NCBI GenBank assembly: GCA_030685065.1
Contig: JAUXQH010000175.1
Span: forward strand, 62,001-126,000
Direction of reading: 5' to 3'
Origin: Pseudomonadota bacterium
Lineage (GTDB): Bacteria; Myxococcota_A; UBA796; SXON01
DNA: 64,000 nucleotides
Each line of letters opens with the position of its first letter. The stretch's first letter is position 1. Under the pieces are notes generated by a model that was not told the origin of the DNA, searched no databases, and saw only the letters and a list, made by a program, of their open reading frames with translations. Shown piece after piece: positions 1 through 64,000 of this stretch. The translations under genes and the position numbers were made by a program.

Positions 1-108
1 GGCGGGCGGCTGCCCGACGTGCCTTGTTCGAGGAGCCCGTTCGGCTCGGCGGGGCGTGGTATTCCACGCCCGGCAGGTGCCTCATCCCGTTCTCGGAGGG
101 CCCAGCGA

Positions 109-246
109 TTAGACCTCGTAGTCAACCACTGCTGGGACCACGACGAGGTCGTCTGCACCCTCGATGTGGGGGGCAAACACCCCCGCGTGGGGCTCATCCG
201 CGAAGTAGGCGAGCCATCCGCAGGTATCGATCACCACGAGGCTCAC
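109..246 (-). pseudogene. PIN-domain (VapC-like) toxin remnant
   Basis: A 45-codon GTG-started frame reads VIDTCGWLAYFADEP, the usual N-terminus of a PIN ribonuclease toxin with its first catalytic Asp, and ends in TAA after VVDYEV. A full PIN domain needs about 120-140 residues, and I could not read a PIN continuation (second and third acidic residues) in any frame of bases 1-108. The GTG overlaps the antitoxin TGA (GTGA), the normal coupling of a toxin-antitoxin pair. I infer a toxin gene cut off by a nonsense mutation or deletion. The alternative, that the true 3' half lies beyond the window edge after a frameshift or insertion, cannot be excluded. Confidence 0.6.
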
Positions 247-443
247 CGCTCGCGGTAGCCCGAGGTGTCCGCCCCCCGCGCCGCGCCGCGCAGCTCCCGC
301 ACGTCCTGGACAGGAACGAGCATGATCACGTTCCCCTTCGCGACAGCCGTGAACTGCTGACCGGGCTGGATATGCAACGCCTCGCGCAGGTCGGAAGGAA
401 GCTGAACGCTGCCTCGGGCGGTGACGGTGATTGGGCGCGGCAT
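243..443 (-). CDS. AbrB/MazE-type (SpoVT-AbrB fold) antitoxin
   Basis: A 66-residue protein beginning MPRPITVTARGSVQLPSDLR. The pattern of a short beta strand, then RG-x-VQLP-x-x-LRE-x-L-x-I-x-PG, is the swapped-hairpin AbrB DNA-binding domain, which binds its own promoter and, in toxin-antitoxin pairs, the VapC toxin. The length fits the family and leaves about 20 C-terminal residues to embrace a toxin. It sits directly upstream of, and overlaps, the truncated PIN gene. The start is the only ATG in frame before the domain; no clear Shine-Dalgarno sequence is visible. With the partner broken it may persist as a solitary regulator. Confidence 0.75.
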   Translation of the reverse strand: MPRPITVTARGSVQLPSDLREALHIQPGQQFTAVAKGNVIMLVPVQDVRELRGAARGADTSGYRER

Positions 444-579
444 CGAAGAAAGGTAGAGGCCGACGAGCGTGCCGTCAAGCCGCCCTGACCCGGCGCCCTG
501 CCGCCTCCCCCCCGGCGATGCGGGCGCCCGTGCGCCCGTGAAGCCGGCCTGATCCCCTCCGTCCGGACGCCCGGGCTCC

Positions 580-1923
580 TCACGCCATCCGTACGCGCAC
601 CCCGCCCGCTCGTGCCATCCACGCGACGCGCGCGAGCAGGAGCATCGCCACCGTCGCGAGCGCGAGCGCGAGGCCCGCGAAGATGCCGGGGGCGCCCCAG
701 CCCGCGCGGAAGGCGAGCCACCAGCCGAGCGGAATTCCGAGCGCCCAGTAGCCGAGGAGGTTGGCGAGCGCGGGGAGGCGGAGGTCACCCGCGCCGCGCA
801 GCACGCCGAACGCGACGACCTGGAGGCCGTCGAAGAGCTGGAACGCGGCCACGATCGGCAGGAGCGTGACGACCAGCGCGATGACCGCGGGATCGTCCGT
901 GTAGACGCGCGCGAGCAGGTCGGGGAGCAAGGCGAACGCGAGCGCGGAGCCGCCCATGATGCCGCCGCCGAGGAGGAGCGCGGTGCGGCCCGCGAAGGCC
1001 CAGGGGAGGCCGGCGCCGATCAGGTGGCCGACTCGGGTGGAGGCCGCCGCGGACACGCCCATGGGGACCATGAACGAGACGGTGGCGAGGTTGAGCACCA
1101 CGGCGTTCGCCGCGATGGACGTGGGGCCGAGCCAGCCCATCATCAGGCCGGCGAAGTGAAAAGCCCAGGCCTCCATCGCCATCTGGACGCCGAGCGGGAG
1201 GCCGATCGCGAAGAGGCCGAGGAGCGCGGGGCCGGAGAGCGACGCCCGCCAGCCCACGAGGTAGGGCGCGAGCGTGTCGCGGGCCATCCACAACGTGAGG
1301 CCGGCGAGCACGTATTGGCTCCCCGCCGTCGCGAGCGCCGCACCGAACGGGCCCATGTCGAAGCCGTAGATCAGCACGGCGTCGGCGACGAGGTTGACGA
1401 CGTTTGCCACCACGATCGCGATGGTGACCGGGCGCTGGATGCCGAGGCCCTGGAGCGACTGGCGGATGGCGCTGAAGAGCATCATCCCCGGCACGCCCCA
1501 CGCCGCGGTGCGGCACCACACGCCGGCGTCTCCGAGGAGGGCCTCGGGCTGGCCGAGAAAACGCATCCCGGGGACGGCCAGGAACTGCAGGCCGATGAGC
1601 ACGGGCGCCATCGCGAGCGCCATGGCACAGCCGTGCAGGATCCCGCGGCCGACCGCCGGGACGTCGCGCGCGCCGTGGGCCTGGGCGATGACGGGGTCGA
1701 GCGCGCGGAGGGCCCCGAGCGCGACGACGGCGAGGGCGAAGTACCAGGAGGTGCCGAGCGCGACCGCGGCCATGGGGACGGCGCCGAGGTGGCCCACCAT
1801 GAGGGTGTCGACCACGGACATGCCCATGAGGCCGAGCATGCCGACGCTCACCGGCCACGCGAGCCCCCACACCACGCGGGCTTCGGCGCGGAGGGTGGTC
1901 TCGTGGCGGACGGGGCTGGTCAG
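580..1923 (-). CDS. MATE family multidrug/Na+ antiporter
   Basis: About 447 residues with roughly twelve hydrophobic segments. The N-terminal part contains WPVSVGMLGLMGMSVVDTLM and MVGHLGAVPMAAVALG, matching the first helices of MATE exporters (NorM/DinF superfamily), which expel cationic drugs in exchange for Na+ or H+. The length matches the family norm of about 450. No ATG is available: I propose CTG at 1921-1923 because AAGAG lies 7 bases upstream and it gives a normal N-terminal tail; GTG at 1873-1875 (431 residues) is the alternative. It follows the amidase gene by 26 bases and is probably co-transcribed. The substrate cannot be told from sequence. Confidence 0.85.
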   Translation of the reverse strand: MTSPVRHETTLRAEARVVWGLAWPVSVGMLGLMGMSVVDTLMVGHLGAVPMAAVALGTSWYFALAVVALGALRALDPVIAQAHGARDVPAVGRGILHGCAMALAMAPVLIGLQFLAVPGMRFLGQPEALLGDAGVWCRTAAWGVPGMMLFSAIRQSLQGLGIQRPVTIAIVVANVVNLVADAVLIYGFDMGPFGAALATAGSQYVLAGLTLWMARDTLAPYLVGWRASLSGPALLGLFAIGLPLGVQMAMEAWAFHFAGLMMGWLGPTSIAANAVVLNLATVSFMVPMGVSAAASTRVGHLIGAGLPWAFAGRTALLLGGGIMGGSALAFALLPDLLARVYTDDPAVIALVVTLLPIVAAFQLFDGLQVVAFGVLRGAGDLRLPALANLLGYWALGIPLGWWLAFRAGWGAPGIFAGLALALATVAMLLLARVAWMARAGGVRVRMA

Positions 1924-1949
1924 GGTCGGCGCTCTTGGGGGCGGCGAGC

Positions 1950-3605
1950 CTAACCGAGTAGCTCCGCGAACACCTTGGGGCGCCGACGCTCGACGAGCGG
2001 GGCGGCGCTGGCTGCCATGCCGAGGAGGGTGTCCTCCGACCAGGGCCGGCCGATGAGCTGGAGCCCGATGGGCATGCCCGCGGCGTCGTAACCGGCGGGA
2101 ATGCTGACGGCGGGGAAGCCGAACAGGTTCGGGGCGTGGGCGAACCGCATGATCCGGTCGAGGAGCTCGATGTCGGACTCGCCACCCAACGCGTCGGGCC
2201 GGATGGGCGGGGCGGTGCACGCGGTGGTGGGCGTCGCGACCACGTCGACCTGGTCGAACACGTGGCGCCAGCCCTCGGCGAGGTGGCCGCGCACGCGCAG
2301 GGCGTGGGCGTAGTCGGAGGCCGAGAGGCTGCGGGCGATGGCGAAGTTGAGGGCCGTGTCCGGACCGTAGGTGGGGGCGCCGCCGCCGTTCGACGTGTGC
2401 GGGAGCTGGGCGGCCGCCATCTCGCCGACGATCACGACGAGGTGCGCCAGCCGGACCAGGTCGGGGTCCGGCAGATCGACCCGGACGAGGGTGGCGCCGA
2501 GGTTGTCGAGCAGCACGCGGCAGGCCTCGACCACGGCGGGCTCGGCGTGCTCGAACCAGCTGTCCAGCACGCCCACGCGCAGGCCCGACAGATCGGCGGC
2601 GCCCGGGAGGCGGACGCCCGGGTGGCCGAGGCTGCCGGCGTCGTGGGGATCGGCCCCCGCGATGAGGGCGTAGATCGCCGCGACGTCGACCGCGTGCGCG
2701 CCGATCGGGCCGACGTGCGCGACGCTCCAGCACAGCGGCGCCGCGCCGTGCTCGCTCACCCGGCCGAAGGTGGCCTTGAGCCCGACCATCCCACACAACG
2801 CCGAGGGGATGCGGATCGAGCCGCCCCCGTCCGCGCCGATGGCCACCGGGCAGAAGCCGGCCGCGGCCGCCGCCGCCGAGCCGCTCGAGGAGCCGCCGGT
2901 GGCCCGGCCCAGGTCGTAGGGGTTGCGGGCGGCGCCGTGGTGGGGGTTGATGCCGGTCACGCCGATGCCGAGCTCGTGCATGTTCGTCTTGCCGACGAGC
3001 AGCGCCCCCGCCGCGCGAAGGCGCGCCACGACCGTCGCGTCGGCGCCGGCCGGCGACTTGCCGAGGAACGAGGTCCCGACCGTGGTCGGGTAGGGGGCCT
3101 GGTCCAGCTCGTCCTTCACCGCGATCGGCACCCCTTCGAGCCAGCTCCGGGGGGTCCCGGCGCGCAGGCGGGCCGCGGAGGCCTCGGCCTGGGCGATCAG
3201 ATCGCCCTCGTCCATCGCGATGAACGCGCGCAGCGGCTGGTCCCCGGCGTCCAGGCGCGCGCGTGCCGCGAGCACCGCCTTCGCGACGGAGACGGGGTCG
3301 GCCGTGCCCTTGCGGTACGCCTCGGTGTAGTCGTCGATCGAGGGGTGCGCGTAGCCGGCGGTGGTCGCGCGGCCCGGGTGCGCGTGCGCGTCGTCGGGCG
3401 AGGAGGCGCCGTGGTCGAGCCAGCTCGGGCGGCTGGGGGACGTTCCCGCGACGGCCGCGGCGCGCAGCTTGGGGATGCCCACCTGCTCCAACATCTGGGC
3501 GCGGAGGAGCGGGCCGATGCCCGGCATGTCGACCAGCGTGGAGAAGGCGCGGAGCGAGAGCCCCGCGAGGCGGGGAGCGCGGACGGAGCGGGGGGTGTAG
3601 GCCAT
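1950..3605 (-). CDS. Amidase signature-family hydrolase
   Basis: A 551-residue amidase-signature enzyme. The Ser-cisSer-Lys triad is legible: Lys164 in IAVKDELD, the serine cluster at 239-243 in GGSSSGS, and the nucleophile Ser263 in [10 protein letters not shown], 24 residues after Ser239 as in the family. It should hydrolyse a carboxamide or fatty-acid amide; the substrate is not deducible. It is not obviously GatA, since no gatB/gatC is nearby and a ~90-residue N-terminal extension precedes the catalytic domain. ATG start at 3603-3605. Upstream partner of the MATE gene, with only 26 bases between them. Confidence 0.88.
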
Positions 3606-3712
3606 GCGGGGCAGGGTAGATCACGGCGGGGGAGGTTGGGGCCGCCGATTGACACTTGGGGGGTCGGTCGGGGGTGGGGTCGGCGTCCGGTGGGGGGGGC
3701 GGTGGCGCAGGA

Positions 3713-4615
3713 TCAGCCGCCGTCCGCCGCTGGGCCGTCCGTGATGTTCGAGGTGCTCTCGCCCCAACACGTGATCGCGCCCACGTCGTCGAGGCCGCAC
3801 ACCACGTCGCCGCCGGCCACCAGCCGGGCGAGGGGTCGATCCGGGATCCCGGGCGTCACCTCCTGGGCGCTCCGAGGGCCCGCGCAGACGACGAGGTGGT
3901 GGGCGTCGAGCGCGCAGCTGAAGGCCCGCCCCGAGACGAGCCCATGGAGTCCGGTGCCCGGGATCTCGTAGTCGTCCGAGCTCCACCGGTCGTTGAAGCA
4001 CGTCGCCCGGCCCTCGTGGTCCAGCGCGCATCCTCGACTCCCGCCCGCCGAGACCTCTGAATAGGAACCTTCGAGCGGGGTGAAGTTGTCGTCACCGTCG
4101 CCGAAGGTGCCGTCGCAGGCCAGGGCACCCGTGGCGTCGAGCCCGCAGACGAGCGAGGCCTCCACGTCGAGCGCGGTGACGACGAGCGCGAGGCGGTCGG
4201 CGAGGGTCCAGGCGCTTGCGCCCCAGCAGACGGGGTGCCCTCCCGCGTCGACCGCGCAGCCCAACCCACCGCCGAGGCTCACGGCGACGAAGGATCCCGA
4301 TGGCAGGTCGGTGAGGTTCCCCGACAGGTTCGTGCCCCAACAGGTGAGAGCGCCCTCGGCGTCGAGCGCGCAGGCCGCCTGGTCGACCGAGATCGCGCGG
4401 AAGCCGGTCCCCGCCGGGGCGTCCGTGACCACGCGGGCATCGTCGTTACCCCAGCAGTGCACGGAGCCGTCGCCATCGAGGGCACAGGCGGCGTAACCGT
4501 CGTGTGACAGCGCGGCCCAGCCCGTCCCACCGGGCGGCGGCACCGGGGGAGGCGCGGAGGTGTCCGTGGTGGCAGGGGAGCACCCGAGCGTCGTGAGCGT
4601 GAGGGTGAGTAGCAC
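3713..4615 (-). CDS. RCC1-like repeat lipoprotein
   Basis: About 300 residues with a short hydrophobic leader ending in TTLGC (lipobox), a Thr/Pro linker, then seven degenerate repeats of the form ACALD-x-x-G-x-x-x-CWG. Such Cys/Trp-Gly repeats form an RCC1/BLIP-II type beta-propeller. It is probably an outer-surface or periplasmic binding protein; the ligand is unknown. The start is uncertain: GTG at 4613-4615 gives a very short signal, TTG at 4670-4672 gives a longer one, and an ATG at 4638-4640 is in another frame (MEKNPRRRR), so a one-base sequence error near the start is possible. Divergent from the SGNH gene. Confidence 0.72.
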   Translation of the reverse strand: MLLTLTLTTLGCSPATTDTSAPPPVPPPGGTGWAALSHDGYAACALDGDGSVHCWGNDDARVVTDAPAGTGFRAISVDQAACALDAEGALTCWGTNLSGNLTDLPSGSFVAVSLGGGLGCAVDAGGHPVCWGASAWTLADRLALVVTALDVEASLVCGLDATGALACDGTFGDGDDNFTPLEGSYSEVSAGGSRGCALDHEGRATCFNDRWSSDDYEIPGTGLHGLVSGRAFSCALDAHHLVVCAGPRSAQEVTPGIPDRPLARLVAGGDVVCGLDDVGAITCWGESTSNITDGPAADGG

Positions 4616-4672
4616 GGCGGCGCCTGGGGTTCTTCTCCATGCTACTTCCGGACCGGCCCAGCCCCAACCCAA

Positions 4673-4687
4673 CCGGACAAAATCCGG
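4673..4687. promoter_or_regulatory. Palindrome in the divergent intergenic region
   Basis: CCGGA-CAAAA-TCCGG is a perfect 5-bp inverted repeat in the 57 bases between the possible TTG start of the RCC1-like gene and the ATG of the SGNH gene. It could be an operator serving both promoters. No clear -35/-10 pair was found, and a short palindrome is expected by chance now and then, so this is only a candidate. Confidence 0.25.
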
Positions 4688-4729
4688 CGTATCATGCCCC
4701 CGAACGGCCTTCGAACGGAGACCCTCCGG

Positions 4730-5923
4730 ATGCGCATCCCCTTCTACGCCCTCCTGCTCCAAGGGATCGCGTGCGGCGGTCCCGAGCCCGTCGGCACCGA
4801 CGACACTCCCGCCCTCGCGGACAGCGCCGTGGGCGACACCGCTCCGGACGACACCGCTCCGGACGACACCGATCCGGTCGACACCGATCCGGTCGACACG
4901 GCTCCGATCGACACCGATCCAATCGACACCGCGGAGACCGACACCGCGCCCGTAGACACCGCTCCCGTAGACACCGGCGAGATCCCTGCCGTTCCGCCGA
5001 CCCCCACCGAGTGTTTCGGCGCGCAGTGGGGCAGCGCGCCGCTTCCCGTCGATTACGACCAATTCGAGCCGGTGCTCGGCTCTCACTGCCAGGGAACCAA
5101 CTACCAGGACATCGCCGGCGTCGAGCGCGTGGTGTTCATCGGAGACTCGATCACCGTCGGCTCGCCGCCGACCGACGCGGCGGACTGGTATCGCAACGTC
5201 CTGGCGGACGAGCTCGCGATCCGCTTCGGCCTGGAGGCGCCCGATTGGGGCTGGGAGAACGTCAACCTGGTCGACGGCGTGGTCTACACCCAGCTCTCGG
5301 GTGACTTCGCGGCGTGCGCCAAGTGGGGCGCCCGCACGGACGACCTCCTCGATGGGCCCCACTACCAGCTCGAGACGTGCATGCCCGAGGAGGACCGCGG
5401 GCTGGTCACGCTCGTGGTCATGACCATCGGTGGCAACGACGTCTACTCGCTCCTCGAAGACGTGACCGCCGGCAACGACGAGGCCACGCTCCGTGCGACG
5501 TTCAGCGCCGCGACCGGGCTGCTCAGGGACGCGGCGGAGTGGGTGTCCGACCCTGAGAATTTCCCCAACGGCGCCTATCTCGTGTTCGCCAACACCTACG
5601 ACTTCACCGATCCCGACGGGGCGGAGGACATGGCCGCGTGCCCGGGCGCCGAGCTCATCGGGATGGACGCGCCGCTCGCGAGCACCACGCTCCAGGCGGT
5701 GCTCGCCGAGGCGCAGGAGGAGTACCTCTCCATCGCCGTCGACACGCGGACGGACATGGTGTTCCTGGGCGAGCAGTTCTGCGGGCACGGCTACAACGCC
5801 GACCCCGCCGGCCGCTGCTACCGCGGCGATGGCGAGGTGTGGCTCGACTATACGTGCATGCATCCGAACGATCTCGGCCACGGCGCCATTGCGGACATGA
5901 TGCTCGCGGTCGTGGACGAGTAG
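4730..5923 (+). CDS. SGNH/GDSL hydrolase lipoprotein with Asp-Thr linker
   Basis: 397 residues. A lipoprotein signal ends in GIAC (Cys15), followed by a linker at residues 24-82 of repeated DTAP/DTDP units, then an SGNH esterase domain: block I VFIGDSITVG with nucleophile Ser140, block III GGND at 234-237, and the C-terminal CMHPNDLGH block with His378. It is likely an exported lipase/esterase or carbohydrate deacetylase tethered to a membrane by the acidic spacer. Start ATG at 4730 chosen over 4694 because CGGAG lies 9 bases upstream and the lipobox then has normal spacing. Cys pairs (95/120 and later) suggest disulphides, consistent with export. Confidence 0.85.
   Translation: MRIPFYALLLQGIACGGPEPVGTDDTPALADSAVGDTAPDDTAPDDTDPVDTDPVDTAPIDTDPIDTAETDTAPVDTAPVDTGEIPAVPPTPTECFGAQWGSAPLPVDYDQFEPVLGSHCQGTNYQDIAGVERVVFIGDSITVGSPPTDAADWYRNVLADELAIRFGLEAPDWGWENVNLVDGVVYTQLSGDFAACAKWGARTDDLLDGPHYQLETCMPEEDRGLVTLVVMTIGGNDVYSLLEDVTAGNDEATLRATFSAATGLLRDAAEWVSDPENFPNGAYLVFANTYDFTDPDGAEDMAACPGAELIGMDAPLASTTLQAVLAEAQEEYLSIAVDTRTDMVFLGEQFCGHGYNADPAGRCYRGDGEVWLDYTCMHPNDLGHGAIADMMLAVVDE
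4799..4975. repeat. In-frame repeats coding the Asp-Thr linker
   Basis: Degenerate direct repeats of a 12- to 15-base unit around gacaccgctccg / gacaccgatccg encode the DTxP linker of the SGNH lipoprotein. Copies differ mainly at codon third positions, so the peptide pattern is kept while the DNA diverges. Such tracts are prone to length change by slippage. Confidence 0.7.
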
Positions 5924-6287
5924 CCGGGGGCGGAGCGAAGGGGTGTACGGAGCGGGGGCAGGGTGTCGCTACCAAGCCGAATCGTCGCCCCAAGGCACGT
6001 CGAGGCCCTGGATGATGCCGACCTCGAATGGCTGGGTGGAGTCACGACACTCCGTGCGGAGCTACCAGCACGACACCCCAACCGACACCTCCCCCGCGCC
6101 AGGGGCGCGCAAGGCGGCCGGGCCCCGCCCGGCCGGTCCCGCCCGCGTCCGCGCGGGCGGACCGAGCGCGCGGCGCGAGCCTGGAGCCGACCCGACGGTG
6201 GCGTCCGCGCCACCGGGGCGCTCGATCCCTCGACCTGCCCTGGCGCCGGGCTCATCGGGGCGAGCGCCGACGGGGTAGAACGGCGGG
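5924..6287. other. 364-base gap without a convincing gene
   Basis: No frame here has a plausible start, ribosome-binding site and protein-like composition. The right half (about 6110-6200) is extremely GC-rich with many short self-complementary runs such as gcccgcgtccgcgcgggc, which may fold but have no T tract. It presumably holds the terminator of the SGNH gene and the nadB promoter; neither could be pinned down. Confidence 0.5.
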
Positions 6288-7907
6288 ATGGACTCCTCTC
6301 CCCATCGCGTCGATTTCCTGGTGCTCGGCGCCGGCGTGGCCGGGCTGATGTTCGCGCTCGACGCCGCCGAGCACGGGCGGGTGCTCGTCGTGAGCAAGAC
6401 CGACCGCGAGGAGTCGAACACCCGCTACGCGCAGGGCGGGATCGCGGCCGTGTGGAGCGCGGAGGACAACGTCGAGGCGCACGTGTCCGACACGCTGGTG
6501 TCTGGCGCCGGCCTCTGCCGACGCGACGCGGTGGAGCAGACCGTGCGGGAGGCGCCCGAGCGCATCCGCGATCTCATCGAGCGGGGGGTCCAGTTCTCGC
6601 GCCGCGAGCAGAACCCCGCCGAGTACGACCTGCACCGCGAGGGGGGCCACAGCAAGCGGCGCATCCTGCATGCGGACGATCTGACGGGCGCCGAGATCGT
6701 CCGCGCGCTGCTCGCCGCCTGTGACGCGCAGCCAAACATCGAGATCCTCGAGCACCACCACGCGGTCGACCTGGTCACCCACAACTCGCTGGCGCGCCGC
6801 TTCGGAGAGGTGCCCGAGGAGCCCGATCGTGTCGTCGGCGCGTACCTGCTCGACGCGAAGTCGGGGGATGTGCGGGCGGTCTCCGCGCGCATCGTCGCGC
6901 TATGCACCGGTGGCGCCGGAAAGGTGTACCTGTACACGTCCAACCCCGACATCGCCTCGGGGGACGGCGTCGCGATGGCGTGGCGCGCGGGCGCGCGGAT
7001 CGCGAACATGGAGTTCGTGCAGTTCCACCCGACGTGCCTCTTCCACCCGCACGCCAAGGGCTTCCTCATCTCCGAGGCGCTCCGCGGCGAGGGCGGGAAG
7101 CTGGTCCTGAACACGGGCGAGCGGTTCATGCCTCGGTACGACGAGCGGGCCGAGCTCGCGCCGCGCGACATCGTGGCCCGCGCCATCGACGCCGAGCTCA
7201 AGCGCCGCGGCGACGACTGCGTGTACCTCGACATGACACACCTCGGGCGCGCGGAGCTCCAACAGAAGTTCCCGAACATCTACGCGCGGTGCCTCGAGCT
7301 CGGCATCGACATGGCGACACACCCCATCCCCGTGGTGCCCGCCGCCCACTACTTCTGCGGCGGCGTGCAGACCGACCTGTCGGGAGAGTCCAGCATCTCC
7401 AATCTCTTCGCCATCGGAGAGTGCGCGTCGACCGGGCTCCACGGCGCCAACCGGCTCGCCTCCAACTCGCTCCTCGAGGCGCTGGTGTTCGCGAAGCACG
7501 CCGTCGTGACCGCGGTCCAGCGCCTACCGGACGTGCCCGCCCACGTCGACATCCCCCCGTGGGATCCGGGCCGCGCGGTCGACAGCGACGAGCAGGTGGT
7601 GATCACCCAGACATGGGACGAGATCCGCCGCTTCATGTGGAACTACGTGGGCATCGTCCGGACGACGCGTCGCCTGCTGCGGGCGCGCGCGCGCATCGAG
7701 GCGGTCCAGGAGGAGATCTACGACTACTACTGGGACTTCACCCTGACCGCGCCGCTGCTCGAGCTCCGCAACCTCGCGACCGTGGCGGATCTGGTCATCG
7801 ACAGCGCGCTCCGGCGGCGCGAGAGCCGGGGCCTGCACTACACGCTCGACTACCCGACGGCGGATCCGCGCTGGATCCGCGACACCGTGCTCCGTCGGCG
7901 GCTGTGA
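6288..7907 (+). CDS. nadB: L-aspartate oxidase
   Basis: 539 residues, the usual NadB length. NadB oxidises L-aspartate to iminoaspartate with FAD, the first step of de novo NAD synthesis, in the cytoplasm. Seen: the FAD-binding VLGAGVAGLMFALDA near residues 12-26, SNTRYAQGGIAAV typical of NadB/SdhA flavoproteins, the substrate region REGGHSKRRILHADD, HPIPVVPAAHYFCGGV, and ECASTGLHGANRLASNSLLE near the second flavin contact. The C-terminal helical domain is complete. No nadA or nadC is adjacent, so it is a single-gene unit here. ATG start at 6288; the region upstream is non-coding. Confidence 0.96.
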   Translation: MDSSPHRVDFLVLGAGVAGLMFALDAAEHGRVLVVSKTDREESNTRYAQGGIAAVWSAEDNVEAHVSDTLVSGAGLCRRDAVEQTVREAPERIRDLIERGVQFSRREQNPAEYDLHREGGHSKRRILHADDLTGAEIVRALLAACDAQPNIEILEHHHAVDLVTHNSLARRFGEVPEEPDRVVGAYLLDAKSGDVRAVSARIVALCTGGAGKVYLYTSNPDIASGDGVAMAWRAGARIANMEFVQFHPTCLFHPHAKGFLISEALRGEGGKLVLNTGERFMPRYDERAELAPRDIVARAIDAELKRRGDDCVYLDMTHLGRAELQQKFPNIYARCLELGIDMATHPIPVVPAAHYFCGGVQTDLSGESSISNLFAIGECASTGLHGANRLASNSLLEALVFAKHAVVTAVQRLPDVPAHVDIPPWDPGRAVDSDEQVVITQTWDEIRRFMWNYVGIVRTTRRLLRARARIEAVQEEIYDYYWDFTLTAPLLELRNLATVADLVIDSALRRRESRGLHYTLDYPTADPRWIRDTVLRRRL

Positions 7908-7908
7908 C

Positions 7909-7926
7909 CCGCCCCGGATAGGGCGG
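7909..7926 (+). terminator. Weak hairpin after nadB
   Basis: CCGCCC and GGGCGG pair around a six-base loop just after the nadB stop. There is no following T tract, so it is at best a pause or Rho-assisted site. Confidence 0.3.
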
Positions 7927-8010
7927 ACACACGCGGTCGCGACCGAGGTTGCCATCCACAAATGTGCGTAGCTTCTCCTGCGTGGGTCCGGTGGGATCCG
8001 GGGAGGAGCG

Positions 8011-9240
8011 ATGTTTCTCTGGGTCCTCGCCGCGAGCGCGGCCGATTATCGGGTTGTCGAGCTCGGCACGCTCGGCGGGCGGTCGGCGGCGGCAGCCGCC
8101 ATCAACGAGCGCGGACAGGTGGCCGGGGTCTCCAGCCTGGAGGGCCCCGAGCAGCACGCGTTCGTGTGGGAGAACGGCCAGATGCGCGATCTCGGCACGC
8201 TGGGGGGCCGCCACAGCTTCGCGTGGGACATCAGCGAGCGCGGCGAGATCGTCGGGGGCGCGCAGGACGATCAGGGGCGGACGCACGCGGTGATGTGGTC
8301 GGCCGCCGGCCAGATCAAGGACCTCGGCGTGCTCGAGGGCGGAGAGGCCAGCTTCGCCATCGCGGTCAACGAGAAGGGGCAGGCCGCGGGGTTCTCCCAG
8401 ACGGTCGACGGCGAGACCCACGCCGTGTTGTGGGAGGAGGGCCGTGCCATCGACCTCGGCACGCTCGGAGGGGGCTTCAGCTATGCCATCGACGTGAACG
8501 AGCGCGGGGAGGTGCTCGCCATGTCCACCACGCCCACCGGGCACCGCGCGTTCGTCTGGCGCGATGGGCAGCGCACCGAGGTCGGGCCCCAGGGCGCCTC
8601 GTGGTCCTCGGCGTTCGACTTGAACGACAAGGGCCAGGTGGTCGGCAGCGCGCCGCTCCCCGATGGGTCACGCCTGATGGGCTACCGGTGGTCGCCCGAC
8701 GGTACGGATGCCACGTTCAGCCTCGGCGGGGACATCGTCATCGTGTCCGCCATCAACGAGGCGGGCGACGCCGCGGGCTACGGCACGCTCAGGGCGTCGC
8801 AGCCCGGGCTCATCGAGGCGGGGCTCCGACCCGACCAGGCCCCCGACTTCCAAGCGACGCTCGCGTCCCTCGGGGAGGAGGGGAGCGCTCCGGAGGTGGA
8901 GGTGCACGCCTTCCTCTACCGCGGAGGCGTGCTGACGGACCTCGGCACGCTCGGCGGCGCGCACGCCTCCGCCGTCGACATCAACGCCGGAGGCCAGATC
9001 GTGGGCTCGAGCGCGCGCGCGGTGGATGGGCGGCCGCGGGCCTTCGTCTGGCACGAAGGGACGATGACCGAGCTGCAGACGCCCGACGAGGCGAACGCGG
9101 GCGCGAGCGACATCAACGATCGCGGGCAGATCGTGGGGTCGTGGTCCTACGAGGGCCGCCGGCGCGCCTTCGTAGCATCGCCCTGCGCGCCGGGCACGCC
9201 CGACTGTGGCTCTCGACGCTCCGAGCCGGGCACGCGCTGA
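8011..9240 (+). CDS. HAF-repeat extracellular beta-propeller protein
   Basis: 409 residues with a short signal (MFLWVLAASA-ADY) and about eight repeats of the form DLGTLGG-x-x-S-x-A-x-x-INERGQ-VG-x-x, each ending in a HAFVW strand: the HAF extracellular repeat. Such proteins fold as propellers on the surface or in the medium; no enzymatic residues are apparent and the role is unknown. Repeats near residues 185 and 230-300 are degenerate. The start is supported by GGAGGAGCG directly before ATG 8011. The last 31 codons overlap the convergent VVVEET-repeat gene. Confidence 0.8.
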   Translation: MFLWVLAASAADYRVVELGTLGGRSAAAAAINERGQVAGVSSLEGPEQHAFVWENGQMRDLGTLGGRHSFAWDISERGEIVGGAQDDQGRTHAVMWSAAGQIKDLGVLEGGEASFAIAVNEKGQAAGFSQTVDGETHAVLWEEGRAIDLGTLGGGFSYAIDVNERGEVLAMSTTPTGHRAFVWRDGQRTEVGPQGASWSSAFDLNDKGQVVGSAPLPDGSRLMGYRWSPDGTDATFSLGGDIVIVSAINEAGDAAGYGTLRASQPGLIEAGLRPDQAPDFQATLASLGEEGSAPEVEVHAFLYRGGVLTDLGTLGGAHASAVDINAGGQIVGSSARAVDGRPRAFVWHEGTMTELQTPDEANAGASDINDRGQIVGSWSYEGRRRAFVASPCAPGTPDCGSRRSEPGTR

Positions 9241-9509
9241 CCAGGCCCGGCGAGGGGGACGGTCTCATCGACCACGACCGTCTCTTCGACCACGAGCGTC
9301 TCTTCCACCACGACCGTCTCCTCGACCACGATGGTCGTTTCGGTCACGACGGTCTCCTCGACCGCGACCGCCTTCTCGACCGCGACGGCCTTCTCGAGGA
9401 GATCGGTGTCGTCCTCGCGGTGAAGGTCCGGGCGGTCCTTGAGCCAGGGCACGTCAGGTTTGGGCGGGGGCGAGCCCGGCTTGCTCCCCCGGCGGTCGCG
9501 GTCAGGCAT
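9147..9509 (-). CDS. Small VVVEET-repeat protein of unknown function
   Basis: 120 residues: a basic/proline N-terminus (MPDRDRRGSKPGSPPPKPD), an acidic stretch, then residues 39-83 of imperfect six-residue repeats EKAVAV, EETVVV, EETLVV, ending DETVPL, and a Gly/Arg-rich tail. I do not recognise a family. It has no signal peptide or true membrane helix; alternating Val-rich and Glu-Glu-Thr blocks suggest beta-prone or amyloid-like stacking. Support for coding: GAGG 8 bases before ATG, GC-rich third positions, and repeat copies that differ by synonymous changes (GAG/GAA, GTC/GTG, ACG/ACC). The 3' 94 bases are antisense to the HAF gene; that tail may be fortuitous read-through. Confidence 0.6.
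   Translation of the reverse strand: MPDRDRRGSKPGSPPPKPDVPWLKDRPDLHREDDTDLLEKAVAVEKAVAVEETVVTETTIVVEETVVVEETLVVEETVVVDETVPLAGPGQRVPGSERREPQSGVPGAQGDATKARRRPS
9261..9395. repeat. 18-base in-frame tandem repeats
   Basis: Several diverged copies of an 18-base unit (plus-strand form close to ctcttcgaccacgaccgt) encode the VVVEET repeats of the minus-strand gene. Substitutions are concentrated at codon third positions of that gene. Confidence 0.7.
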
Positions 9510-9556
9510 GCGCAATCCTCGGTAGGCAGGCAATCTGCTCACCGCGGGCCCGCCGA

Positions 9557-10294
9557 CTACCCCAGGTTCGCGTCCGCGAACTCCCAGTTGACGAGCTTCT
9601 CCAGCCACGCGGTGACGTAGTCGGCGCGGCGGTTCTGGAAGTCGAGGTAGTAGGCGTGCTCCCACACGTCGATGACGACGAGGGGGGTCAGGCCGAGCGT
9701 GAGCGGGTTGTCGGCGTTCGGGGTGTCCATCACCTCGAGCTTGCCCTTGTTGGAGACCAGCCACGCCCAGCCGCTGCCGAAGCGCCCGGTTGCCGCCTTC
9801 GAGAAGATAGCCTTGAAGGCGTCATACCCGCCGAGGTCGCTCTTGATCTTGTCGCCCATTCGGCCGGAGGGGGCGCCGCCGCCGCCGGGGCGCATGCTCT
9901 GCCAATAGAACTGGTGGTTCCAGGCCTGCGCGACGTTGTTGTAGACGGCGGCCAATTCGGGCTTGCCCTGCGTCGCCCTGAGGATCTCGGGGATGGACTG
10001 CCGGGCGAAGAGCGTGGAGCCGGCGAGGGCCTTGTTCCCGTTGTCCACGTAGGCCTTGTGATGCTTGCCGTAGTGGAACGAGAGCGTGTTCTGGGAGATC
10101 ACGGGCGCGAGCGCCGTGTCCGCGTACGGGAGCGGTAGGAGGATCAGCGGGCCCGCCGGTGCCACGGGGACGGGCGCGGGGGGGGCGGGATCGGCCGCGA
10201 GGGCCGAGAAGGAGCGGGTCGCGAGGACGCTCACGGCTGCGCCCGCGAGGGTGCCGGCGAGCAGGTCACGACGCGAGGGGCGAAGTTCGGACAT
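9557..10294 (-). CDS. Fe/Mn superoxide dismutase with Tat signal
   Basis: 245 residues. A twin-arginine leader (SRRDLLAG, Arg8-Arg9, hydrophobic run, cleavage near SALA-AD at 33/34) and a Pro/Ala spacer precede a complete Fe/Mn SOD domain. Metal ligands read as His74 (FHYGKHH), His127 (WNHQFYW), Asp209 and His213 (DVWEHAYY). It dismutates superoxide; the Tat signal implies export of the folded, metal-loaded enzyme to the periplasm. GGAG precedes ATG 10292-10294. It lies directly downstream of a cytoplasmic copy with the same C-terminal signature, so it looks like a tandem duplicate that gained a signal. Confidence 0.92.
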   Translation of the reverse strand: MSELRPSRRDLLAGTLAGAAVSVLATRSFSALAADPAPPAPVPVAPAGPLILLPLPYADTALAPVISQNTLSFHYGKHHKAYVDNGNKALAGSTLFARQSIPEILRATQGKPELAAVYNNVAQAWNHQFYWQSMRPGGGGAPSGRMGDKIKSDLGGYDAFKAIFSKAATGRFGSGWAWLVSNKGKLEVMDTPNADNPLTLGLTPLVVIDVWEHAYYLDFQNRRADYVTAWLEKLVNWEFADANLG

Positions 10295-10322
10295 TCGGGC
10301 TCCATCTCGATGCTGAGGGGCC

Positions 10323-10363
10323 CGGTCGGCGGCGCGCCCCCATGGGAGGGCGCGCGCCGACCG
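10323..10363. terminator. Long GC-rich inverted repeat between the two SOD genes
   Basis: Arms cggtcggcggcgcgccc and gggcgcgcgccgaccg pair almost completely around a short loop. It lies between the stop of the upstream sod gene and the start of the Tat-sod gene. No T tract follows on either strand, so it may attenuate or stabilise RNA rather than terminate fully. Confidence 0.45.
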
Positions 10364-10371
10364 GAGGCGGT

Positions 10372-10977
10372 CTAACCGAGGTTCTTCTCGGCGAAATCCC
10401 AGTTCACGAGCTTGTCGAGCCAGGCCGAGACGTAGTCCGCGCGGCGGTTCTGGAAGTCGAGGTAGTAGGCGTGCTCCCACACGTCGATCGTGAGGAGGGG
10501 CGTCTGCCCGTGCACGAGCGGGTTCTCGGCGTTGGGGGTCTTGGTGACCTTGAGCTTGCCGCCCTCCGAGACGAGCCACGCCCAGCCGCTGCCGAACTGG
10601 GTCATCGCGGCCTGCGACAGCTCGGTCTTGAACGTGTCGTAGCTGCCGAAGGAGCTGTTGATCTGGTCGGCGATGCGGCCCTTGGGGGCGCCACCGCCGC
10701 CCGGGCGCATGGAGAGCCAGTAGAAGTCGTGGTTCCACACCTGGGCGACGTTGTTGAAGACGCCGGCCTTGTCCGCCTTGCCGTAGGTGGCCTTGATGAT
10801 CTCCGCCATCGGGCGGCCCTCGAGGTCCGTGCCGGCGAGGAGCTTGTTGCCGTTGTCTACGTAGGCCTTGTGGTGCTTGCCGTAGTGGAACCCGATCGTG
10901 TTCGCCGAGATCACGGGGTCGAGCGCGGAGTCGGCGTAGGGCAGGGGAGGGAGGGACAGCGTCATGACGGTGCTCAT
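10372..10977 (-). CDS. sodB: Cytoplasmic Fe/Mn superoxide dismutase
   Basis: 201 residues without signal, the standard length. Metal ligands: His31 (FHYGKHHKAYV), His83 (WNHDFYW), Asp165 and His169 in DVWEHAYYLDF. AQVWNHDFYWLSMRPGGGG suggests the Fe-type (SodB) subgroup, but metal choice cannot be settled by eye. Start ATG at 10975-10977 has AAGGAG 8 bases upstream. It is followed by the Tat-targeted copy across a strong inverted repeat, so the two may be partly uncoupled. Confidence 0.93.
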   Translation of the reverse strand: MSTVMTLSLPPLPYADSALDPVISANTIGFHYGKHHKAYVDNGNKLLAGTDLEGRPMAEIIKATYGKADKAGVFNNVAQVWNHDFYWLSMRPGGGGAPKGRIADQINSSFGSYDTFKTELSQAAMTQFGSGWAWLVSEGGKLKVTKTPNAENPLVHGQTPLLTIDVWEHAYYLDFQNRRADYVSAWLDKLVNWDFAEKNLG

Positions 10978-11095
10978 CGAAGGCTCCTTTCGTGGGGGGT
11001 CGCCCAAACTAAGCACGAGCCCTGCCGGTGGCACCGGGAGAAGTCTCAAATCCGCGGGCGCGCCGCCGGACCGCCTCGACCGCCCGCCGGGCGAC

Positions 11096-12241
11096 CTACC
11101 AGCCGAGCCCGGCGACACGACGCGCCTCGAGCCGCGCCGTGGCGGCGTCGAGCTCGGCGTTCACGCGGTCGGAGCGCGCCTCCGCGGCATCGTCCTGGAG
11201 GCGGAGGACCTCCAACGAGCTCGCCAGCCCGACGGACAGGCGGGTCTGCCCTACCTGCAGAGACTCGTTGGCGAGCTCCTCGCGCGCACGGGCCGCCTCG
11301 GCGACGCGATCGGCGGCCCGCGCCTGCTCGCGCGCGGTGGTGAGGCCCAGGGCGAGGTCACGCTCGACGGCGTCGAGCTGGACGACCTCGATCCGCTGTT
11401 CGAGCGCGGCGCGGCGGGCCTTCAGGAAGGGGCCGGCGACCCCGTCGAATTGCCAGGTGACGCCCAGCGTGAGCGACCAGTCGCCCAGCGCGCCGAGCGT
11501 GGAGTCCGCGGCGATGGAGCCGGAGGGGAAGAGGCCGGCGATCGCCGCCGCGTGGTCCCACTTCGCCATCGCGAGCTGCGCTTCCGCGGCGTCGATCCAG
11601 GGGGAGTCGTTGGTGGCGTCGGGGATGGCGAGCAGGCCGGTGGGGGCCTCGAGGGCGTCCACGTCCTGCTGGAGCGCGCGGGAGAGCGTCGCGCGCGCGA
11701 TGGCCACGTCGGCTTCGGACTGCGCGGTGGTGGCCTGGGCCTCGAGCAGCCCGAGCCGCGCCGAGCGGCCCGCCAGCTCGCTCTCCAGGCCGGCGCTGAC
11801 CCGGGCGCTGGTCGCCTCCGTGGTGGCCTGCGCGAAGCGCTCCCCCTCCTGCGCGGCGGCGAGGGCCGCCTCGGTCGAGAGGACGGTGTAGAACAGCGTC
11901 GCCGCGGCGTACTGGGCGTCCAGCGAGGTGGCGTGGGCGGTGTGGTTCAGCGAGCGGGCCAGCGCAGAGGCGGAGCCCGCGTCGGCCCATGCGACTGGAT
12001 CCAGCACGTCGAGGCTCACCCGGACACCGTTGGTATCGGCGACGGTCCCGGCCGCGAATCGGCGTGAAGCAGAGATGCTCGGCGTCGGCCCGAGCTGCAC
12101 CCAGGCGCCAGCGGCGTCGAGGCGCGCCTGGTGGGCGGTCAGCTCGGAGACCAACGCGTCGGGGTCCACCTCGGCGGCACGTCGAACGGCCTCGTCCAGG
12201 GTGAGGGCGTGGGCGGTAGAGAGGAGGAGCAGCAGGTTCAC
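11096..12241 (-). CDS. TolC-like outer-membrane efflux protein
   Basis: 381 residues starting at GTG (MNLLLLLSTAHA signal). The rest is dominated by long Ala/Glu/Gln-rich helices with two similar halves, e.g. LNHTAHATSLDAQYAAATLFYTVLSTEAAL in the first half and QVGQTRLSVGLASSLEVLRLQDD in the second, the TolC/OEP pattern in which a trimer forms a barrel and periplasmic tunnel. It is shorter than classical TolC (~430-490). No membrane-fusion or pump gene is adjacent. It is the last gene of the same-strand group 11096-15055; 46 bases separate it from the upstream lipoprotein gene. Confidence 0.72.
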   Translation of the reverse strand: MNLLLLLSTAHALTLDEAVRRAAEVDPDALVSELTAHQARLDAAGAWVQLGPTPSISASRRFAAGTVADTNGVRVSLDVLDPVAWADAGSASALARSLNHTAHATSLDAQYAAATLFYTVLSTEAALAAAQEGERFAQATTEATSARVSAGLESELAGRSARLGLLEAQATTAQSEADVAIARATLSRALQQDVDALEAPTGLLAIPDATNDSPWIDAAEAQLAMAKWDHAAAIAGLFPSGSIAADSTLGALGDWSLTLGVTWQFDGVAGPFLKARRAALEQRIEVVQLDAVERDLALGLTTAREQARAADRVAEAARAREELANESLQVGQTRLSVGLASSLEVLRLQDDAAEARSDRVNAELDAATARLEARRVAGLGW

Positions 12242-12287
12242 GGGGTCACCGCAGGAAGTATGGTTGCGGATCCCGGACTCGTGTACG

Positions 12288-12869
12288 TCACTCGGAGGAT
12301 TCCGTGCGCCAGCCCAGCTCGCCCGCGCCGCGCGGGCCGGTGACCTGCAGCACGAGTGGCCCTTCGCCGCAGTCTTTCGAGAAGCGGACGGTCCAGAGCG
12401 AGCCCCAGCGGGTGTGGTACCGAAGCAGGTCGAGGTCCAGCGGAGTGGGCTCCATCTCCGCGATGCTCTCGGGCGTGCAGGGGCGGCCGGCCGCGAACAG
12501 GCGCACGCGCCACGGTTCGGCCTCGCCGAAACCGAAGCGGAGGTCCTCGCGGTACTGCGAGTCGGCCGACAACACGAAGACGTGGGCGGCGTCCGCCTCG
12601 GCGAGCGAGGCCGCGAGGCGCTCCGCGCGCAGCTCCGGCTCGAGGAGCAGCACGTGGGCGCGCTGGGCCTCCATCGCGCGGCGGAAGTCCGGATCGAGCC
12701 ACGCGGCGCGCAGGAGCAGGGATGTGGTCAGGCCGTCGGTGTAGAGGCGCAGCTCGCGCGTCGCGTCGCGCACGGAGGCGTCGTAGGCGTGGGGTGCGGG
12801 GACATCGGCCGTGATGTCGTCTCCTACCGCTCGTCGGGCCTGGCAGGCGACGAGGAGGGCGAAGATCAC
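12288..12869 (-). CDS. Hypothetical lipoprotein
   Basis: 193 residues. The GTG start overlaps the pyrE stop (GTGA), giving IFALLVAC, a minimal lipoprotein signal with Cys9. The body is a soluble alpha/beta-looking domain (LRLYTDGLTTSLLLRAAWLDPDFRRAM, then HVLLLEPELRAERLAASLAEADAAHVFVLSA) that I do not recognise. It ends in beta-rich GEGPLVLQVTGPRGAGELGW. Translationally coupled to pyrE and followed by the TolC-like gene; no role can be inferred from those neighbours. Confidence 0.7.
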   Translation of the reverse strand: MIFALLVACQARRAVGDDITADVPAPHAYDASVRDATRELRLYTDGLTTSLLLRAAWLDPDFRRAMEAQRAHVLLLEPELRAERLAASLAEADAAHVFVLSADSQYREDLRFGFGEAEPWRVRLFAAGRPCTPESIAEMEPTPLDLDLLRYHTRWGSLWTVRFSKDCGEGPLVLQVTGPRGAGELGWRTESSE

Positions 12870-13423
12870 GCCTCGAGCTCGTACCGCCGCACGAGCCGGG
12901 TCAGCACCAGGCCGCGGGCGGCGAGCGCCTCGACGGCGCCCTCCTCCCGGTCGACCAGGGTGAGGCACTGGACAACCCGCAGGCCCTCGGCCTCGACGCG
13001 ATCGACGGCCTGGAGAATGGACGCGCCCGTGGTCGTCGTGTCTTCGACCACGCAGACCGGCGTGCCGTCCGGCAGGTTGCCGCGGCCCTCGATGTACTTG
13101 CCCGTGCCGTGGCCCTTGGACTCCTTCCGCACCAGGAAGGCGTGCACCGGCCGACCGCGGGACCACGACACGGCCGCGGTGGCCGTGGCGACAGGATCCG
13201 CCCCGATGACCATGCCGCCGACGCCCCGTACGTCGGGGTGGAGCGCCTCGAAGACGAGGTTTCCCACGAGCCAGGCGCCTTCGGCGTGGAGGGTGGTCTG
13301 CTTGCCGTCGACGTAGAAGTCGCTCTCGCGGCCCGACGCGAGGACGACCCGCATCCGACGGTAGGAGCGCTCCTTCAGGAGCTCGATCAGGCGGTCGCGC
13401 AGGAAGCCTCCTCGCCGAGCCAT
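12866..13423 (-). CDS. pyrE: Orotate phosphoribosyltransferase
   Basis: 185 residues. Transfers ribose-5-phosphate from PRPP to orotate in pyrimidine synthesis. The PRPP motif VCVVEDTTTTGASI spans residues 123-136; the flexible catalytic loop with Lys/His is at about 100-108 (KESKGHGTGK), and YVDGKQTTLHAEGAWLVG is typical of the family. ATG at 13421-13423 with GAGG upstream. Its first 37 bases overlap the 3' end of the alpha/beta-hydrolase gene and its stop overlaps the next lipoprotein start, so it sits in a tightly nested operon with unrelated genes. Confidence 0.93.
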   Translation of the reverse strand: MARRGGFLRDRLIELLKERSYRRMRVVLASGRESDFYVDGKQTTLHAEGAWLVGNLVFEALHPDVRGVGGMVIGADPVATATAAVSWSRGRPVHAFLVRKESKGHGTGKYIEGRGNLPDGTPVCVVEDTTTTGASILQAVDRVEAEGLRVVQCLTLVDREEGAVEALAARGLVLTRLVRRYELEA

Positions 13424-14205
13424 TCGACGACCTCGTCGATGATCCCGGCCTTGCCGAGCTCGTTGAAGAGCTCGTGACGATGCTCCGGGTAACGCGTCAG
13501 CTTCGCGTGCGTACGGCCCGCGAAGGCCTCGTTCGCGCGCGGATCGGTGATGCGATCCGCGCCGCTGACGTACATCGAGAGGGGGACGTGCCACGTCGCC
13601 ACGGCGCTGACCCGCGCGATCGCCGCGATCATCTCGGTGTAGAAGCGGGGCGTCCCGGTCTGGAACACGAGCGGGTCCGCCAGGTAGGCCACCCCGATCG
13701 CCGGGTCGCGCGAGAGCGCGGAGGGATCGAGCTCGTTCTTCATCGGGAGGGACGGGATCAGGTGCGAGAGAAGCTTGGCCGCGCCGATCTTCCAACCCGG
13801 GAGCTGGACCGCGACGCCGAGCAACGGGTTGGACAAGGCGAGGCGGGCCGGGAGCATCCGTTCCGAGGCTGCGGCCGTGGAGATCAGATCGAGCGCGACG
13901 AGCCCGCCCATCGAGTGCGCGAGCATGGACCAGCCGGGCCGGAGCCCCGCGACGGCGGCCCGCACGTCGTCCCCGTACTCGGACCACCGGTTCACGTGGC
14001 CGCGCTTGCCGCCCGAGTGGCCGTGCCCCCGGAGCTCGACCAGGGTCGCGGTCCATCCGGCGGCCGCGAACGCGGCGCCCACGTGCTCGTACCGGCCGGC
14101 GTGCTCGGCGAGGCCGGGCACGATCAGCACGTCCCGGGGCCCATCCCCCCAGTGGGCGAGCCGCAGGCGCGTCCCGTCCGCGCTGGTGACGAAGCTAGTC
14201 CGCAA
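13387..14205 (-). CDS. Alpha/beta-hydrolase, monoacylglycerol lipase-like
   Basis: 272 residues. The nucleophile elbow AHSMGG places Ser98; the acid is likely the Asp of VSGADRITDP and the base the His of EHRHELFNE. VELRGHGHSGGKRGHVNRWS is the signature stretch of lysophospholipase/monoacylglycerol lipases (serine aminopeptidase S33 fold). No signal peptide, so probably cytoplasmic; it may clear lysolipids or monoglycerides. The start is TTG at 14203-14205, overlapping the upstream TatT-like gene by 11 bases; no better in-frame start exists. Its 3' end overlaps pyrE by 37 bases. Confidence 0.85.
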   Translation of the reverse strand: MRTSFVTSADGTRLRLAHWGDGPRDVLIVPGLAEHAGRYEHVGAAFAAAGWTATLVELRGHGHSGGKRGHVNRWSEYGDDVRAAVAGLRPGWSMLAHSMGGLVALDLISTAAASERMLPARLALSNPLLGVAVQLPGWKIGAAKLLSHLIPSLPMKNELDPSALSRDPAIGVAYLADPLVFQTGTPRFYTEMIAAIARVSAVATWHVPLSMYVSGADRITDPRANEAFAGRTHAKLTRYPEHRHELFNELGKAGIIDEVVEWLGEEASCATA

Positions 14206-15055
14206 AGTAATTCCCGGCGTTCGCGAGCAGCGCCGTTGCCTTGCGGTGCTCGGATTCCAGCTCGGGCTGGACGTCCGGGATGAGGTTGGTCGGCTGCGCG
14301 AGCACGCCGTTCAACGCCTTCTCGAACTCGGGCTTGTTCTGGGTCTTGGTGGCCCAGTACTCGGCGAACAACACGTTGTTGCCGGCGAAGTCGGGCTGGG
14401 CCGCGATGGCCTTCTCGAAGTACTGCTTCGACTTCTCGAGGTCCTGACCCGCGAAGCTGGGGAGCGCCGCGTAGAACACGCCCCAGTAGCGATCCGGGCC
14501 GCTGTAGTAGAAGGTCGGGTCGAGGTCACCCGCGCGCGTCATGTAGGCCTTGACGGTGGGGAGGTGCTTCAGGGTCGTCGTGAGGCCGGTGAGCTTGGCC
14601 CACTTGCCGAGGGCCGACGAGGTCCAGTAGAGGCAGGGCACATCGGCCGCGGTGAAGGCGCGGGCAGCCGAGGCCTCGTCCTCATCGCCCTTGGTGAGGA
14701 GCGCGGTGAACTCGCCGTTGATCGCGAGGCACTTCTTGCCCCACTCGATCGACGTGGACCACGCGGAGAGCTTCGCGTCCTTCTCCGTCTCATGGCCATC
14801 GCCGAGGAAGTACCAGCCGCGCACGAGGCGGTGGGCCACGTCGCGATCGGTCGCGTCCATCGTGTAGGCCTGTTCGTACTTGACGAGGGCGGCCTGGAGC
14901 TTCGCCTTGTCGCCACGCTCGATCCACAGCGCGTCGGCTTCAGCCTTCAACGACGCCTTTTGCTCAGCCGAGGAGGCGGCCGCGGGCGCCTCCACCGCGT
15001 AGGTGCCGATCTGCTTGCCACAGGCGAGGAGGAGGAGGAGGGGGAGGATGCGCAT
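14195..15055 (-). CDS. TatT-like TPR lipoprotein
   Basis: 286 residues. Lipoprotein signal MRILPLLLLLACG (Cys12), then helical repeats including DRDVAHRLVRGWYFLGDGHE, CLYWTSSALGKWAKLTG and YWGVFYAALPSFAGQDLEKS. These resemble the TatT (TRAP-associated TPR, T component) family, whose trimers in Treponema dock to a TRAP substrate-binding protein in the periplasm. No TRAP permease or binding protein is encoded nearby, so a different partner is possible. GGAG lies 8 bases before ATG. First gene of the minus-strand group running to 11096, divergent from guaB. Confidence 0.75.
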   Translation of the reverse strand: MRILPLLLLLACGKQIGTYAVEAPAAASSAEQKASLKAEADALWIERGDKAKLQAALVKYEQAYTMDATDRDVAHRLVRGWYFLGDGHETEKDAKLSAWSTSIEWGKKCLAINGEFTALLTKGDEDEASAARAFTAADVPCLYWTSSALGKWAKLTGLTTTLKHLPTVKAYMTRAGDLDPTFYYSGPDRYWGVFYAALPSFAGQDLEKSKQYFEKAIAAQPDFAGNNVLFAEYWATKTQNKPEFEKALNGVLAQPTNLIPDVQPELESEHRKATALLANAGNYFAD

Positions 15056-15198
15056 CTGAAGCTCCAGGATGAGACCAGCCACTCGGTGGCCTGGGGCGCC
15101 GGTTTTACGGGCAACACGCGCGCTTGTCAACGGCGCCCTATTCGCCGCCGAAGGTGGTTGCCCCTCCCGCGGGTGACGCCTCACGGTTAGACGCCGCC

Positions 15199-16674
<1,476 letters not shown>

Positions 16675-16677
16675 GTC

Positions 16678-17286
16678 CTACTCGTCCGACCAGTGCGAGA
16701 GGTCCCACCGGCCGTCGTAGCCGGTGGTCTGCATCCACGCGGCGCCGTAGCCCTCGACCTGCCAGTAGTCGCCGGCGAACAGCGGGCCCGCCATCGGGTC
16801 GCCATCGCCGTCGTCGATGGTGAGGTGCGCGCAGCCGGTCCAGTCGGTACCCCACGCCACCGGGCAGTCCTCGAAGCCGACGAAGGTCGACGTGAACGTC
16901 GCGCCGCCGATCGGGGTCTCGAGGGTGTCCCCGCTCTTCATCTCCTCGTCCGCGACCTGGACCGGAGGGTCGAGCACCACGAACGCGCCGTCCGCGCCCG
17001 CCCAGGCATGGATCGCGACGCCGGCCGAGGTCGACGACGACCACTTCACCGCGCCGAGGACAGCGCCGGTGTCCTCCCGGCTCCACTCGAAGGTCACAAG
17101 CTCCGCACCGCCGATCGTCTCGGTGGGCTCGAGCTTCTCGACGAGGAGGGTCCACGAGACGTCGTCGGCGTCGTTGATGAACTCGGCGCTTCGCTCCCCG
17201 TCGGTCGGGAAGAAGGGGGCGAGGTTCGTGCCTCGCGTGGTGGTTTCACCGCCCGTACAGGCCGCGGCGAGCAGGAGGAGCGCCAT
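16678..17286 (-). CDS. Hypothetical lipoprotein
   Basis: 202 residues with signal MALLLLAAAC (lipobox AAAC, Cys10). The mature part is acidic, beta-rich and Trp/Asp-rich (VSWTLLVEKLEP, YWQVEGYGAAWMQTTGYDGRWDLSHW). No family recognised. The ATG overlaps the stop of the upstream vWA gene (TGATG), so the two are translationally coupled and may act together at the cell surface. Confidence 0.75.
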   Translation of the reverse strand: MALLLLAAACTGGETTTRGTNLAPFFPTDGERSAEFINDADDVSWTLLVEKLEPTETIGGAELVTFEWSREDTGAVLGAVKWSSSTSAGVAIHAWAGADGAFVVLDPPVQVADEEMKSGDTLETPIGGATFTSTFVGFEDCPVAWGTDWTGCAHLTIDDGDGDPMAGPLFAGDYWQVEGYGAAWMQTTGYDGRWDLSHWSDE

Positions 17287-19136
17287 CAGTTCGTCGGCGT
17301 GACGACGGTCACCGTGTAGGTGTGCAGCAGCGTCTCGTCGTCCCCGATCAGGAAGAACGTGAGCTGGTTGGCCTGTTCGTAGTCCTGGGCCGGCAACACG
17401 CCGTCGAGCGTCACGGTGAACGTGACCTCTTCGCCGCTCTGCACGTCGTAGAACGCCTCGGGCGAGATGCCGGCGACGAAGCCCAGGGAGTCATCCGACG
17501 CGACGAGCGAGATCTTCTCGTAGTTCATCGCCGCGATCAGCTGGGTGACAGCGGCGACCACGTCCGCGCGGAATTGGGCGCTGGTGCCGGACCACGTGAT
17601 CACCGCGGGCTCGTCCGTGCCGTCCCCGTTGAGGTCCGCGAGCGAGCCGGTGGCTGCGGCGAGCGACTCCATCTGTCCGAACGCGGCTTCATAGGTCAGG
17701 ACGTTCACGCCGATGCCGATGAGCTTGGCGTTGATGGCGTTGGCGGCGTTCACCACGTCGGTGTGGCCCGCGGCGTGGCAGGCCGTGCGAGGGGTCGAGT
17801 AGTCGCTGCTGTCCGCGTCCCGCAGCGGGGCGTCGGTCGCGTAGATGATGATCGGCAGCATGTTCTCGCGGAAGCCGAAGCCGCCGATGGTGCCCCCGCC
17901 GACCGTGGACGCGTCGTTGGCCTGGCCGCCGGTGCCCCCGAACAGGTCGGTCGCGACGGCCTCGAACGGAAGCACGTCCGTTCGGATGTCGAACTGTCCG
18001 TCACAATCGTGGTCGAACCCGACGCCGGTGAGCCCCTGGTAGAGGGCCTCCATCGTGCTCTCGGGGGTGTCGTCCCCGTAGTGGATCGCGACTTCGTTGT
18101 TGAGCGCGGCCTGAACCACCGCCGGAACCTCTGTCTGCTGCTGCCGGAGGATGAACGGGAGATCGGTCCCGACGCCGCCGTAGGGGGACTCCGCATAGTC
18201 GTCGTAGGTGGCCACCCCGTACGTCGCGTCCGAGAAGAGCAGGTCGAGGTCGGTCACGATGTTGCTGAACTCGCTCGCCATCGCCGTCGCGAGGCTCGAC
18301 ATCGAGCTGGTCGTGTCGAGCGCGAACGCGATGTCCGCCAGGCCAGCCTCGACAGTGAACGAGAGATCGATCGCGACCGGCTCGCCCTCGGGGAGCTCGA
18401 TCTCGACGCAGTCCCCGACGACCCCCCACCCGGATTGGGTCGCGACCTTGGCGCCGGAGGGGTCGTTGCTGCTGACCCACACCTGGTTGGTCTGGAGCTC
18501 CGCGCTGGTGGCCTCGTAGAGGAGCTGCAGCGGCACGTGGTCGCCCGGGGCGATCTCGATCGGGAGGGCGGGGATGGCGGGCAGGGAGTAGCCCTCTCCC
18601 ATCGGGACGATGCTGTCGATCACGAGCGTGTCGCTGCCGATGTTGGAGAGCATCAGCGTCTTGCCGGTGAGGCAGCCGAAGGGCACGGGGCCGAACTCGT
18701 AGGGATCGGGATCGATGGCGAGGATCGGGAGGAGCCATGCGCCGCCGAGCGTCACTTGGTCTTCCGGATTGGCCGCGTCATCCCCGAAGACCCGCACCGT
18801 CGCAGAATCCGTGAGGTTCGTCGGTTCGTACATCACGTCCACCGTGATCGCGCCGCCCGGCGGAATGTCGCCCGTGGCCGTGCTCAGGAGCGTGAAGCCG
18901 GCGGCCCCCTCGATCCGGACCTCCGTGATCTCGAGCGGGATCCCGCCCTCGTTGCGGATCGTGAAGCTCTGCACGGCCGACTGGCCCGTGCCGAGGCCGC
19001 CGAAGTCGAGGAACCCCGGATCCACGACCATCACCGGAACGTCGTCATATCGCTCGCGTTCGGTGTTGACCTCGTTGTCGACGACGCAGGCAGGGAGCGC
19101 GAGGACGATCATCAGCGAGAGGCCGGCGCGTGACAT
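17286..19136 (-). CDS. Lipoprotein with ASH-like repeats and a von Willebrand A domain
   Basis: 616 residues. Signal MSRAGLSLMIVLALPAC (Cys17). Residues about 38-135 and 140-235 are two Ig-like ASH / choice-of-anchor-D type modules (DPGFLDFGGLGTGQSAVQSF, DPDPYEFGPVPFGCLTGKTL). Residues about 268-520 form a vWA domain: IAFALDTTSSMSS carries a MIDAS-like D-x-T-x-S in place of the usual D-x-S-x-S, with ATYGVATYDDYAES following. A beta-rich C-terminal segment ends the protein. Probably a surface adhesion or scaffold lipoprotein. GAGG precedes the ATG. Coupled to the downstream lipoprotein gene. Confidence 0.82.
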   Translation of the reverse strand: MSRAGLSLMIVLALPACVVDNEVNTERERYDDVPVMVVDPGFLDFGGLGTGQSAVQSFTIRNEGGIPLEITEVRIEGAAGFTLLSTATGDIPPGGAITVDVMYEPTNLTDSATVRVFGDDAANPEDQVTLGGAWLLPILAIDPDPYEFGPVPFGCLTGKTLMLSNIGSDTLVIDSIVPMGEGYSLPAIPALPIEIAPGDHVPLQLLYEATSAELQTNQVWVSSNDPSGAKVATQSGWGVVGDCVEIELPEGEPVAIDLSFTVEAGLADIAFALDTTSSMSSLATAMASEFSNIVTDLDLLFSDATYGVATYDDYAESPYGGVGTDLPFILRQQQTEVPAVVQAALNNEVAIHYGDDTPESTMEALYQGLTGVGFDHDCDGQFDIRTDVLPFEAVATDLFGGTGGQANDASTVGGGTIGGFGFRENMLPIIIYATDAPLRDADSSDYSTPRTACHAAGHTDVVNAANAINAKLIGIGVNVLTYEAAFGQMESLAAATGSLADLNGDGTDEPAVITWSGTSAQFRADVVAAVTQLIAAMNYEKISLVASDDSLGFVAGISPEAFYDVQSGEEVTFTVTLDGVLPAQDYEQANQLTFFLIGDDETLLHTYTVTVVTPTN

Positions 19137-19298
19137 TGGACCTCGAACGAACGGTGGCGTACGCGGTAACCTGTAGAGGGTAGGTCCGGGGGTGGGCGGA
19201 TGTCCACCACGAATCCCACGGAACGCCCCGTTCGGCGCAGAATGGGACAAGCCAGAACACGCGGCTGCGGCATAGAGGGTTCCGCTCCGGAGGGTGGA

Positions 19299-19994
19299 AT
19301 GGACAAGGTGTTCGCCTCGGCGGCGCAGGCTGTCGCCGACATCCCGAACGGCGCGTCGGTCATGGCGGGGGGCTTCGGCCTGTGCGGCATCCCCGAGAAC
19401 CTCATCCTGGCCCTGCGCGATCGCGGCGTCGGCGGGTTGACGGTCATCTCGAACAATTGCGGCGTCGACGATTTCGGACTCGGGATCTTGCTCCAGACGC
19501 GCCAGATCAAGAAGATGATCTCGAGCTACGTCGGGGAGAACAAGGAGTTCGAGCGGCAGTACCTCTCGGGCGAGCTCGAGGTCGAGTTGTGCCCGCAGGG
19601 TACCCTCGCCGAGCGCATCCGGGCCGGCGGCGCCGGCATTCCGGCGTTCTTCACGGCCACCGGGTACGGCACGCTCGCCGCCGAGGGAAAGGACACCCGT
19701 TGGTTCGACGGGCGGCCCTACGTCATGGAGCGCGCGCTCCTCGCCGACTTCGCGATCATCAAGGCCCAGCGCGCCGATCGCCTCGGCAACCTGACCTTCA
19801 ACAAGACGGCTCGCAACTTCAACGCGATGATGGCGACCGCCGCGCGGGTCACCATCGCCGAGGTCGAGGAGCTCGTCGAGCCGGGCGACATCGACCCCGA
19901 CGAGGTCCACGTGCCCGGCATCTACGTTCAGCGCGTCGTCGTCGGGGAACGCTACGAGAAGCGGATCGAGCGCCGCACCACCCGGGAGGCTTGA
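19299..19994 (+). CDS. scoA: 3-oxoacid CoA-transferase subunit A
   Basis: 231 residues. With ScoB it transfers CoA between succinyl-CoA and 3-oxoacids such as acetoacetate. The CoA-binding glycine loop [13 protein letters not shown] lies near residues 25-37; [12 protein letters not shown] and [24 protein letters not shown] are characteristic of the succinyl-CoA:3-ketoacid type. GGAGGGTGGA directly precedes the ATG, which fixes the start over upstream alternatives. Operon with scoB, three bases apart. The 161 bases upstream, shared with the divergent vWA gene, must hold the promoter; none was clear. Confidence 0.93.
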
Positions 19995-19997
19995 GCC

Positions 19998-20648
19998 ATG
20001 CCGTTGACACGCGACGCCATCGTGAAGCGGGCCGCCCGCGAGCTGCGGGACGGCTACTACGTGAACCTCGGGATCGGCATCCCGACCCTCGTGGCGAACC
20101 ACATCCCGGCGGGCATGGACATCGTGCTCCACAGCGAGAACGGCCTGCTCGGCATGGGCCCGTTTCCCACCAGCGCGGAGGTCGATCCGGACCTCATCAA
20201 CGCGGGCAAGCAGACCGTCACCGCGCTTCCCGGTTCCAGCTATTTCTCGAGCGCCGAGAGCTTCGCCATGATCCGCGGGGGGCACATCGATCTCACCATC
20301 CTCGGCGCGATGCAGGTGAGCGCCACGGGTGACCTCGCGAATTGGATGATCCCCGGCAAGATGGTCAAGGGGATGGGCGGCGCGATGGACCTCGTGAGCG
20401 GCGCCAAACGGGTGGTGGTGACGATGGAGCACGTCGCGAAAGGCGAGCCGAAGCTCCTCGAACAGTGCACGCTCCCGCTCACGGGGCTGCGGTGCGTCCA
20501 CCTGCTCATCACCGACTACGGCGTGTTCTCGTTCGACGGGGGGCTCGTCCTTCGCGAGATCGCGGAAGACCTCACGGTCGACCAGGTGAAGGCGGCCACC
20601 GGCGCCCGCTTCCGCATCGCGGATGACCTGGTGCGTCTCCCGATCTGA
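19998..20648 (+). CDS. scoB: 3-oxoacid CoA-transferase subunit B
   Basis: 216 residues. The catalytic glutamate is Glu47 in [11 protein letters not shown], which forms the glutamyl-CoA intermediate. [20 protein letters not shown] upstream and [19 protein letters not shown] are family landmarks. Length normal. Pairs with ScoA, suggesting ketone-body or acetoacetate use, or poly-hydroxybutyrate turnover. A strong hairpin follows 22 bases after the stop. Confidence 0.94.
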
Positions 20649-20670
20649 ACGGTGTGTGCCGAACGACAGA

Positions 20671-20696
20671 AGCCCCGCCGAGTGATCGGCGGGGCT
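20671..20696. terminator. Bidirectional intrinsic terminator, scoB/rplC
   Basis: Perfect 10-bp stem agccccgccg / cggcggggct with a six-base loop, followed by tctt on the plus strand. It lies between the convergent scoB and rplC genes and can serve both. Confidence 0.8.
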
Positions 20697-20721
20697 TCTT
20701 GGTCTCCACGAGGCCGCGAGC

Positions 20722-21396
20722 CTACTTGCGCTTGCGGGGGGTCTTGCCCTTGACCGCTTGGCGCAGCACGATGTACGCGCCGTCAGGGCCGGGGACGCCG
20801 CCGCGCACGAACACGAGGTTGCGCTCGGTGTCGATGCGGACGATGAGGAGGTTCTGCACCGTGTTCTTGCCGCCGCCCATGCGACCCGGCATCTTGACGC
20901 CCTTGAACGTCATACCCGGGGTGAGGCGCGTGCCGATCGAGCCGCCGTGCCGGTAGTACTCGTGCACACCGTGGCTGCGCTTGAAGCCGGAGAAGTTCCA
21001 GCGCTTGAAGACGCCCGCGAAGCCGCGGCCCTTCGAGTTGCCGGTCACGTCGACCTTCTGCTTGACCGCGAACACCGCGTCGATCGCGATCTGCGAGCCG
21101 GCGGCGTGGGTGTTGGCGACCGCGTCGCTGACGCGGATCTCGCGGACGACGCGGAAGGGGCGGGCGCCGACCTTCGCGACGTGGCCGATCTCGGCCTTGG
21201 TGACGCGGGACTCCTTGCGGGAGCCGTACCCGAGCTGGAGGGCGGCGTAGCCGTCCTTCGACGCGGAGGACTTGACCTGGATCACGGTGTTGGGCTGGAT
21301 TTCCAGCACGGTGACCGCGGAAACCACGCCCACGTCATCGAAGATCTGGGTCATGCCCAGCTTGCGGCCGAGGAGGCCAATCTGTTCGTTCGCCAT
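20722..21396 (-). CDS. rplC: 50S ribosomal protein L3
   Basis: 224 residues. Starts MANEQIGLLGRKLGMTQIF, the standard L3 N-terminus, with the core VTGNSKGRGFAGVFKRW and YYRHGGSIGTRLTPG that reaches the peptidyl-transferase centre and helps 23S rRNA assembly. Basic tail KGKTPRKRK. Unusually it stands alone: no rpsJ upstream and no rplD/rplW/rplB downstream, but a lipoprotein gene on one side and a terminator on the other. The 155 bases upstream are free for its own promoter. Either the S10 operon is split in this genome or this is an extra copy. Confidence 0.95.
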   Translation of the reverse strand: MANEQIGLLGRKLGMTQIFDDVGVVSAVTVLEIQPNTVIQVKSSASKDGYAALQLGYGSRKESRVTKAEIGHVAKVGARPFRVVREIRVSDAVANTHAAGSQIAIDAVFAVKQKVDVTGNSKGRGFAGVFKRWNFSGFKRSHGVHEYYRHGGSIGTRLTPGMTFKGVKMPGRMGGGKNTVQNLLIVRIDTERNLVFVRGGVPGPDGAYIVLRQAVKGKTPRKRK

Positions 21397-21551
21397 GAAA
21401 TACCTCGCATAGGACGGATGCCGGCCTAGGAGGGCGGGCGGACGTCGTACGTTTGTGAAGCCCGGCCGGAAGGACTCCGGAATGGGCCCACGCGACTATC
21501 TCGGTGGGCGGCTCGAGGCAAGGCAACTGGCCTCGCCGCGTCGGGGTCCGA

Positions 21552-22718
21552 TCAGAGGCCCAACCCGGAGAGCTCGATCTTCCAGTCGCCCTGGGTCGGA
21601 TCGTTGGAGAGGATGTGGAGGATGTTCCAATCGAGATCCGCGGACGGGACCTCGAGGCAGCTCTCCGTGGCGCGGTAGGAGACGGTGAAGTCGAAGGAGC
21701 CGTAGGGCGCGAGGGTGCGCGACGAGGACCAGCCGCCGACGGTGAAGGACCCGCAGGTGGCGAGAATATCGTTGCTGACACGGACGCTGCTCACGGTGAG
21801 GTCCATGTCGCCCACGTTCTGGACCGAGATCGTCTTGGTGTCGGTGGTTGCGAACGCGGAAATCGAGACGAAGCCGCTGAGCACGTACGGGTCGGCGCCC
21901 GTGTCGACGTCGATGAGCGGGCTGCAGATGTCGCAGAGGTCGACACCCTCGCCCTCGACCGCGATCTGGAGCGCCGGGGTGTCCCCATCGTCGGATTGCA
22001 CGGTCACGGTGCCGGTGAAGCTGGTCTCGGTCCCCGGGGTGAACGACACCTCGAGGAGCTTGTTGGAGCCGGGCGAGAGCACCTGGGGTGGGGAGAGAGT
22101 GCCCCCCGTCGTCCATGCGCCGGCGCTCGTCACCACGTCGCTGATGAGGAGATCGTCGGTGCCCGTGTTGCTCACGGTGAAGGTGGTGGTGACGGTGTCG
22201 TCGACATCGACCCGGCCGAAGTCGTACCGGGCGGGCGTGACGCTGATGTTGCCGCCCGGAGCGGGCTCGTCGGTGTCGGTGTCCGTGTCGGCATCCGTGT
22301 CCGTGTCGACGTCGCCTTCGGTTCCGCCCGTGCCCGTCAGGGGGATGTCGAGGGTGCCCCCCTCGCCGGCGACCACGGTGAGAATGCCGTCGTAGCGGCC
22401 GTCGGTTCGCGGCGCGAACGTGACGGTGACGATGGAGTCGGTCGTGACCTGCACGGCCGCCGTGGAGATCTCGAACGAATCCCCATCGATCTGGAGGTCG
22501 ACCGGGATCGGCGAGTCCCCCGTGTTGGTGAGCACGAGGTCGCGAGTGAGGGAGCTCCCGACGGCGACGGCGCCAAAATCGATCGCGGTTGCGTCGATCT
22601 CCAGGCCACCGATCGTGGAGACCCCGCCCCCGCTGTCATCCGCGGTGGCGTCCGTGCCCTTGCCGGGGAGCGCTTCGAGACCGAAGCAGCCGACGAGCAG
22701 GAGGAGGGATGCGGACAT
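21552..22718 (-). CDS. ASH / choice-of-anchor-D domain lipoprotein
   Basis: 388 residues. Signal MSASLLLLVGC (Cys11). Three Ig-like modules follow: about 38-130 (EIDATAIDFGAVAVGSSLTR), about 150-255 (VTPARYDFGRVDVDDTVTTT) and a C-terminal one with NILHILSNDPTQGDW. Modules one and two are joined by a DTDTDADTDTDTDE linker near residues 137-150. These ASH-type modules are common in surface proteins of Myxococcota; no catalytic residues are seen. Just downstream of cglE on the same strand (38 bases), so possibly co-transcribed with it. Confidence 0.8.
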   Translation of the reverse strand: MSASLLLLVGCFGLEALPGKGTDATADDSGGGVSTIGGLEIDATAIDFGAVAVGSSLTRDLVLTNTGDSPIPVDLQIDGDSFEISTAAVQVTTDSIVTVTFAPRTDGRYDGILTVVAGEGGTLDIPLTGTGGTEGDVDTDTDADTDTDTDEPAPGGNISVTPARYDFGRVDVDDTVTTTFTVSNTGTDDLLISDVVTSAGAWTTGGTLSPPQVLSPGSNKLLEVSFTPGTETSFTGTVTVQSDDGDTPALQIAVEGEGVDLCDICSPLIDVDTGADPYVLSGFVSISAFATTDTKTISVQNVGDMDLTVSSVRVSNDILATCGSFTVGGWSSSRTLAPYGSFDFTVSYRATESCLEVPSADLDWNILHILSNDPTQGDWKIELSGLGL

Positions 22719-22756
22719 GGGAGGCTCCTCGCGTGGTCGTGGCGTCGTGCCTCAGC

Positions 22757-23506
22757 TCAGAACGTGTACTTGAGCGACCCCGTGCCGTTCACGCCGAGGT
22801 CCCACCCGATACCGTACACCACGTCGACATCGACGCCGATGGAGAAGTGGGACAACTTCGTATAGTACTCGAACGTCGGCCCCACGAAGACGACCGGCTT
22901 CGGAGAGTTGTGCAGGCCGGGATCCCCTTCGAAGTCGCCCAGCACTTCGTCCGCGTAGGCGTTGGGCTCGATCAGCAGGGGGCTGTAGAGCACCCCGGCG
23001 CCGATGCGCGCGCCGATGCCGATACGGCGCACGGGGTAGAACGAGATCTCGTAGTTGGCCTGCAGGGTGTAGGTGCGCAGGTCGCCTTCGGTGCAGGGCT
23101 CGGAGCCGCCGAGAGGGGTGGTGTAGCAGCCGGCCCCGGCCTGCTCGTACCAGGCGGCGCCGTTGTGCACGCCCTGGCCGATCGCGACTTCCCACGCCAT
23201 CGACTGCTTTTCGGTGTCCACGAAGTCCTGGCCGACGGCCAGCGTGACGTTCGTGCCCGCGTCGACCGAGCGGCTGAAGTTGAGCAGGTACGCGCTCACG
23301 CCCGCCGAGGCCTTGCCGTAGAAGCCGCGGTTGATCTCGCGGATGGTGCCCGCGTCATCTTGCGCGGCCTTGGCGGCGCGGGTCAGCTTCTTCGGCTTGG
23401 TGTCTTCTTCGTTGAAGCCGCTGTCGTCGTCTTCGTCCTGAGCAAACGCGGCGGACGTGATCATCGGCGAGGAGAGCAGGGAGGCGGTAAGCGCCAGGAC
23501 CATCAT
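22757..23506 (-). CDS. cglE: Adventurous gliding motility protein CglE homologue
   Basis: 249 residues with a signal peptide ending near AAFAQ. The body is an outer-membrane-barrel-like sequence with landmarks I associate with Myxococcus CglE: AWEVAIGQGVHNG, EQAGAGCYTTPL, GDLRTYTLQANYEISFYP, VRRIGIGARIGAGVLYSPLL and the C-terminal VGPTFEYYTKLSHFSIGVDV ending KYTF. CglE is a contact-stimulable outer-membrane component of gliding, exchangeable between cells. Second of two adjacent ATGs used (23504-23506), with GGAG 7 bases upstream; a start at 23554 would put residues ahead of the signal. Last gene of the gliding locus. Confidence 0.82.
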   Translation of the reverse strand: MMVLALTASLLSSPMITSAAFAQDEDDDSGFNEEDTKPKKLTRAAKAAQDDAGTIREINRGFYGKASAGVSAYLLNFSRSVDAGTNVTLAVGQDFVDTEKQSMAWEVAIGQGVHNGAAWYEQAGAGCYTTPLGGSEPCTEGDLRTYTLQANYEISFYPVRRIGIGARIGAGVLYSPLLIEPNAYADEVLGDFEGDPGLHNSPKPVVFVGPTFEYYTKLSHFSIGVDVDVVYGIGWDLGVNGTGSLKYTF

Positions 23507-23562
23507 CAACGACTCCGGCAGAGAGGCCCACCACAGTAGCACGAGGCATAGCAAAACGGAAA

Positions 23563-23588
23563 GCGGGCCCGGTGAGAACCGGGCCCGC
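23563..23588 (-). terminator. Intrinsic terminator after the GltG paralogue
   Basis: On the minus strand an 11-bp stem GCGGGCCCGGT / ACCGGGCCCGC is followed by TTTCCGTTTTG. It lies just past the stop of the FHA-less GltG paralogue and separates it from cglE. Confidence 0.75.
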
Positions 23589-23596
23589 GGCAGCCG

Positions 23597-25039
23597 TCAG
23601 CCGGGCGAGAACAAGAAGGGGTACGACACGATCACCAGGCCGTTGCCCTTCGGCGCGGGGAACCCGAAGCGCAGGAAGCGCCCGTTGATGCACGACTCCA
23701 CGGCCGGGTTTCCGAGCGTCGAGGTCTTGGTGACCGCCGAGGAGACCGAGCCGTCGCCCGCGATGGTGAATTTCACCGTGACCTTGCCGCCGAGCGCCGG
23801 GTTCTTGGTGAGCTCGCGCTGGTAACAGTACCGGATCTGGCTCATGCCGCGCTTCACCACCTCGTCGATCTGGGACCGGTCGAGCCCGCCCATGACGATG
23901 GTGGTGTCCGGGCTGGTGATGGTTCCCGTCTGCTTTCCGGGCCCGCCAGTGGGCGCGAAGCCGGAGCCGCCGGGCCTCCCACGCCCAATGGGCCCGATCC
24001 CGCCCATGGAGTCCGCGGTTCCGCCGCCACCGAAGCCGCCGTTCCGGCTGCCGAGGCCACCCGACCCCAGCTGCGTGGCGCGCGGCCCGATCATGGCGCC
24101 GACTCCGTTCGCCAGCTCACCCGGGAGGCCCGCGTCTCCCAGCATCGAGGCGAGGTTCGCGTCGTCCTGCAACGCGCCCAGCAGGCCGGCGTTTTTCGCG
24201 GCGTGCTGGTCGCGGTCGGCCTTCGAGATGGGGTCGCGGTCCTTCGGCGCCTGCGAGTCCGGCCGCCCGTGCTTGCCCTCCTTCCCCTTCGGGGCGGCCT
24301 TGGGCGCGACCGCCTCGGCCACCGGCACCGGCGCCACGTACGCGGCCTGCTCGAGGAGGATCTGCACGAGCCGATCCTCGTCGGTCATGGTGGAGGCGCG
24401 GGAGCTGGAGGGCACGACGGAGAGCGCGACCCCGAGCAGCATCGCCGCGAACCCGATGAACCCGGTGATGCCGAGGAGGGGGTAGTCGATGCCGGCTCCG
24501 CCGTAGATGGGAACCCGCTTGCTGGGGTGCACGGGGCGAGCCACGAAGGTGGTGCCGCCGACGATCACCACGGCGCGGTCCTCCGGGCCGATGGGGAGGC
24601 GCACGAGCCCGTCCACGCCGGGGCCCACGAGGGCGGCGAGCGCCGGGAGCGAGCGCCGGCCCGCGGGGCCCTCCACGAACCCGTCCCACTCTGGCTGCAC
24701 GACACACACCCAGCCGCGCCCTTCGGCCTCGAACAGGGGGTGCGTGCCAGCCGCGAGCAGCGAGGTGGGGACGAAGAAGTCCTCCTGCATCCGGGTGCCA
24801 CGCAGCGAGCGGACGAGCGTGGCACCGAGCTGCACGGCGCGGCCGGGGGCGAAGTGTTTGAGATCGACCACGGCGTCACCGAAGACCTGGGCCACCTCGA
24901 GGACCCGCTCCTTGCCCCGATCCGCGGAGGGGTCGGCGATGTCCTCTGCGCTCAGGAGCAGGTCGAGGACGTGCGTGGCAAGGGTGTCGTCCCATGGGCC
25001 GGTGCCAACGGCGGCGGTGGGGAGGGTGGCTTCGGACAT
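23597..25039 (-). CDS. GltG-type paralogue without FHA domain (AgmX/PglI C-terminal domain)
   Basis: 480 residues. Layout: cytoplasmic domain 45-180 containing LEVAQVFGDAVVDLKHF, one transmembrane helix 187-209 (LLGITGFIGFAAMLLGVALS), a periplasmic charged stretch, a Gly-rich linker about 310-385, and a C-terminal TonB-like AgmX/PglI domain (MSQIRYCYQRELTKNP, LGGKVTVKFTIAGDGSVSSA, ending YPFLFSPG). It matches the FHA-bearing neighbour nearly residue for residue in the last ~95 positions but lacks the N-terminal FHA domain and also the zinc-ribbon/GYF part of Myxococcus GltJ. It probably contacts outer-membrane Glt parts and is driven by a proton channel. GGAG 6 bases before the ATG. Confidence 0.8.
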   Translation of the reverse strand: MSEATLPTAAVGTGPWDDTLATHVLDLLLSAEDIADPSADRGKERVLEVAQVFGDAVVDLKHFAPGRAVQLGATLVRSLRGTRMQEDFFVPTSLLAAGTHPLFEAEGRGWVCVVQPEWDGFVEGPAGRRSLPALAALVGPGVDGLVRLPIGPEDRAVVIVGGTTFVARPVHPSKRVPIYGGAGIDYPLLGITGFIGFAAMLLGVALSVVPSSSRASTMTDEDRLVQILLEQAAYVAPVPVAEAVAPKAAPKGKEGKHGRPDSQAPKDRDPISKADRDQHAAKNAGLLGALQDDANLASMLGDAGLPGELANGVGAMIGPRATQLGSGGLGSRNGGFGGGGTADSMGGIGPIGRGRPGGSGFAPTGGPGKQTGTITSPDTTIVMGGLDRSQIDEVVKRGMSQIRYCYQRELTKNPALGGKVTVKFTIAGDGSVSSAVTKTSTLGNPAVESCINGRFLRFGFPAPKGNGLVIVSYPFLFSPG

Positions 25040-25261
25040 GAGGACTCCAATCACCAGGTGGTGACAGCTGCTTCAACCCCGCAGGATTGCGGGAGAAGTG
25101 GTTGCGGGAACGAGACTCTTCGTCTCTTCCTGGTCTGACATCGCCCGTGTCCGCGGGTTCGTCTAGGAGTCGCAATCCAATCGTCTAGGGAATGTCAGAG
25201 CCTCCCAAGTGTGTCCGCGCGCTGTCTCCCTGGTTTGGGAGGGTCCATCCAAAACGACGAA

Positions 25262-25279
25262 CGGCGCCCGAAGGCGCCG
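25262..25279 (-). terminator. Intrinsic terminator after gltG
   Basis: On the minus strand the stem CGGCGCC / GGCGCCG with a TTCG tetraloop is followed by TTCGTCGTTTTGG. It begins 33 bases after the gltG stop. Confidence 0.7.
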
Positions 25280-25311
25280 CTCTCTTGAATCGGCCCTGGA
25301 GGGCCCGCTGC

Positions 25312-27189
25312 CTACCCGGGCGAGAAGATGAAGGGGTAGGAAACGATGACGATGCCGCCGCCCTTCGGCTCGGGGAACTGGAACCGCATGAACCGGCCGT
25401 TGATGCAGGACTCGACCGCGGGGTTGTTCATCGTGGTGGTCTTGGTGGTCGCGGACGACACCGTTCCATCCTTGGCGATGACGAACTTCACGGTGATCTT
25501 GCCACCCAGCGAGGGGTTCTTGGTCAGCTCGCGCTGGTAGCAGTACCGGATCTGGCTCATGTTGCGCTTGATGACCGCGTCGATGAGCGACTTGTCGAGC
25601 GCGCCGAGGATGATGGGGTCACCACCGACGGTGCCGATGCCGCCATCGCCCTTGGTGCCGAAGTTTCCGCCGCCCGAGCCGTAGCCCGAGGCGCCCGACC
25701 CACGGCCCTTGGTGCCGAGGCCGCCGAGGCCTTCCGCCGTGCCGCCGCCGCCGAGACCCGACCCACGCGCGCCGAGGCCGCCGGAGCCGATCTGGGTGCC
25801 CTTGGCCCCGATGAGCCCGCCGATGCCGCTCATCATGTCGGCGTTGAGCCCGGTGGCGCCGAGCATGCTGTCGAGCGCCGAGTCGTCGCGGAGGGCGCCG
25901 AGGACACCGGCGTTCTCGGCGACTTCCTTGTCCAGCTGCTGCTTCTGCATCTGGACCTTGTCGCCCTTCGCCTTGTCCATCTTCGCGTCTTTCTTGCCGA
26001 CCTTGCCCTCTTCCTTCTTGGCCTTGGCGCCCTCACCCGCGTCCGGGTTGTCGTCGCGCTTCTTCTCGTCCTTGATCTCTTCCTTCTTCTCGAGGAGGAG
26101 CTCGACCATGTGGTCGTCGAGGAGGTTGTTCGAGCTGTCCGGCGGGGGGGGCATGACCGCCACGGCGACGCCGAACATGAACGTCACGAACGTCATGAAC
26201 GCGATGATGCCGAGGAAGGGGTAGTCGATGTCGCTGCCGAACTTCGAGACGGCCTTCTTGCCGGGGTACGCCTGGTGGGCGACGAAGATCGTGCTGCCGA
26301 GATCGACGACGAGCCGGGCGTCTTCCGGGATTTGCACGGTGATCGTGCTCCCGTTCTTCTTCGCCTTGCCGTCCGCCACGAGCTCGGTGAACGTGCGGCG
26401 GGTCTCACCGATGTCGACGAAGCCGGCCCACTTGTCGCTGGCGTTGCAGACCCACTGGCCGCCGACGTTCTGGAAGAGGACGTAGTTCTCGCTCGGGAGG
26501 AACTCGACCGGGACGAAGAAGCCGGCCTTGGACGAGGCGCGGTCATCGAGGCCGACGATGGGGAGCGTCGCGGAGCCCACGACCACGGTGCGGTTGCCGG
26601 CACCGCCGGAGGCGTAGAAGTGCTTGATGTCGAGGACGGCGTCCCCGAAGACCTGGGCCACCTCGAGGTGCCGACCGCGCGAGCGGTCGGATGCCGCGTC
26701 GGTCGCGGAGGCGCTGGCGCGCATCACGAAGGCCATCACGTCTTCCGCGGGCTCGTCGTCGTCACCGAAGACCTGGGCCTCGGGAGCCTCGCCGGTGCTG
26801 ACCGTGTGCTTCTCGAGCGAGAGGGTCGGCGCGTCGACGCGCGTGGCCTCGTCATCCGCGAACGCGGCGGAGTCGGTGATCCGGACGACCACGCGCACGG
26901 CGCCGAACCCCAGGGTGTCGCCGTTGGAGAGCACGACGTTGCTCACCGACGCGCCGTTCACCTGGGTGCTCTGGTCGCCGACGAGGTCGAGCAGCTGCAC
27001 CGTGCCGTCCTCGTTGACGTTGAGCACGGCGTGCAGGTCCTGCAGCGAGGGGTCCTCGATGCGCAGCATCGCGGCGGGGCCCTTGCCGATGGTCACGCTC
27101 TCAGCGGAGAGCTCCTCGCGACGGACGAATTCCCCGCCGTTGAAGATCTCGAAGGTGAGGACGAGCGAACCGGAGGATGAACCGGCCAT
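25312..27189 (-). CDS. gltG: FHA-domain gliding protein GltG (AgmX/PglI C-terminal domain)
   Basis: 625 residues. Residues about 25-105 form an FHA phosphothreonine-binding domain (SVTIGKGPAAMLRIEDPS, DLHAVLNV, QSTQVNGASV), 175-300 a cytoplasmic domain with LEVAQVFGDAVLDIKHF, 323-346 one membrane helix (YPFLGIIAFMTFVTFMFGVA), then a Lys/Glu-rich periplasmic stretch, a Gly-rich flexible tract about 455-525 and a TonB-like C-terminus (MSQIRYCYQRELTKNPSLGG). In Myxococcus, GltG spans the inner membrane, binds regulators inside and reaches outer-membrane Glt parts outside. AAGGGA precedes ATG 27187-27189. Confidence 0.82.
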   Translation of the reverse strand: MAGSSSGSLVLTFEIFNGGEFVRREELSAESVTIGKGPAAMLRIEDPSLQDLHAVLNVNEDGTVQLLDLVGDQSTQVNGASVSNVVLSNGDTLGFGAVRVVVRITDSAAFADDEATRVDAPTLSLEKHTVSTGEAPEAQVFGDDDEPAEDVMAFVMRASASATDAASDRSRGRHLEVAQVFGDAVLDIKHFYASGGAGNRTVVVGSATLPIVGLDDRASSKAGFFVPVEFLPSENYVLFQNVGGQWVCNASDKWAGFVDIGETRRTFTELVADGKAKKNGSTITVQIPEDARLVVDLGSTIFVAHQAYPGKKAVSKFGSDIDYPFLGIIAFMTFVTFMFGVAVAVMPPPPDSSNNLLDDHMVELLLEKKEEIKDEKKRDDNPDAGEGAKAKKEEGKVGKKDAKMDKAKGDKVQMQKQQLDKEVAENAGVLGALRDDSALDSMLGATGLNADMMSGIGGLIGAKGTQIGSGGLGARGSGLGGGGTAEGLGGLGTKGRGSGASGYGSGGGNFGTKGDGGIGTVGGDPIILGALDKSLIDAVIKRNMSQIRYCYQRELTKNPSLGGKITVKFVIAKDGTVSSATTKTTTMNNPAVESCINGRFMRFQFPEPKGGGIVIVSYPFIFSPG

Positions 27190-27310
27190 GGGAGTCCCTT
27201 GCGACCGCATGCGCGGCCCCTGAGGTTTGCGCGCCCGGGAGGGCGCTGAACGGGACGGGCGCCCCGTGGATGCGTTCTGTAGAAGGCTGTGGAGAAGGCC
27301 TGTGGAGGGG

Positions 27311-27589
27311 CTACTTCACTTCGTCGACGGACTGTTCCATCTCGGCGTTGAAGTCCTCACGCAGCTTGATGAGGGGATTGAAGCTGGCCTTCTTGCGGTC
27401 GAGCACGAGCGCGCTGGACGGCTTCACGAGCTCGCCGCTCACGTCGAGGCCTTCGAAGTCGATCTCGGTCTTCTGCTTGTAGGAGACCTTGCGGCCCTCG
27501 GCTTCTTCTTCCTGCGCGAAGGCGGCGCCGGAGAGCGCGCCCGTGAGGGCGCTGACGAGGACGAGACGAGAGAGGAGAGTACGGGTCAT
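27311..27589 (-). CDS. cglF: Adventurous gliding motility protein CglF homologue
   Basis: 92 residues: a signal peptide ending AAFAQ, then a short mature part with RKVSYKQKTEIDFEGLDVSG, ELVKPSSALVLDRKKASFNP and LIKLREDFNAEMEQSVDE. These match the small CglF family of the Myxococcus gliding system, an outer-membrane-associated partner of the Glt complex. The ATG at 27587-27589 is chosen because upstream ones would precede the signal. It stands 121 bases upstream of gltG and after the gltE terminator, so it starts a new transcription unit. Confidence 0.78.
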   Translation of the reverse strand: MTRTLLSRLVLVSALTGALSGAAFAQEEEAEGRKVSYKQKTEIDFEGLDVSGELVKPSSALVLDRKKASFNPLIKLREDFNAEMEQSVDEVK

Positions 27590-27772
27590 TGGAGGCTCCC
27601 GGAGGTGTGGGCGCTGCGGGCACATTGTCGCGTGCCATGAAGCATAGGACAATAGGACGTTGCCGGGGTTCCGGTCAAACTTCTGTCTAGCGGACGTTCC
27701 CCTGGCGCTCGGCCGGAACCGGGCCGCTCAGAGGCAGCCTGGGCAAGCGGACGAGGGGGCGAAAAAACCGAC

Positions 27773-27804
27773 AGCCCCGCCGCGAGCATACTCGCGGCGG
27801 GGCT
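27773..27804 (-). terminator. Strong intrinsic terminator after the gltA-E operon
   Basis: On the minus strand a 14-bp stem (AGCCCCGCCGCGAG / CTCGCGGCGGGGCT) with a four-base loop is followed by GTCGGTTTTTTCG, a classic T tract. It sits 24 bases beyond the gltE stop and closes the gltA-gltE transcript. Confidence 0.88.
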
Positions 27805-27827
27805 GGTGGGTTGGGGCGACTTCGCCT

Positions 27828-29309
27828 CTACTGCGGTGCCGGTGCCGGGGCCGGAGGGGCCTCCGGAGCGGGGGCCGGGGCCGTGCCCGCACCCACGGGC
27901 ACCGTCCCTTCCGGTGCGGGCGGCGTGGCGCCCTCCACGGGAGCGGCGGTACCGCACGTCGCCTTCGCGGCTTCGAGCTGCGCCATGGAGTCCGTCACGA
28001 AGGTCTCCATGTCGCCGACCATGCCGAGATCCTTCTCGGTGATGACGGGCTCGGCCTGCTCGATGACCATCTGGGCCATCTGACCGGCGTCCGTGGCGAG
28101 GAGGCACTCGTTCTTGAGGTCCGCCTTCATCTTCGCGATGTTCTCGGCCATCTGCTTGAGCTGTTCGGCCTGGCGCTTCTCGCGGGCGATGCGCTCGTCC
28201 TCGATGCGCTTGAGCTCTTCTTTGCGCTTGCGGTCGATCTCGCGATCCTTCTCGACCGAAGCCTGCCACTCGAAGAACTCGTCGCTCGGGGAGAGCGTCC
28301 CGGCGCCCTTCTGGAACTCTTCCAGGACCTTCTTGGCCTTGTCGAAGTTCTTGGTGTACTTCTGGTAGAGCATCGTCGCGTTGTAGGCCAGCACGCGGTT
28401 GCCCGGGTCCTTGGCGAGGAGCGTGTCGTAGATCTTCGTGGCGGCGTCGTAGTCCTGGACGCCACGAAGCGCGATGGCGTAGCCCATCTGCGCGTCGGCG
28501 TTGCCGGGGAACTGCTTGACCACGGCCTCGAAGCAGGTCTTCGCGAGGACGTAGTCGCCCGAATCGAGCGCGATGTACCCGAGGTTCAGGTTGGCCTGCA
28601 TGTTGCCGGGGTCGACCTTGATCGCGGTCTTGAACTCCTCGATCGCGGCGGCCTCGTTGCCCTTCTGGAGCTGGATGACGCCCATGTTGTTGTAGATGCC
28701 GGGGTCGGCATCGTTCAACGTCTTGGCCTTCTGCGCGCAGAGGAGGCTCATCTCGAAGTTGCCCTGCGCGTAGTACGCGCGGGACAGGTTCCGGTAGGCA
28801 CCCACGTTCTTGGGATCACGCGCCAGGATCTCCTGCGCCTGCGCGATCGCCTCGTCGTAGAGCTTGGCGTTCGTGAGGACGTCGACCAGGTTGGCGCGGG
28901 CCTGGAGATCGGTGGGGTTCTTCTCGATGAAGCCCTTGTAGAGCTCGATCGCCTCGGTGCTCTTGCCCGTCTGACCGAGCACGAGGCCCAGGTTGAACAG
29001 CGCCGAGTTGTAGGTCGGCTGGAGCTCGAGGGCCTTGCGGTAGCTGGCCTCGGCCTTCGCGAGGTCACCCGTGCGCTCGGCACAATATCCGGCGTTGTAC
29101 CAAGCCTTGGCGTACGCCGGGTCCGCCGTGGTGGCGGCCTCGAACTTGGCCAGGGCCGCGGCGTAGTCGATCGAGCTGGCCTTGAGCAGGGTCACGCCTT
29201 CGGTGAAGGCCTGCTTCGGGTTCACCGTCTGCGCCGTGGGGTTGGTGTCAACAGGGACCTTCGGACCGCAGCCCGCGGCGAGGAGGACAATGATGGGGAG
29301 AATGCGCAT
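27828..29309 (-). CDS. gltE: Gliding motility TPR lipoprotein GltE (AglT-like)
   Basis: 493 residues. Signal MRILPIIVLLAAGC (Cys14). Residues about 35-330 are tandem TPRs (AKAWYNAGYCAERTGDLAKA, NSALFNLGLVLGQTGKSTEA, PGIYNNMGVIQLQKGNEAAA). A highly charged coiled-coil stretch with REIDRKRKEELKRIEDERIA follows at about 340-400, then CLLATDAGQMAQMVIEQAEP and a Pro/Ala tail. In Myxococcus the TPR lipoprotein GltE belongs to the periplasmic/outer-membrane gliding complex. It starts 9 bases after gltD and is followed by a strong terminator. Confidence 0.82.
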   Translation of the reverse strand: MRILPIIVLLAAGCGPKVPVDTNPTAQTVNPKQAFTEGVTLLKASSIDYAAALAKFEAATTADPAYAKAWYNAGYCAERTGDLAKAEASYRKALELQPTYNSALFNLGLVLGQTGKSTEAIELYKGFIEKNPTDLQARANLVDVLTNAKLYDEAIAQAQEILARDPKNVGAYRNLSRAYYAQGNFEMSLLCAQKAKTLNDADPGIYNNMGVIQLQKGNEAAAIEEFKTAIKVDPGNMQANLNLGYIALDSGDYVLAKTCFEAVVKQFPGNADAQMGYAIALRGVQDYDAATKIYDTLLAKDPGNRVLAYNATMLYQKYTKNFDKAKKVLEEFQKGAGTLSPSDEFFEWQASVEKDREIDRKRKEELKRIEDERIAREKRQAEQLKQMAENIAKMKADLKNECLLATDAGQMAQMVIEQAEPVITEKDLGMVGDMETFVTDSMAQLEAAKATCGTAAPVEGATPPAPEGTVPVGAGTAPAPAPEAPPAPAPAPQ

Positions 29310-29318
29310 CGTGTTCTC

Positions 29319-32300
29319 TTAGGGCTCAGATTCGATGGTACCGGCGAAGGTCGAAGGCGCCGAGTACCGGGCCTCCGGGATCTTCTCGAACAGGCCCGGG
29401 AAGTCATCGGGGCGCAGGACGCCAAGACGACGGGTCGCATTCGCGGTGTTGTCGTTGTACAGGTTGAGCTCGTAGGACTTCTGGAGCGCCGCCGAGTAGG
29501 CCGCCGCCGCCTTCTCGATCTGGGGGTACGCCTTGTCCTCGAGCGCCATCGTGTAGAGCTCCTTCTGGTCCGCCGTGAGGTAGGTCGGGATCCAGGAGCC
29601 CTTCAGCGACTCGCTCAGGTTCTCGTAGGCGGAGCCGAGGCGCGCCAGGGCCGCGAGGCCCCACTCGCCGGCACCGGTGCCGATGATGCCCGCGTAGGTC
29701 TTCTCGACCTCGCTCATCGCCCGGACCTTGGAGACGAGCTGCTCGGTCAGGAGCTTGTCGGTCTGCTTCTGGTTGAGCTTCTTGTCCCCGGGGCCGCCGA
29801 TCTTCATGGCCATGTACGCCTGGTACTGGGGCTCGGCGAGGATGTACATGATCTGAGCGACGTACTCGACGGAGAGCTCGAACTGCGCGCCCGCCTTCTT
29901 CTGGATGTCGAAGAACGCGACGGTTTCTTTCCAGTGGGTGCCGACCTTGGCGCCCTGGCCGAGCTTGTCCATCAGGAGCCCGTAGTGGAGCCGGGCGTAC
30001 ATGAGCTCATCGAGAGAGCCCATGACCTGCGGAGGGGCGCCCCTCACGACGGGCTTGGGGGTGTAGAACCCGAGGTAGACCTTGGAGGCCTCCGCCCACT
30101 TCTCGTGCTCTTCGTAGATGCGCGCGATGTCGAGCTGGATGCCGTTGAGGTTCGGCTTGTCCGGGAACGCGGTGATGTACTGCTGGTAGTTCTTGACCGC
30201 CTGCTCCCACTGGCCGAGGGAGTTGCGGAAGAGCGCGGCCGAGTAGAGCGCGTCGGGCGCGCCCGGGTGCGCCTTGTCGAGGACGTACAGCTTCTCGTAC
30301 CAATTCGCGGCCTCGCCGAAGTTGGCGATCGACTCGTAGTCGAAGCCCAACGCGGCGACCTGGTCCTTGTAGTACTTCGACTTGGGGAACTTCTCGACGA
30401 TGACGTGCCGGACCTTCATGGAGTCGGTCACGTTTCCGAGGTCCCGGTAGTAGACCGCGGCGTTGTTCAACGCGAGGTCCGCGTTCTGGGAGCTCGGGAA
30501 CTCCTGGTAGAAGGCCCAGTAGTCCGCCGCGCCCTGCTTCTTGTCCGAGGTCTTCTTGAAGTTGATCTCGATGAACTTCAGCGAGGAGTTCTCGTAGACG
30601 CCGTAGACCTCCTTCTTGAAGGAGTCGGAGCCCAGGCCCACCTGGTCGAAGTAGAACTTGGAGTTCTTCTTCAAGCTGTCCCAATCTTCGACGAGCGCGA
30701 AGCTGTCGAGGATCAGGTTGGCCGCCTGCTCGGCTTCCTTGGACTTGGGATCCATGGAGATGACGACGTTGAAGCGCTCGGACGCTTCCTTGAACTGATT
30801 CTTGTTGTAGAGGAGGTAGGCCGACTTGTAGATGATCTGGCGCGCCTTCGGATCGGTCGGGAAGAGCTCGCGGAACTGATCCAGCGCCTTGAGCTGCTTC
30901 TGCTCCCAATCGGAGAGCGGGATCGCGTCGGTCTTCTTGCCTGGATCGGGCCCACCGGCGCCGCTGTTCTTGGCCTCGCGCTTGATCATCTCCTCAGCCG
31001 CGAAGATCGCGGATTCGGCGCAGAAGCGGGAGTGCTGGCCCTTGGTGTCGATGCTGACGACCTTCATGTACTGGTCGTAGGCGCTGTCGAACTTCTTGAT
31101 GGTGTACAAGAGCTCGGAGTACGAATAACGCACTTCGTAGCTGTACTTGGAGTCCGGGAACTCCTGGATGTAGACCTCGTAGGCCTTCTCTGCGAGCGCG
31201 TAGGTCTGCGCGGCCTGGGAGCCGGTCTTCAGCTTCTTCGCTTCGTTGTGGTAGTTGATGGCTACCGTACGCAGGCCCTTCTCGATGAGCTCCTCTGCGG
31301 TCTTCACGGCGTCCTGGTTCGACGCATTCGTGCGCGCCCAGGAGCTCTGCTTGCCGTAGTTCTTGAGGAGGCGATCGATCTCGGCGAGCGTGTCCTCCTT
31401 CTTGCCCATCTTGGTGTAGGCCTGGATGATCTCGTTCTGGAAGTCCGGGGCGGCCGGGCCCTGCGGATCCTCCGCGATCAAGCGGCGGTAGGTCTGGATG
31501 GACGACTCGAACTTGCCCTGCTCGAAGTAGGTCGACGCGAGACGCTTGAGCATGTCGCGGATGAGCTCTTTCTTGCCGAGCTTGTTGAAGTACTCGTAGG
31601 CCTCGTCCATCTCGCCGGCGTCGGCGAAGAAGCGAACGAGATCCTTGAGCGCTTCGTCCTGAAGCTGGAGGGTCTTGCGGACGGGCTTTCCGTCGGGCCC
31701 GACTGCGCTTTCGCTCATCGAGTACGACACGACCGCCTTCATCTTGTCGATGGCGGTGGGGTAGTCCCCGACGTTGTAGTAGCACCAGGCGAGCTTGTAG
31801 TTCGCGAAGGCGTACTTCTCGTGGTCCTTGTACGCGGCGGCCTTCTGGTAGGCGTTGAGCGCCTTGTAGGCCTCGTTCTTGTCGAACCAGTACTCGCCGA
31901 TGAGCACGTAGGCGTCGGGGACGAACCGGCTCTCGGGGTAGGTCTTCACGAGCTTGGTGAACTCGGTGTTCGCCGGATCGGTCTGCCCGGTGTCGGACAG
32001 CGCTTGACCCAGGTAGAACGTGGCTTCGTCAGCCCGCTGATACTGGGGGTAGCTGGCCAGGATCTGCTTGTAGAGCTTGATGCTCTTGTCCTGCCAGCCG
32101 CGCGACTCCTTCACGAAGTCGGCCTGCTTGATGTTGTCGGTGTTTCCGTTCGGCTTGTTGAACTCTTCGTCAACGGCCTTCTGGAAGATCCCCATCTCCG
32201 TGAGGTAGAGCTCACGCCCTTCCTCGAAGTAGAGGTCCGCGAGGCGGAGGAGCATCTCCGCCTTCTGGTCGCCCTGCGCGGACGTTCCCGAGATGATCTC

Positions 32301-32528
32301 CTTGAGGCGGGAGATCGACTCGAGACGCGCCGCCCGCGCGGCTGCCCGGAGGGCCTCCGACTGCTGGGTAGCGGCATCCACGTCCGTGGCCTTGAGCACA
32401 CGGCGCTCGGCCTTCTGGTCGCGGCCTTGCGCGTACGCGGCCGACGGGGCGAGGGTCACCGCGAAGGTGCCCGCCCCGAGAAGGAGGCTCAGCGCGAGGC
32501 CGACGCGAGGAGAAAACATGCGTTCCAT
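29319..32528 (-). CDS. gltD: Gliding motility TPR protein GltD (AgmU-like)
   Basis: 1069 residues: signal peptide MERMFSPRVGLALSLLLGAG to about AYAQ, then a periplasmic solenoid of many TPR-like units (e.g. RADEATFYLGQALSDTGQTD, KYAFANYKLAWCYYNVGDYP, DFQNEIIQAYTKMGKKEDTL). The size, Lys/Tyr-rich composition and position between gltC and gltE match AgmU/GltD, the large periplasmic gliding scaffold. AAGGAG precedes ATG 32526-32528; a second ATG at 32517-32519 is possible. Gap of 80 bases from gltC and 9 bases to gltE. Confidence 0.8.
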   Translation of the reverse strand: MERMFSPRVGLALSLLLGAGTFAVTLAPSAAYAQGRDQKAERRVLKATDVDAATQQSEALRAAARAARLESISRLKEIISGTSAQGDQKAEMLLRLADLYFEEGRELYLTEMGIFQKAVDEEFNKPNGNTDNIKQADFVKESRGWQDKSIKLYKQILASYPQYQRADEATFYLGQALSDTGQTDPANTEFTKLVKTYPESRFVPDAYVLIGEYWFDKNEAYKALNAYQKAAAYKDHEKYAFANYKLAWCYYNVGDYPTAIDKMKAVVSYSMSESAVGPDGKPVRKTLQLQDEALKDLVRFFADAGEMDEAYEYFNKLGKKELIRDMLKRLASTYFEQGKFESSIQTYRRLIAEDPQGPAAPDFQNEIIQAYTKMGKKEDTLAEIDRLLKNYGKQSSWARTNASNQDAVKTAEELIEKGLRTVAINYHNEAKKLKTGSQAAQTYALAEKAYEVYIQEFPDSKYSYEVRYSYSELLYTIKKFDSAYDQYMKVVSIDTKGQHSRFCAESAIFAAEEMIKREAKNSGAGGPDPGKKTDAIPLSDWEQKQLKALDQFRELFPTDPKARQIIYKSAYLLYNKNQFKEASERFNVVISMDPKSKEAEQAANLILDSFALVEDWDSLKKNSKFYFDQVGLGSDSFKKEVYGVYENSSLKFIEINFKKTSDKKQGAADYWAFYQEFPSSQNADLALNNAAVYYRDLGNVTDSMKVRHVIVEKFPKSKYYKDQVAALGFDYESIANFGEAANWYEKLYVLDKAHPGAPDALYSAALFRNSLGQWEQAVKNYQQYITAFPDKPNLNGIQLDIARIYEEHEKWAEASKVYLGFYTPKPVVRGAPPQVMGSLDELMYARLHYGLLMDKLGQGAKVGTHWKETVAFFDIQKKAGAQFELSVEYVAQIMYILAEPQYQAYMAMKIGGPGDKKLNQKQTDKLLTEQLVSKVRAMSEVEKTYAGIIGTGAGEWGLAALARLGSAYENLSESLKGSWIPTYLTADQKELYTMALEDKAYPQIEKAAAAYSAALQKSYELNLYNDNTANATRRLGVLRPDDFPGLFEKIPEARYSAPSTFAGTIESEP

Positions 32529-32608
32529 GAATCGGACTCCTTGTCCACAACCGGCGGATGGACCGCTGGTCAGGGGCGCACCGGGGCCGCCCAGGAAGAA
32601 GGGGAAGG

Positions 32609-34495
32609 CTACTTGCAGGATCCCTGCTCGGTGTACCGGTAGTACCCGAGCTCGTCCTGCCAGAACTCGCCGTTGAACGGCCAGTAGATCTTGTTGGCCG
32701 AGGTGCCGTAGTTGATGTCGACGTCCTTCGAGAGGTCGGACAGGTCGGGGGTCGACATCATGTAGTTGAGGATGCCGCGCTTGGCGTCGATGACCTCGAA
32801 CCGGATGATCTCGGCTTGGGTCAACAGATCCCCCAGGTAGGTGGTCATCGTGACCATCTCCTGCAGGAGCGCCAGGCCGGCGCGGCGCTTGAGGCGCTCG
32901 CGGTCTTCGGAGATGACCTTGTGGAGCTGCTCGCCCACGCCGTCCTTCCATTGGGACTTCTGCGAGTCGATGAGCGCCTCTTCGCGATCCATGATCTCGA
33001 GGTGCGTCACGATGCCCGCGAGCTCCTGGTCACGCAGCACGCGGGTGAACATCGACTTGGGGAGCACGGTGTCCGCGGCCTTGGGGTCGAAGTACCGGTC
33101 GTACGCCTGGTCGGCGAGCTTGCGGCCCTCCTCCGTGGAGTACTGCTTCAGGAAGTCCTTCATCTCCGCGTGCATCGGGCGATAGCGCGCGTCGAAGTCG
33201 AGGAGGATGCGATCAACGTCCTCGTACTCACAGAGGTTGAAGAAGGTGAGCGCGCGGAGGACGGTCGCCTCGGGGACGAACTCGTCCTTGTTGTAGAACG
33301 GGCTCTCGAGCGTCAGGAGCTGGCCGAGCGTCAGGTTGAGGTCCGACAGCATGAAGTTCGCCCAGGCGCTCTCGAACAGGCTCTGCGGCCAGTAGCGGGA
33401 GTCGCGCGCCACGTACGCGTAGTACGTGTTTGCGTCCTTGAAGTTCTCGATGCTGTAGTAGATGCGCGCGATGTTCATCAGCGACAGATCGCGGAGACGA
33501 TCGAGCTCCTCGAGCTCCTGCTGCGTCGAGGCGGAGGCCTCGGTACGGGCCACGTCCGTGAACGAGCGCACCGCGCTCTTCAGCTTGCCCTGCTTGTTGT
33601 AGATCACGCCCTCGAAGTACTTGGAGCGCGTGAACAGGTCGGACTTGTCCGAGACCTGCCCGAAGTACTTGCGTGCCTCGGTCAGCTTGTCCTGCTCGTA
33701 GAGCCGTACACCCAGCAGGTAGTAGAGCTGGTTGCGCGCGGAGCGGGGGAACTCCTCGGGCGGGATCTTCGCCACGATGCGGGCGAGATCCGACTCGTCG
33801 CCGGTGAACTTGGCGATGCTCACGAGCTTGGGGAGCGCGTATTTGAAGTAGGGATTGGAGGGCCCCTTCTTCAGCACTTCGATGAAGTAGTACTGCGAGG
33901 AGTGGTACATCTCGAGGTCGTAGAGCGACCGTGCGAGGTAGTACAGGATCTTGCTCTCCTTGTCGGGGTACTGGTTCTCCTGCAGCATCCGGTGGAGCTC
34001 GTAGCTCGCCGTGAGGGGCTTCTTGGCGTTGTACGCCTTGACCGCGCTCTCGAGCCCTTCGGGATCACGCCCCTCGTCTTCGCTGTCCCCGCCCTCTTCC
34101 GGCAGGTCCTGAAGCGTCTTGGTGCCAGACTTCTTGGCGCCGATGGCCTCGGTGTTCTGGTACTCCTCGTCCTCGGCCTTGGTGCCCGACTTGGTCGACT
34201 TGGTGGTCTCCCCGCGGACAGGCTCGGACGCCGCCGGTTCTTCGGCGGTGTCCTTCTGCATCAAGGCCTTCGCCGCGGCGACGATCTCGGCGGGCGCACC
34301 TTCGTTGGTGAGGCACCGGATATCGTCGGACGTGAACTTGTCGCCCGACGAATCGATCGTCTCGACGACGATGGAGGCGGGAACGTTGACGTTCACCATG
34401 TTCATGATCTCTTCGCACGTCAGCGCGTGCGCAGACGGAGACCAGAGCAGGGCGAGCGCGAGCGCGGGGGCGACCGGAAGGAGGTGCGACTTCAT
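32609..34495 (-). CDS. gltC: Gliding motility TPR protein GltC
   Basis: 628 residues. Cleavable signal (MKSHLLPVAPALALALLWSP, cut near SAHA), a small N-terminal Cys-containing domain (LTCEEIMNMVNVNVPASIVV), an acidic low-complexity stretch about 85-150, TPR-like repeats about 155-480 (SKILYYLARSLYDLEMYHSS, RNQLYYLLGVRLYEQDKLTE) and a conserved C-terminus (YWPFNGEFWQDELGYYRY). In Myxococcus GltC works in the periplasm with GltA/GltB. The ATG overlaps the gltB stop (TGATG), preferred over a GTG one codon earlier. Confidence 0.8.
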   Translation of the reverse strand: MKSHLLPVAPALALALLWSPSAHALTCEEIMNMVNVNVPASIVVETIDSSGDKFTSDDIRCLTNEGAPAEIVAAAKALMQKDTAEEPAASEPVRGETTKSTKSGTKAEDEEYQNTEAIGAKKSGTKTLQDLPEEGGDSEDEGRDPEGLESAVKAYNAKKPLTASYELHRMLQENQYPDKESKILYYLARSLYDLEMYHSSQYYFIEVLKKGPSNPYFKYALPKLVSIAKFTGDESDLARIVAKIPPEEFPRSARNQLYYLLGVRLYEQDKLTEARKYFGQVSDKSDLFTRSKYFEGVIYNKQGKLKSAVRSFTDVARTEASASTQQELEELDRLRDLSLMNIARIYYSIENFKDANTYYAYVARDSRYWPQSLFESAWANFMLSDLNLTLGQLLTLESPFYNKDEFVPEATVLRALTFFNLCEYEDVDRILLDFDARYRPMHAEMKDFLKQYSTEEGRKLADQAYDRYFDPKAADTVLPKSMFTRVLRDQELAGIVTHLEIMDREEALIDSQKSQWKDGVGEQLHKVISEDRERLKRRAGLALLQEMVTMTTYLGDLLTQAEIIRFEVIDAKRGILNYMMSTPDLSDLSKDVDINYGTSANKIYWPFNGEFWQDELGYYRYTEQGSCK

Positions 34496-35379
34496 CACTT
34501 CATTCCCGGGAAGAAGAAGGACACGTTGGCCTGGACGATGAAGTTGTTCTTCATCTCCAGCGTGGTGGAGTTGACGGTCTCGATGTACGACATCGACTTG
34601 CCCTCGACGCGGGCCGCGACGCTCTCGCTGAACGCGACACGGGCGCCGCCGCCGATGACCGTGGTGGGATGCACCTGGTTCTGCGTGAGGACGGCGGACT
34701 CGTCATCGTTCTGGAGGGCGACCAGGTCGTCCTGGGTCGCGGTGATGCCGAGACCGAAGTACCCGAAGATGTCGAACGCGATGATCTTCCGCCCGACGGC
34801 CGCCTTGCCGTAGATGGGGGAGAAGGCCAGCGCGAGGCTGCCGTGAGCGGTCAGCTTGGAGATGTCGGGGGAGACGCTGTTCTCGAGCAGGAGCTGCTTG
34901 GAGAGCGGCTTCCAGTCCGGATCGTTTTCGCCGCCCTGGCCGAGGATCGGGGCGTACCCGAGCTGCAGCTCGGCGGCGAACAGCTCGGTGAGGTGGTAGT
35001 CGAAGACGCCGCCGATGATGTACCGGTTGAGGAACGGATCGTTGGCGACGAACCCCAGGCTCGGACCCACCTCGTAGCGGTGGATCTTCATGAAGTTCTT
35101 CTTCTGGATCGTCTTGATGATCTTGCGGCGCTTGTCGTCCTCGCCCGGGAGCGAGGGCGTGCTGTCGGCCGCGGCGCCCTTCTTGACCGAGTCCCGCTCG
35201 GAGCGAACCGAGTCCTCCGGGGAGTCCTCGTCCTCGGTTTCCTCTTCGTCCTGGGCGACGGCGTCCTGGGCGACGGCGTCAACCGAGGCGATGGCGGGGG
35301 CTTCGACGGTCGGCTCTTCAGCATGAGCCATGCTGAGGGAGAGCGCGAGCAGCGGGAGGCTGAACATGAAGCTGGACAT
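34495..35379 (-). CDS. gltB: Outer-membrane beta-barrel gliding protein (GltB type)
   Basis: 294 residues with a signal ending AHAEE, an acidic spacer about 30-75 (DEEETEDEDSPEDSV), then KKNFMKIHRYEVGPSLGFVA and alternating beta strands ending NNFIVQANVSFFFPGMK with a penultimate basic residue. It resembles the next upstream gene (QNKFFVKANRFEIAPVVGYV), so the two are paralogous barrels corresponding to GltA/GltB; which is which is uncertain. The ATG at 35377-35379 and a TTG just before it are both 8-11 bases from GGGAG. Coupled to gltC through TGATG. Confidence 0.75.
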   Translation of the reverse strand: MSSFMFSLPLLALSLSMAHAEEPTVEAPAIASVDAVAQDAVAQDEEETEDEDSPEDSVRSERDSVKKGAAADSTPSLPGEDDKRRKIIKTIQKKNFMKIHRYEVGPSLGFVANDPFLNRYIIGGVFDYHLTELFAAELQLGYAPILGQGGENDPDWKPLSKQLLLENSVSPDISKLTAHGSLALAFSPIYGKAAVGRKIIAFDIFGYFGLGITATQDDLVALQNDDESAVLTQNQVHPTTVIGGGARVAFSESVAARVEGKSMSYIETVNSTTLEMKNNFIVQANVSFFFPGMK

Positions 35380-35399
35380 CAATGTGTGCGCTCCCGACC

Positions 35400-36338
35400 T
35401 TAGAAGTTGAACATCCGCGGCTTCATCCGCGGAATGAAGATGCTGATGCCGGCGGTCGTGAGGAACGTGTTGTACAGACGCGTCTCCAGCTCTTCGGGCT
35501 CCCCATTGGGGAGCTTGTTCCCGTAGTCCGGCTCATCGGCGATGTAGAAGGCGCCACGTGCGTCAATCTTCAGCGCGATGGACTGGGTGAGGAAGAAGTT
35601 GAGGCCGATCCCGAGGTTGAGGGCCGGGTAGGCCTCCGTGCTCGGGCTGGTGGAGGGGATCGCCGGATCAGAGCCCTCTACGCCCGAGGCGTAGTCAGGG
35701 TTGATGCTCGCGAAGTCCTTCGTCACCAGCAGGAGGCCGACGCCGGCGGTCCCGTATACGTCGAAGTTGAGCACGCCCTCCCCAATCAGGTTGATCTTGC
35801 CGTAGACCGGCGACCAACGTGCGGAGAAGATCGCTCCGAGCTGCAGCCGGTCGAGCGGCTGGCGGAACGTCGTGTCGTTGTTGCCCTCGTAGGCGATGCC
35901 GACGAGGGTCTGGGTGAGGCCCTTCATGCCCGCCGCACCCGTGTTGGGCGCGTAGAGGAACGTGCCCTCCGCGGCGAAGCTGTCACTGAAGTGGTAGGCG
36001 GCGATGGCCCCACCGTACACGCTCGTGACGAAGGCGTTGTTCGGGACGTAGCCGACGACCGGCGCGATCTCGAATCGGTTCGCTTTCACGAAGAACTTGT
36101 TCTGGATGAGGCTCACCGGCAGCTTCTTGCCGCGGATCTCCTCCAGCGCCTGTTCGGCGGGGTGGTCAGCTGCGGCTGCTTCCGGCACGGCGGCCATCAG
36201 CCCCACGAGACCGAGGAAGATCGCCAGTGTTGAAGACAACAGTGTCGAGGACGACAGGGTCGAGGACGACAGGGTCGAGGACAACAACTGCGATGTCAGC
36301 TTGCTTCGTGTCGGGCGGGGGACCGGCAACGTGGTCAT
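35400..36338 (-). CDS. gltA: Outer-membrane beta-barrel gliding protein (GltA type)
   Basis: 312 residues. An unusual N-terminus (residues 18-40) repeats LSSST four times before the hydrophobic LAIFLGLVGLMAAVPEAAAA leader. The mature part starts near ADHPAEQALEEIRGKKLPVS, then shows beta strands such as NRFEIAPVVGYVPNNAFVTS and YGGAIAAYHFSDSFAAEGTF, ending IFIPRMKPRMFNF. Paralogue of the adjacent GltB-type gene. First gene of the gltA-E operon; GGAG lies 9 bases before the ATG. The 200 bases upstream must contain the operon promoter, but no convincing -35/-10 was seen. Confidence 0.75.
   Translation of the reverse strand: MTTLPVPRPTRSKLTSQLLSSTLSSSTLSSSTLLSSTLAIFLGLVGLMAAVPEAAAADHPAEQALEEIRGKKLPVSLIQNKFFVKANRFEIAPVVGYVPNNAFVTSVYGGAIAAYHFSDSFAAEGTFLYAPNTGAAGMKGLTQTLVGIAYEGNNDTTFRQPLDRLQLGAIFSARWSPVYGKINLIGEGVLNFDVYGTAGVGLLLVTKDFASINPDYASGVEGSDPAIPSTSPSTEAYPALNLGIGLNFFLTQSIALKIDARGAFYIADEPDYGNKLPNGEPEELETRLYNTFLTTAGISIFIPRMKPRMFNF
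36233..36290. repeat. 15-base tandem repeats inside the gltA leader
   Basis: About four copies of a 15-base unit (plus strand gtcgaggacgacagg and variants), in frame, code LSSST units ahead of the GltA hydrophobic leader. Two central copies are identical, which suggests recent slippage. Confidence 0.75.
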
Positions 36339-36538
36339 TCAGGCTTCTCCGATGCTCCAGCACAGTGCCCTGGATCTCGAGGCGGGAAAGAGGGCAGGCA
36401 CCCTCGCGGCCCGGGACTGTAGCACGGTTCCTGTTTTCAGGTAGTGGAAGGTCGCGCGCGGCCACGTGCCGCTGCCCCTCGCCCGCGCCGGCATCGTGCC
36501 CGTGGGCGCTTCAGCACCCCCGGCGACGTCCTGCGCGG

Positions 36539-37414
36539 TCAGCGGTAGCGAAGTGCGAGAGCCGTCCAGGCCATCCCGCCCCGGCGGTCGCGCACGACGA
36601 CCCACACCTTCGCGTCGGGCGCCGCGTCGTCGGGGGGGTAGTAGATCGCCTCGAAGTAGGGCCAGAGGTCATTGGTCTGGTCGAACTCGCCCGCCTCGGC
36701 GTACCAGGTCAGGTACGGCTCCTCGGTGCGCGTCTCCTCGACGCCCTCCTTGTTCACGAACGGGTAGGTCTCCACGGACTCATCGGAGAGCGCCACGGTG
36801 ATCGTGTACGGCTGTCCGCGGTCGATGGAGGCGACCGTCCCTTCCGGGATCTCCACGCCGTCGAGCGCGATCGCCGCGATGATCGGGTTGCGGTTGGGAG
36901 ACACGGCTTCGCTGACGGGAACGCGCTTGTAGGCGAGCTCCAGGTCGCTCTCGTCGAGCTCCTCTCCCTCGGAGGATGGCTCCGGGATGGCGGTCACATT
37001 CACGATCGCGGTCAGGCCCTCCAGGCGATCTTCCGGCGCGAGGGCGTCCAAGGCGTCGAGCGGGACGTTCCACACGGGGGGAAGGTAGGGCTCCGCACCG
37101 ATGAACCCGGCGGCGTAGAGCGCCTCCAGGTCGTCTGGCGAGAGCTCTCCGCTCGGATCGAGGGTGTCGAGGAGGGACTCGTCGATCGAGCAGCCGAAGT
37201 CGTCTCCTCCCACGAGGCACGCAAACCACACCGTGGAAGCCACCGCCACGTCGGGCGAGACGACCAGGGACGTGAACGTGACGCGATCGCCGGGGCGCGG
37301 CTCGGCGGGCTCCGCCGCGACGCCGAGAACGCGGAGCCGATCGATGCGCCAGCTCTCCGAGAGCTCGGTGGTCGTACACCCGAGCATCGGGGTCAGCAGG
37401 GCGAAGATCGGCAT
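36539..37414 (-). CDS. Hypothetical lipoprotein downstream of the TonB-dependent receptor
   Basis: 291 residues. Signal MPIFALLTPMLGC (Cys13). The mature part begins with a probable Ig-like domain (RVLGVAAEPAEPRPGDRVTF, STVWFACLVGGDDFGCSIDE), has a long acidic middle and ends in beta-rich AKVWVVVRDRRGGMAWTALAL. No family recognised. The ATG overlaps the receptor stop (TGATG), making it the last gene of the exbB-exbD-tonB-receptor chain; a role as the receptor's surface-lipoprotein partner, as in SusD-like or HusA-like pairs, is conjecture. Confidence 0.7.
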   Translation of the reverse strand: MPIFALLTPMLGCTTTELSESWRIDRLRVLGVAAEPAEPRPGDRVTFTSLVVSPDVAVASTVWFACLVGGDDFGCSIDESLLDTLDPSGELSPDDLEALYAAGFIGAEPYLPPVWNVPLDALDALAPEDRLEGLTAIVNVTAIPEPSSEGEELDESDLELAYKRVPVSEAVSPNRNPIIAAIALDGVEIPEGTVASIDRGQPYTITVALSDESVETYPFVNKEGVEETRTEEPYLTWYAEAGEFDQTNDLWPYFEAIYYPPDDAAPDAKVWVVVRDRRGGMAWTALALRYR

Positions 37415-40071
37415 CAAAACTGGAACCTCGCCTCGAAGCCGGGGCTGGGGATGAACGGGAGGCCCTTGATGTAGGACTTCTCGGTGTAGTCGTAATTATA
37501 CAGTTCGAACTCTGGGTTCGTCCCGTGCACGACGTTCAGGAGGTCGACGTAGAGGTTGAGCTGCCAATCGCGGAAGGTAAACAGCTTGTCAACTCGGGCG
37601 CTGACGGCCCAATACGATGGGAGGCGCTCGGAGTTCGGGGCGCCGGTGGAAAACGCCTGGTAGGTGTCCTGGTCGATGTCGTAGACGCCGAGCGAATAGG
37701 GGGTCGTCGGGTTTCCGGTCACGTACTCGGCCTTGGCCGAGACCTCGATGTCCCACGGCAGCTTGTAGCCGGCGGTGCCGACGAGGATGTGGGTCTGGTC
37801 GTAGTCGAAGGGGTACCAGGCCTCACCGGGCTGGTCCCGCCGCTCCGACCGCGACAAGGTGTACGAGATCCAGCCGAAGAGCCGGTCGATCGGGGCGTGG
37901 CGGAGCAGGACCTCGAGCCCGTAGGCGCGCCCGACCCCCGCGTTGACGAAGAATTGGTCCTCGAGCGACTCGAAGTCCGGGTTGGAGACGATGAGGTTGT
38001 CGAGCGCCTTGTAGAACACCTCGGCGTCGACCTGTACGGCCGGGCCGATGTCCTGTTCCCAACCGAGCGAGCTGGAGAGCGAGCGTTCGAATTGGAGATC
38101 GACGGCCATCTCGTCCGCGCGGTAGCTCTGGAACGGCTGTGGCGGCTGGTGGTAGAGGCCGACGGAGCCCTTGACCCGCCCGCCCGGGAACACGGAGAAC
38201 CGCCCGGAGAAGCGAGGGTCGAAGGCGTAGATGTCGTACTCGCCCGGGATGCTCAGGAAGTCGAAGCGCAGCCCCGGCGTCAGCAGGAGGCGCTCGGGAT
38301 CGGCCATCGGGCGCAGCTCGGCGAGCAAGTACAGGTCGGGGCCCCAGCCGGTCTGCACGTCGTCCACCACGTAGGGCTCGCGCTCGGCGAGCGGGTCGGT
38401 CTCCGCGAACTGCGCGGGGTCGAAGGGCAGCTCGATCGAGAAGGGCGAGATGCCGCCGATGAAGTCGATGCCCGGCACGATCTTCACGTGCTCGTTGGGC
38501 GTCCACGGCAGCTCGGCGCGGATCTCGGCGAGCCACTGGGATTGCTGGAGCTTCCATGCGTTCCCGAGGCTGAACTCCGCGTTGTCGTTGCCGAACGAGG
38601 GGATGAGGTGGAGCGCCAACTTCTCGGAGAAGCTGTGCTCCCACCGCGCGAGGATCCGGTGCGTCGAGTAGGTCGTCCCGAGCTCTCCCTGGTTGTCCTG
38701 GTCGCTGCTCTGCGCGAAGCCGGGTGGCGTCGACACGATCAGCACGTCCTCGAAGCCGAAGAAGAGGAGCGAGAACTCGTCCGGGCCATCCCCCTGCCAT
38801 TGGTACTTCGCCTGGTAGTCCCACCAGAGGGGCCGGGCGACGAAGCCCTCGTCGAGGAAGATCGGCAGGATGGCGTCGATGTACGAGCGGCGCGCGGCCA
38901 CGCCGAAGCCGTGCTGCTTCTTCTTGCCGACGGTGCCCATCACGAGCGCGCCGGAGTCGAGCAGATCGGTCGACCAGGTGACGTGGGTGCGCTCTGGGAA
39001 CTCGGTGCGGGTGCGCACATCGACCACGCCGCCGGTGCTGCGCCCGTACCGGGCGCCGAACCCGCCCGGCAGGTAGTCCACCGCGCCGACGAGGTCCGGG
39101 CTGAGGACGGACTCGAACCCGCCGATATGGTAGATGTAGGGAATCCGGATGCCGTCAACGTAGACGCCGGAATCCTCGGGGTTCGAGCCGCGGATAACGA
39201 GAAATCCGGTGCCGAAGGGAGTGCGCGCGGCACCCGGGAGGGTCTGGATGACCCGGATGGGATCTCCGAAGGTGCCGGGCACCCGCCGGATCTCCTCCAT
39301 CGAGATGGTCCGCTTGGACACCTCGGCGCTGGGCTGGCGGTACACGCCGATCACGCCGGCGTTGTTGTAGGACTGGTTCCGGATCCAGAGCTTCACCGTC
39401 GTGAGCTCGCTCGTGCTCACCTGCACCGGCTGCTCGAGGGTTTCGTAGCCCGGGTGCACAACGCGAAGGGTGACCGCGCCGCCGGGCACCCCGCGAAAGG
39501 TGTAGCGGCCGGAGGGATCGGTGGTCGCCTCGACCCCGGCGGGCTCGACCCGCACCACGATTCCCGCGAGCGGGCGGCGGGTGCCCATCTCGATCAGCAC
39601 GCCGTCGAGGTTGATCGGGAGCTCTGCCGCGTTCGGCGCGCCGGCTTCGGGGAGCGGGGCCTCGGGGACGGCGCCCTCCTTGGAGGCCGCGTCGAGCACG
39701 AACCCGTACTCGAACTCGACCACGACGGGCACGGGGCCGGTGGCGTCCTCCGCGGGGGAGAACCGGAAGCGCCTCGCGGCCTCGACCGCCGCGGCCTCGA
39801 GGCCCACGTCGGTGCCGGTGCCGCGCAGCACATCGACGTTGGTGACCGCGCCCGACTCGTCGATCTCGATGGCGAGGAGCACCTTCCCCTCGATCTGGGC
39901 GGCGCGCGCGGCGTCCGGGTAGGGGGCCTCCACGAACTCGACGAGCGCCGGCTCCTTCACGAGCGGAGGGAGCTCGTCCGCGGGGACAGGGTCCGGAGGA
40001 GGCTCTGCGGGCACGGGCGCTTCGGCGTGCGCCGGCCCGGCGAGCGCGAGGGTGAGGAGGAGCGCGCCCAT
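37414..40071 (-). CDS. TonB-dependent receptor with N-terminal TonB-C-like domain
   Basis: 885 residues. Signal to about AHA; residues 44-126 look like a TonB C-terminal domain (VEAPYPDAARAAQIEGKVLL, VNVDVLRG, AARRFRFSPA), 151-222 a carboxypeptidase-regulatory-like fold (GVLIEMGTRRPLAG, TDPSGRYTFRGVPGGAVTLR), 252-356 the plug (FLVIRGSNPEDSGVYVDGIR, LPGGFGARYGRSTGGVVDVR), and the rest a 22-strand barrel ending EARFQF. It imports an unknown ligand using proton-motive force passed by TonB. The ATG overlaps the tonB stop. The extra TonB-like domain is unusual. Confidence 0.88.
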   Translation of the reverse strand: MGALLLTLALAGPAHAEAPVPAEPPPDPVPADELPPLVKEPALVEFVEAPYPDAARAAQIEGKVLLAIEIDESGAVTNVDVLRGTGTDVGLEAAAVEAARRFRFSPAEDATGPVPVVVEFEYGFVLDAASKEGAVPEAPLPEAGAPNAAELPINLDGVLIEMGTRRPLAGIVVRVEPAGVEATTDPSGRYTFRGVPGGAVTLRVVHPGYETLEQPVQVSTSELTTVKLWIRNQSYNNAGVIGVYRQPSAEVSKRTISMEEIRRVPGTFGDPIRVIQTLPGAARTPFGTGFLVIRGSNPEDSGVYVDGIRIPYIYHIGGFESVLSPDLVGAVDYLPGGFGARYGRSTGGVVDVRTRTEFPERTHVTWSTDLLDSGALVMGTVGKKKQHGFGVAARRSYIDAILPIFLDEGFVARPLWWDYQAKYQWQGDGPDEFSLLFFGFEDVLIVSTPPGFAQSSDQDNQGELGTTYSTHRILARWEHSFSEKLALHLIPSFGNDNAEFSLGNAWKLQQSQWLAEIRAELPWTPNEHVKIVPGIDFIGGISPFSIELPFDPAQFAETDPLAEREPYVVDDVQTGWGPDLYLLAELRPMADPERLLLTPGLRFDFLSIPGEYDIYAFDPRFSGRFSVFPGGRVKGSVGLYHQPPQPFQSYRADEMAVDLQFERSLSSSLGWEQDIGPAVQVDAEVFYKALDNLIVSNPDFESLEDQFFVNAGVGRAYGLEVLLRHAPIDRLFGWISYTLSRSERRDQPGEAWYPFDYDQTHILVGTAGYKLPWDIEVSAKAEYVTGNPTTPYSLGVYDIDQDTYQAFSTGAPNSERLPSYWAVSARVDKLFTFRDWQLNLYVDLLNVVHGTNPEFELYNYDYTEKSYIKGLPFIPSPGFEARFQF

Positions 40072-40826
40072 CAGATCTCGTTGACCGCGCAGCTTTCGGG
40101 GACCCCGATCACGGCGACGGCCACGCCGTCCTGCTCCGCCGGCTTCCACTGCGACTTGCGGTAGGCGGCCACGCAGGCCTCGTCCACCCCGAAGCCGAGC
40201 CCGTGGACGATCTGCACGCGCGTGACCTTTCCCTTCGCGTCGAGGTCGAGGAGCACCTTGACGATGCCCTTGACGTTGGCTTTCCGGGCCTCGTCCGGGA
40301 CGTCCATCATCGGGCTCCACTGGAGCCTCGGCGCCTTGGTGACCGCGGTGTAGGGGCGCGCCTCGAACGGCCCCGACGCCTCGCCGAGGCTCATCGAGTC
40401 CTTCCCCGCGGCCACGCCGGTGGAGTTGCCTGCGCGAACCGACAAGCCGGTGCTCGCCCCGGGCGCAAAGGAATTGGCCGTGAGTCCCTGAACCTGCCGA
40501 ACGACGCGGCGCGCGGGCTCGGGCGGCGGCGCCACCGAATTCGGGGGCGGCGGGGTCGGGGTGGTGTCCTCGAACTTCACCACCTTGGGGACGGGCTTGG
40601 GCTTCTCCGGCTCAGGCTCGGGCAGCTTCGGCTCGGGCGGCTTTGGCGGCGGCGGCTTGGGCTCGTTCAGCGTCACCTCCACCCATTGCGAGGCCTTCTG
40701 TGCCGCCGCCGGGTTGGAGAGCAGGAAGATCGCGAACACCACGTGGACGCCGACGGAGACCCCGACCGCCGAGGAGCGGAGCACGCGCTGCCAGCGGGGC
40801 ACCGGGCGGTAGGGGGAGAGGCTCAT
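40071..40826 (-). CDS. tonB: TonB energy-transducing protein
   Basis: 251 residues: cytoplasmic tail, one signal-anchor helix at about 17-38 (VGVSVGVHVVFAIFLLS), a Pro/Lys/Glu-rich periplasmic rod at about 52-80, a linker, and a C-terminal domain at about 170-245 (DVPDEARKANVKGIVKVLLD, VHGLGFGVDEACVAAYRKSQ). It carries energy from ExbB-ExbD to outer-membrane receptors. The ATG overlaps the exbD stop (ATGA) and its own stop overlaps the receptor start, so stoichiometry is probably set by translational coupling. Confidence 0.9.
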   Translation of the reverse strand: MSLSPYRPVPRWQRVLRSSAVGVSVGVHVVFAIFLLSNPAAAQKASQWVEVTLNEPKPPPPKPPEPKLPEPEPEKPKPVPKVVKFEDTTPTPPPPNSVAPPPEPARRVVRQVQGLTANSFAPGASTGLSVRAGNSTGVAAGKDSMSLGEASGPFEARPYTAVTKAPRLQWSPMMDVPDEARKANVKGIVKVLLDLDAKGKVTRVQIVHGLGFGVDEACVAAYRKSQWKPAEQDGVAVAVIGVPESCAVNEI

Positions 40827-41260
40827 GGGGCGACGGCGGCCTGGGCGGCCACGGCGAGCGGATCGATGTTGATCGCGAACTTGGCCACGCCTTCCTGCTT
40901 CACGAGATCGATGATGTGCGTCACGTCCCCGTGGCGGGACTCCTTGTCGCCCGCGATGAGGCAGACGACTTCGGCGTTCTCGGCCTTCGCCGCGCGGACG
41001 GCGGCGCGAAGGGCATCCTCGGTCACGGGCACCCCGTCGAGGAACAACGAGCCGTCCGCCGCGACGGTGATCCCGAGCGAGGTGGGCTCGAGGTTTTCCC
41101 CCGAGGCGGCCTCGGGGAGGTTGACCTTGATCACGGGCGACACGATGTACGTGGCGGTCACCATGAAGATGATGAGGACGACCAGCACGATGTCGACGAG
41201 CGGCACGATGTTGATCTCGGTCATCGGCTCGTCGCTTCCGCCGCCGAGCTTGCCGGCCAC
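40823..41260 (-). CDS. exbD: ExbD/TolR biopolymer transport protein
   Basis: 145 residues. One membrane helix with the conserved proton-carrying Asp in VPLVDIVLVVLIIFMVTATY (Asp23), then a periplasmic domain (VKVNLPEAASGENLEP region, TVAADGSLFLDGVPVTEDAL, VCLIAGDKESRHGDVTHIID). With ExbB it forms the proton channel that drives TonB. The start is GTG overlapping the exbB stop by one base (TAGTG). Only one ExbD/TolR is present, unlike the two (AglQ, AglS) of the Myxococcus gliding motor. Confidence 0.9.
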   Translation of the reverse strand: MAGKLGGGSDEPMTEINIVPLVDIVLVVLIIFMVTATYIVSPVIKVNLPEAASGENLEPTSLGITVAADGSLFLDGVPVTEDALRAAVRAAKAENAEVVCLIAGDKESRHGDVTHIIDLVKQEGVAKFAINIDPLAVAAQAAVAP

Positions 41261-41889
41261 TACGCCGCCTCGTCGGCCCGGAGGCGCGACAGGACCAGGG
41301 ACCCGAGGCTCTCCATCCTCCCCGTCGACTCACGGATGCGCCGGCTGAAGTAGTTGTAGAGCACGACGGCCGGAATCGCGACCACCAACCCCACGGCCGT
41401 CGCGACCAGCGCCTCGCTGATGCCGGCCATGACGGCGCCGGCGCTCTCCTCGGTGGAGAGCGCAAGGTCGTTGAAGGCCTGGATGATGCCGAGCACGGTG
41501 CCGAACAGCCCGATGAAGGGGGCGTTCGAGGCGACCGTGCCGATGATGATCAGGAAGCGCTCGAGGCGGAGCTTCTCGAACGTCAGGGTGCCGACCAGGG
41601 CGTCCTCGGCCGCGTCCGGGGACTTCTTCGCGGCGGTGAGGGCCGCGAGGAGGACGCGGGGCTCCAGCCCGCGCATGCCGGTGAGGCTCTTCTCCAGCTC
41701 CTCACGGGAGCCTCCGCCCAGGAATCCGCCGATCGCGGCCTCGAACGCGGCGCGTGGCGCGGTGTTGAGCACCATGTAGATCACGCGCTCGACCGCGATC
41801 GTCATCACGATCACGCTCAATCCGACGAGGAGCCACAACACCCAGCCCGCGCCGAAAAGGGCGAACTGCAGCATCTTCTGTTCGAGCAT
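41260..41889 (-). CDS. exbB: ExbB/TolQ/MotA-type proton channel protein
   Basis: 209 residues, three membrane helices: about 10-32 (GAGWVLWLLVGLSVIVMTIA), about 117-140 (IIIGTVASNAPFIGLFGTVL) and about 155-182 (GISEALVATAVGLVVAIPAV). GLFGTVLGIIQAF and EALVATAVGL are the pore-lining signature. First gene of the exbB-exbD-tonB-receptor-lipoprotein chain, ATG at 41887-41889. By sequence it could equally serve a TolQR or AglRQS-type machine; the following tonB and receptor favour the ExbB assignment. Confidence 0.9.
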   Translation of the reverse strand: MLEQKMLQFALFGAGWVLWLLVGLSVIVMTIAVERVIYMVLNTAPRAAFEAAIGGFLGGGSREELEKSLTGMRGLEPRVLLAALTAAKKSPDAAEDALVGTLTFEKLRLERFLIIIGTVASNAPFIGLFGTVLGIIQAFNDLALSTEESAGAVMAGISEALVATAVGLVVAIPAVVLYNYFSRRIRESTGRMESLGSLVLSRLRADEAA

Positions 41890-41967
41890 CCGCGGGCATC
41901 TCCGAGGCCGCAGTGCATAACCTGAGCCCGGGGCTCTCCGCAGCGGGGCGCTCGATCTGGAGCGTCC

Positions 41968-42435
41968 TCAGTCCGGAGCGCGGAGGGGAGGGGAACCGCA
42001 GGCGAGGAGGAAGGGCCGCCCCTGGCAGGCGAGCGCCTCCGCGCGGACGATCACCTCGTTTGCCGCGGCGATGAAGGCGGCGGGCGTTTCCGGCCTGAGC
42101 GGAGGCGTCAACGGGCAACCGCAGCCGTCATAGAAGCGGACCGTTCCGACGGGCTGCCCGCCCGCTCCGGTGTCGAGGGGGCTCTCGACGCGGAAGAGCG
42201 GATGGAACCGGTCGTTGAGGAAGGTGGTCACGTCGGGGTCGGCCACGAGCCGATCGAGCGGGCCGCCGGGCCGGTCGATCACGAGCGCGACCGGGCCCCG
42301 CACGGCCGCGTCCGCGGCGCGCCACTCCACCCACGGCGCCGTGGAGCCGGTGGAGGAGGGGAGCGGCGCCGGGGAAGGCGGGTCCTGGCACGCGCTCATC
42401 GACAGCGTGCTGATCAGCAGCGGAATGCCGAACAA
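41968..42435 (-). CDS. Hypothetical lipoprotein with possible thioredoxin-like fold
   Basis: About 155 residues. The proposed TTG start gives LFGIPLLISTLSMSAC (lipobox, Cys16); longer versions would run into the tRNA-Cys gene and are implausible. The mature part reads WVEWRAADAAVRGPVALVID, then DPDVTTFLNDRFHPLFRVES and RFYDGCGCPLTPPL. The order Trp-x2-D-A-A, hydrophobic strand, LND-x-F-x-P resembles thioredoxin-like DUF255 proteins, but the CxxC active site is absent and only CGC remains. No function can be given. Lies between tRNA-Cys and exbB on the same strand. Confidence 0.55.
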   Translation of the reverse strand: MFGIPLLISTLSMSACQDPPSPAPLPSSTGSTAPWVEWRAADAAVRGPVALVIDRPGGPLDRLVADPDVTTFLNDRFHPLFRVESPLDTGAGGQPVGTVRFYDGCGCPLTPPLRPETPAAFIAAANEVIVRAEALACQGRPFLLACGSPPLRAPD

Positions 42436-42475
42436 GACCGGGAGACCCGAGCGGGGGGAATTGGAGAGGGGAAGT

Positions 42476-42550
42476 TGGAGGCGACGGCCGGATTCGAACC
42501 GGCGTATAATGGTTTTGCAAACCATTGCCTGACCACTTGGCTACGTCGCC
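42476..42550 (-). tRNA. tRNA-Cys (anticodon GCA)
   Basis: 75 bases on the minus strand with a complete cloverleaf: acceptor GGCGACG/CGTCGCC, D stem GCC/GGC, anticodon stem ATGGT/ACCAT with loop TTGCAAA (anticodon GCA), variable loop TATAC, T stem GCCGG/CCGGC with TTCGAAT. The discriminator base is U, the cysteine identity element, and the 3' CCA is encoded. Confidence 0.97.
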
Positions 42551-42561
42551 GCTGGGCATGG

Positions 42562-42590
42562 CTACTATTGGCCTCATCGATAATGGTCAA
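42562..42590 (-). promoter_or_regulatory. Probable sigma-70 promoter of tRNA-Cys
   Basis: On the minus strand TTGACC (42585-42590) is separated by exactly 17 bases from TAGTAG (42562-42567), placing transcription start about 6 bases before the mature tRNA. The -35 matches five of six consensus bases; the -10 is weak. Confidence 0.5.
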
Positions 42591-42600
42591 GGGCGGAAGG

Positions 42601-44838
42601 TCAAGGCCCTCCCCCGACCCACACACGAACCGCGGCGCTCCGCACCCCGTCGACCGTGACCGTCACGCGGTGATCACCTGGTTCGGGTACCCATCTCGCC
42701 GAAAACGGGGAAGGTGCGGTCGCGATGGTCTCCCCGTCGACCTCCCAGATCGCCAGCGCACCCGGGGGCGCTTCGGCCACCAGCGGGATGGCCTGATCGG
42801 CCGCGGGCCGCGCGGGGTCGAGCCAGTAGATGGCGCCGTCGGCGGGCCCTGCCACGGCGACCGGGCCCGCGCCCGGACGGACGCCCACGCCGACGCGGCT
42901 TGCCCACGCGGAGAGGGACGACGGGACGAGGAGGCCCTCCGGATCGTGCCAGTCGCAGGGTTCGAGCTGGGTCGATGCCGGGAGCCACTCGTCCCGGGTG
43001 TCCGGGCAGGATGGCCCGCGCCCGCGCCCGGAGAGTGGGCAGATGGCCCTCTGCTCGAGCGTCGGGGGAGGCTCGAACGACTCGACCGGTCGGCCCGCCA
43101 TCGCGGCCGCCATCACTCGCTCCAGGATGGGGCCCGCCCCGGTGATCCCGCTGACGTCGATCATCGGGCTCCCGTCGAAGTTTCCGACCCAGACCGCCAC
43201 CGTGATCGCGGGGGTGACGCCGATCGCCCAGTTGTCGCGCCATCCCGTGCTCGTGCCGGTCTTGGCGGCCATCGGGAAGGCGGGCTCGAGCGCGGACTCG
43301 CGGCCGAACGCGGGGGCGCGCGCGTCGGCGTCGTCCAGCGCGTCCGCCACGAGGAAGGCGGACGCGGGCGTGAGGACCTGGATGGGTTCGGTGCGCGGCG
43401 CGTCGAGCGTGTAGCGCAGCGGGCGCCAACGGCCTCTCGACGCGAGCGTGGCGTAGGCGGCGGCGAGCTCGTCCAACCGCACCTCGCCGCCGCCGAGGGC
43501 GAGCGAGAGGCCGTAGTGGGCGGGGCGCTCGGGAAGCGTGGTGAGGCCGAGGCGGAGAAGCCGGTGGTGGAGGTCGGCGACGCCGACGCGCTCGGCGAGC
43601 CGAACCGCGGGCACGTTCAAGCTGCGCGCCAGCGCCGCGCGTAGCGTCACGGGGCCCGCGCTGCCGTGATCGTAGTTCTCCGGGTGCCAGGCTCCGTGGG
43701 TGGTGGACCAGGTGCCCGGTGTGTCCGCCACGACCTCCGCGAGGGTTGCGCCCTCCTCGAGCGCGAGCGCGTACAGGAAGGGCTTGAGCGCGCTCCCCGG
43801 GCTGCGGGGCGCCCGTGCGCCGTCCACCTGCCCATCCGCGGCGCGCCAGCTTCCGGAGCCCACGTACGCGAGCACCTCCCGCGTGGGGTTGTGCACGACC
43901 AGCACGGCGGCGTGGTGCGCGCGCTTGGCCGCCAGCCCGGCGAGCACGTCACGCACGGCGTCCTCGGCGTGATGTTGGAGGGTGAGGTCGAGCGTGGTGC
44001 GGATGCGCGGCACCGCCTGGTACACCCGCCGGACGAGGTGGGGCGCTTCGCCCACGGCTGGCGGGGAGGTCAGCGTGAGGGGCTCGGCGAGCGCTTCCGC
44101 GATGCGGGCGTCCGCGGCGAGGCCGCGGCCCGCGGTCCCGTGGGTCGCGGTGCCGTGGGTCGCGGTGCCGAGGGTCGCGATGCGGCGGAGCACGCTGTCG
44201 CGCGCGGCCCTCACGCGGAGGGGGAAGCGGAGCGGGTCGAGATCCGCGGGCCGACGGGGGATGGCCGCGAGGGTCGCCGCCTGGGCGAGCGAGAGCGCGC
44301 TGGGCGGCCGGTCGAAATACAGGCGGGAGGCGGCATCGGCGCCGATCGCGGCGTTGCCGTAGTAGACGCGGGAGAGGTACTCGGCCAGGACCTGGTCCTT
44401 CGAGAGCCACGCCTCGAGCCGGAGGGCCAGGAGGGCCTCGCCCGCCTTGCCGGTGAAGCCGGGCCCGCGGGGGACCAGGTTCCGGGCCAGCTGCTGCGTG
44501 ATCGTGGAGCCGCCCTCGACCACGCGGCCGGCGCGGGCGTTGTTCCAGCCGGCGCGGGCGATCCCCAGCGGATCGATCCCGAGGTGCCACCGATAGCGGT
44601 GGTCCTCCGCCGCGAGCGTGGCCGCGACGAGGTCGGCGCCGAACTCCCCGAGCGTGAGCGGCTGGCCGGGCGCGCGCTCGGGGGCGGCCCGGTAGACGAG
44701 CCGCACCCCATGCCGATCGACCACCTCCGTACCGCTGACGGGCGCGAGGAGGTCGGCGGGAAGGGGGCGGAGGAGCCCGCCCAGGCAGGCGAGGACGCCC
44801 GCCAGCCCGCAGACCCGAAGGGCGCCGGATGGCCGCAC
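42601..44838 (-). CDS. pbpC: Penicillin-binding protein 1C
   Basis: 745 residues. Short N-terminal anchor; GT51 transglycosylase at about 60-215 with catalytic Glu78 in TLAAEDHRYRWHLG and GGSTITQQLARNL; transpeptidase with SALK (Ser349, Lys352), SLN and KTGTSTGWRDN; then a PBP1C-type C-terminal domain (VPSSLSAWASRVG, IYWLDPARP, WEVDGETI) of beta strands. It polymerises and cross-links peptidoglycan. GTG start two bases after the alpha-2-macroglobulin stop, the classic yfhM-pbpC arrangement. A THGTA repeat interrupts the linker at 224-236. Confidence 0.93.
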   Translation of the reverse strand: MRPSGALRVCGLAGVLACLGGLLRPLPADLLAPVSGTEVVDRHGVRLVYRAAPERAPGQPLTLGEFGADLVAATLAAEDHRYRWHLGIDPLGIARAGWNNARAGRVVEGGSTITQQLARNLVPRGPGFTGKAGEALLALRLEAWLSKDQVLAEYLSRVYYGNAAIGADAASRLYFDRPPSALSLAQAATLAAIPRRPADLDPLRFPLRVRAARDSVLRRIATLGTATHGTATHGTAGRGLAADARIAEALAEPLTLTSPPAVGEAPHLVRRVYQAVPRIRTTLDLTLQHHAEDAVRDVLAGLAAKRAHHAAVLVVHNPTREVLAYVGSGSWRAADGQVDGARAPRSPGSALKPFLYALALEEGATLAEVVADTPGTWSTTHGAWHPENYDHGSAGPVTLRAALARSLNVPAVRLAERVGVADLHHRLLRLGLTTLPERPAHYGLSLALGGGEVRLDELAAAYATLASRGRWRPLRYTLDAPRTEPIQVLTPASAFLVADALDDADARAPAFGRESALEPAFPMAAKTGTSTGWRDNWAIGVTPAITVAVWVGNFDGSPMIDVSGITGAGPILERVMAAAMAGRPVESFEPPPTLEQRAICPLSGRGRGPSCPDTRDEWLPASTQLEPCDWHDPEGLLVPSSLSAWASRVGVGVRPGAGPVAVAGPADGAIYWLDPARPAADQAIPLVAEAPPGALAIWEVDGETIATAPSPFSARWVPEPGDHRVTVTVDGVRSAAVRVWVGGGP
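44135..44179. repeat. Three 15-base repeats inside pbpC
   Basis: Three consecutive copies of a 15-base unit (gtgccgtgggtcgcg with one or two changes) add in-frame THGTA units between the transglycosylase and transpeptidase domains of PbpC. Confidence 0.75.
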
Positions 44839-44840
44839 GG

Positions 44841-47800
44841 CTACCGCGTGGCCACGGGGAAGCCGACCACGAACCGCCCGGACTCGGTGCGCCCGAAGGT
44901 GTCCGGCGTGTACATCTGCTCGATCGTGGCGGCCGGGTGGGCGTAGTCCCCCGGGGTGGTGGCGCGCGCGAGGTAGGTCTGCACGTGGATGCCGGCGGGC
45001 ATGTGGTCCGCGTAGATCGCGACCCGGTCGTCTCGCAGCTCCCGACGGTTGAAGACCCAGCTGGACGTCCACTCGTGGGTGTCCTCCGCGTAGATCCCCG
45101 TGTCGATGGGGTTCCACCCGCCGCCCGTGTCGGAGGCGCCCATCGCACGGACGCTGGTGGCGAACGCGGTGTCGATGGGCTCGAGGCCCGCGGGCAACCA
45201 GTCGACCAGCGCGACGTTGTAGCGGTCGACCGGGGTGACCGCGCGCAGGGTCACCCGCACGACCGCCCCCGGGCTGACCTGGGCGCCGCCGCCGGAGCCC
45301 TCCAGGACCTCGTACGTCCGGGTGAGCGTGAAGCCCTCGTCACGGGGAGGGAGGGAGGGGAGCGCGTAGGCCAGACGGCTCTCGTAGTAGAGCCGCCCAC
45401 CGGACGAGGCGAACGCGAGCTCTCCGGGCTTCAACTCCGTCATCGGCACGGAGGCCGTGGCCTGCCCGCCCTCGCCGAGGGGCTTGTCGATGAGCGACTT
45501 CCCGGCGAGGGTGACGCGCGCGGTCACGGCGCCGGTTTCGTAGCGCGCGGTGTAGTCGCGGAGCGCCTCGAGCGCGGCGGCCGTGGTGTAGGTATTCGCC
45601 CAGCGCCCCTCCTTCCGGGCGTCGACCAGGTGGTGCACGAGGCGGCCGAGCAACGGATGCGTCGGCGCCGCCTGCATCCACGCGCGGACGAGCGCGGAGG
45701 TGCCGAGATCGTCGCCATACCAGAGGGCGGACCACCGGTCGGTGTCCTTGTCGACGAGCGCGGCGCTGGTCGACTCGATCTTCAGCGCGGCCTCGAGCTC
45801 CTGGGTGAGGCCGCGGGTGCGCGCGTCCTGACCGGTCGTGCGGGCGAGGGTCTCGAGCAGCTCCGCCTTCCCGAACTGCGGGAGCCCGGCGCGGTCGTCC
45901 CAGAGCCGCGCGTTGAAGCCGGCGTCCCCCCGGCCGGAGCGCGCGAGGGCGAGGGCGGCGCGGGCCTGGGCGGCGCGGGTCATCTCGGGCGACCACCACC
46001 GCGGTACGTGCTTCCCGCCGAGAAATTCGCGGACGAAGCCCGCGAGGCTCTCCATCGACTTGTCGTCGACGGCGTGGCCCGCCGCCTTGGCCTCGGTGAG
46101 GATCTCCAGGGCGTAGGCGGAGGCGGGCCCAGTGGCGTCGTCCCCGGGCCAATAGCCGTAGCCCCCGCTGGCAGTGCGGAACGACTCCATCTTCGCGAGG
46201 CCGACACGCACGTACTCGTCGAGCTTCTCCGGAGGGGTCTCCATGCCTGTCTTGGGGCCGAGCGTGCGCGCAAGCAAGGCGACGCGGGTGCGGCTGCCGA
46301 CCTGCTCCAGGCACCCGTGCGGGTAGTCGAGCAGGTAGTCGACCGAGCTCCCCATTCCGACCAGCGCGGACCCGCTCACGTTCACCGTGAGGCCGCCGGC
46401 CTTGGGCACCGCGCCCTTCGGGACCGCCACGGTCTCCTTCGCGGTGTCGGTCGTGGAGCCGCTGGACGCCACGACCTCCTGGGGGAGGGGGCTGGAGACG
46501 GGCACGGAGATCTCGACGGCGTCCTTGTTGGCGCCCCCCGAGGCTTCGAAGCGCAGCTGGACGGCGGCACCGTCGAAGTCGGTGAGGGCGAACGGCACCT
46601 CGACCGCGCCGTCGGCTCCGACCGACACCGTGCGCGGCGCGCCCGCGAGCCTGGCCCCGGTGACCGTGGCGTTCACCACCACCTCGAGCGGCGCCGGCGT
46701 GTTGTTGTGGATCACGACGCCCGCGAACGCGCGGTCCCCCTGGCGGAAGAACCGGGGGAGCGCGGGGCGGGCGATGAGCGGGCGGTTCACCCGCACCTCG
46801 TGTTCGCCCGAGCCGAAGGCGGCCTTGCCGTCGTCGACCACGGCCATGATCCGGAACGTCGTGAGGTTGTCCGGAAGGACGAACGTGTGGTCGAGGACCC
46901 CGCTGCGGTTGGTGCGGAGGTCGGGCTTCCAGAGGGGAGTGGTCTCGAACTTACGACGCACGTCGACGTCCGACGTGCCGCCGCCGCCGCCCGCCTCCGC
47001 GCCCTTCGCGAGGTAGTGCGCCCGGTCGTAGACGGAGATGCGGTTGTCGGCGGTGAGCACCCCGAGCGGCTGGGCCTGGTAGAAGTCCTCGTGTTGGTCG
47101 GGCGTTTCGTAGGCGGTGAGCGAGAGGACGCCGTGATCGACCGCCCAGAGCGTCACGCGCGCGTTGGCGAGGGCCTGCCCGTCCCGCTGCGCCTCGAGGT
47201 GGATCCGCACGGTGTCCTGCGGCTGGTAGGCATCTCGGTCCGTCGTGAGCGCCACGGCGATGGTCTGGCCGGTGGTCTCGACCGTGATCGGCGCGACGCC
47301 GTACCAGATGCCGGGCTTGCCGGCGTCGGGCGTGTTCGCGGGCGGGGCGCCTTCCACCGCGAGCACGGTGACGTAGGCGTTGGGCATCATCGCCGCGGTG
47401 ATCGGGATCTCGATGGCCTCGGCCGTCGTCTTCAGCGTGATCACGCGGCGTGTCCAGATCCCCTGGCGCTCGACCGTGACCAGCGCCTGCATCCCCGGCT
47501 TCGGCGCCTTCACGAGCACCTTGGCGGTCTCTCCGGGGGCGTAGCTCCGCTTGTCGGCCACGAGCTCGAGGGTGCGGGTGTCGCTCCGCGCCCACGAGAC
47601 CTCGCCGCCGAGGACGTACACGCCGGTCTCCGCGACGGTGGTGCCGGGCTTGCCGCCGCCGGCTTCGGCGCGGATCACGTAGTAGCCGCCCTCCTTGGGG
47701 GTGAACGACCAGGACGAGGCCTGGGCTCCCGTGGTGATCGTGCCGGCGGCCACCGGCTCGTCCTTCGCGGTGTTCACCCAGCGCCAGGTGCCGTCCATCG

Positions 47801-50456
47801 CCTTCTCGCGGATCACGTCCCACGTGCGGCGCGCGGCGGAGAGCTTGACCGCGGCGCCGGCGCGGGCCTCGCCGGAGGGCGTGACCGTCGCGACCTGCAC
47901 GGTCACGGGCTCGTTGGACTTGCCGAGTCCGGCGGGCGTGCGGACGCCCACGTAGGCATCGGCCACGTGTACCTCGACCGTGGCGCGGTTCGAGAGCTGC
48001 TGCCGATCGGTGTCGGTGATCGTCGACTCGACCTGGTAGGACCAGGGACGCTTCACGGCGTCCGGAGCGAGGGGTTGCACGATCGCGAAGCGACCGTCCG
48101 CGTCGAGCGTGCCTTCGCCGCTCGAGACGCTCTCGTAGCCGGGACGATCGGACCAGTCCGAGTAGTCGGGGATCACGTCGAAGCTGAAGTCCTCCCAGCC
48201 TTCGGGCGCGAGCGTGAGGGGCTCCCGCCCGATGGACCACGCGACCTTGGCGCCCTTCATGGGCGTGCCGAACAGGTAGCGGGCCTCGGCCGTCGCCGCG
48301 ATCGACCCGCCCGCGAGGGCCTCGGCGGGCGCCTTCACATCGACGCGGAACGCGGGCGCCCGATACGCGCGCATCGCGATGTTCACCCAGGCGCGGTCCT
48401 CTCCGCGGCTCACGATGAGCGTGTGATCGCCGATCGCGCCGTCCGCCGGGAGCGCGAGATCGACGGCCCAGGCGCCGTGGTCGTCCGCGACGCCCTTGCC
48501 CTCGGCGAGCTGCTGGTTGTTGGGATCCTCGAGCTCCCAGGTGAGCTCGCGGCGGGCGGGGACCGCGAGGCCGGCCAGGGACTCCTCGCGCAGGGAGAGC
48601 TGGACGTGCGCGGTGTCGCCCGGGCGGTAGACGCCGCGGTCGGTGAACGACGAGAAGCGCACCGGCGCCTGCTCGGCGTCGAAGCTCGACGAGACGCCGT
48701 GGCTCCATCCGTCGAGCCCCTGGTCCCATTGGTGGTTGGTGATCGCGGTGTCGTCGCCGTGCTGGACCACGATCCAGAGCGGATCGCTCCAGGAGGACCA
48801 ATCGTCCGGGACGTGATCGCCGAGGGCGACCGCCAGCCCGTCCTCGTCGGTCTGCCCGGTCCACGTGATGCGACCGCCGCTCACGACGCGCACGGTCGCG
48901 TCGACGACGGGCGTTCCGTCCGAGAGGCGGGTGACCCAGGTGGTCACGCCGTCCGGCGCGAGCTTGAGCGTGGTGCCGAGATCGGTGACCTGAAGGAGCG
49001 CCACGGACGTGCTGGGCTCGTCGTTCCAGCCCCGCACCTCGGGCGCGGTGGAGTGCACGCGGACGAGGCCGTGCCCTCCCGCGGACAGGAAGGGCGCGAG
49101 GTCGACCGAGCCGACCTGGACCTTGTTCGAGGCGCCTGTCGGCGTGATCGCGATGGGCAGCCCGCCGGCCTGATCGCGCCAGCTCCGCCACTGCTCGCGG
49201 GAGAGGACCAGCGCGAGGGGATCGACGGCCTCGACCCGGACGTCGACCCGGCTCACGTTGCGGTAGCGGAGGGGAAGGGTGAGCGGGTTGGTGGCCGGGT
49301 AGACCTGGAAGCCCTCGGGCGCGTCCAGCATCGGGGGGAGGTCGCCGGTGGTGAACGACCAGCTGTGGCCCTTCGCGAGCTTCTGCCCGTGCGTGTCGAC
49401 GATCCCGGCGTCCACCGTGACGGTGTAGGTCGTGCGGGGGGCGAAGCGGGTCCAGTAGGTCCACGAGTCGCTCGTGTAGCTCTCGGCGGGCTTCCACCCG
49501 TCGGGCGGGGCGGGGGAGACGTGGACCTTCTCGTTGACCTCGGCGGCGTCGACCTCGGTCGTGAAGTCGATGCGGAGCCCCTCGACCGGGGAGACGCCCT
49601 GCCCCTCGGGCGCGGCGGCCTCGAGGTTGAGCGGCGGGTAGGTTCGGAACGCGATCGCTTGCTCCGCGAGCATCCCGAGCGGCCCGCCGGCCCCGCGAAG
49701 GCCCTCGTCGAGCGTGAGCGTGTAGCCCATGTCGGGCACGAGGAGCGCGCGGGCGAGCACGACGTCCGGCCGGTTCTGCTTCTCTTCCCCGCGGGCGAGG
49801 CGGAGCGGCACGTTGACGCCGGCGTCGGTGCGCAGGTGGATGCCGCTGGCGAGGGTGGCCGGATCGACCGGCTGGTTGAACCGGAGCACGATGGGATCGG
49901 CGGGATCCCACGCGCTCTCTCCCCCGGAGGGGCGGCTCCGCTCCAGCGCCGGGCGGAGGGTGGAGAAGGACCATTCCACCGTGGTCTCGAGGGCGGTACC
50001 GTCCGCGGCGGCCGTGCCAGCCGGCACCTTGCAGGTGTACGCGGTGCCGGTGGGGAACCGGTTGCCCTCGGGCACCAGGACCGCGGTGGACGTGCCGGCC
50101 CAGCGGAGCCGCCCCGCGATGTCCGGCGTGCATCGGATGGGCACCGCGCCGCTCGTGGCGTCGATCGCGTCGAGCGGGACCATCGGACGGTCGAACACGA
50201 CGGCGACCTGCGAGGGATCGACCTCTTCTCCCTGGGGCGCGACGCCGAGGATGCCGAGCCCGCTCCCGGTCGCGATCGGGGGCGGCTGGAGCTCGCCGGC
50301 GCGCAGGGGCGGCACGTCGGGCGCCGCGTCGACCGCGGCGACGGCGAGGGTCGTGCCGGGACTCTCGAGCACGGACGCGCGGAGCGACGAGAGCTCGTCC
50401 TTCGCGAAGTAGGAGCAGCCAGGGAGGATCCCGGAGAGGATCAAGGAGAGGAGCAT
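44841..50456 (-). CDS. yfhM: Bacterial alpha-2-macroglobulin lipoprotein
   Basis: 1871 residues. Lipoprotein signal MLLSLILSGILPGC (Cys14), N-terminal Ig-like and macroglobulin domains, bait region, an A2M domain with VRRKFETTPLWKPDLRTN and PDNLTTFRIMAVVDDGKAAF, and the thioester motif CLEQ (Cys1382-Gln1385) in YPHGCLEQVGSR, followed by the alpha-helical thioester domain (GGYGYWPGDD) and receptor-binding-like C-terminus. It traps attacking proteases in the periplasm; pairing with PbpC suggests defence and repair when the wall is breached. Somewhat longer than E. coli YfhM (~1650). ATG at 50454-50456. Confidence 0.94.
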   Translation of the reverse strand: MLLSLILSGILPGCSYFAKDELSSLRASVLESPGTTLAVAAVDAAPDVPPLRAGELQPPPIATGSGLGILGVAPQGEEVDPSQVAVVFDRPMVPLDAIDATSGAVPIRCTPDIAGRLRWAGTSTAVLVPEGNRFPTGTAYTCKVPAGTAAADGTALETTVEWSFSTLRPALERSRPSGGESAWDPADPIVLRFNQPVDPATLASGIHLRTDAGVNVPLRLARGEEKQNRPDVVLARALLVPDMGYTLTLDEGLRGAGGPLGMLAEQAIAFRTYPPLNLEAAAPEGQGVSPVEGLRIDFTTEVDAAEVNEKVHVSPAPPDGWKPAESYTSDSWTYWTRFAPRTTYTVTVDAGIVDTHGQKLAKGHSWSFTTGDLPPMLDAPEGFQVYPATNPLTLPLRYRNVSRVDVRVEAVDPLALVLSREQWRSWRDQAGGLPIAITPTGASNKVQVGSVDLAPFLSAGGHGLVRVHSTAPEVRGWNDEPSTSVALLQVTDLGTTLKLAPDGVTTWVTRLSDGTPVVDATVRVVSGGRITWTGQTDEDGLAVALGDHVPDDWSSWSDPLWIVVQHGDDTAITNHQWDQGLDGWSHGVSSSFDAEQAPVRFSSFTDRGVYRPGDTAHVQLSLREESLAGLAVPARRELTWELEDPNNQQLAEGKGVADDHGAWAVDLALPADGAIGDHTLIVSRGEDRAWVNIAMRAYRAPAFRVDVKAPAEALAGGSIAATAEARYLFGTPMKGAKVAWSIGREPLTLAPEGWEDFSFDVIPDYSDWSDRPGYESVSSGEGTLDADGRFAIVQPLAPDAVKRPWSYQVESTITDTDRQQLSNRATVEVHVADAYVGVRTPAGLGKSNEPVTVQVATVTPSGEARAGAAVKLSAARRTWDVIREKAMDGTWRWVNTAKDEPVAAGTITTGAQASSWSFTPKEGGYYVIRAEAGGGKPGTTVAETGVYVLGGEVSWARSDTRTLELVADKRSYAPGETAKVLVKAPKPGMQALVTVERQGIWTRRVITLKTTAEAIEIPITAAMMPNAYVTVLAVEGAPPANTPDAGKPGIWYGVAPITVETTGQTIAVALTTDRDAYQPQDTVRIHLEAQRDGQALANARVTLWAVDHGVLSLTAYETPDQHEDFYQAQPLGVLTADNRISVYDRAHYLAKGAEAGGGGGTSDVDVRRKFETTPLWKPDLRTNRSGVLDHTFVLPDNLTTFRIMAVVDDGKAAFGSGEHEVRVNRPLIARPALPRFFRQGDRAFAGVVIHNNTPAPLEVVVNATVTGARLAGAPRTVSVGADGAVEVPFALTDFDGAAVQLRFEASGGANKDAVEISVPVSSPLPQEVVASSGSTTDTAKETVAVPKGAVPKAGGLTVNVSGSALVGMGSSVDYLLDYPHGCLEQVGSRTRVALLARTLGPKTGMETPPEKLDEYVRVGLAKMESFRTASGGYGYWPGDDATGPASAYALEILTEAKAAGHAVDDKSMESLAGFVREFLGGKHVPRWWSPEMTRAAQARAALALARSGRGDAGFNARLWDDRAGLPQFGKAELLETLARTTGQDARTRGLTQELEAALKIESTSAALVDKDTDRWSALWYGDDLGTSALVRAWMQAAPTHPLLGRLVHHLVDARKEGRWANTYTTAAALEALRDYTARYETGAVTARVTLAGKSLIDKPLGEGGQATASVPMTELKPGELAFASSGGRLYYESRLAYALPSLPPRDEGFTLTRTYEVLEGSGGGAQVSPGAVVRVTLRAVTPVDRYNVALVDWLPAGLEPIDTAFATSVRAMGASDTGGGWNPIDTGIYAEDTHEWTSSWVFNRRELRDDRVAIYADHMPAGIHVQTYLARATTPGDYAHPAATIEQMYTPDTFGRTESGRFVVGFPVATR

Positions 50457-50587
50457 GTACCCGCCGTTCGCCCGGCACGTTGCACGGCGCGTGCCGCCCT
50501 CTATTCCACCGGCGAAGCGCGGGGCGGACAGAAACTGACCGCCTTCCTCGGCCGATGAAGCACAGAGACGAATCGCGGATTGGTGGA

Positions 50588-51325
50588 ATGGATGCCACCG
50601 ATGATAGCGATGCGGCCGAGATGCTCTCTGCCGTCATCATCGCTCGCGACGAAGCCGACCGGATCGAGGACGCCATCCGTTCGGTGGCCTTCGCGGACGA
50701 GTGCGTCGTGCTCGACTCGGGCAGCGTCGACGACACGGTGGCGCGTGCCCGGGCGCTCGGCGCGCGGGTGGTCGAGACCGACTGGCCAGGGCACGTGGCG
50801 CAGAAGAACCGCGCCCTCGCCGAGGCGCGCGGAGACTGGATCCTCGCCATCGACGCGGACGAACGCGTCACGGACGCGCTCCGCGCTTCGATCGTCGCCG
50901 CCCTGCTCGTGCCGGCGGCCGACGGGTTTCGCATGGCGCGTCGCAACCACTGGCTGGGGCACCGGCTCGCCCACGGGCTGTGGTATCCGGATCGGCGGGT
51001 GCGCCTCGCGCGGAGGGATCGCGCGCGGTGGGGGGGCGAGGATCCACACGACGTGCTGATCGTGGGGGGCGTGGTCGCCGATCTGACCGGGGATCTCGAC
51101 CACCATCCGTACCGCACGCTCGCGGAGCACCTCGCCACGATCGATCGCTACAGCACGATCGGGGCCCGACGCGGATCCTGGGTGGACATCCTGGTCCGCC
51201 CGCCCTGGCACTTCATCCACGGCTACCTGCTTCGCCGCGGGTTTCTCGACGGGCTCCCAGGGCTCGTCGTCGCCGCGCTCGGGGCGGTCTACACGCTGCT
51301 GAAGTGGTCGCGGGCACGGCTGTGA
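50588..51325 (+). CDS. Family 2 glycosyltransferase (WaaE/KdtX-like)
   Basis: About 245 residues. GT-A fold: LSAVIIARDEADRIEDAIRS, VLDSGSVDDTVARARALGAR, then WPGHVAQKNRALAEARGDWI and IDADERV with the DxD metal site, and a C-terminal GDLDHHPYRTLAEHLATIDR. This arrangement is that of LPS-core beta-glucosyltransferases (WaaE/KdtX). It probably adds a sugar to LPS core or another envelope glycan at the inner membrane; the C-terminal hydrophobic LPGLVVAALGAVYTLL would help membrane binding. Possible starts at 50555, 50588 and 50621; 50588 chosen with low certainty. Followed by a GT4 gene. Confidence 0.8.
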   Translation: MDATDDSDAAEMLSAVIIARDEADRIEDAIRSVAFADECVVLDSGSVDDTVARARALGARVVETDWPGHVAQKNRALAEARGDWILAIDADERVTDALRASIVAALLVPAADGFRMARRNHWLGHRLAHGLWYPDRRVRLARRDRARWGGEDPHDVLIVGGVVADLTGDLDHHPYRTLAEHLATIDRYSTIGARRGSWVDILVRPPWHFIHGYLLRRGFLDGLPGLVVAALGAVYTLLKWSRARL

Positions 51326-51332
51326 GCCCCTC

Positions 51333-52355
51333 GTGAAGATCGCGCTCGTTCACCGACGCTTCACGACGCATGGCGGCACCGAACGGTACCTCGTGGGCTT
51401 CGCGCGGTGGCTGGTCGCGCACGGCCACGACGTGCACGTGCTCTGCAACGAGGTGCGGGAGGATCTGCGGGGCGAGCCGGGCGTCCACTTCGAGCACCTG
51501 TCCATGCTCCGGCCGGCCAAGCTGGTCTCGCTCTGGGTGTCGGCGTCGCGGGCCCTTCGCCGCGCGAGCTACGACGCGGTGATGGGGTTCGGGCGCACCC
51601 CCGGCCACCAGCTCTTCCGCGCCGGGGGCGGATCCCATGTCGAAGCGCTCCGCCGGATGCACCCGCTTCGACGCTGGATCTCGCCCGCGGACTGGGTGGA
51701 GATGCGGATGGACCGCGCGGCGATCCGCACGGCGCGCATCTGCATCGCCAACTCGGCGCTCGGCGCGCGCGGCCTGGTGGCGGACTACGGCGCCGCGAGG
51801 GTGGAGGTCGTCTACAACGGCGTCGATCTCGCGCGGTTCCGCCCCGATCCGCAGGCGCGGGCGGCGGTTCGGTCCGAGCTGGGAGCCCAGGGTCCGACGG
51901 CGTTGTTCCTCGGGACCGGCTTCACCCGGAAGGGACTCGACGTGGCGATCGACGCGCTCCCCCCGGGCTGGACGTTGTGGGTCGCGGGTAAGGATCGGCC
52001 CTGGAAGGCGCCGGCGTGCGTACGTTTCCTCGGCCCCTGGCGCGATCCGGAACGATTGTTGCAGGCAGCGGACGTCATGATCCTTCCCACCCGCTACGAC
52101 CCCTTCGCCAACGCATGCCTCGAGGCGCTCGCTTCGGGCATCCCCACGCTCACGACGCCGAGCAACGGCGCGGCCGAGGTCCTTCCGCACTCCTGGATGG
52201 TCGCGACGGACGCCGCGGGGTTCCGGGCGGGGCTCCTGGCGGCTGAGGCGGGGGGCCGCGACCTGCGGGACGCCTGCCGGGCCACGGCCGAGCGCTTCAC
52301 CACCGAGACGAGCTATGCGCGCGCGTTCGTGCTGCTCCAGGAGGCGTCGCGATGA
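51333..52355 (+). CDS. Family 4 glycosyltransferase
   Basis: 340 residues. GT-B fold: KIALVHRRFTTHGGTERYLV at the N-terminus, VVYNGVDLARFRPD linking the two domains, LFLGTGFTRKGLDVAIDALP, and the donor-binding DPFANACLEALASGIPTLTT. Resembles WaaG-type LPS heptose glucosyltransferases; the exact sugar is not deducible. GTG start seven bases after the previous gene and ATGA overlap with the following PBP gene, so LPS/glycan and peptidoglycan synthesis genes are co-transcribed here. Confidence 0.87.
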   Translation: MKIALVHRRFTTHGGTERYLVGFARWLVAHGHDVHVLCNEVREDLRGEPGVHFEHLSMLRPAKLVSLWVSASRALRRASYDAVMGFGRTPGHQLFRAGGGSHVEALRRMHPLRRWISPADWVEMRMDRAAIRTARICIANSALGARGLVADYGAARVEVVYNGVDLARFRPDPQARAAVRSELGAQGPTALFLGTGFTRKGLDVAIDALPPGWTLWVAGKDRPWKAPACVRFLGPWRDPERLLQAADVMILPTRYDPFANACLEALASGIPTLTTPSNGAAEVLPHSWMVATDAAGFRAGLLAAEAGGRDLRDACRATAERFTTETSYARAFVLLQEASR

Positions 52356-55300
52356 GCCCACTCGTGAAGCGGTTGGTCCTCGGTGGCGGGCTCGCGCTCG
52401 GCGCCGTGTCGTGCGCGGGCGGCTGGGGCTACCAGGAGGGCGTCGTCGAGGACCCGGGGCCGCAGTTCACGCGGGAGGCCATCCAGGCGATCATCGCCCA
52501 GGAGTCTCCCGTCTACTATCGGGACGGCGCCACGCGGATCGGGGTCTTCTTCGATCTGGAGCACCGCGCCTACGTCCCGTTCGCGGAGATCCCCAAGGCC
52601 TACGTGAACGCGATCGTGGCCGCGGAGGACGGCGACTTCTTCGAGCACAAGGGCGTCAGTCCGAAGCACATCGTGCGCGCCATGTGGAACAACGCCAAGG
52701 CCGGGAGCGTGGTCGCGGGCGGGTCGACGCTGACCCAACAGACGGCGAAGAACCTATTCTACCGGCCCGATCGCAGCCTGCGGAGCAAGTGGGGCGAGCT
52801 GGTCAACGCGCTCCGGCTCGAGGCCCACTTCTCGAAGGAGGACATCCTCGAGTTCTACGCCAACCAGTTCCACGTGTCGGCGAACGGCCGCGGGCTGGGG
52901 ATCGCCGCGCGCTACTTCTTCGACAAGGAGGTCTCGGAGCTCTCCGTGAAGGAGTGCGCGTTCATCGCCGGGCTCGTCAAGGCGCCCTCGCGGTACAACC
53001 CCTTCGTCGGGGGCACGGAGGAGCGGCGCCAGGCCGCGCGCGAGGCCGCCGAGCAGCGTACGGCCTACGTCCTTCGCCGGATGCAGGAGGAGGGCTCCCT
53101 GAGCGCGGGGGAGCGTGCGGCGCTCACCGCCGAGCCGCTCGTCTTCCGGCGCGGCACCTTCCAGTACGACCGGTCCGTGCTCCTCGACGAGGTCCAGCGG
53201 CGCCTCGAGGAGCCCGCGTTCATCGAGCTGTTCGAGCGTCTCGAGATCGACAACCCGTCGACGGCGGGCATCCAGATCATCACCACGGTGGACGCGACGG
53301 TGCAGCGCGAGGCCACCTGGGGTTTGTGGCACCACCTCACCGAGATCGGGCCCATCCTGGAGAAGACCGGCGCGAGCGCGCTGCGCTTGTCGGAGAAGAC
53401 CCCGGTCCCGCACGATCCGGACACCGCGCTCTTGGTGCACGGCTTCTACGCGGCCCGGATCGCGAGCGTCTCGCTCGACAGCCTCGCGACGGGCGGACTC
53501 TCGCTCGACGTGGGCGGGCACCCCTGCCAGGTCGACAAGCAGGGCGTCGACCGCATCGCGTCGGTCCTGACGCGCGCCCGCACGGGCAATGCGACGGCGA
53601 AGGCGGACGACACCGCGCGTGCCGCGCTCGTGGAGGCGCTGCCCGTCGGCACCATCGTGCTCACCAGCGTCCGCGAGGAGGGGATCTGCGATCTGGAGCT
53701 TCGGCCGCGGCTCCAGGGCGCCGCCGTCGTCCTCGAAGACGGCCAGGTGCGGGCGCTGGTCGGCGGAAACGACAACCGCAACTTCAACCGCGCTTCGTCG
53801 GCCCAGCGGCAGTTCGGGAGCACGTGGAAGCCGCTTGTGTACCTCGCGGCGCTCCAGCTCGGTTGGCTGCCGACGGACGCGCTCGACAACCGTCGCTCAG
53901 TCTTCCCCTTCCGCGACGTCTGGTACTACCCGCGGCCGGATCACCCGAGCGACGCCTTCGTCACGATGTCGATGGCGGGCGCGCGATCGGAGAACCTCTC
54001 CAGCGTGTGGCTGCTCGCGCACATCACCGACCCGCTCAACGCCGAACAGCTCCGGCGGCTCGCCGGGCTCGTGGGGCTCGCCAAGCGCGCCGACGAGTCC
54101 GACGAGGCCTTCCGCGTCCGGATGCGGGACGACGAGGGGCTCCGCTCCTCGCCCGAGCGGTTCGAGGAGCTCGCGTTCACCGCCGCCCGGCCGGACGTGC
54201 TCTCGGGGCTCGCGTTCGGCGCCCACCCGGAGGACGCGGCGAAGCTCCGCTCCCTCCACCACGGCCACGGCTTCGCCGCCGAGCGGGCGCGGGTCCTGCG
54301 AACGGCCGCGTCGTCCGAGCGCTCCGCGCGGCTCGCCATGTTGCAGGACAACTTCCTCGCCCTCGAGGAGGCCGTGCCGGGCTGCCTCTCGGACCTCGGC
54401 GCGATCCGCCGCGATCCGGTGTCCGGCGCGCTTGCGTGTGGGGGCGCTCCCGAGGGCTGGGAGCCCGTGGTCGAGCCGCTCGAGGAGGGCGCCGACTTCC
54501 TCGTCAACGGGCGCCTCCACCGCTCCACCATCACGGAGCTCCGCGCCGCCGTGGACCGCCACGTCGCGACGTTCGCGGGCCGGGATCCTTGGGACCCTGA
54601 GGTCCTCGCGTCGCATCCGGACTATCGCACGCTCGTGGGCATCCGGTACGTCACGCGGATGGTCGCGGCGCTCGGCGTCGACGCCGATCTGCCCGACGTC
54701 CTCTCGCTCCCCCTGGGTGCAGCGGACCTCACGCTGACCGACGCCGCGGCGCTCTACCAGGGCATGCTCCGGGGAGAGCGCTGGTCCTTCGTCGGGCAGG
54801 GGTACGACGAAGGCGCGGTGCCGGGCCTCCGGACCACCTTCGATCTTCCCGCCGCCCCGCCCGCCGCGGCGCTCGTGGCCGAGATCCGGGACGCCGCGGG
54901 GAACGTGCTCTACCGCGCCCGCCCGAAGGCCGAGCGCGTGATCGACGCGCGGAGCGGCGAGCTCACCGGGGACATCCTCCGGAACGTCGTCCGCGTCGGG
55001 ACCGGCCGTCGCGCGGCGGACGCCGTGCGGGTGAACGATCTCGCGGTGCCGCTCGCCGGAAAGACGGGGACCACGAACGACTACCGGAACGCGGCGTTCC
55101 TCGGGTTCGCGCCCCGCGCGCGGGACGGACGGTACACCTGGGGCGACGGCTACACGGTGGCCGCGTACGTCGGCTACGACGACAACACGTCGATGCGGCG
55201 GGGGGGCTGGAAGGTGCAGGGCGCCAACGGCGCGCTCCCGGTCTGGCTCGCGACCGTGCGCGGCCTCGAAAAGGCCGGCATGTTGGGCGGCGCGGGCGGC

Positions 55301-55591
55301 ACCGAGTACCTGCCCTCCGAGGGGCTGGTGCGGATGCCGGTCGCCGCCGGAACCGGCCTCGCGCGTGCGGACGGGGCGGAGGGCGCCACGACGCTGGTTT
55401 CCGCGGGGTCCGCGCGCCGCTTCGCGCCCTTCACCGAGTCGCCCGCGGTCGCCGACGCGGTGGCGGGCGGCAGCACCCCGCCTCCGGTGGCGGACGGCCC
55501 CGGGCTCGACTTGTTGCCCGGCGATCTGGAGGAGGGGACCGAGGCTGTGACCGGCAACGCGACGGAGAAGAGCGTCTGGGACGGCCTGTGA
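52352..55591 (+). CDS. Class A penicillin-binding protein (GT51 + transpeptidase), enlarged
   Basis: 1079 residues. N-terminal anchor or lipoprotein-like signal (GAVSC, Cys21); GT51 domain with Glu92 in AAEDGDFFEHKGVSP and VAGGSTLTQQTAKNLF; transpeptidase with SxxK Ser490-Lys493 (FGSTWKP), SxN Ser546-Asn548 (ARSENLSS) and KTG at 904-906. The 358 residues between SxN and KTG are far more than the usual 130-190 and include CLSDLGAIRRDPVSGALACG, so an extra domain is inserted. Polymerises and cross-links peptidoglycan. The start overlaps the GT4 stop (ATGA). Confidence 0.88.
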   Translation: MSPLVKRLVLGGGLALGAVSCAGGWGYQEGVVEDPGPQFTREAIQAIIAQESPVYYRDGATRIGVFFDLEHRAYVPFAEIPKAYVNAIVAAEDGDFFEHKGVSPKHIVRAMWNNAKAGSVVAGGSTLTQQTAKNLFYRPDRSLRSKWGELVNALRLEAHFSKEDILEFYANQFHVSANGRGLGIAARYFFDKEVSELSVKECAFIAGLVKAPSRYNPFVGGTEERRQAAREAAEQRTAYVLRRMQEEGSLSAGERAALTAEPLVFRRGTFQYDRSVLLDEVQRRLEEPAFIELFERLEIDNPSTAGIQIITTVDATVQREATWGLWHHLTEIGPILEKTGASALRLSEKTPVPHDPDTALLVHGFYAARIASVSLDSLATGGLSLDVGGHPCQVDKQGVDRIASVLTRARTGNATAKADDTARAALVEALPVGTIVLTSVREEGICDLELRPRLQGAAVVLEDGQVRALVGGNDNRNFNRASSAQRQFGSTWKPLVYLAALQLGWLPTDALDNRRSVFPFRDVWYYPRPDHPSDAFVTMSMAGARSENLSSVWLLAHITDPLNAEQLRRLAGLVGLAKRADESDEAFRVRMRDDEGLRSSPERFEELAFTAARPDVLSGLAFGAHPEDAAKLRSLHHGHGFAAERARVLRTAASSERSARLAMLQDNFLALEEAVPGCLSDLGAIRRDPVSGALACGGAPEGWEPVVEPLEEGADFLVNGRLHRSTITELRAAVDRHVATFAGRDPWDPEVLASHPDYRTLVGIRYVTRMVAALGVDADLPDVLSLPLGAADLTLTDAAALYQGMLRGERWSFVGQGYDEGAVPGLRTTFDLPAAPPAAALVAEIRDAAGNVLYRARPKAERVIDARSGELTGDILRNVVRVGTGRRAADAVRVNDLAVPLAGKTGTTNDYRNAAFLGFAPRARDGRYTWGDGYTVAAYVGYDDNTSMRRGGWKVQGANGALPVWLATVRGLEKAGMLGGAGGTEYLPSEGLVRMPVAAGTGLARADGAEGATTLVSAGSARRFAPFTESPAVADAVAGGSTPPPVADGPGLDLLPGDLEEGTEAVTGNATEKSVWDGL

Positions 55592-55629
55592 GGCCGTTGT
55601 CTCCAGGTCGCCGCGATAAGGGGGGCGCC

Positions 55630-56421
55630 ATGTCGATTCTGTTCTGGATCCCGTTGATGATCGGCTGCGTGACCGTGCCGTCGCCGCCCCCCGTGGCCGG
55701 TGGCGACGGGACCGTGCTCGCCACGACCGCGGGCCCGCCCGCCGTCAGCTTCGTGCCGCTCGAGGAGCGGGTGAACGTGCTCGTCGCGGAGGCGCAGGAC
55801 ACCGATCGTCGGGACCGCCTGGTCGCCGCGCGCGAGCTCATGCAGACGATGCGCAACAAGGACGCCATCGCGCAGCGCAAGGTGTACGAGTACCTCGACG
55901 CGGTGCTGACGATCGAGGAGCGCGCGCGGCCCGCGCCCATCGGGATGGACCCCATCGGCGTGCCGATCGAGGAAGAGCCGCTCGGGGGCTCGTCCACGGC
56001 GCCCACCGGCGGCGCCCCGCTCCCGCTCCCCGACATCCAACCGCTCCCGTCGGTGATCGCCCCGGCGGAGGCCGCTACGACGCTCGCGAGCGCGGTCGTC
56101 GGTGCGCGCGCCGCCCTCGCGGAGTCCCGGTACCTCGATGCCGTCGCCTTGCTCCAGGGCGTCACGACGCCCGAGGCGTCCACGCTCCGCAAGGAAGCCG
56201 TCGACGGCTGGGCGCGTACGGAGCGCGAGCGCGCCGGGCACATGTTCCTCGAGGCGCGTCAGCTGCCGCCGGGCGGCGAGCGGGTCGCGTCCCTGCGCGC
56301 GGCGCGGATCGCGCTGGCCGCCATCAACGAGCGGTTCCCCGACAACGCCTACGCCGCGCAGATCGCCGAGAACATCGCCAAGGTGGACGCCGACCTGGCC
56401 GCCGTCGGCGCGCGCCCGTGA
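55630..56421 (+). CDS. Hypothetical lipoprotein with helical repeats
   Basis: 263 residues. Signal MSILFWIPLMIGC (Cys13). The mature protein has two helical segments (about 55-110, ERVNVLVAEAQDTDRRDRLV; and about 155-260, ALAESRYLDAVALLQGVTTP) joined by a Pro/Gly linker, giving a TPR-like impression. No family recognised. AAGGGGG precedes the ATG. It overlaps the prenyl synthase start (GTGA) and follows the PBP gene by 38 bases, so it could be a PBP accessory lipoprotein by position (compare LpoA/LpoB), which is inference only. Confidence 0.68.
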   Translation: MSILFWIPLMIGCVTVPSPPPVAGGDGTVLATTAGPPAVSFVPLEERVNVLVAEAQDTDRRDRLVAARELMQTMRNKDAIAQRKVYEYLDAVLTIEERARPAPIGMDPIGVPIEEEPLGGSSTAPTGGAPLPLPDIQPLPSVIAPAEAATTLASAVVGARAALAESRYLDAVALLQGVTTPEASTLRKEAVDGWARTERERAGHMFLEARQLPPGGERVASLRAARIALAAINERFPDNAYAAQIAENIAKVDADLAAVGARP

Positions 56422-57257
56422 ACGACGCTCTCGCCGCGTGGGCCGCCCCGCGAATCACCGCCTTCGAAGAGGCGCTCCTGGGGACCTTCCCGGACGCGCT
56501 GCCCGCCACGCTCCGCGAGGCCTGCATCTACCCGTTGCAGACCGGCGGCAAGCGCGTGCGCCCGCTCCTGACGCTCGCCGCCTGCGAGTCCGTGGGGGGA
56601 GACTGGCGCGTCGCCCTGCCCGCCGCCGTCGCCGTGGAGCTGCTCCACACCTACTCGCTCGTCCACGACGACCTCCCGTGCATGGACGACGACGATGTGC
56701 GGCGCGGCCGTCCCACCGTGCACGTCCGCTACGGGGAGAACGTCGCGGTGCTCGTCGGTGACGCCCTGTTGACCGAGTCGTTCGCCGTCCTCGCGGGCGC
56801 CGGGTACGCGCCGTCCCTCGCGATGAAGCTCGTCACCGAGCTGGCGCGCGCGGGCGGAGCCCAGGGGATGATCGCGGGCCAGGCGTTCGACATCGGGATG
56901 GGCGGCCCGGTCCGCGAGCTCGATCCGCTCGTGCGGCTACACCGCTTGAAGACCGGCGCGCTGATCCGGTGCGCGGTCCGCATGGGCGGGCTCTGTGGGG
57001 GGGCGACCGATCTCGGCGCGCTCGACGCCTACGGAGACGCCGTGGGGCTCGCGTTTCAGGTGCACGACGACGTGCTGGACGCGGATCAGGACGCGGACGA
57101 AGGCGGTCCTCCGAGCTTCGTGAAGCTGCTCGGCGTCGACGCGACGAGGCTCGCGGCCATCGCCCACGCCGAGCGCGCCTCGACCGCCATCGCCGGGCTC
57201 GCGAACGCGGACGCGCTGCGCGCCCTCGCCCGGTTCACGGTCGAACGGTCGATCTGA
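56418..57257 (+). CDS. ispA: Polyprenyl (farnesyl/geranylgeranyl) diphosphate synthase
   Basis: 279 residues. Condenses isopentenyl diphosphate with allylic diphosphates. First Asp-rich motif HDDLPCMDDDDVRRGRPTVH, second motif AFQVHDDVLDADQDADEGG; PLQTGGKRVRPLL near the N-terminus binds diphosphate. The residues before the first motif (LLHTYSLV, aromatic five places upstream) hint at a C15-C20 product. GTG start overlapping the previous stop. Followed by tlyA; the dxs gene that often lies between ispA and tlyA in Gram-negatives is missing. Confidence 0.9.
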   Translation: MNDALAAWAAPRITAFEEALLGTFPDALPATLREACIYPLQTGGKRVRPLLTLAACESVGGDWRVALPAAVAVELLHTYSLVHDDLPCMDDDDVRRGRPTVHVRYGENVAVLVGDALLTESFAVLAGAGYAPSLAMKLVTELARAGGAQGMIAGQAFDIGMGGPVRELDPLVRLHRLKTGALIRCAVRMGGLCGGATDLGALDAYGDAVGLAFQVHDDVLDADQDADEGGPPSFVKLLGVDATRLAAIAHAERASTAIAGLANADALRALARFTVERSI

Positions 57258-57283
57258 GCGTGGCGCCGCCGCGACGCCCGGGC

Positions 57284-58018
57284 ATGCGCCTCGACGACGT
57301 GCTCGTGGCGCGGGGGCTCGCGGACACCAGCCAACGCGCCCGGGGATTGGTGGCCGCCGGCGAGGTCCTGGTGGACGAAGTGCCCTGCGACAAGCCCGCC
57401 ACGACCGTGCGCCCCGAGCAGGCCGTCCGACTGCGCTCGGCCCCGGCCCGATACGTCTCGCGCGGGGGGCTCAAGCTCGAGGCTGCTTTCGACGCCTGGC
57501 CGGTGGATCCGACCGCGCGCGTCTGCGTCGACCTGGGCGCCTCGACCGGGGGCTTCACCGACTGCCTCCTCCAGCGGGGCGCGGCCAAGGTGTACGCGGT
57601 GGACGTGGGCTACGGTCAGCTCGCCTGGACGCTTCGCCAGGACCCTCGTGTCGTCGTGATGGAGCGAACGAACGCTCGGCGCATCGAGGCCTTTCCCGAA
57701 CCCATCTCCCTGCTCGTGGCGGACCTCTCGTTCATCTCCCTCACCCTGGTGCTCCCGACGATCCGCCGGCTGGTCGCCCCCCGCGGCGAGGCCGTCCTGC
57801 TCGTGAAGCCCCAGTTCGAGGTGGCCGCCACGGCCATCACGAAGGGGGGGCGGGTGGACGACGAGGACGCGATCGAGTCGGCGTTGGCGGCCGTCGCCGC
57901 GGCCTCGACGCGGAGCGGATTCACCGTCCACGCGACGCTCGAGAGCCCCGTGCCCGGCGCCAAGGCGGGCAACCGTGAGTGGCTCCTCTGGCTGGGCCCG
58001 CCCAGCGTGGTATCGTGA
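57284..58018 (+). CDS. tlyA: TlyA-family rRNA 2'-O-methyltransferase
   Basis: 244 residues: an N-terminal S4 RNA-binding domain (MRLDDVLVARGLADTSQRAR, VLVDEVPCDKPATTV) and an FtsJ/RrmJ-like SAM methyltransferase domain (YVSRGGLKLEAAFDAW, DLGASTGGFTDCLLQRGA, VGYGQLAW, LLVKPQFEV). TlyA modifies 16S/23S rRNA ribose and sets capreomycin sensitivity in actinobacteria. The ATG at 57284 gives the canonical MRLDD start; a GTG at 57260 would add eight residues. Confidence 0.92.
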   Translation: MRLDDVLVARGLADTSQRARGLVAAGEVLVDEVPCDKPATTVRPEQAVRLRSAPARYVSRGGLKLEAAFDAWPVDPTARVCVDLGASTGGFTDCLLQRGAAKVYAVDVGYGQLAWTLRQDPRVVVMERTNARRIEAFPEPISLLVADLSFISLTLVLPTIRRLVAPRGEAVLLVKPQFEVAATAITKGGRVDDEDAIESALAAVAAASTRSGFTVHATLESPVPGAKAGNREWLLWLGPPSVVS

Positions 58019-58040
58019 CCGCTTCGAGGCGACGCCCGTG

Positions 58041-59990
58041 ATGAGTTCCAGTCTCCGCCTGCATGCTCCGGCCATGCTCCTCCTCCTCGGCCTCGGGGCC
58101 TGCTCCTGGGTGGGGGACGCCGCCTTCGAGAAGCGCCTCGAGGAGGTCGACGACGACGCCGACGGCGTGGCCGCCGCCTCCGACTGCAACGACCACGACG
58201 CCAGCATCTCCCCCGCGGTGATGGAGGTCTGGTACGACGGCATCGACCAACGGTGCGACGGTGGCGACGACTACGACCAGGATCTCGACGGGTACGTCGC
58301 GACCGAAAACGTGGGCAAGCCGACGGAGGGGGTGGCCGGCACGGGCGAGCTCCCGGGCAACGACTGCGATGATGCGGAGCCCCGCGTGAGCCCGCAGCAG
58401 CCGGACGTCTGGTACGACGGCCTCGACCAGGACTGTGACGGGGGAGACGACTACGATCAAGACGGCGACGGCTTCGTGGAGGACGACTACGTCGGTCTCG
58501 CGACAACGCACGCCGCGGGCACCGGGTCCCTTCCCGGTCGGGACTGTGACGACCTGCTGGCCGTCATCTCCCCCGACGCCACGGACGAGTGGTACGACGG
58601 CATCGATGCCGACTGCGGCGGAGAGGACGACTGGGATCAGGATGGCGACGGCTTCATCCCGGTTGAGCTGTACGCCGAATACGGGCCCACCACCTACGTG
58701 ACCGGCAGCGGCAACCTCCCGAATGGGGACTGCGACGACGAGAACCCGGTCGTCAACCCGGCCGCGGCGGACGATTGGTACGACGCCGTCGACTCCGACT
58801 GCCACGGCGACGATGACTTCGACCAGGATCTCGACGGCTACTCGGATCCCCGCGGCGGCGGCGGCGACTGCGACGACACGGATCCCGAGATCTACCCCGG
58901 CGCCATGGAGACCCTCGCGGATGCCTCGGACTCCGACTGTGATGGTGGGATCGACACCTTCTCCCTCGACCCCATCGCCGGCTACAGCTGGGTCGGCCCG
59001 CGCTCCCCGGTGTTCGACGAGTCGACCGACCGCGTCTACCTGTCCATCGCGGCGACCGAGATCGACACCGGCTCGTCGCACTACCACGATAGCGCGGTGG
59101 CGTTGTTGTGGTTGAACGCCGACCTGGGAGACGGTCGTGACGGCGTGGCCGCCTGGAGCGCGAGCACGACGGACTCCTCGGAGTACACGATCGGCGCGGG
59201 GCAGGGCTTCATCGCGCGGGACGACTACCTCTACGGCGTCATCGGCCTGAACTACGGGGACGGCCGCGCGCTCCGGCTCGTCCGTTACGACGTGGCCACC
59301 GGCGCGCGCTTCGCCGCCAACGCGAACGGCACGGACGGCCTGGCGGCCTACGACGACATCTCCATCGCGCTCGACTCCTCGGGCGCGCTCCATGCCGTCG
59401 CGTGTGATGACGACACGGAGGTGCTGCAGTACATCCGGGTCCCCTCCAGCTTCTCCGGCGGCTTCTCCGCCGACGTGGAGACCCCCGGGATCGGCGCCGC
59501 GGACTGCGCGATCGATCTGCACGACGTGGACGGCCACATCTTCACCTCCGAGCGCGGCGGGGTGTGGGACTACACCTTCGACGCGGCCTCCGAGGATCCG
59601 GTGTTCACCGGCGTGGAGTACACCTCCAGCCACGCGCCGCTCGACCTCGACATCCCCGCCGAGTGGGACTCCCGCGTGCTGGTCATGGCCGACGCGACGA
59701 CCGACAGCGTGGTGCTGCTCGATGCGCTGGGCGCGGAGACCATCGCGGAAGGCTCGGTGCCCCTCGAGGTCGACGTGTTCGTCGACGCCGGCGGCGATCT
59801 CTACGTGGCGTACGTCACCTCGGGCGGAGAGGCCCACATGGCCTGGGGCTCCGCCGCCGCGGGCTACACCCTGATCGATCTGCCCGCCCCCTTCGCGGTG
59901 TCCGACGTCGCGATCTGGGTGAGCAATGGGTACGTGATGTACGGCGCGGTCGGTGTGGACGACGTGGCCGTCGGGCTCGCGCGGCTCTGA
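58041..59990 (+). CDS. MopE-like metal-binding-repeat lipoprotein
   Basis: 649 residues. Signal with lipobox LGAC (about residue 21). Residues about 35-310 hold five to six repeats of the form DCDD-x-D/E-P-x-x-x-P-x-x-x-D-x-WYDG-x-D-x-DCDG-x-DD-x-DQD-x-DG, the putative metal-binding motif of MopE-type surface proteins; many acidic loops suit calcium. Residues about 320-649 look like a beta-propeller (IAGYSWVGPRSPVFDESTDR, GAAGGDLYVAYVTSGG-like strands). Probably exported to the outer surface. A GTG directly precedes the chosen ATG. Its stop codon lies in an 18-base triplicate repeat. Confidence 0.83.
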   Translation: MSSSLRLHAPAMLLLLGLGACSWVGDAAFEKRLEEVDDDADGVAAASDCNDHDASISPAVMEVWYDGIDQRCDGGDDYDQDLDGYVATENVGKPTEGVAGTGELPGNDCDDAEPRVSPQQPDVWYDGLDQDCDGGDDYDQDGDGFVEDDYVGLATTHAAGTGSLPGRDCDDLLAVISPDATDEWYDGIDADCGGEDDWDQDGDGFIPVELYAEYGPTTYVTGSGNLPNGDCDDENPVVNPAAADDWYDAVDSDCHGDDDFDQDLDGYSDPRGGGGDCDDTDPEIYPGAMETLADASDSDCDGGIDTFSLDPIAGYSWVGPRSPVFDESTDRVYLSIAATEIDTGSSHYHDSAVALLWLNADLGDGRDGVAAWSASTTDSSEYTIGAGQGFIARDDYLYGVIGLNYGDGRALRLVRYDVATGARFAANANGTDGLAAYDDISIALDSSGALHAVACDDDTEVLQYIRVPSSFSGGFSADVETPGIGAADCAIDLHDVDGHIFTSERGGVWDYTFDAASEDPVFTGVEYTSSHAPLDLDIPAEWDSRVLVMADATTDSVVLLDALGAETIAEGSVPLEVDVFVDAGGDLYVAYVTSGGEAHMAWGSAAAGYTLIDLPAPFAVSDVAIWVSNGYVMYGAVGVDDVAVGLARL

Positions 59991-60038
59991 CGGTCAGCCC
60001 GGCTCCGACCGTCAGTCCGGCTCTGACCATCAGTCCGG
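59985..60038. repeat. Three 18-base tandem repeats at a convergent gene junction
   Basis: Copies at 59985-60002, 60003-60020 and 60021-60038 follow CTCTGACCGTCAGTCCGG with one to three differences each. The first holds the TGA of the MopE-like gene and the third the reverse-strand TGA of the S41 protease gene. Confidence 0.85.
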
Positions 60039-62597
60039 AGTGGCGGTGACGGCGGGCCCGGTGTCGTCCCCGAGGATGTAGAGATCGCGCTGGGTCCGAA
60101 GCCCGGCGCGGTCCTCGGCGACGATCACGTAGTGGTTGGTGCCCGCGACGATCGGCACGACGAGGTCGAGCTCGGTGCGACGCCCCGTGGTGGCGCGCCA
60201 AGCCATCTTCTCCCGATCGTGGTCCAAGGTGGGCGTGGTGCGGACCCGGTTCATCGTCTCCGGACCCGCGTAGACCACCATGTGGTCGAGTCCGCGGTCA
60301 TCGCTCGCGCGGATGCGGAGGCGCGTGGAGCCGACGGGCAGCACGGTCGGCAGGTCCGCGCCCTCGAGGCTCTCTACCGTCAGGCTGGGGGACTCGAGGC
60401 GAAGGGGCGCGCCGTTGCGCTGGAGCTGGAGATCCCACGTCGTGAGGCGTTTACCCTCGCCGGTGACCGTGACGTCGAGGGGGAGGATGTCCCCACGCCA
60501 GGTCGAGCTGACGCGGAGGCGGAGCTCGAGGCGCGCGGTGCTGTGGGCGGCGGCCGAGACCGAGTCGCTCACCGCGTCGACGAGCTCGATGCCCTCCACG
60601 TTCGGGAACGCGACGCGCGCCTCGAGCGCGGAGAGGAGCCGGTCGCTTCGATTCTCCACGTCGAGCGCGATGCGGAGCTCGTTCGCGGTGCCGGTGGGGA
60701 GGGCGCGTGCCGTCACCGCGATGACGGGGAGCGGCTCTCCCACGGTGGTGATCGCGTGGGGGAGGAGCGTGCGCGACGCGATGCCGTCGGCTTCGAGCGT
60801 GACGCCCACGCGGTCGGTGCGGGTGGAGAGGCCCCGATCGAGCGAGACGGTGACGGTGCCCGCGCGGGATTCCCCGCGCTCCAGGCGGCCCAGCGGGAGC
60901 ACCAGGTCATCCCAGGCCGGGTTGACCGACTCGAGCCGCAAGGCAGCCCGGTACAGCGTGGGCCCGCGATTGGTGACCGTGGCGACGAGCTGCGTGGTCT
61001 GGCCCGCCGCGGGCTGGGTGGAGAGGCTCCAACGCACCTCGACGACCGGGTCACCGTCGGGCGGCGCGGGCGCCGCGCTCCAGTCGATCCCGCGCTGCTT
61101 GAAGGCGGCGGCCACCTTCACGTCCTCCGCCGCGGCGAGGCTGGACTCGAGCCCCCGCGCGGACGCGAGCAGCTCCTGACGCGTGGGCCCGGAGGCGGCG
61201 GACACCACCGCGGCGGCGACCTCGAGGGCGCGGTCCTCCTCTCCCGACGCGTGCCGCAGGATGGGGGTGCCGGGCCGGAAACGCCGGCGCTCGCGCACGG
61301 GGGAGGGGTACCAGGCGCCGCCCTCGTCGAAGCGCACGGCCTCGAGCGCGATGTCGGGCACCAGCCCGATGTCCGCGACGTGGGTGCCCCCTTCGAGCAG
61401 GTATTCGGCCACCGTGAGCTTCAGCTTGATCGCGGGGTCGAGCTGATAGACCTTCTGCACGGTGCCCTTTCCGAACGAAGTGGCGCCGATCAGGATGGCG
61501 CGGTCGAGCCGCGCGAGCGCCCCCGCCAGGATCTCCGAGCCCGAGGCGGTCGCGTGGTCCATGAGGACGGCGATCGGCATCGTGTGCCCGGGGCTCTCGG
61601 GGTGGGCGTCGAGCCGCGGCACCAGCCCGGGTACCGGCGCCCCTCCGCGTCCGACCGTGCTCACGATGAGTCCGGCTTGGAGGAACGTGTCGGCCGCCTG
61701 TGCCGATTGCAGGAGGGACCCCCCGGTGTTCCCGCGGAGGTCGATGATGAGCCCCTGCTGGAGCCCGCCGTTCGCCGCGAGCTCCGACAGCGCCTCGGCG
61801 AGGTAGGTGCGGGTCTGCTCGGAGAAGTGCGCGATGGTGACGACGCCGACGCCGCCCGGACCCCGCGAGGCCTCCACGTTGCGGATCGTCAGCTCCTCAC
61901 GCCGCAGCACGAGCGTGACCCGCGCCGCGCCGCGGAGCACCGCGAGCGTGACCGTCGTCCCGACGGCGCCCCGGATGCGATCCGTCGCGTCCCCCGGGAC
62001 CATGCCGACGGTCGAGACCCCGTCGATGGTGAGGAGGCGATCCGCGGGGCGGAGCCCGCCGCGCGCCGCCGGCCCGCCCTCCACCAGGTCACGGACGAAC
62101 AGGCCGTCATCGTCGACGCTGATCGTGGCGCCCACCCCGGAGAGCGTGCCCGAGAGGCGCTCGTCGAAGCGCTCCAGCCCCGCGGCGTGGAGCACCACCG
62201 AGTGGCGATCGAGCGATTTGACGGCGCCGCGCAGGATCTCGACGCGAAGATCGATCTCGGGGTCGATGGGACGTTCCGCGCTTCGGACGGCGTCTTCGAG
62301 CTTCGCGAGCGCGGGTCCGAGCTGCCCGCGGTCGAGCGTGACCGTGGCCTTCCAGTCCCCGTGGCCGTCCCGCAGGGAGACCACGCCCCCCGACGTGTCG
62401 GTGAGCAGCCACTCGATCCGCGTCTCGAGGTGATCCGCGGCCCCGGCCAACATCTGGTCCGGGGTCAGGGTCTCCGGGCGCAGGTAGTGCGCGTCGATGA
62501 GCTGCAGCGCTCGATCGTAGAGGGCCTGATCCCCGGCGAGCGCGCTCGGGACGAGGCTCCGGAGGAGGAAGGGTAAGAGGGCGAGGAGCGGCAGCAT
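60030..62597 (-). CDS. S41 (C-terminal-processing) peptidase with PDZ and C-terminal beta domains
   Basis: 855 residues. Signal or anchor MLPLLALLPFLLRSLVPSAL; an N-terminal helical part; PDZ at about 150-232 (GVGATISVDDDGLFVRDLVE, GGLRPADRLLTIDGVS); S41 protease at about 245-420 with Ser352 (DHATASGSE) and Lys377 (ATSFGKGTVQ), 25 apart as in CtpA; then about 400 extra residues with CARDB/NEW3-like beta modules (QTTQLVATVTNRGPTLYRAA, ELRIALDVENRSDRLLSALE). Likely a periplasmic or surface processing protease whose tail binds substrate or envelope. ATG at 62595-62597; a GTG one codon earlier is possible. Divergent from larB. Confidence 0.87.
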   Translation of the reverse strand: MLPLLALLPFLLRSLVPSALAGDQALYDRALQLIDAHYLRPETLTPDQMLAGAADHLETRIEWLLTDTSGGVVSLRDGHGDWKATVTLDRGQLGPALAKLEDAVRSAERPIDPEIDLRVEILRGAVKSLDRHSVVLHAAGLERFDERLSGTLSGVGATISVDDDGLFVRDLVEGGPAARGGLRPADRLLTIDGVSTVGMVPGDATDRIRGAVGTTVTLAVLRGAARVTLVLRREELTIRNVEASRGPGGVGVVTIAHFSEQTRTYLAEALSELAANGGLQQGLIIDLRGNTGGSLLQSAQAADTFLQAGLIVSTVGRGGAPVPGLVPRLDAHPESPGHTMPIAVLMDHATASGSEILAGALARLDRAILIGATSFGKGTVQKVYQLDPAIKLKLTVAEYLLEGGTHVADIGLVPDIALEAVRFDEGGAWYPSPVRERRRFRPGTPILRHASGEEDRALEVAAAVVSAASGPTRQELLASARGLESSLAAAEDVKVAAAFKQRGIDWSAAPAPPDGDPVVEVRWSLSTQPAAGQTTQLVATVTNRGPTLYRAALRLESVNPAWDDLVLPLGRLERGESRAGTVTVSLDRGLSTRTDRVGVTLEADGIASRTLLPHAITTVGEPLPVIAVTARALPTGTANELRIALDVENRSDRLLSALEARVAFPNVEGIELVDAVSDSVSAAAHSTARLELRLRVSSTWRGDILPLDVTVTGEGKRLTTWDLQLQRNGAPLRLESPSLTVESLEGADLPTVLPVGSTRLRIRASDDRGLDHMVVYAGPETMNRVRTTPTLDHDREKMAWRATTGRRTELDLVVPIVAGTNHYVIVAEDRAGLRTQRDLYILGDDTGPAVTATPD

Positions 62598-62636
62598 CAC
62601 GCGACACACAGGGTATATGACGCCGAGGGGATTGCC

Positions 62637-63398
62637 GTGGACCGCGTGGCTGTACTCGAGCTCTTGGACGCCGTTCGTGACGGGCGGACCGACGTCGGGG
62701 TCGCCATCGAGCGTCTCTCGGTCGCCGCGGTCACGCTCACCTATGCCACCGTCGACGTGCATCGGGCCCTGCGCACCGGCGTTCCCGAGGTGATCTACGG
62801 CGCGGGCAAGACGGGGCCGCAGATCGCCGGGATCCTCGAGGCGCTGCACTGCCGCGGGCAGGACGGCCTGGTCACCCGCATCGAGGCCCACAAGGCCGCC
62901 GAGGTGATCGCGAGCCTCCCGCTCGCCGCGTTCGTGTGGTCCTCCGACGCCCGCGTGCTCCTGTCGCGCGTCGGCGAGGTCCCCGAGCTCGTGGGCAGCA
63001 TCGCCGTCGTGAGCGCCGGGACCAGCGATCACTCGGTCGCGGAAGAGGCCGCCGTGGTCGCCGAGGCGCTGGGGAACAACGTGGTCCGCATCACGGACGT
63101 CGGCGTGGCGGGCATCCACCGCGTCCTCGCCCAGATCGATCTGCTGCGGACCATGCGCGTCATCATCGTGGTGGCGGGGATGGACGGCGCGCTGCCCGGG
63201 GTCGTCGCGGGGCTGGTGCGCGTGCCCGTCATCGCGGTGCCGACGAGCGTGGGCTACGGCGCGAGCTTCGGCGGCGTCGCGGCGCTGCTGACCATGCTCA
63301 ACGCGTGCTCCCCGGGCGTCACCGTGGTCAACATCGACAACGGCTTCGGCGCCGCCTACCAGGCCTCGCTCATCAACCAGCTCGATCGGGTGCGGTAG
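62637..63398 (+). CDS. larB: Pyridinium-3,5-biscarboxylic acid mononucleotide synthase LarB
   Basis: 253 residues. LarB carboxylates nicotinic acid adenine dinucleotide and cleaves its phosphoanhydride, the first step to the nickel-pincer cofactor. The C-terminal AIR-carboxylase (PurE)-like domain is clear: VPEVIYGAGKTGPQIAGILE, VSAGTSDHSVAEEAAVVAEA, VVAGMDGALPGVVAGLVRVP, IAVPTSVGYGASFGGVAALL, and the Cys-containing NACSPGVTVVNIDNGFGAAY. GTG start with GAGGGG 7 bases upstream. Abuts larC. Confidence 0.95.
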   Translation: MDRVAVLELLDAVRDGRTDVGVAIERLSVAAVTLTYATVDVHRALRTGVPEVIYGAGKTGPQIAGILEALHCRGQDGLVTRIEAHKAAEVIASLPLAAFVWSSDARVLLSRVGEVPELVGSIAVVSAGTSDHSVAEEAAVVAEALGNNVVRITDVGVAGIHRVLAQIDLLRTMRVIIVVAGMDGALPGVVAGLVRVPVIAVPTSVGYGASFGGVAALLTMLNACSPGVTVVNIDNGFGAAYQASLINQLDRVR

Positions 63399-64000
63399 GT
63401 GGGGCGCGTCTTGTTCCTCGACTGCTTCGCGGGCATCGCCGGAGACATGACGGTGGCCGCGCTGATCCACGCCGGCGCACCGCTCTCGGACGTGCTCGCC
63501 GAGGTGCGCGCGCTCCCCGTGTGGGGATGGGACGCACGGGTCGAGCGGGTGCACCGGGGCGCCTACGCGGCCACACGCTTCGTGGTGGAGCCGACGGGCG
63601 CGCCCGCGGGGGAGGCGGAGACAGGGAGCGGGCACGATCACGGGCATTCCCATCAGCATGCTCACGGGCACGATCACGGCCACGGTCACGGGTCTGTCGC
63701 GGACTCGAACGCCGGCTCCGCCGTCGACCCCTGGGCGGGGCAACCTCCGCGTACGTGGCGGACCATCCGCCGGATGTTGGAGCAGGCGCGGTTGCGGCCC
63801 CGTGTGCGCACGCGCTCGCTCGCGACGTTCGCGGTGCTCGCCGAGGCCGAGGCCCGGGTGCACGGCACCCCGGTGGACGACGTGGCGTTCCACGAGGTCG
63901 GCGCGGTCGACTCGATCGTGGACATCGTGGCCGCGTGCGCCGCGATGGAGTGCCTCGACGTCGACACCATCGTCGCCTCCCCGCTGCCGATGGGCCACGG
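63399..64000 (+). CDS. larC: Nickel-pincer cofactor biosynthesis protein LarC, 5' part
   Basis: The first ~200 residues; the gene runs off the window. It starts at GTG directly after the larB TAG. VLFLDCFAGIAGDMTVAALI is the LarC N-terminal signature; HEVGAVDSIVDIVAACAAME and ASPLPMGHG follow as in the family. A His-rich insertion at about residues 78-98 (GHDHGHSHQHAHGHDHGHGH) suits nickel storage. LarC inserts nickel into the bis-thiocarboxylated pincer using CTP. larE and larA are not visible in the window. Confidence 0.94.
   Translation, partial: MGRVLFLDCFAGIAGDMTVAALIHAGAPLSDVLAEVRALPVWGWDARVERVHRGAYAATRFVVEPTGAPAGEAETGSGHDHGHSHQHAHGHDHGHGHGSVADSNAGSAVDPWAGQPPRTWRTIRRMLEQARLRPRVRTRSLATFAVLAEAEARVHGTPVDDVAFHEVGAVDSIVDIVAACAAMECLDVDTIVASPLPMGH

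Follow-up and report, generated by a model that had tools for sequence, protein, structure and literature searches.

A compact glt array beside a Ton operon in a class of Myxococcota: probable envelope half of a Glt/Nfs-type surface transport machine

The window (the whole 64,000-nucleotide stretch of DNA analysed here) carries a row of nine minus-strand genes that we read, with a probability of roughly 0.7, as the envelope half (A–H) of a proton-driven surface transport machine of the Glt/Nfs type, in a variant specific to its class. It is highly probable that the array belongs to a Glt/Nfs-type machine at all, while any role in gliding, of whatever form, is doubtful. The array itself is the usual arrangement, of a kind already known; the new part of the locus is the class-wide linkage to a Ton operon, together with the repeated occurrence of GltG-type arms without an FHA domain. 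A whole class thus carries an intact A–H array, usually Ton-linked, and in the window's family the MglB half of the switch that controls gliding is missing; the intact array combined with the absence of MglB in this family implies that the transport core has been separated from motility control. Two open questions are touched by this locus: how a TolQ/ExbB-type channel shifts outer-membrane parts sideways, and what role Glt-like machines played before gliding.

RESULTS AND DISCUSSION

The window encodes a complete GltA–GltH row

Nine open frames occupy positions 22757–36338 of the minus strand in the order gltA-B-C-D-E-F-G-(second GltG)-H, as the original prediction had placed them, and homologues of all of GltA to GltH are present. 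The features are as follows.

35400..36338 (-): gltA, outer-membrane beta-barrel (TIGR04565, over cut-off)
34495..35382 (-): gltB, outer-membrane beta-barrel (TIGR04565, over cut-off)
32609..34498 (-): gltC, periplasmic TPR protein (NF033756, 286 bits, below the cut-off of 450)
29319..32528 (-): gltD, TPR protein of about 1069 aa
27828..29309 (-): gltE, TPR lipoprotein (NF033758, 165 bits)
27772..27805 (-): terminator-like hairpin in the gltE/gltF gap (15 pairs, T-rich tail)
27311..27589 (-): gltF, also called cglF (NF033764, 58 bits; likely start ATG at 27589)
25312..27210 (-): gltG, inner-membrane arm (NF033760, NF033768; GltG match of 335 bits)
25259..25282 (-): terminator-like hairpin in the gltG/paralogue gap (hairpin scan)
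23597..25054 (-): second GltG-type arm, FHA-less (NCBIfam GltG match, 194 bits)
23563..23588 (-): terminator-like hairpin ahead of the gltH-slot gene (hairpin scan)
22757..23554 (-): gltH-slot gene of the cglE type (NF033755, 104 bits, over cut-off)

The predicted Glt/Cgl identities were borne out by NCBIfam matches, of which those of GltA, GltB, and CglE exceed the cut-offs, while those of GltC, GltE, GltF, GltG, and the second GltG are significant but below the equivalog cut-offs. GltD matched none of the NCBIfam gliding models and was identified by its position and its relatives, with 1633 bits in a profile built from the arrays; its likely start is the ATG at 32528, which has a Shine-Dalgarno-like site. 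GltG consists of an FHA domain, a second beta-sandwich, a transmembrane segment, a Gly-rich stretch, and a TonB-like tail, and the array therefore includes an inner-membrane arm with such a tail. The three hairpins, at the gaps where terminators had been proposed, are the top-scoring minus-strand sites of the terminator scan and are consensus matches only. The CglE-type gene fills the gltH slot; we take CglE to be GltH, in agreement with its place after gltG and its family match, and none of the papers searched names GltH and CglE together. CglF is another name of GltF (PMC4488436), so the earlier list of missing genes, which had included GltF and GltH, was partly an effect of naming.

TPR and barrel models are promiscuous, which favours taking the row for generic TPR and barrel genes with no relation to Glt. 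However, the Glt/Cgl models match over most of their length, in order, in dozens of genomes; this synteny refutes the generic-gene reading and leaves it a negligible probability.

The compact row is the common arrangement

GltC relatives were found in 113 of the 142 sampled Myxococcota genomes. A barrel gene together with C, D, E, F, and G within about 20 kb occurred at 39 of the 57 distinct class loci and at 18 of 37 loci elsewhere, with duplicate records merged, coverage uneven, and many contigs ending inside the array. The synteny comparison proposed with the original prediction recovered the same row around GltC or GltD across the family, order, and class of the window, as well as in further Myxococcota and a single Bdellovibrionales MAG, and the A-B-C-D-E-F-G-H order is conserved between the window array and its relatives' loci. 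In M. xanthus, the G1 order is gltD-E-F-G-H-I-J and the G2 order is gltK-B-A-C, while nfsA-H, 'respectively homologous to gltA-H', form a single cluster (PMC3858216); Anaeromyxobacter and Bdellovibrio likewise group their glt genes (PMC3169522). The compact row is the common state and M. xanthus, with glt genes at two sites, the exception, and the union of both M. xanthus clusters is no novelty. It is plausible that the compact array came first, being a common arrangement across the phylum and present in one Bdellovibrionales MAG; to this extent the ancestral form suggested earlier holds, and the minimal gliding machine coupled with it is not supported.

Three loci (L064, L065, and L068, in genomes G038, G043, and G058) have no gltG between gltF and gltH; loss of GltG was rejected for these genomes, since GltG-type genes are present elsewhere in them. 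In family f6 (L073, L075, and L076), the GltG frames are about 1100–1170 aa, nearly twice the usual length. A second full GltD (L187 3853–7155, genome G000 contig C123; 1142 bits) stands without recognised glt neighbours, and lone GltD copies resembling it occur at L140, L149, and L151.

The class array forms its own clade

The GltD and GltC trees resolved well-supported class, G1-type, L080-type (second-type), and AACDEFGH-type clades of one family, with the class clade separate from the other three. When the GltD tree was rooted on the genome's distant core-complex copy, the class fell outside the other three with a support of 91; the GltC tree with the same outgroup gave no resolved placement of the class. 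No Myxococcaceae genome was found among those scanned (the best MglA is 86% identical to M. xanthus MglA), and the G1-type and L080-type arrays are therefore not equated with glt and nfs. The assignment of family f22 to Myxococcaceae was dropped, its MglA being only 81–84% identical to that of M. xanthus. The GltD sequences of UBA796, UBA2385, and UBA2957 fall among those of the window's order, and UBA6601 is identical to a genome of the same class. The named relatives are uncultured MAGs, many of them from lakes and reservoirs, and we know of no cultured member of the class. Five loci with glt arrays of this class (L108, L110, L119, L145, and L168) come from public MAG records that bear the names Klebsiella pneumoniae or Bifidobacterium breve, apparently in error.

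Myxobacteria employ machines of this type for gliding or for the wrapping of spores. Among the closest known counterparts is the sporulation system Nfs of M. xanthus, which has the same eight gene kinds in equal order in one cluster and lacks I, J, and K (PMC3858216). This equality, and the capacity of AglRQS-type motors to serve both Glt and Nfs, argue for an Nfs-like machine that moves or deposits surface polysaccharide without motility, a reading we consider quite possible, at somewhat less than even odds. In contrast, the trees do not put the array within the second-type (L080) arrays, and its clade, apart from all other types, favours neither nfs nor glt as its orthologue; no polysaccharide export genes were recognised adjoining the array. 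The window also differs from Nfs in its FHA-less second arm, its upstream Ton operon, and its internal terminator-like hairpins. The Bdellovibrio cluster (Bd0828-0838) and those of Anaeromyxobacter share the grouping of glt genes (PMC3169522), whereas the window lineage is another class and has its own upstream Ton operon.

A second, FHA-less arm of the GltG type

The FHA domain is absent from the second arm, as first noticed from the sequence; the cytoplasmic sandwich, the transmembrane segment, and the TonB-like tail are retained. The pairing of a full GltG with an FHA-less, tail-bearing one was found for eleven proteins of the window's order, with the FHA-less arm located in the gltG/gltH gap in the window's family and mostly in the gltE/gltF gap in family f2. 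All FHA-less arms fall in one clade of the FastTree tree, whereas the mixture-model tree places two FHA-less sets each beside its own GltG, and a single origin was rejected under the mixture model (lnL difference 43, p-AU 0.005). The FHA-less arm thus appears to have arisen at least twice, although the long branches urge caution. If so, this recurrence would mark the FHA domain as the regulated element.

In its AlphaFold model, which has a mean pLDDT of 67 and low values between domains, the window's second arm shows a beta-sandwich at about residues 51–175 and a TonB-like C-terminus. A Foldseek search of the PDB returned an FHA domain as the best match (probability 1.00, E 0.012, target TM 0.54), with several TonB C-terminal domains also among the best matches and no match below E 0.001. 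This comparison is suggestive only, and would mean that 'FHA-less' denotes loss of the canonical FHA domain with retention of a second, FHA-like sandwich.

A Ton operon usually precedes the array in the class

Upstream of gltA, the same strand carries the following genes.

41968..42525 (-): small protein, also upstream of ExbB in close relatives
41260..41889 (-): ExbB/TolQ-type proton-channel subunit
40823..41260 (-): ExbD/TolR-type stator subunit with the conserved transmembrane Asp (VPLVDIVLVVLIIFMV)
40071..40826 (-): TonB-type protein (TonB_C)
37414..40071 (-): TonB-dependent receptor (N-terminal TonB_C domain, CarboxypepD_reg, plug)
36539..37417 (-): lipoprotein, last gene of the Ton operon (tandem Ig/FN3-like folds)

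From ExbB to the lipoprotein (36539–41889), neighbouring genes overlap by 1–4 nt, and ExbB, ExbD, TonB, and a TonB-dependent receptor stand together in one operon, as is typical of a Ton system. The operon ends 201 nt before gltA, and the ExbB-ExbD pair lies 4.5–5.6 kb upstream of it. The view that the window holds no motor needs amending, since this pair (40823–41889) belongs to the motor's MotA/TolQ/ExbB and ExbD protein family; it is a candidate only and is not assigned to AglRQS.

Comparison of the loci with at least 3.5 kb of upstream DNA revealed the receptor and lipoprotein directly before gltA at 36 of 39 distinct class loci and at none of 22 elsewhere; the exceptions in the class are L062/L142, L130, and L136, which have the array without either gene. 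Of the 33 class loci with at least 5.5 kb of upstream DNA, 25 had ExbB ahead of the array, compared with none of 17 such loci elsewhere. GltD proteins of the class can share as little as about 36–40% identity, so the Ton-Glt linkage is old. The lipoprotein matched nothing in Pfam or NCBIfam, and its high-confidence structure prediction shows Ig/FN3-like sandwiches in tandem, a generic fold. Its identification as GltK was rejected, as it goes with the Ton operon, including the copy on contig C96 of the same genome. This second operon has the same make-up and lacks glt genes, so that the Ton operon is able to work alone; it also contains the closest relative of the resident ExbB.

The class-wide linkage raises the alternative that the array is an accessory of the Ton operon, a periplasmic and outer-membrane scaffold for TonB-energised uptake or secretion via the receptor. 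An ExbB-ExbB-ExbD-TonB set near gltH in an unrelated lineage (L167) and the use of a TonB system and receptor for protein secretion in M. xanthus (PMC6434023) are consistent with it; the 201-nt gap, the three class loci with an array but no receptor or lipoprotein, and the glt-free operon on C96 argue against it, and we hold it to be improbable. The window operon resembles Ton systems such as Ton-Oar of M. xanthus in uniting ExbB, ExbD, TonB, and receptor, and differs from Ton-Oar in its single ExbD, the N-terminal TonB_C domain of its receptor, its lipoprotein, and its glt-array neighbour. At L167, the Ton set (16055–19963) comes shortly after gltH, with a 251-aa frame between them that starts one base after gltH.

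Gliding control genes and candidate motors

MglB-family proteins were detected in 4 of 29 class genomes versus 80 of 113 others, and neither the window genome nor its seven sampled family members has any. Canonical MglA is likewise absent from the window's family, and the MglA/MglB polarity switch is accordingly lacking in the window genome, where MglA is represented only by a divergent, tail-anchored GTPase (G000 contig C130:18270–18821, L216). This protein of about 475 aa is 49% identical to M. xanthus-type MglA, is present in all family members outside any mglBA pair, and has a long linker and, in copies read to their end, a C-terminal membrane helix; in the GTPase tree it falls in a clade confined to the class, which lies closer to MglA than does the second GTPase found in other genomes. 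A full-length GltJ (zinc ribbon, GYF, and TonB-like tail) was not found in the genome, whose best candidate (C72:95385–96965) has the zinc ribbon and tail only and reaches 56 bits where the cut-off is 450. Such absences from a 92% complete draft are weak for a single genome and consistent over the family.

These findings bear on whether the locus belongs to a genuine gliding machine of the M. xanthus type, acting at focal adhesions under MglA control, with AglRQS elsewhere and GltI, GltJ, and GltK scattered. The complete A–H set including the CglE and CglF types, the FHA-type GltG as in G1-type arrays, and the MglA-like GTPase speak for it. The missing MglB, the tail-anchored fusion form of the GTPase, and the low GltJ score point the other way, as does the open-water origin of many class genomes, though particle attachment is possible; we therefore regard M. 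xanthus-type gliding as unlikely, and the MglB, GTPase, and GltJ findings leave a minimal gliding machine unsupported. Compared with M. xanthus Agl-Glt (G1, G2, and M1), the window shares the GltA–GltH homologues, among them GltF/CglF and, in the gltH slot, a gene of the CglE type, in one locus instead of two; it differs in the lack of MglB in its genome and in a GltJ-type relative confined to another contig.

Apart from the resident pair, the genome has a dozen other ExbB/MotA-type matches; its several other ExbB/ExbD sets, including four with the ExbB-ExbD-ExbD layout, could supply the motor. The ExbB-ExbD-ExbD layout was rejected as a mark of AglRQS, because Ton-Oar shares it (PMC6434023). 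A separate core-complex cluster (L102 1592–12088, G000 contig C59) contains GltC-, GltD-, and GltE-like genes, an ExbB, two ExbD, an FHA/TonB-tail protein, and a porin-like barrel; a further ExbB-ExbD-ExbD set lies 10 kb beyond it.

Proposed transport mechanism

In the Agl-Glt model, proton-driven, TonB-like arms move an outer-membrane platform; GltG binds AglR, GltG and GltJ are TolA/TonB-like, and GltA and GltB may hold TonB boxes (PMC3169522, PMC5349195). For the Glt/Nfs-type surface transport machine that we favour, a TolQ/ExbB-family proton channel would cycle the inner-membrane arms, GltG and its FHA-less counterpart, whose TonB-like tails would span the periplasm, engage the TPR proteins GltC, GltD, and GltE, and also contact the outer-membrane barrels GltA, GltB, and GltH. 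The outer-membrane platform and its cargo, a polymer or an adhesin, would thereby be pulled sideways. With two versions of GltG in each cell, one arm could be phospho-responsive via its FHA domain and the other not. We consider it somewhat unlikely that the Glt arms, and not the receptor alone, draw on the resident ExbB-ExbD. A fuller form of that idea, in which this single-ExbD, Ton-type channel powers the array without MglB-controlled polarity and the TonB-like arms are shared with the receptor and the Ig-fold lipoprotein, would make the locus a Glt machine that became, or evolved from, a surface transporter energised by TonB; we rate this as rather improbable.

Neighbouring genes in the window

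A choice-of-anchor-D lipoprotein-like gene (21552–22718) directly follows gltH and is kept in many relatives. Another choice-of-anchor-D protein, with a vWA-like stretch (IAFALDTTSSMSS), is encoded on the same strand 4 kb past the array (17286–19200), and is possibly a surface adhesin. On the other side, penicillin-binding protein 1C adjoins a bacterial alpha-2-macroglobulin (42601–50456), with a tRNA gene (42479–42550) between this pair and the Ton operon.
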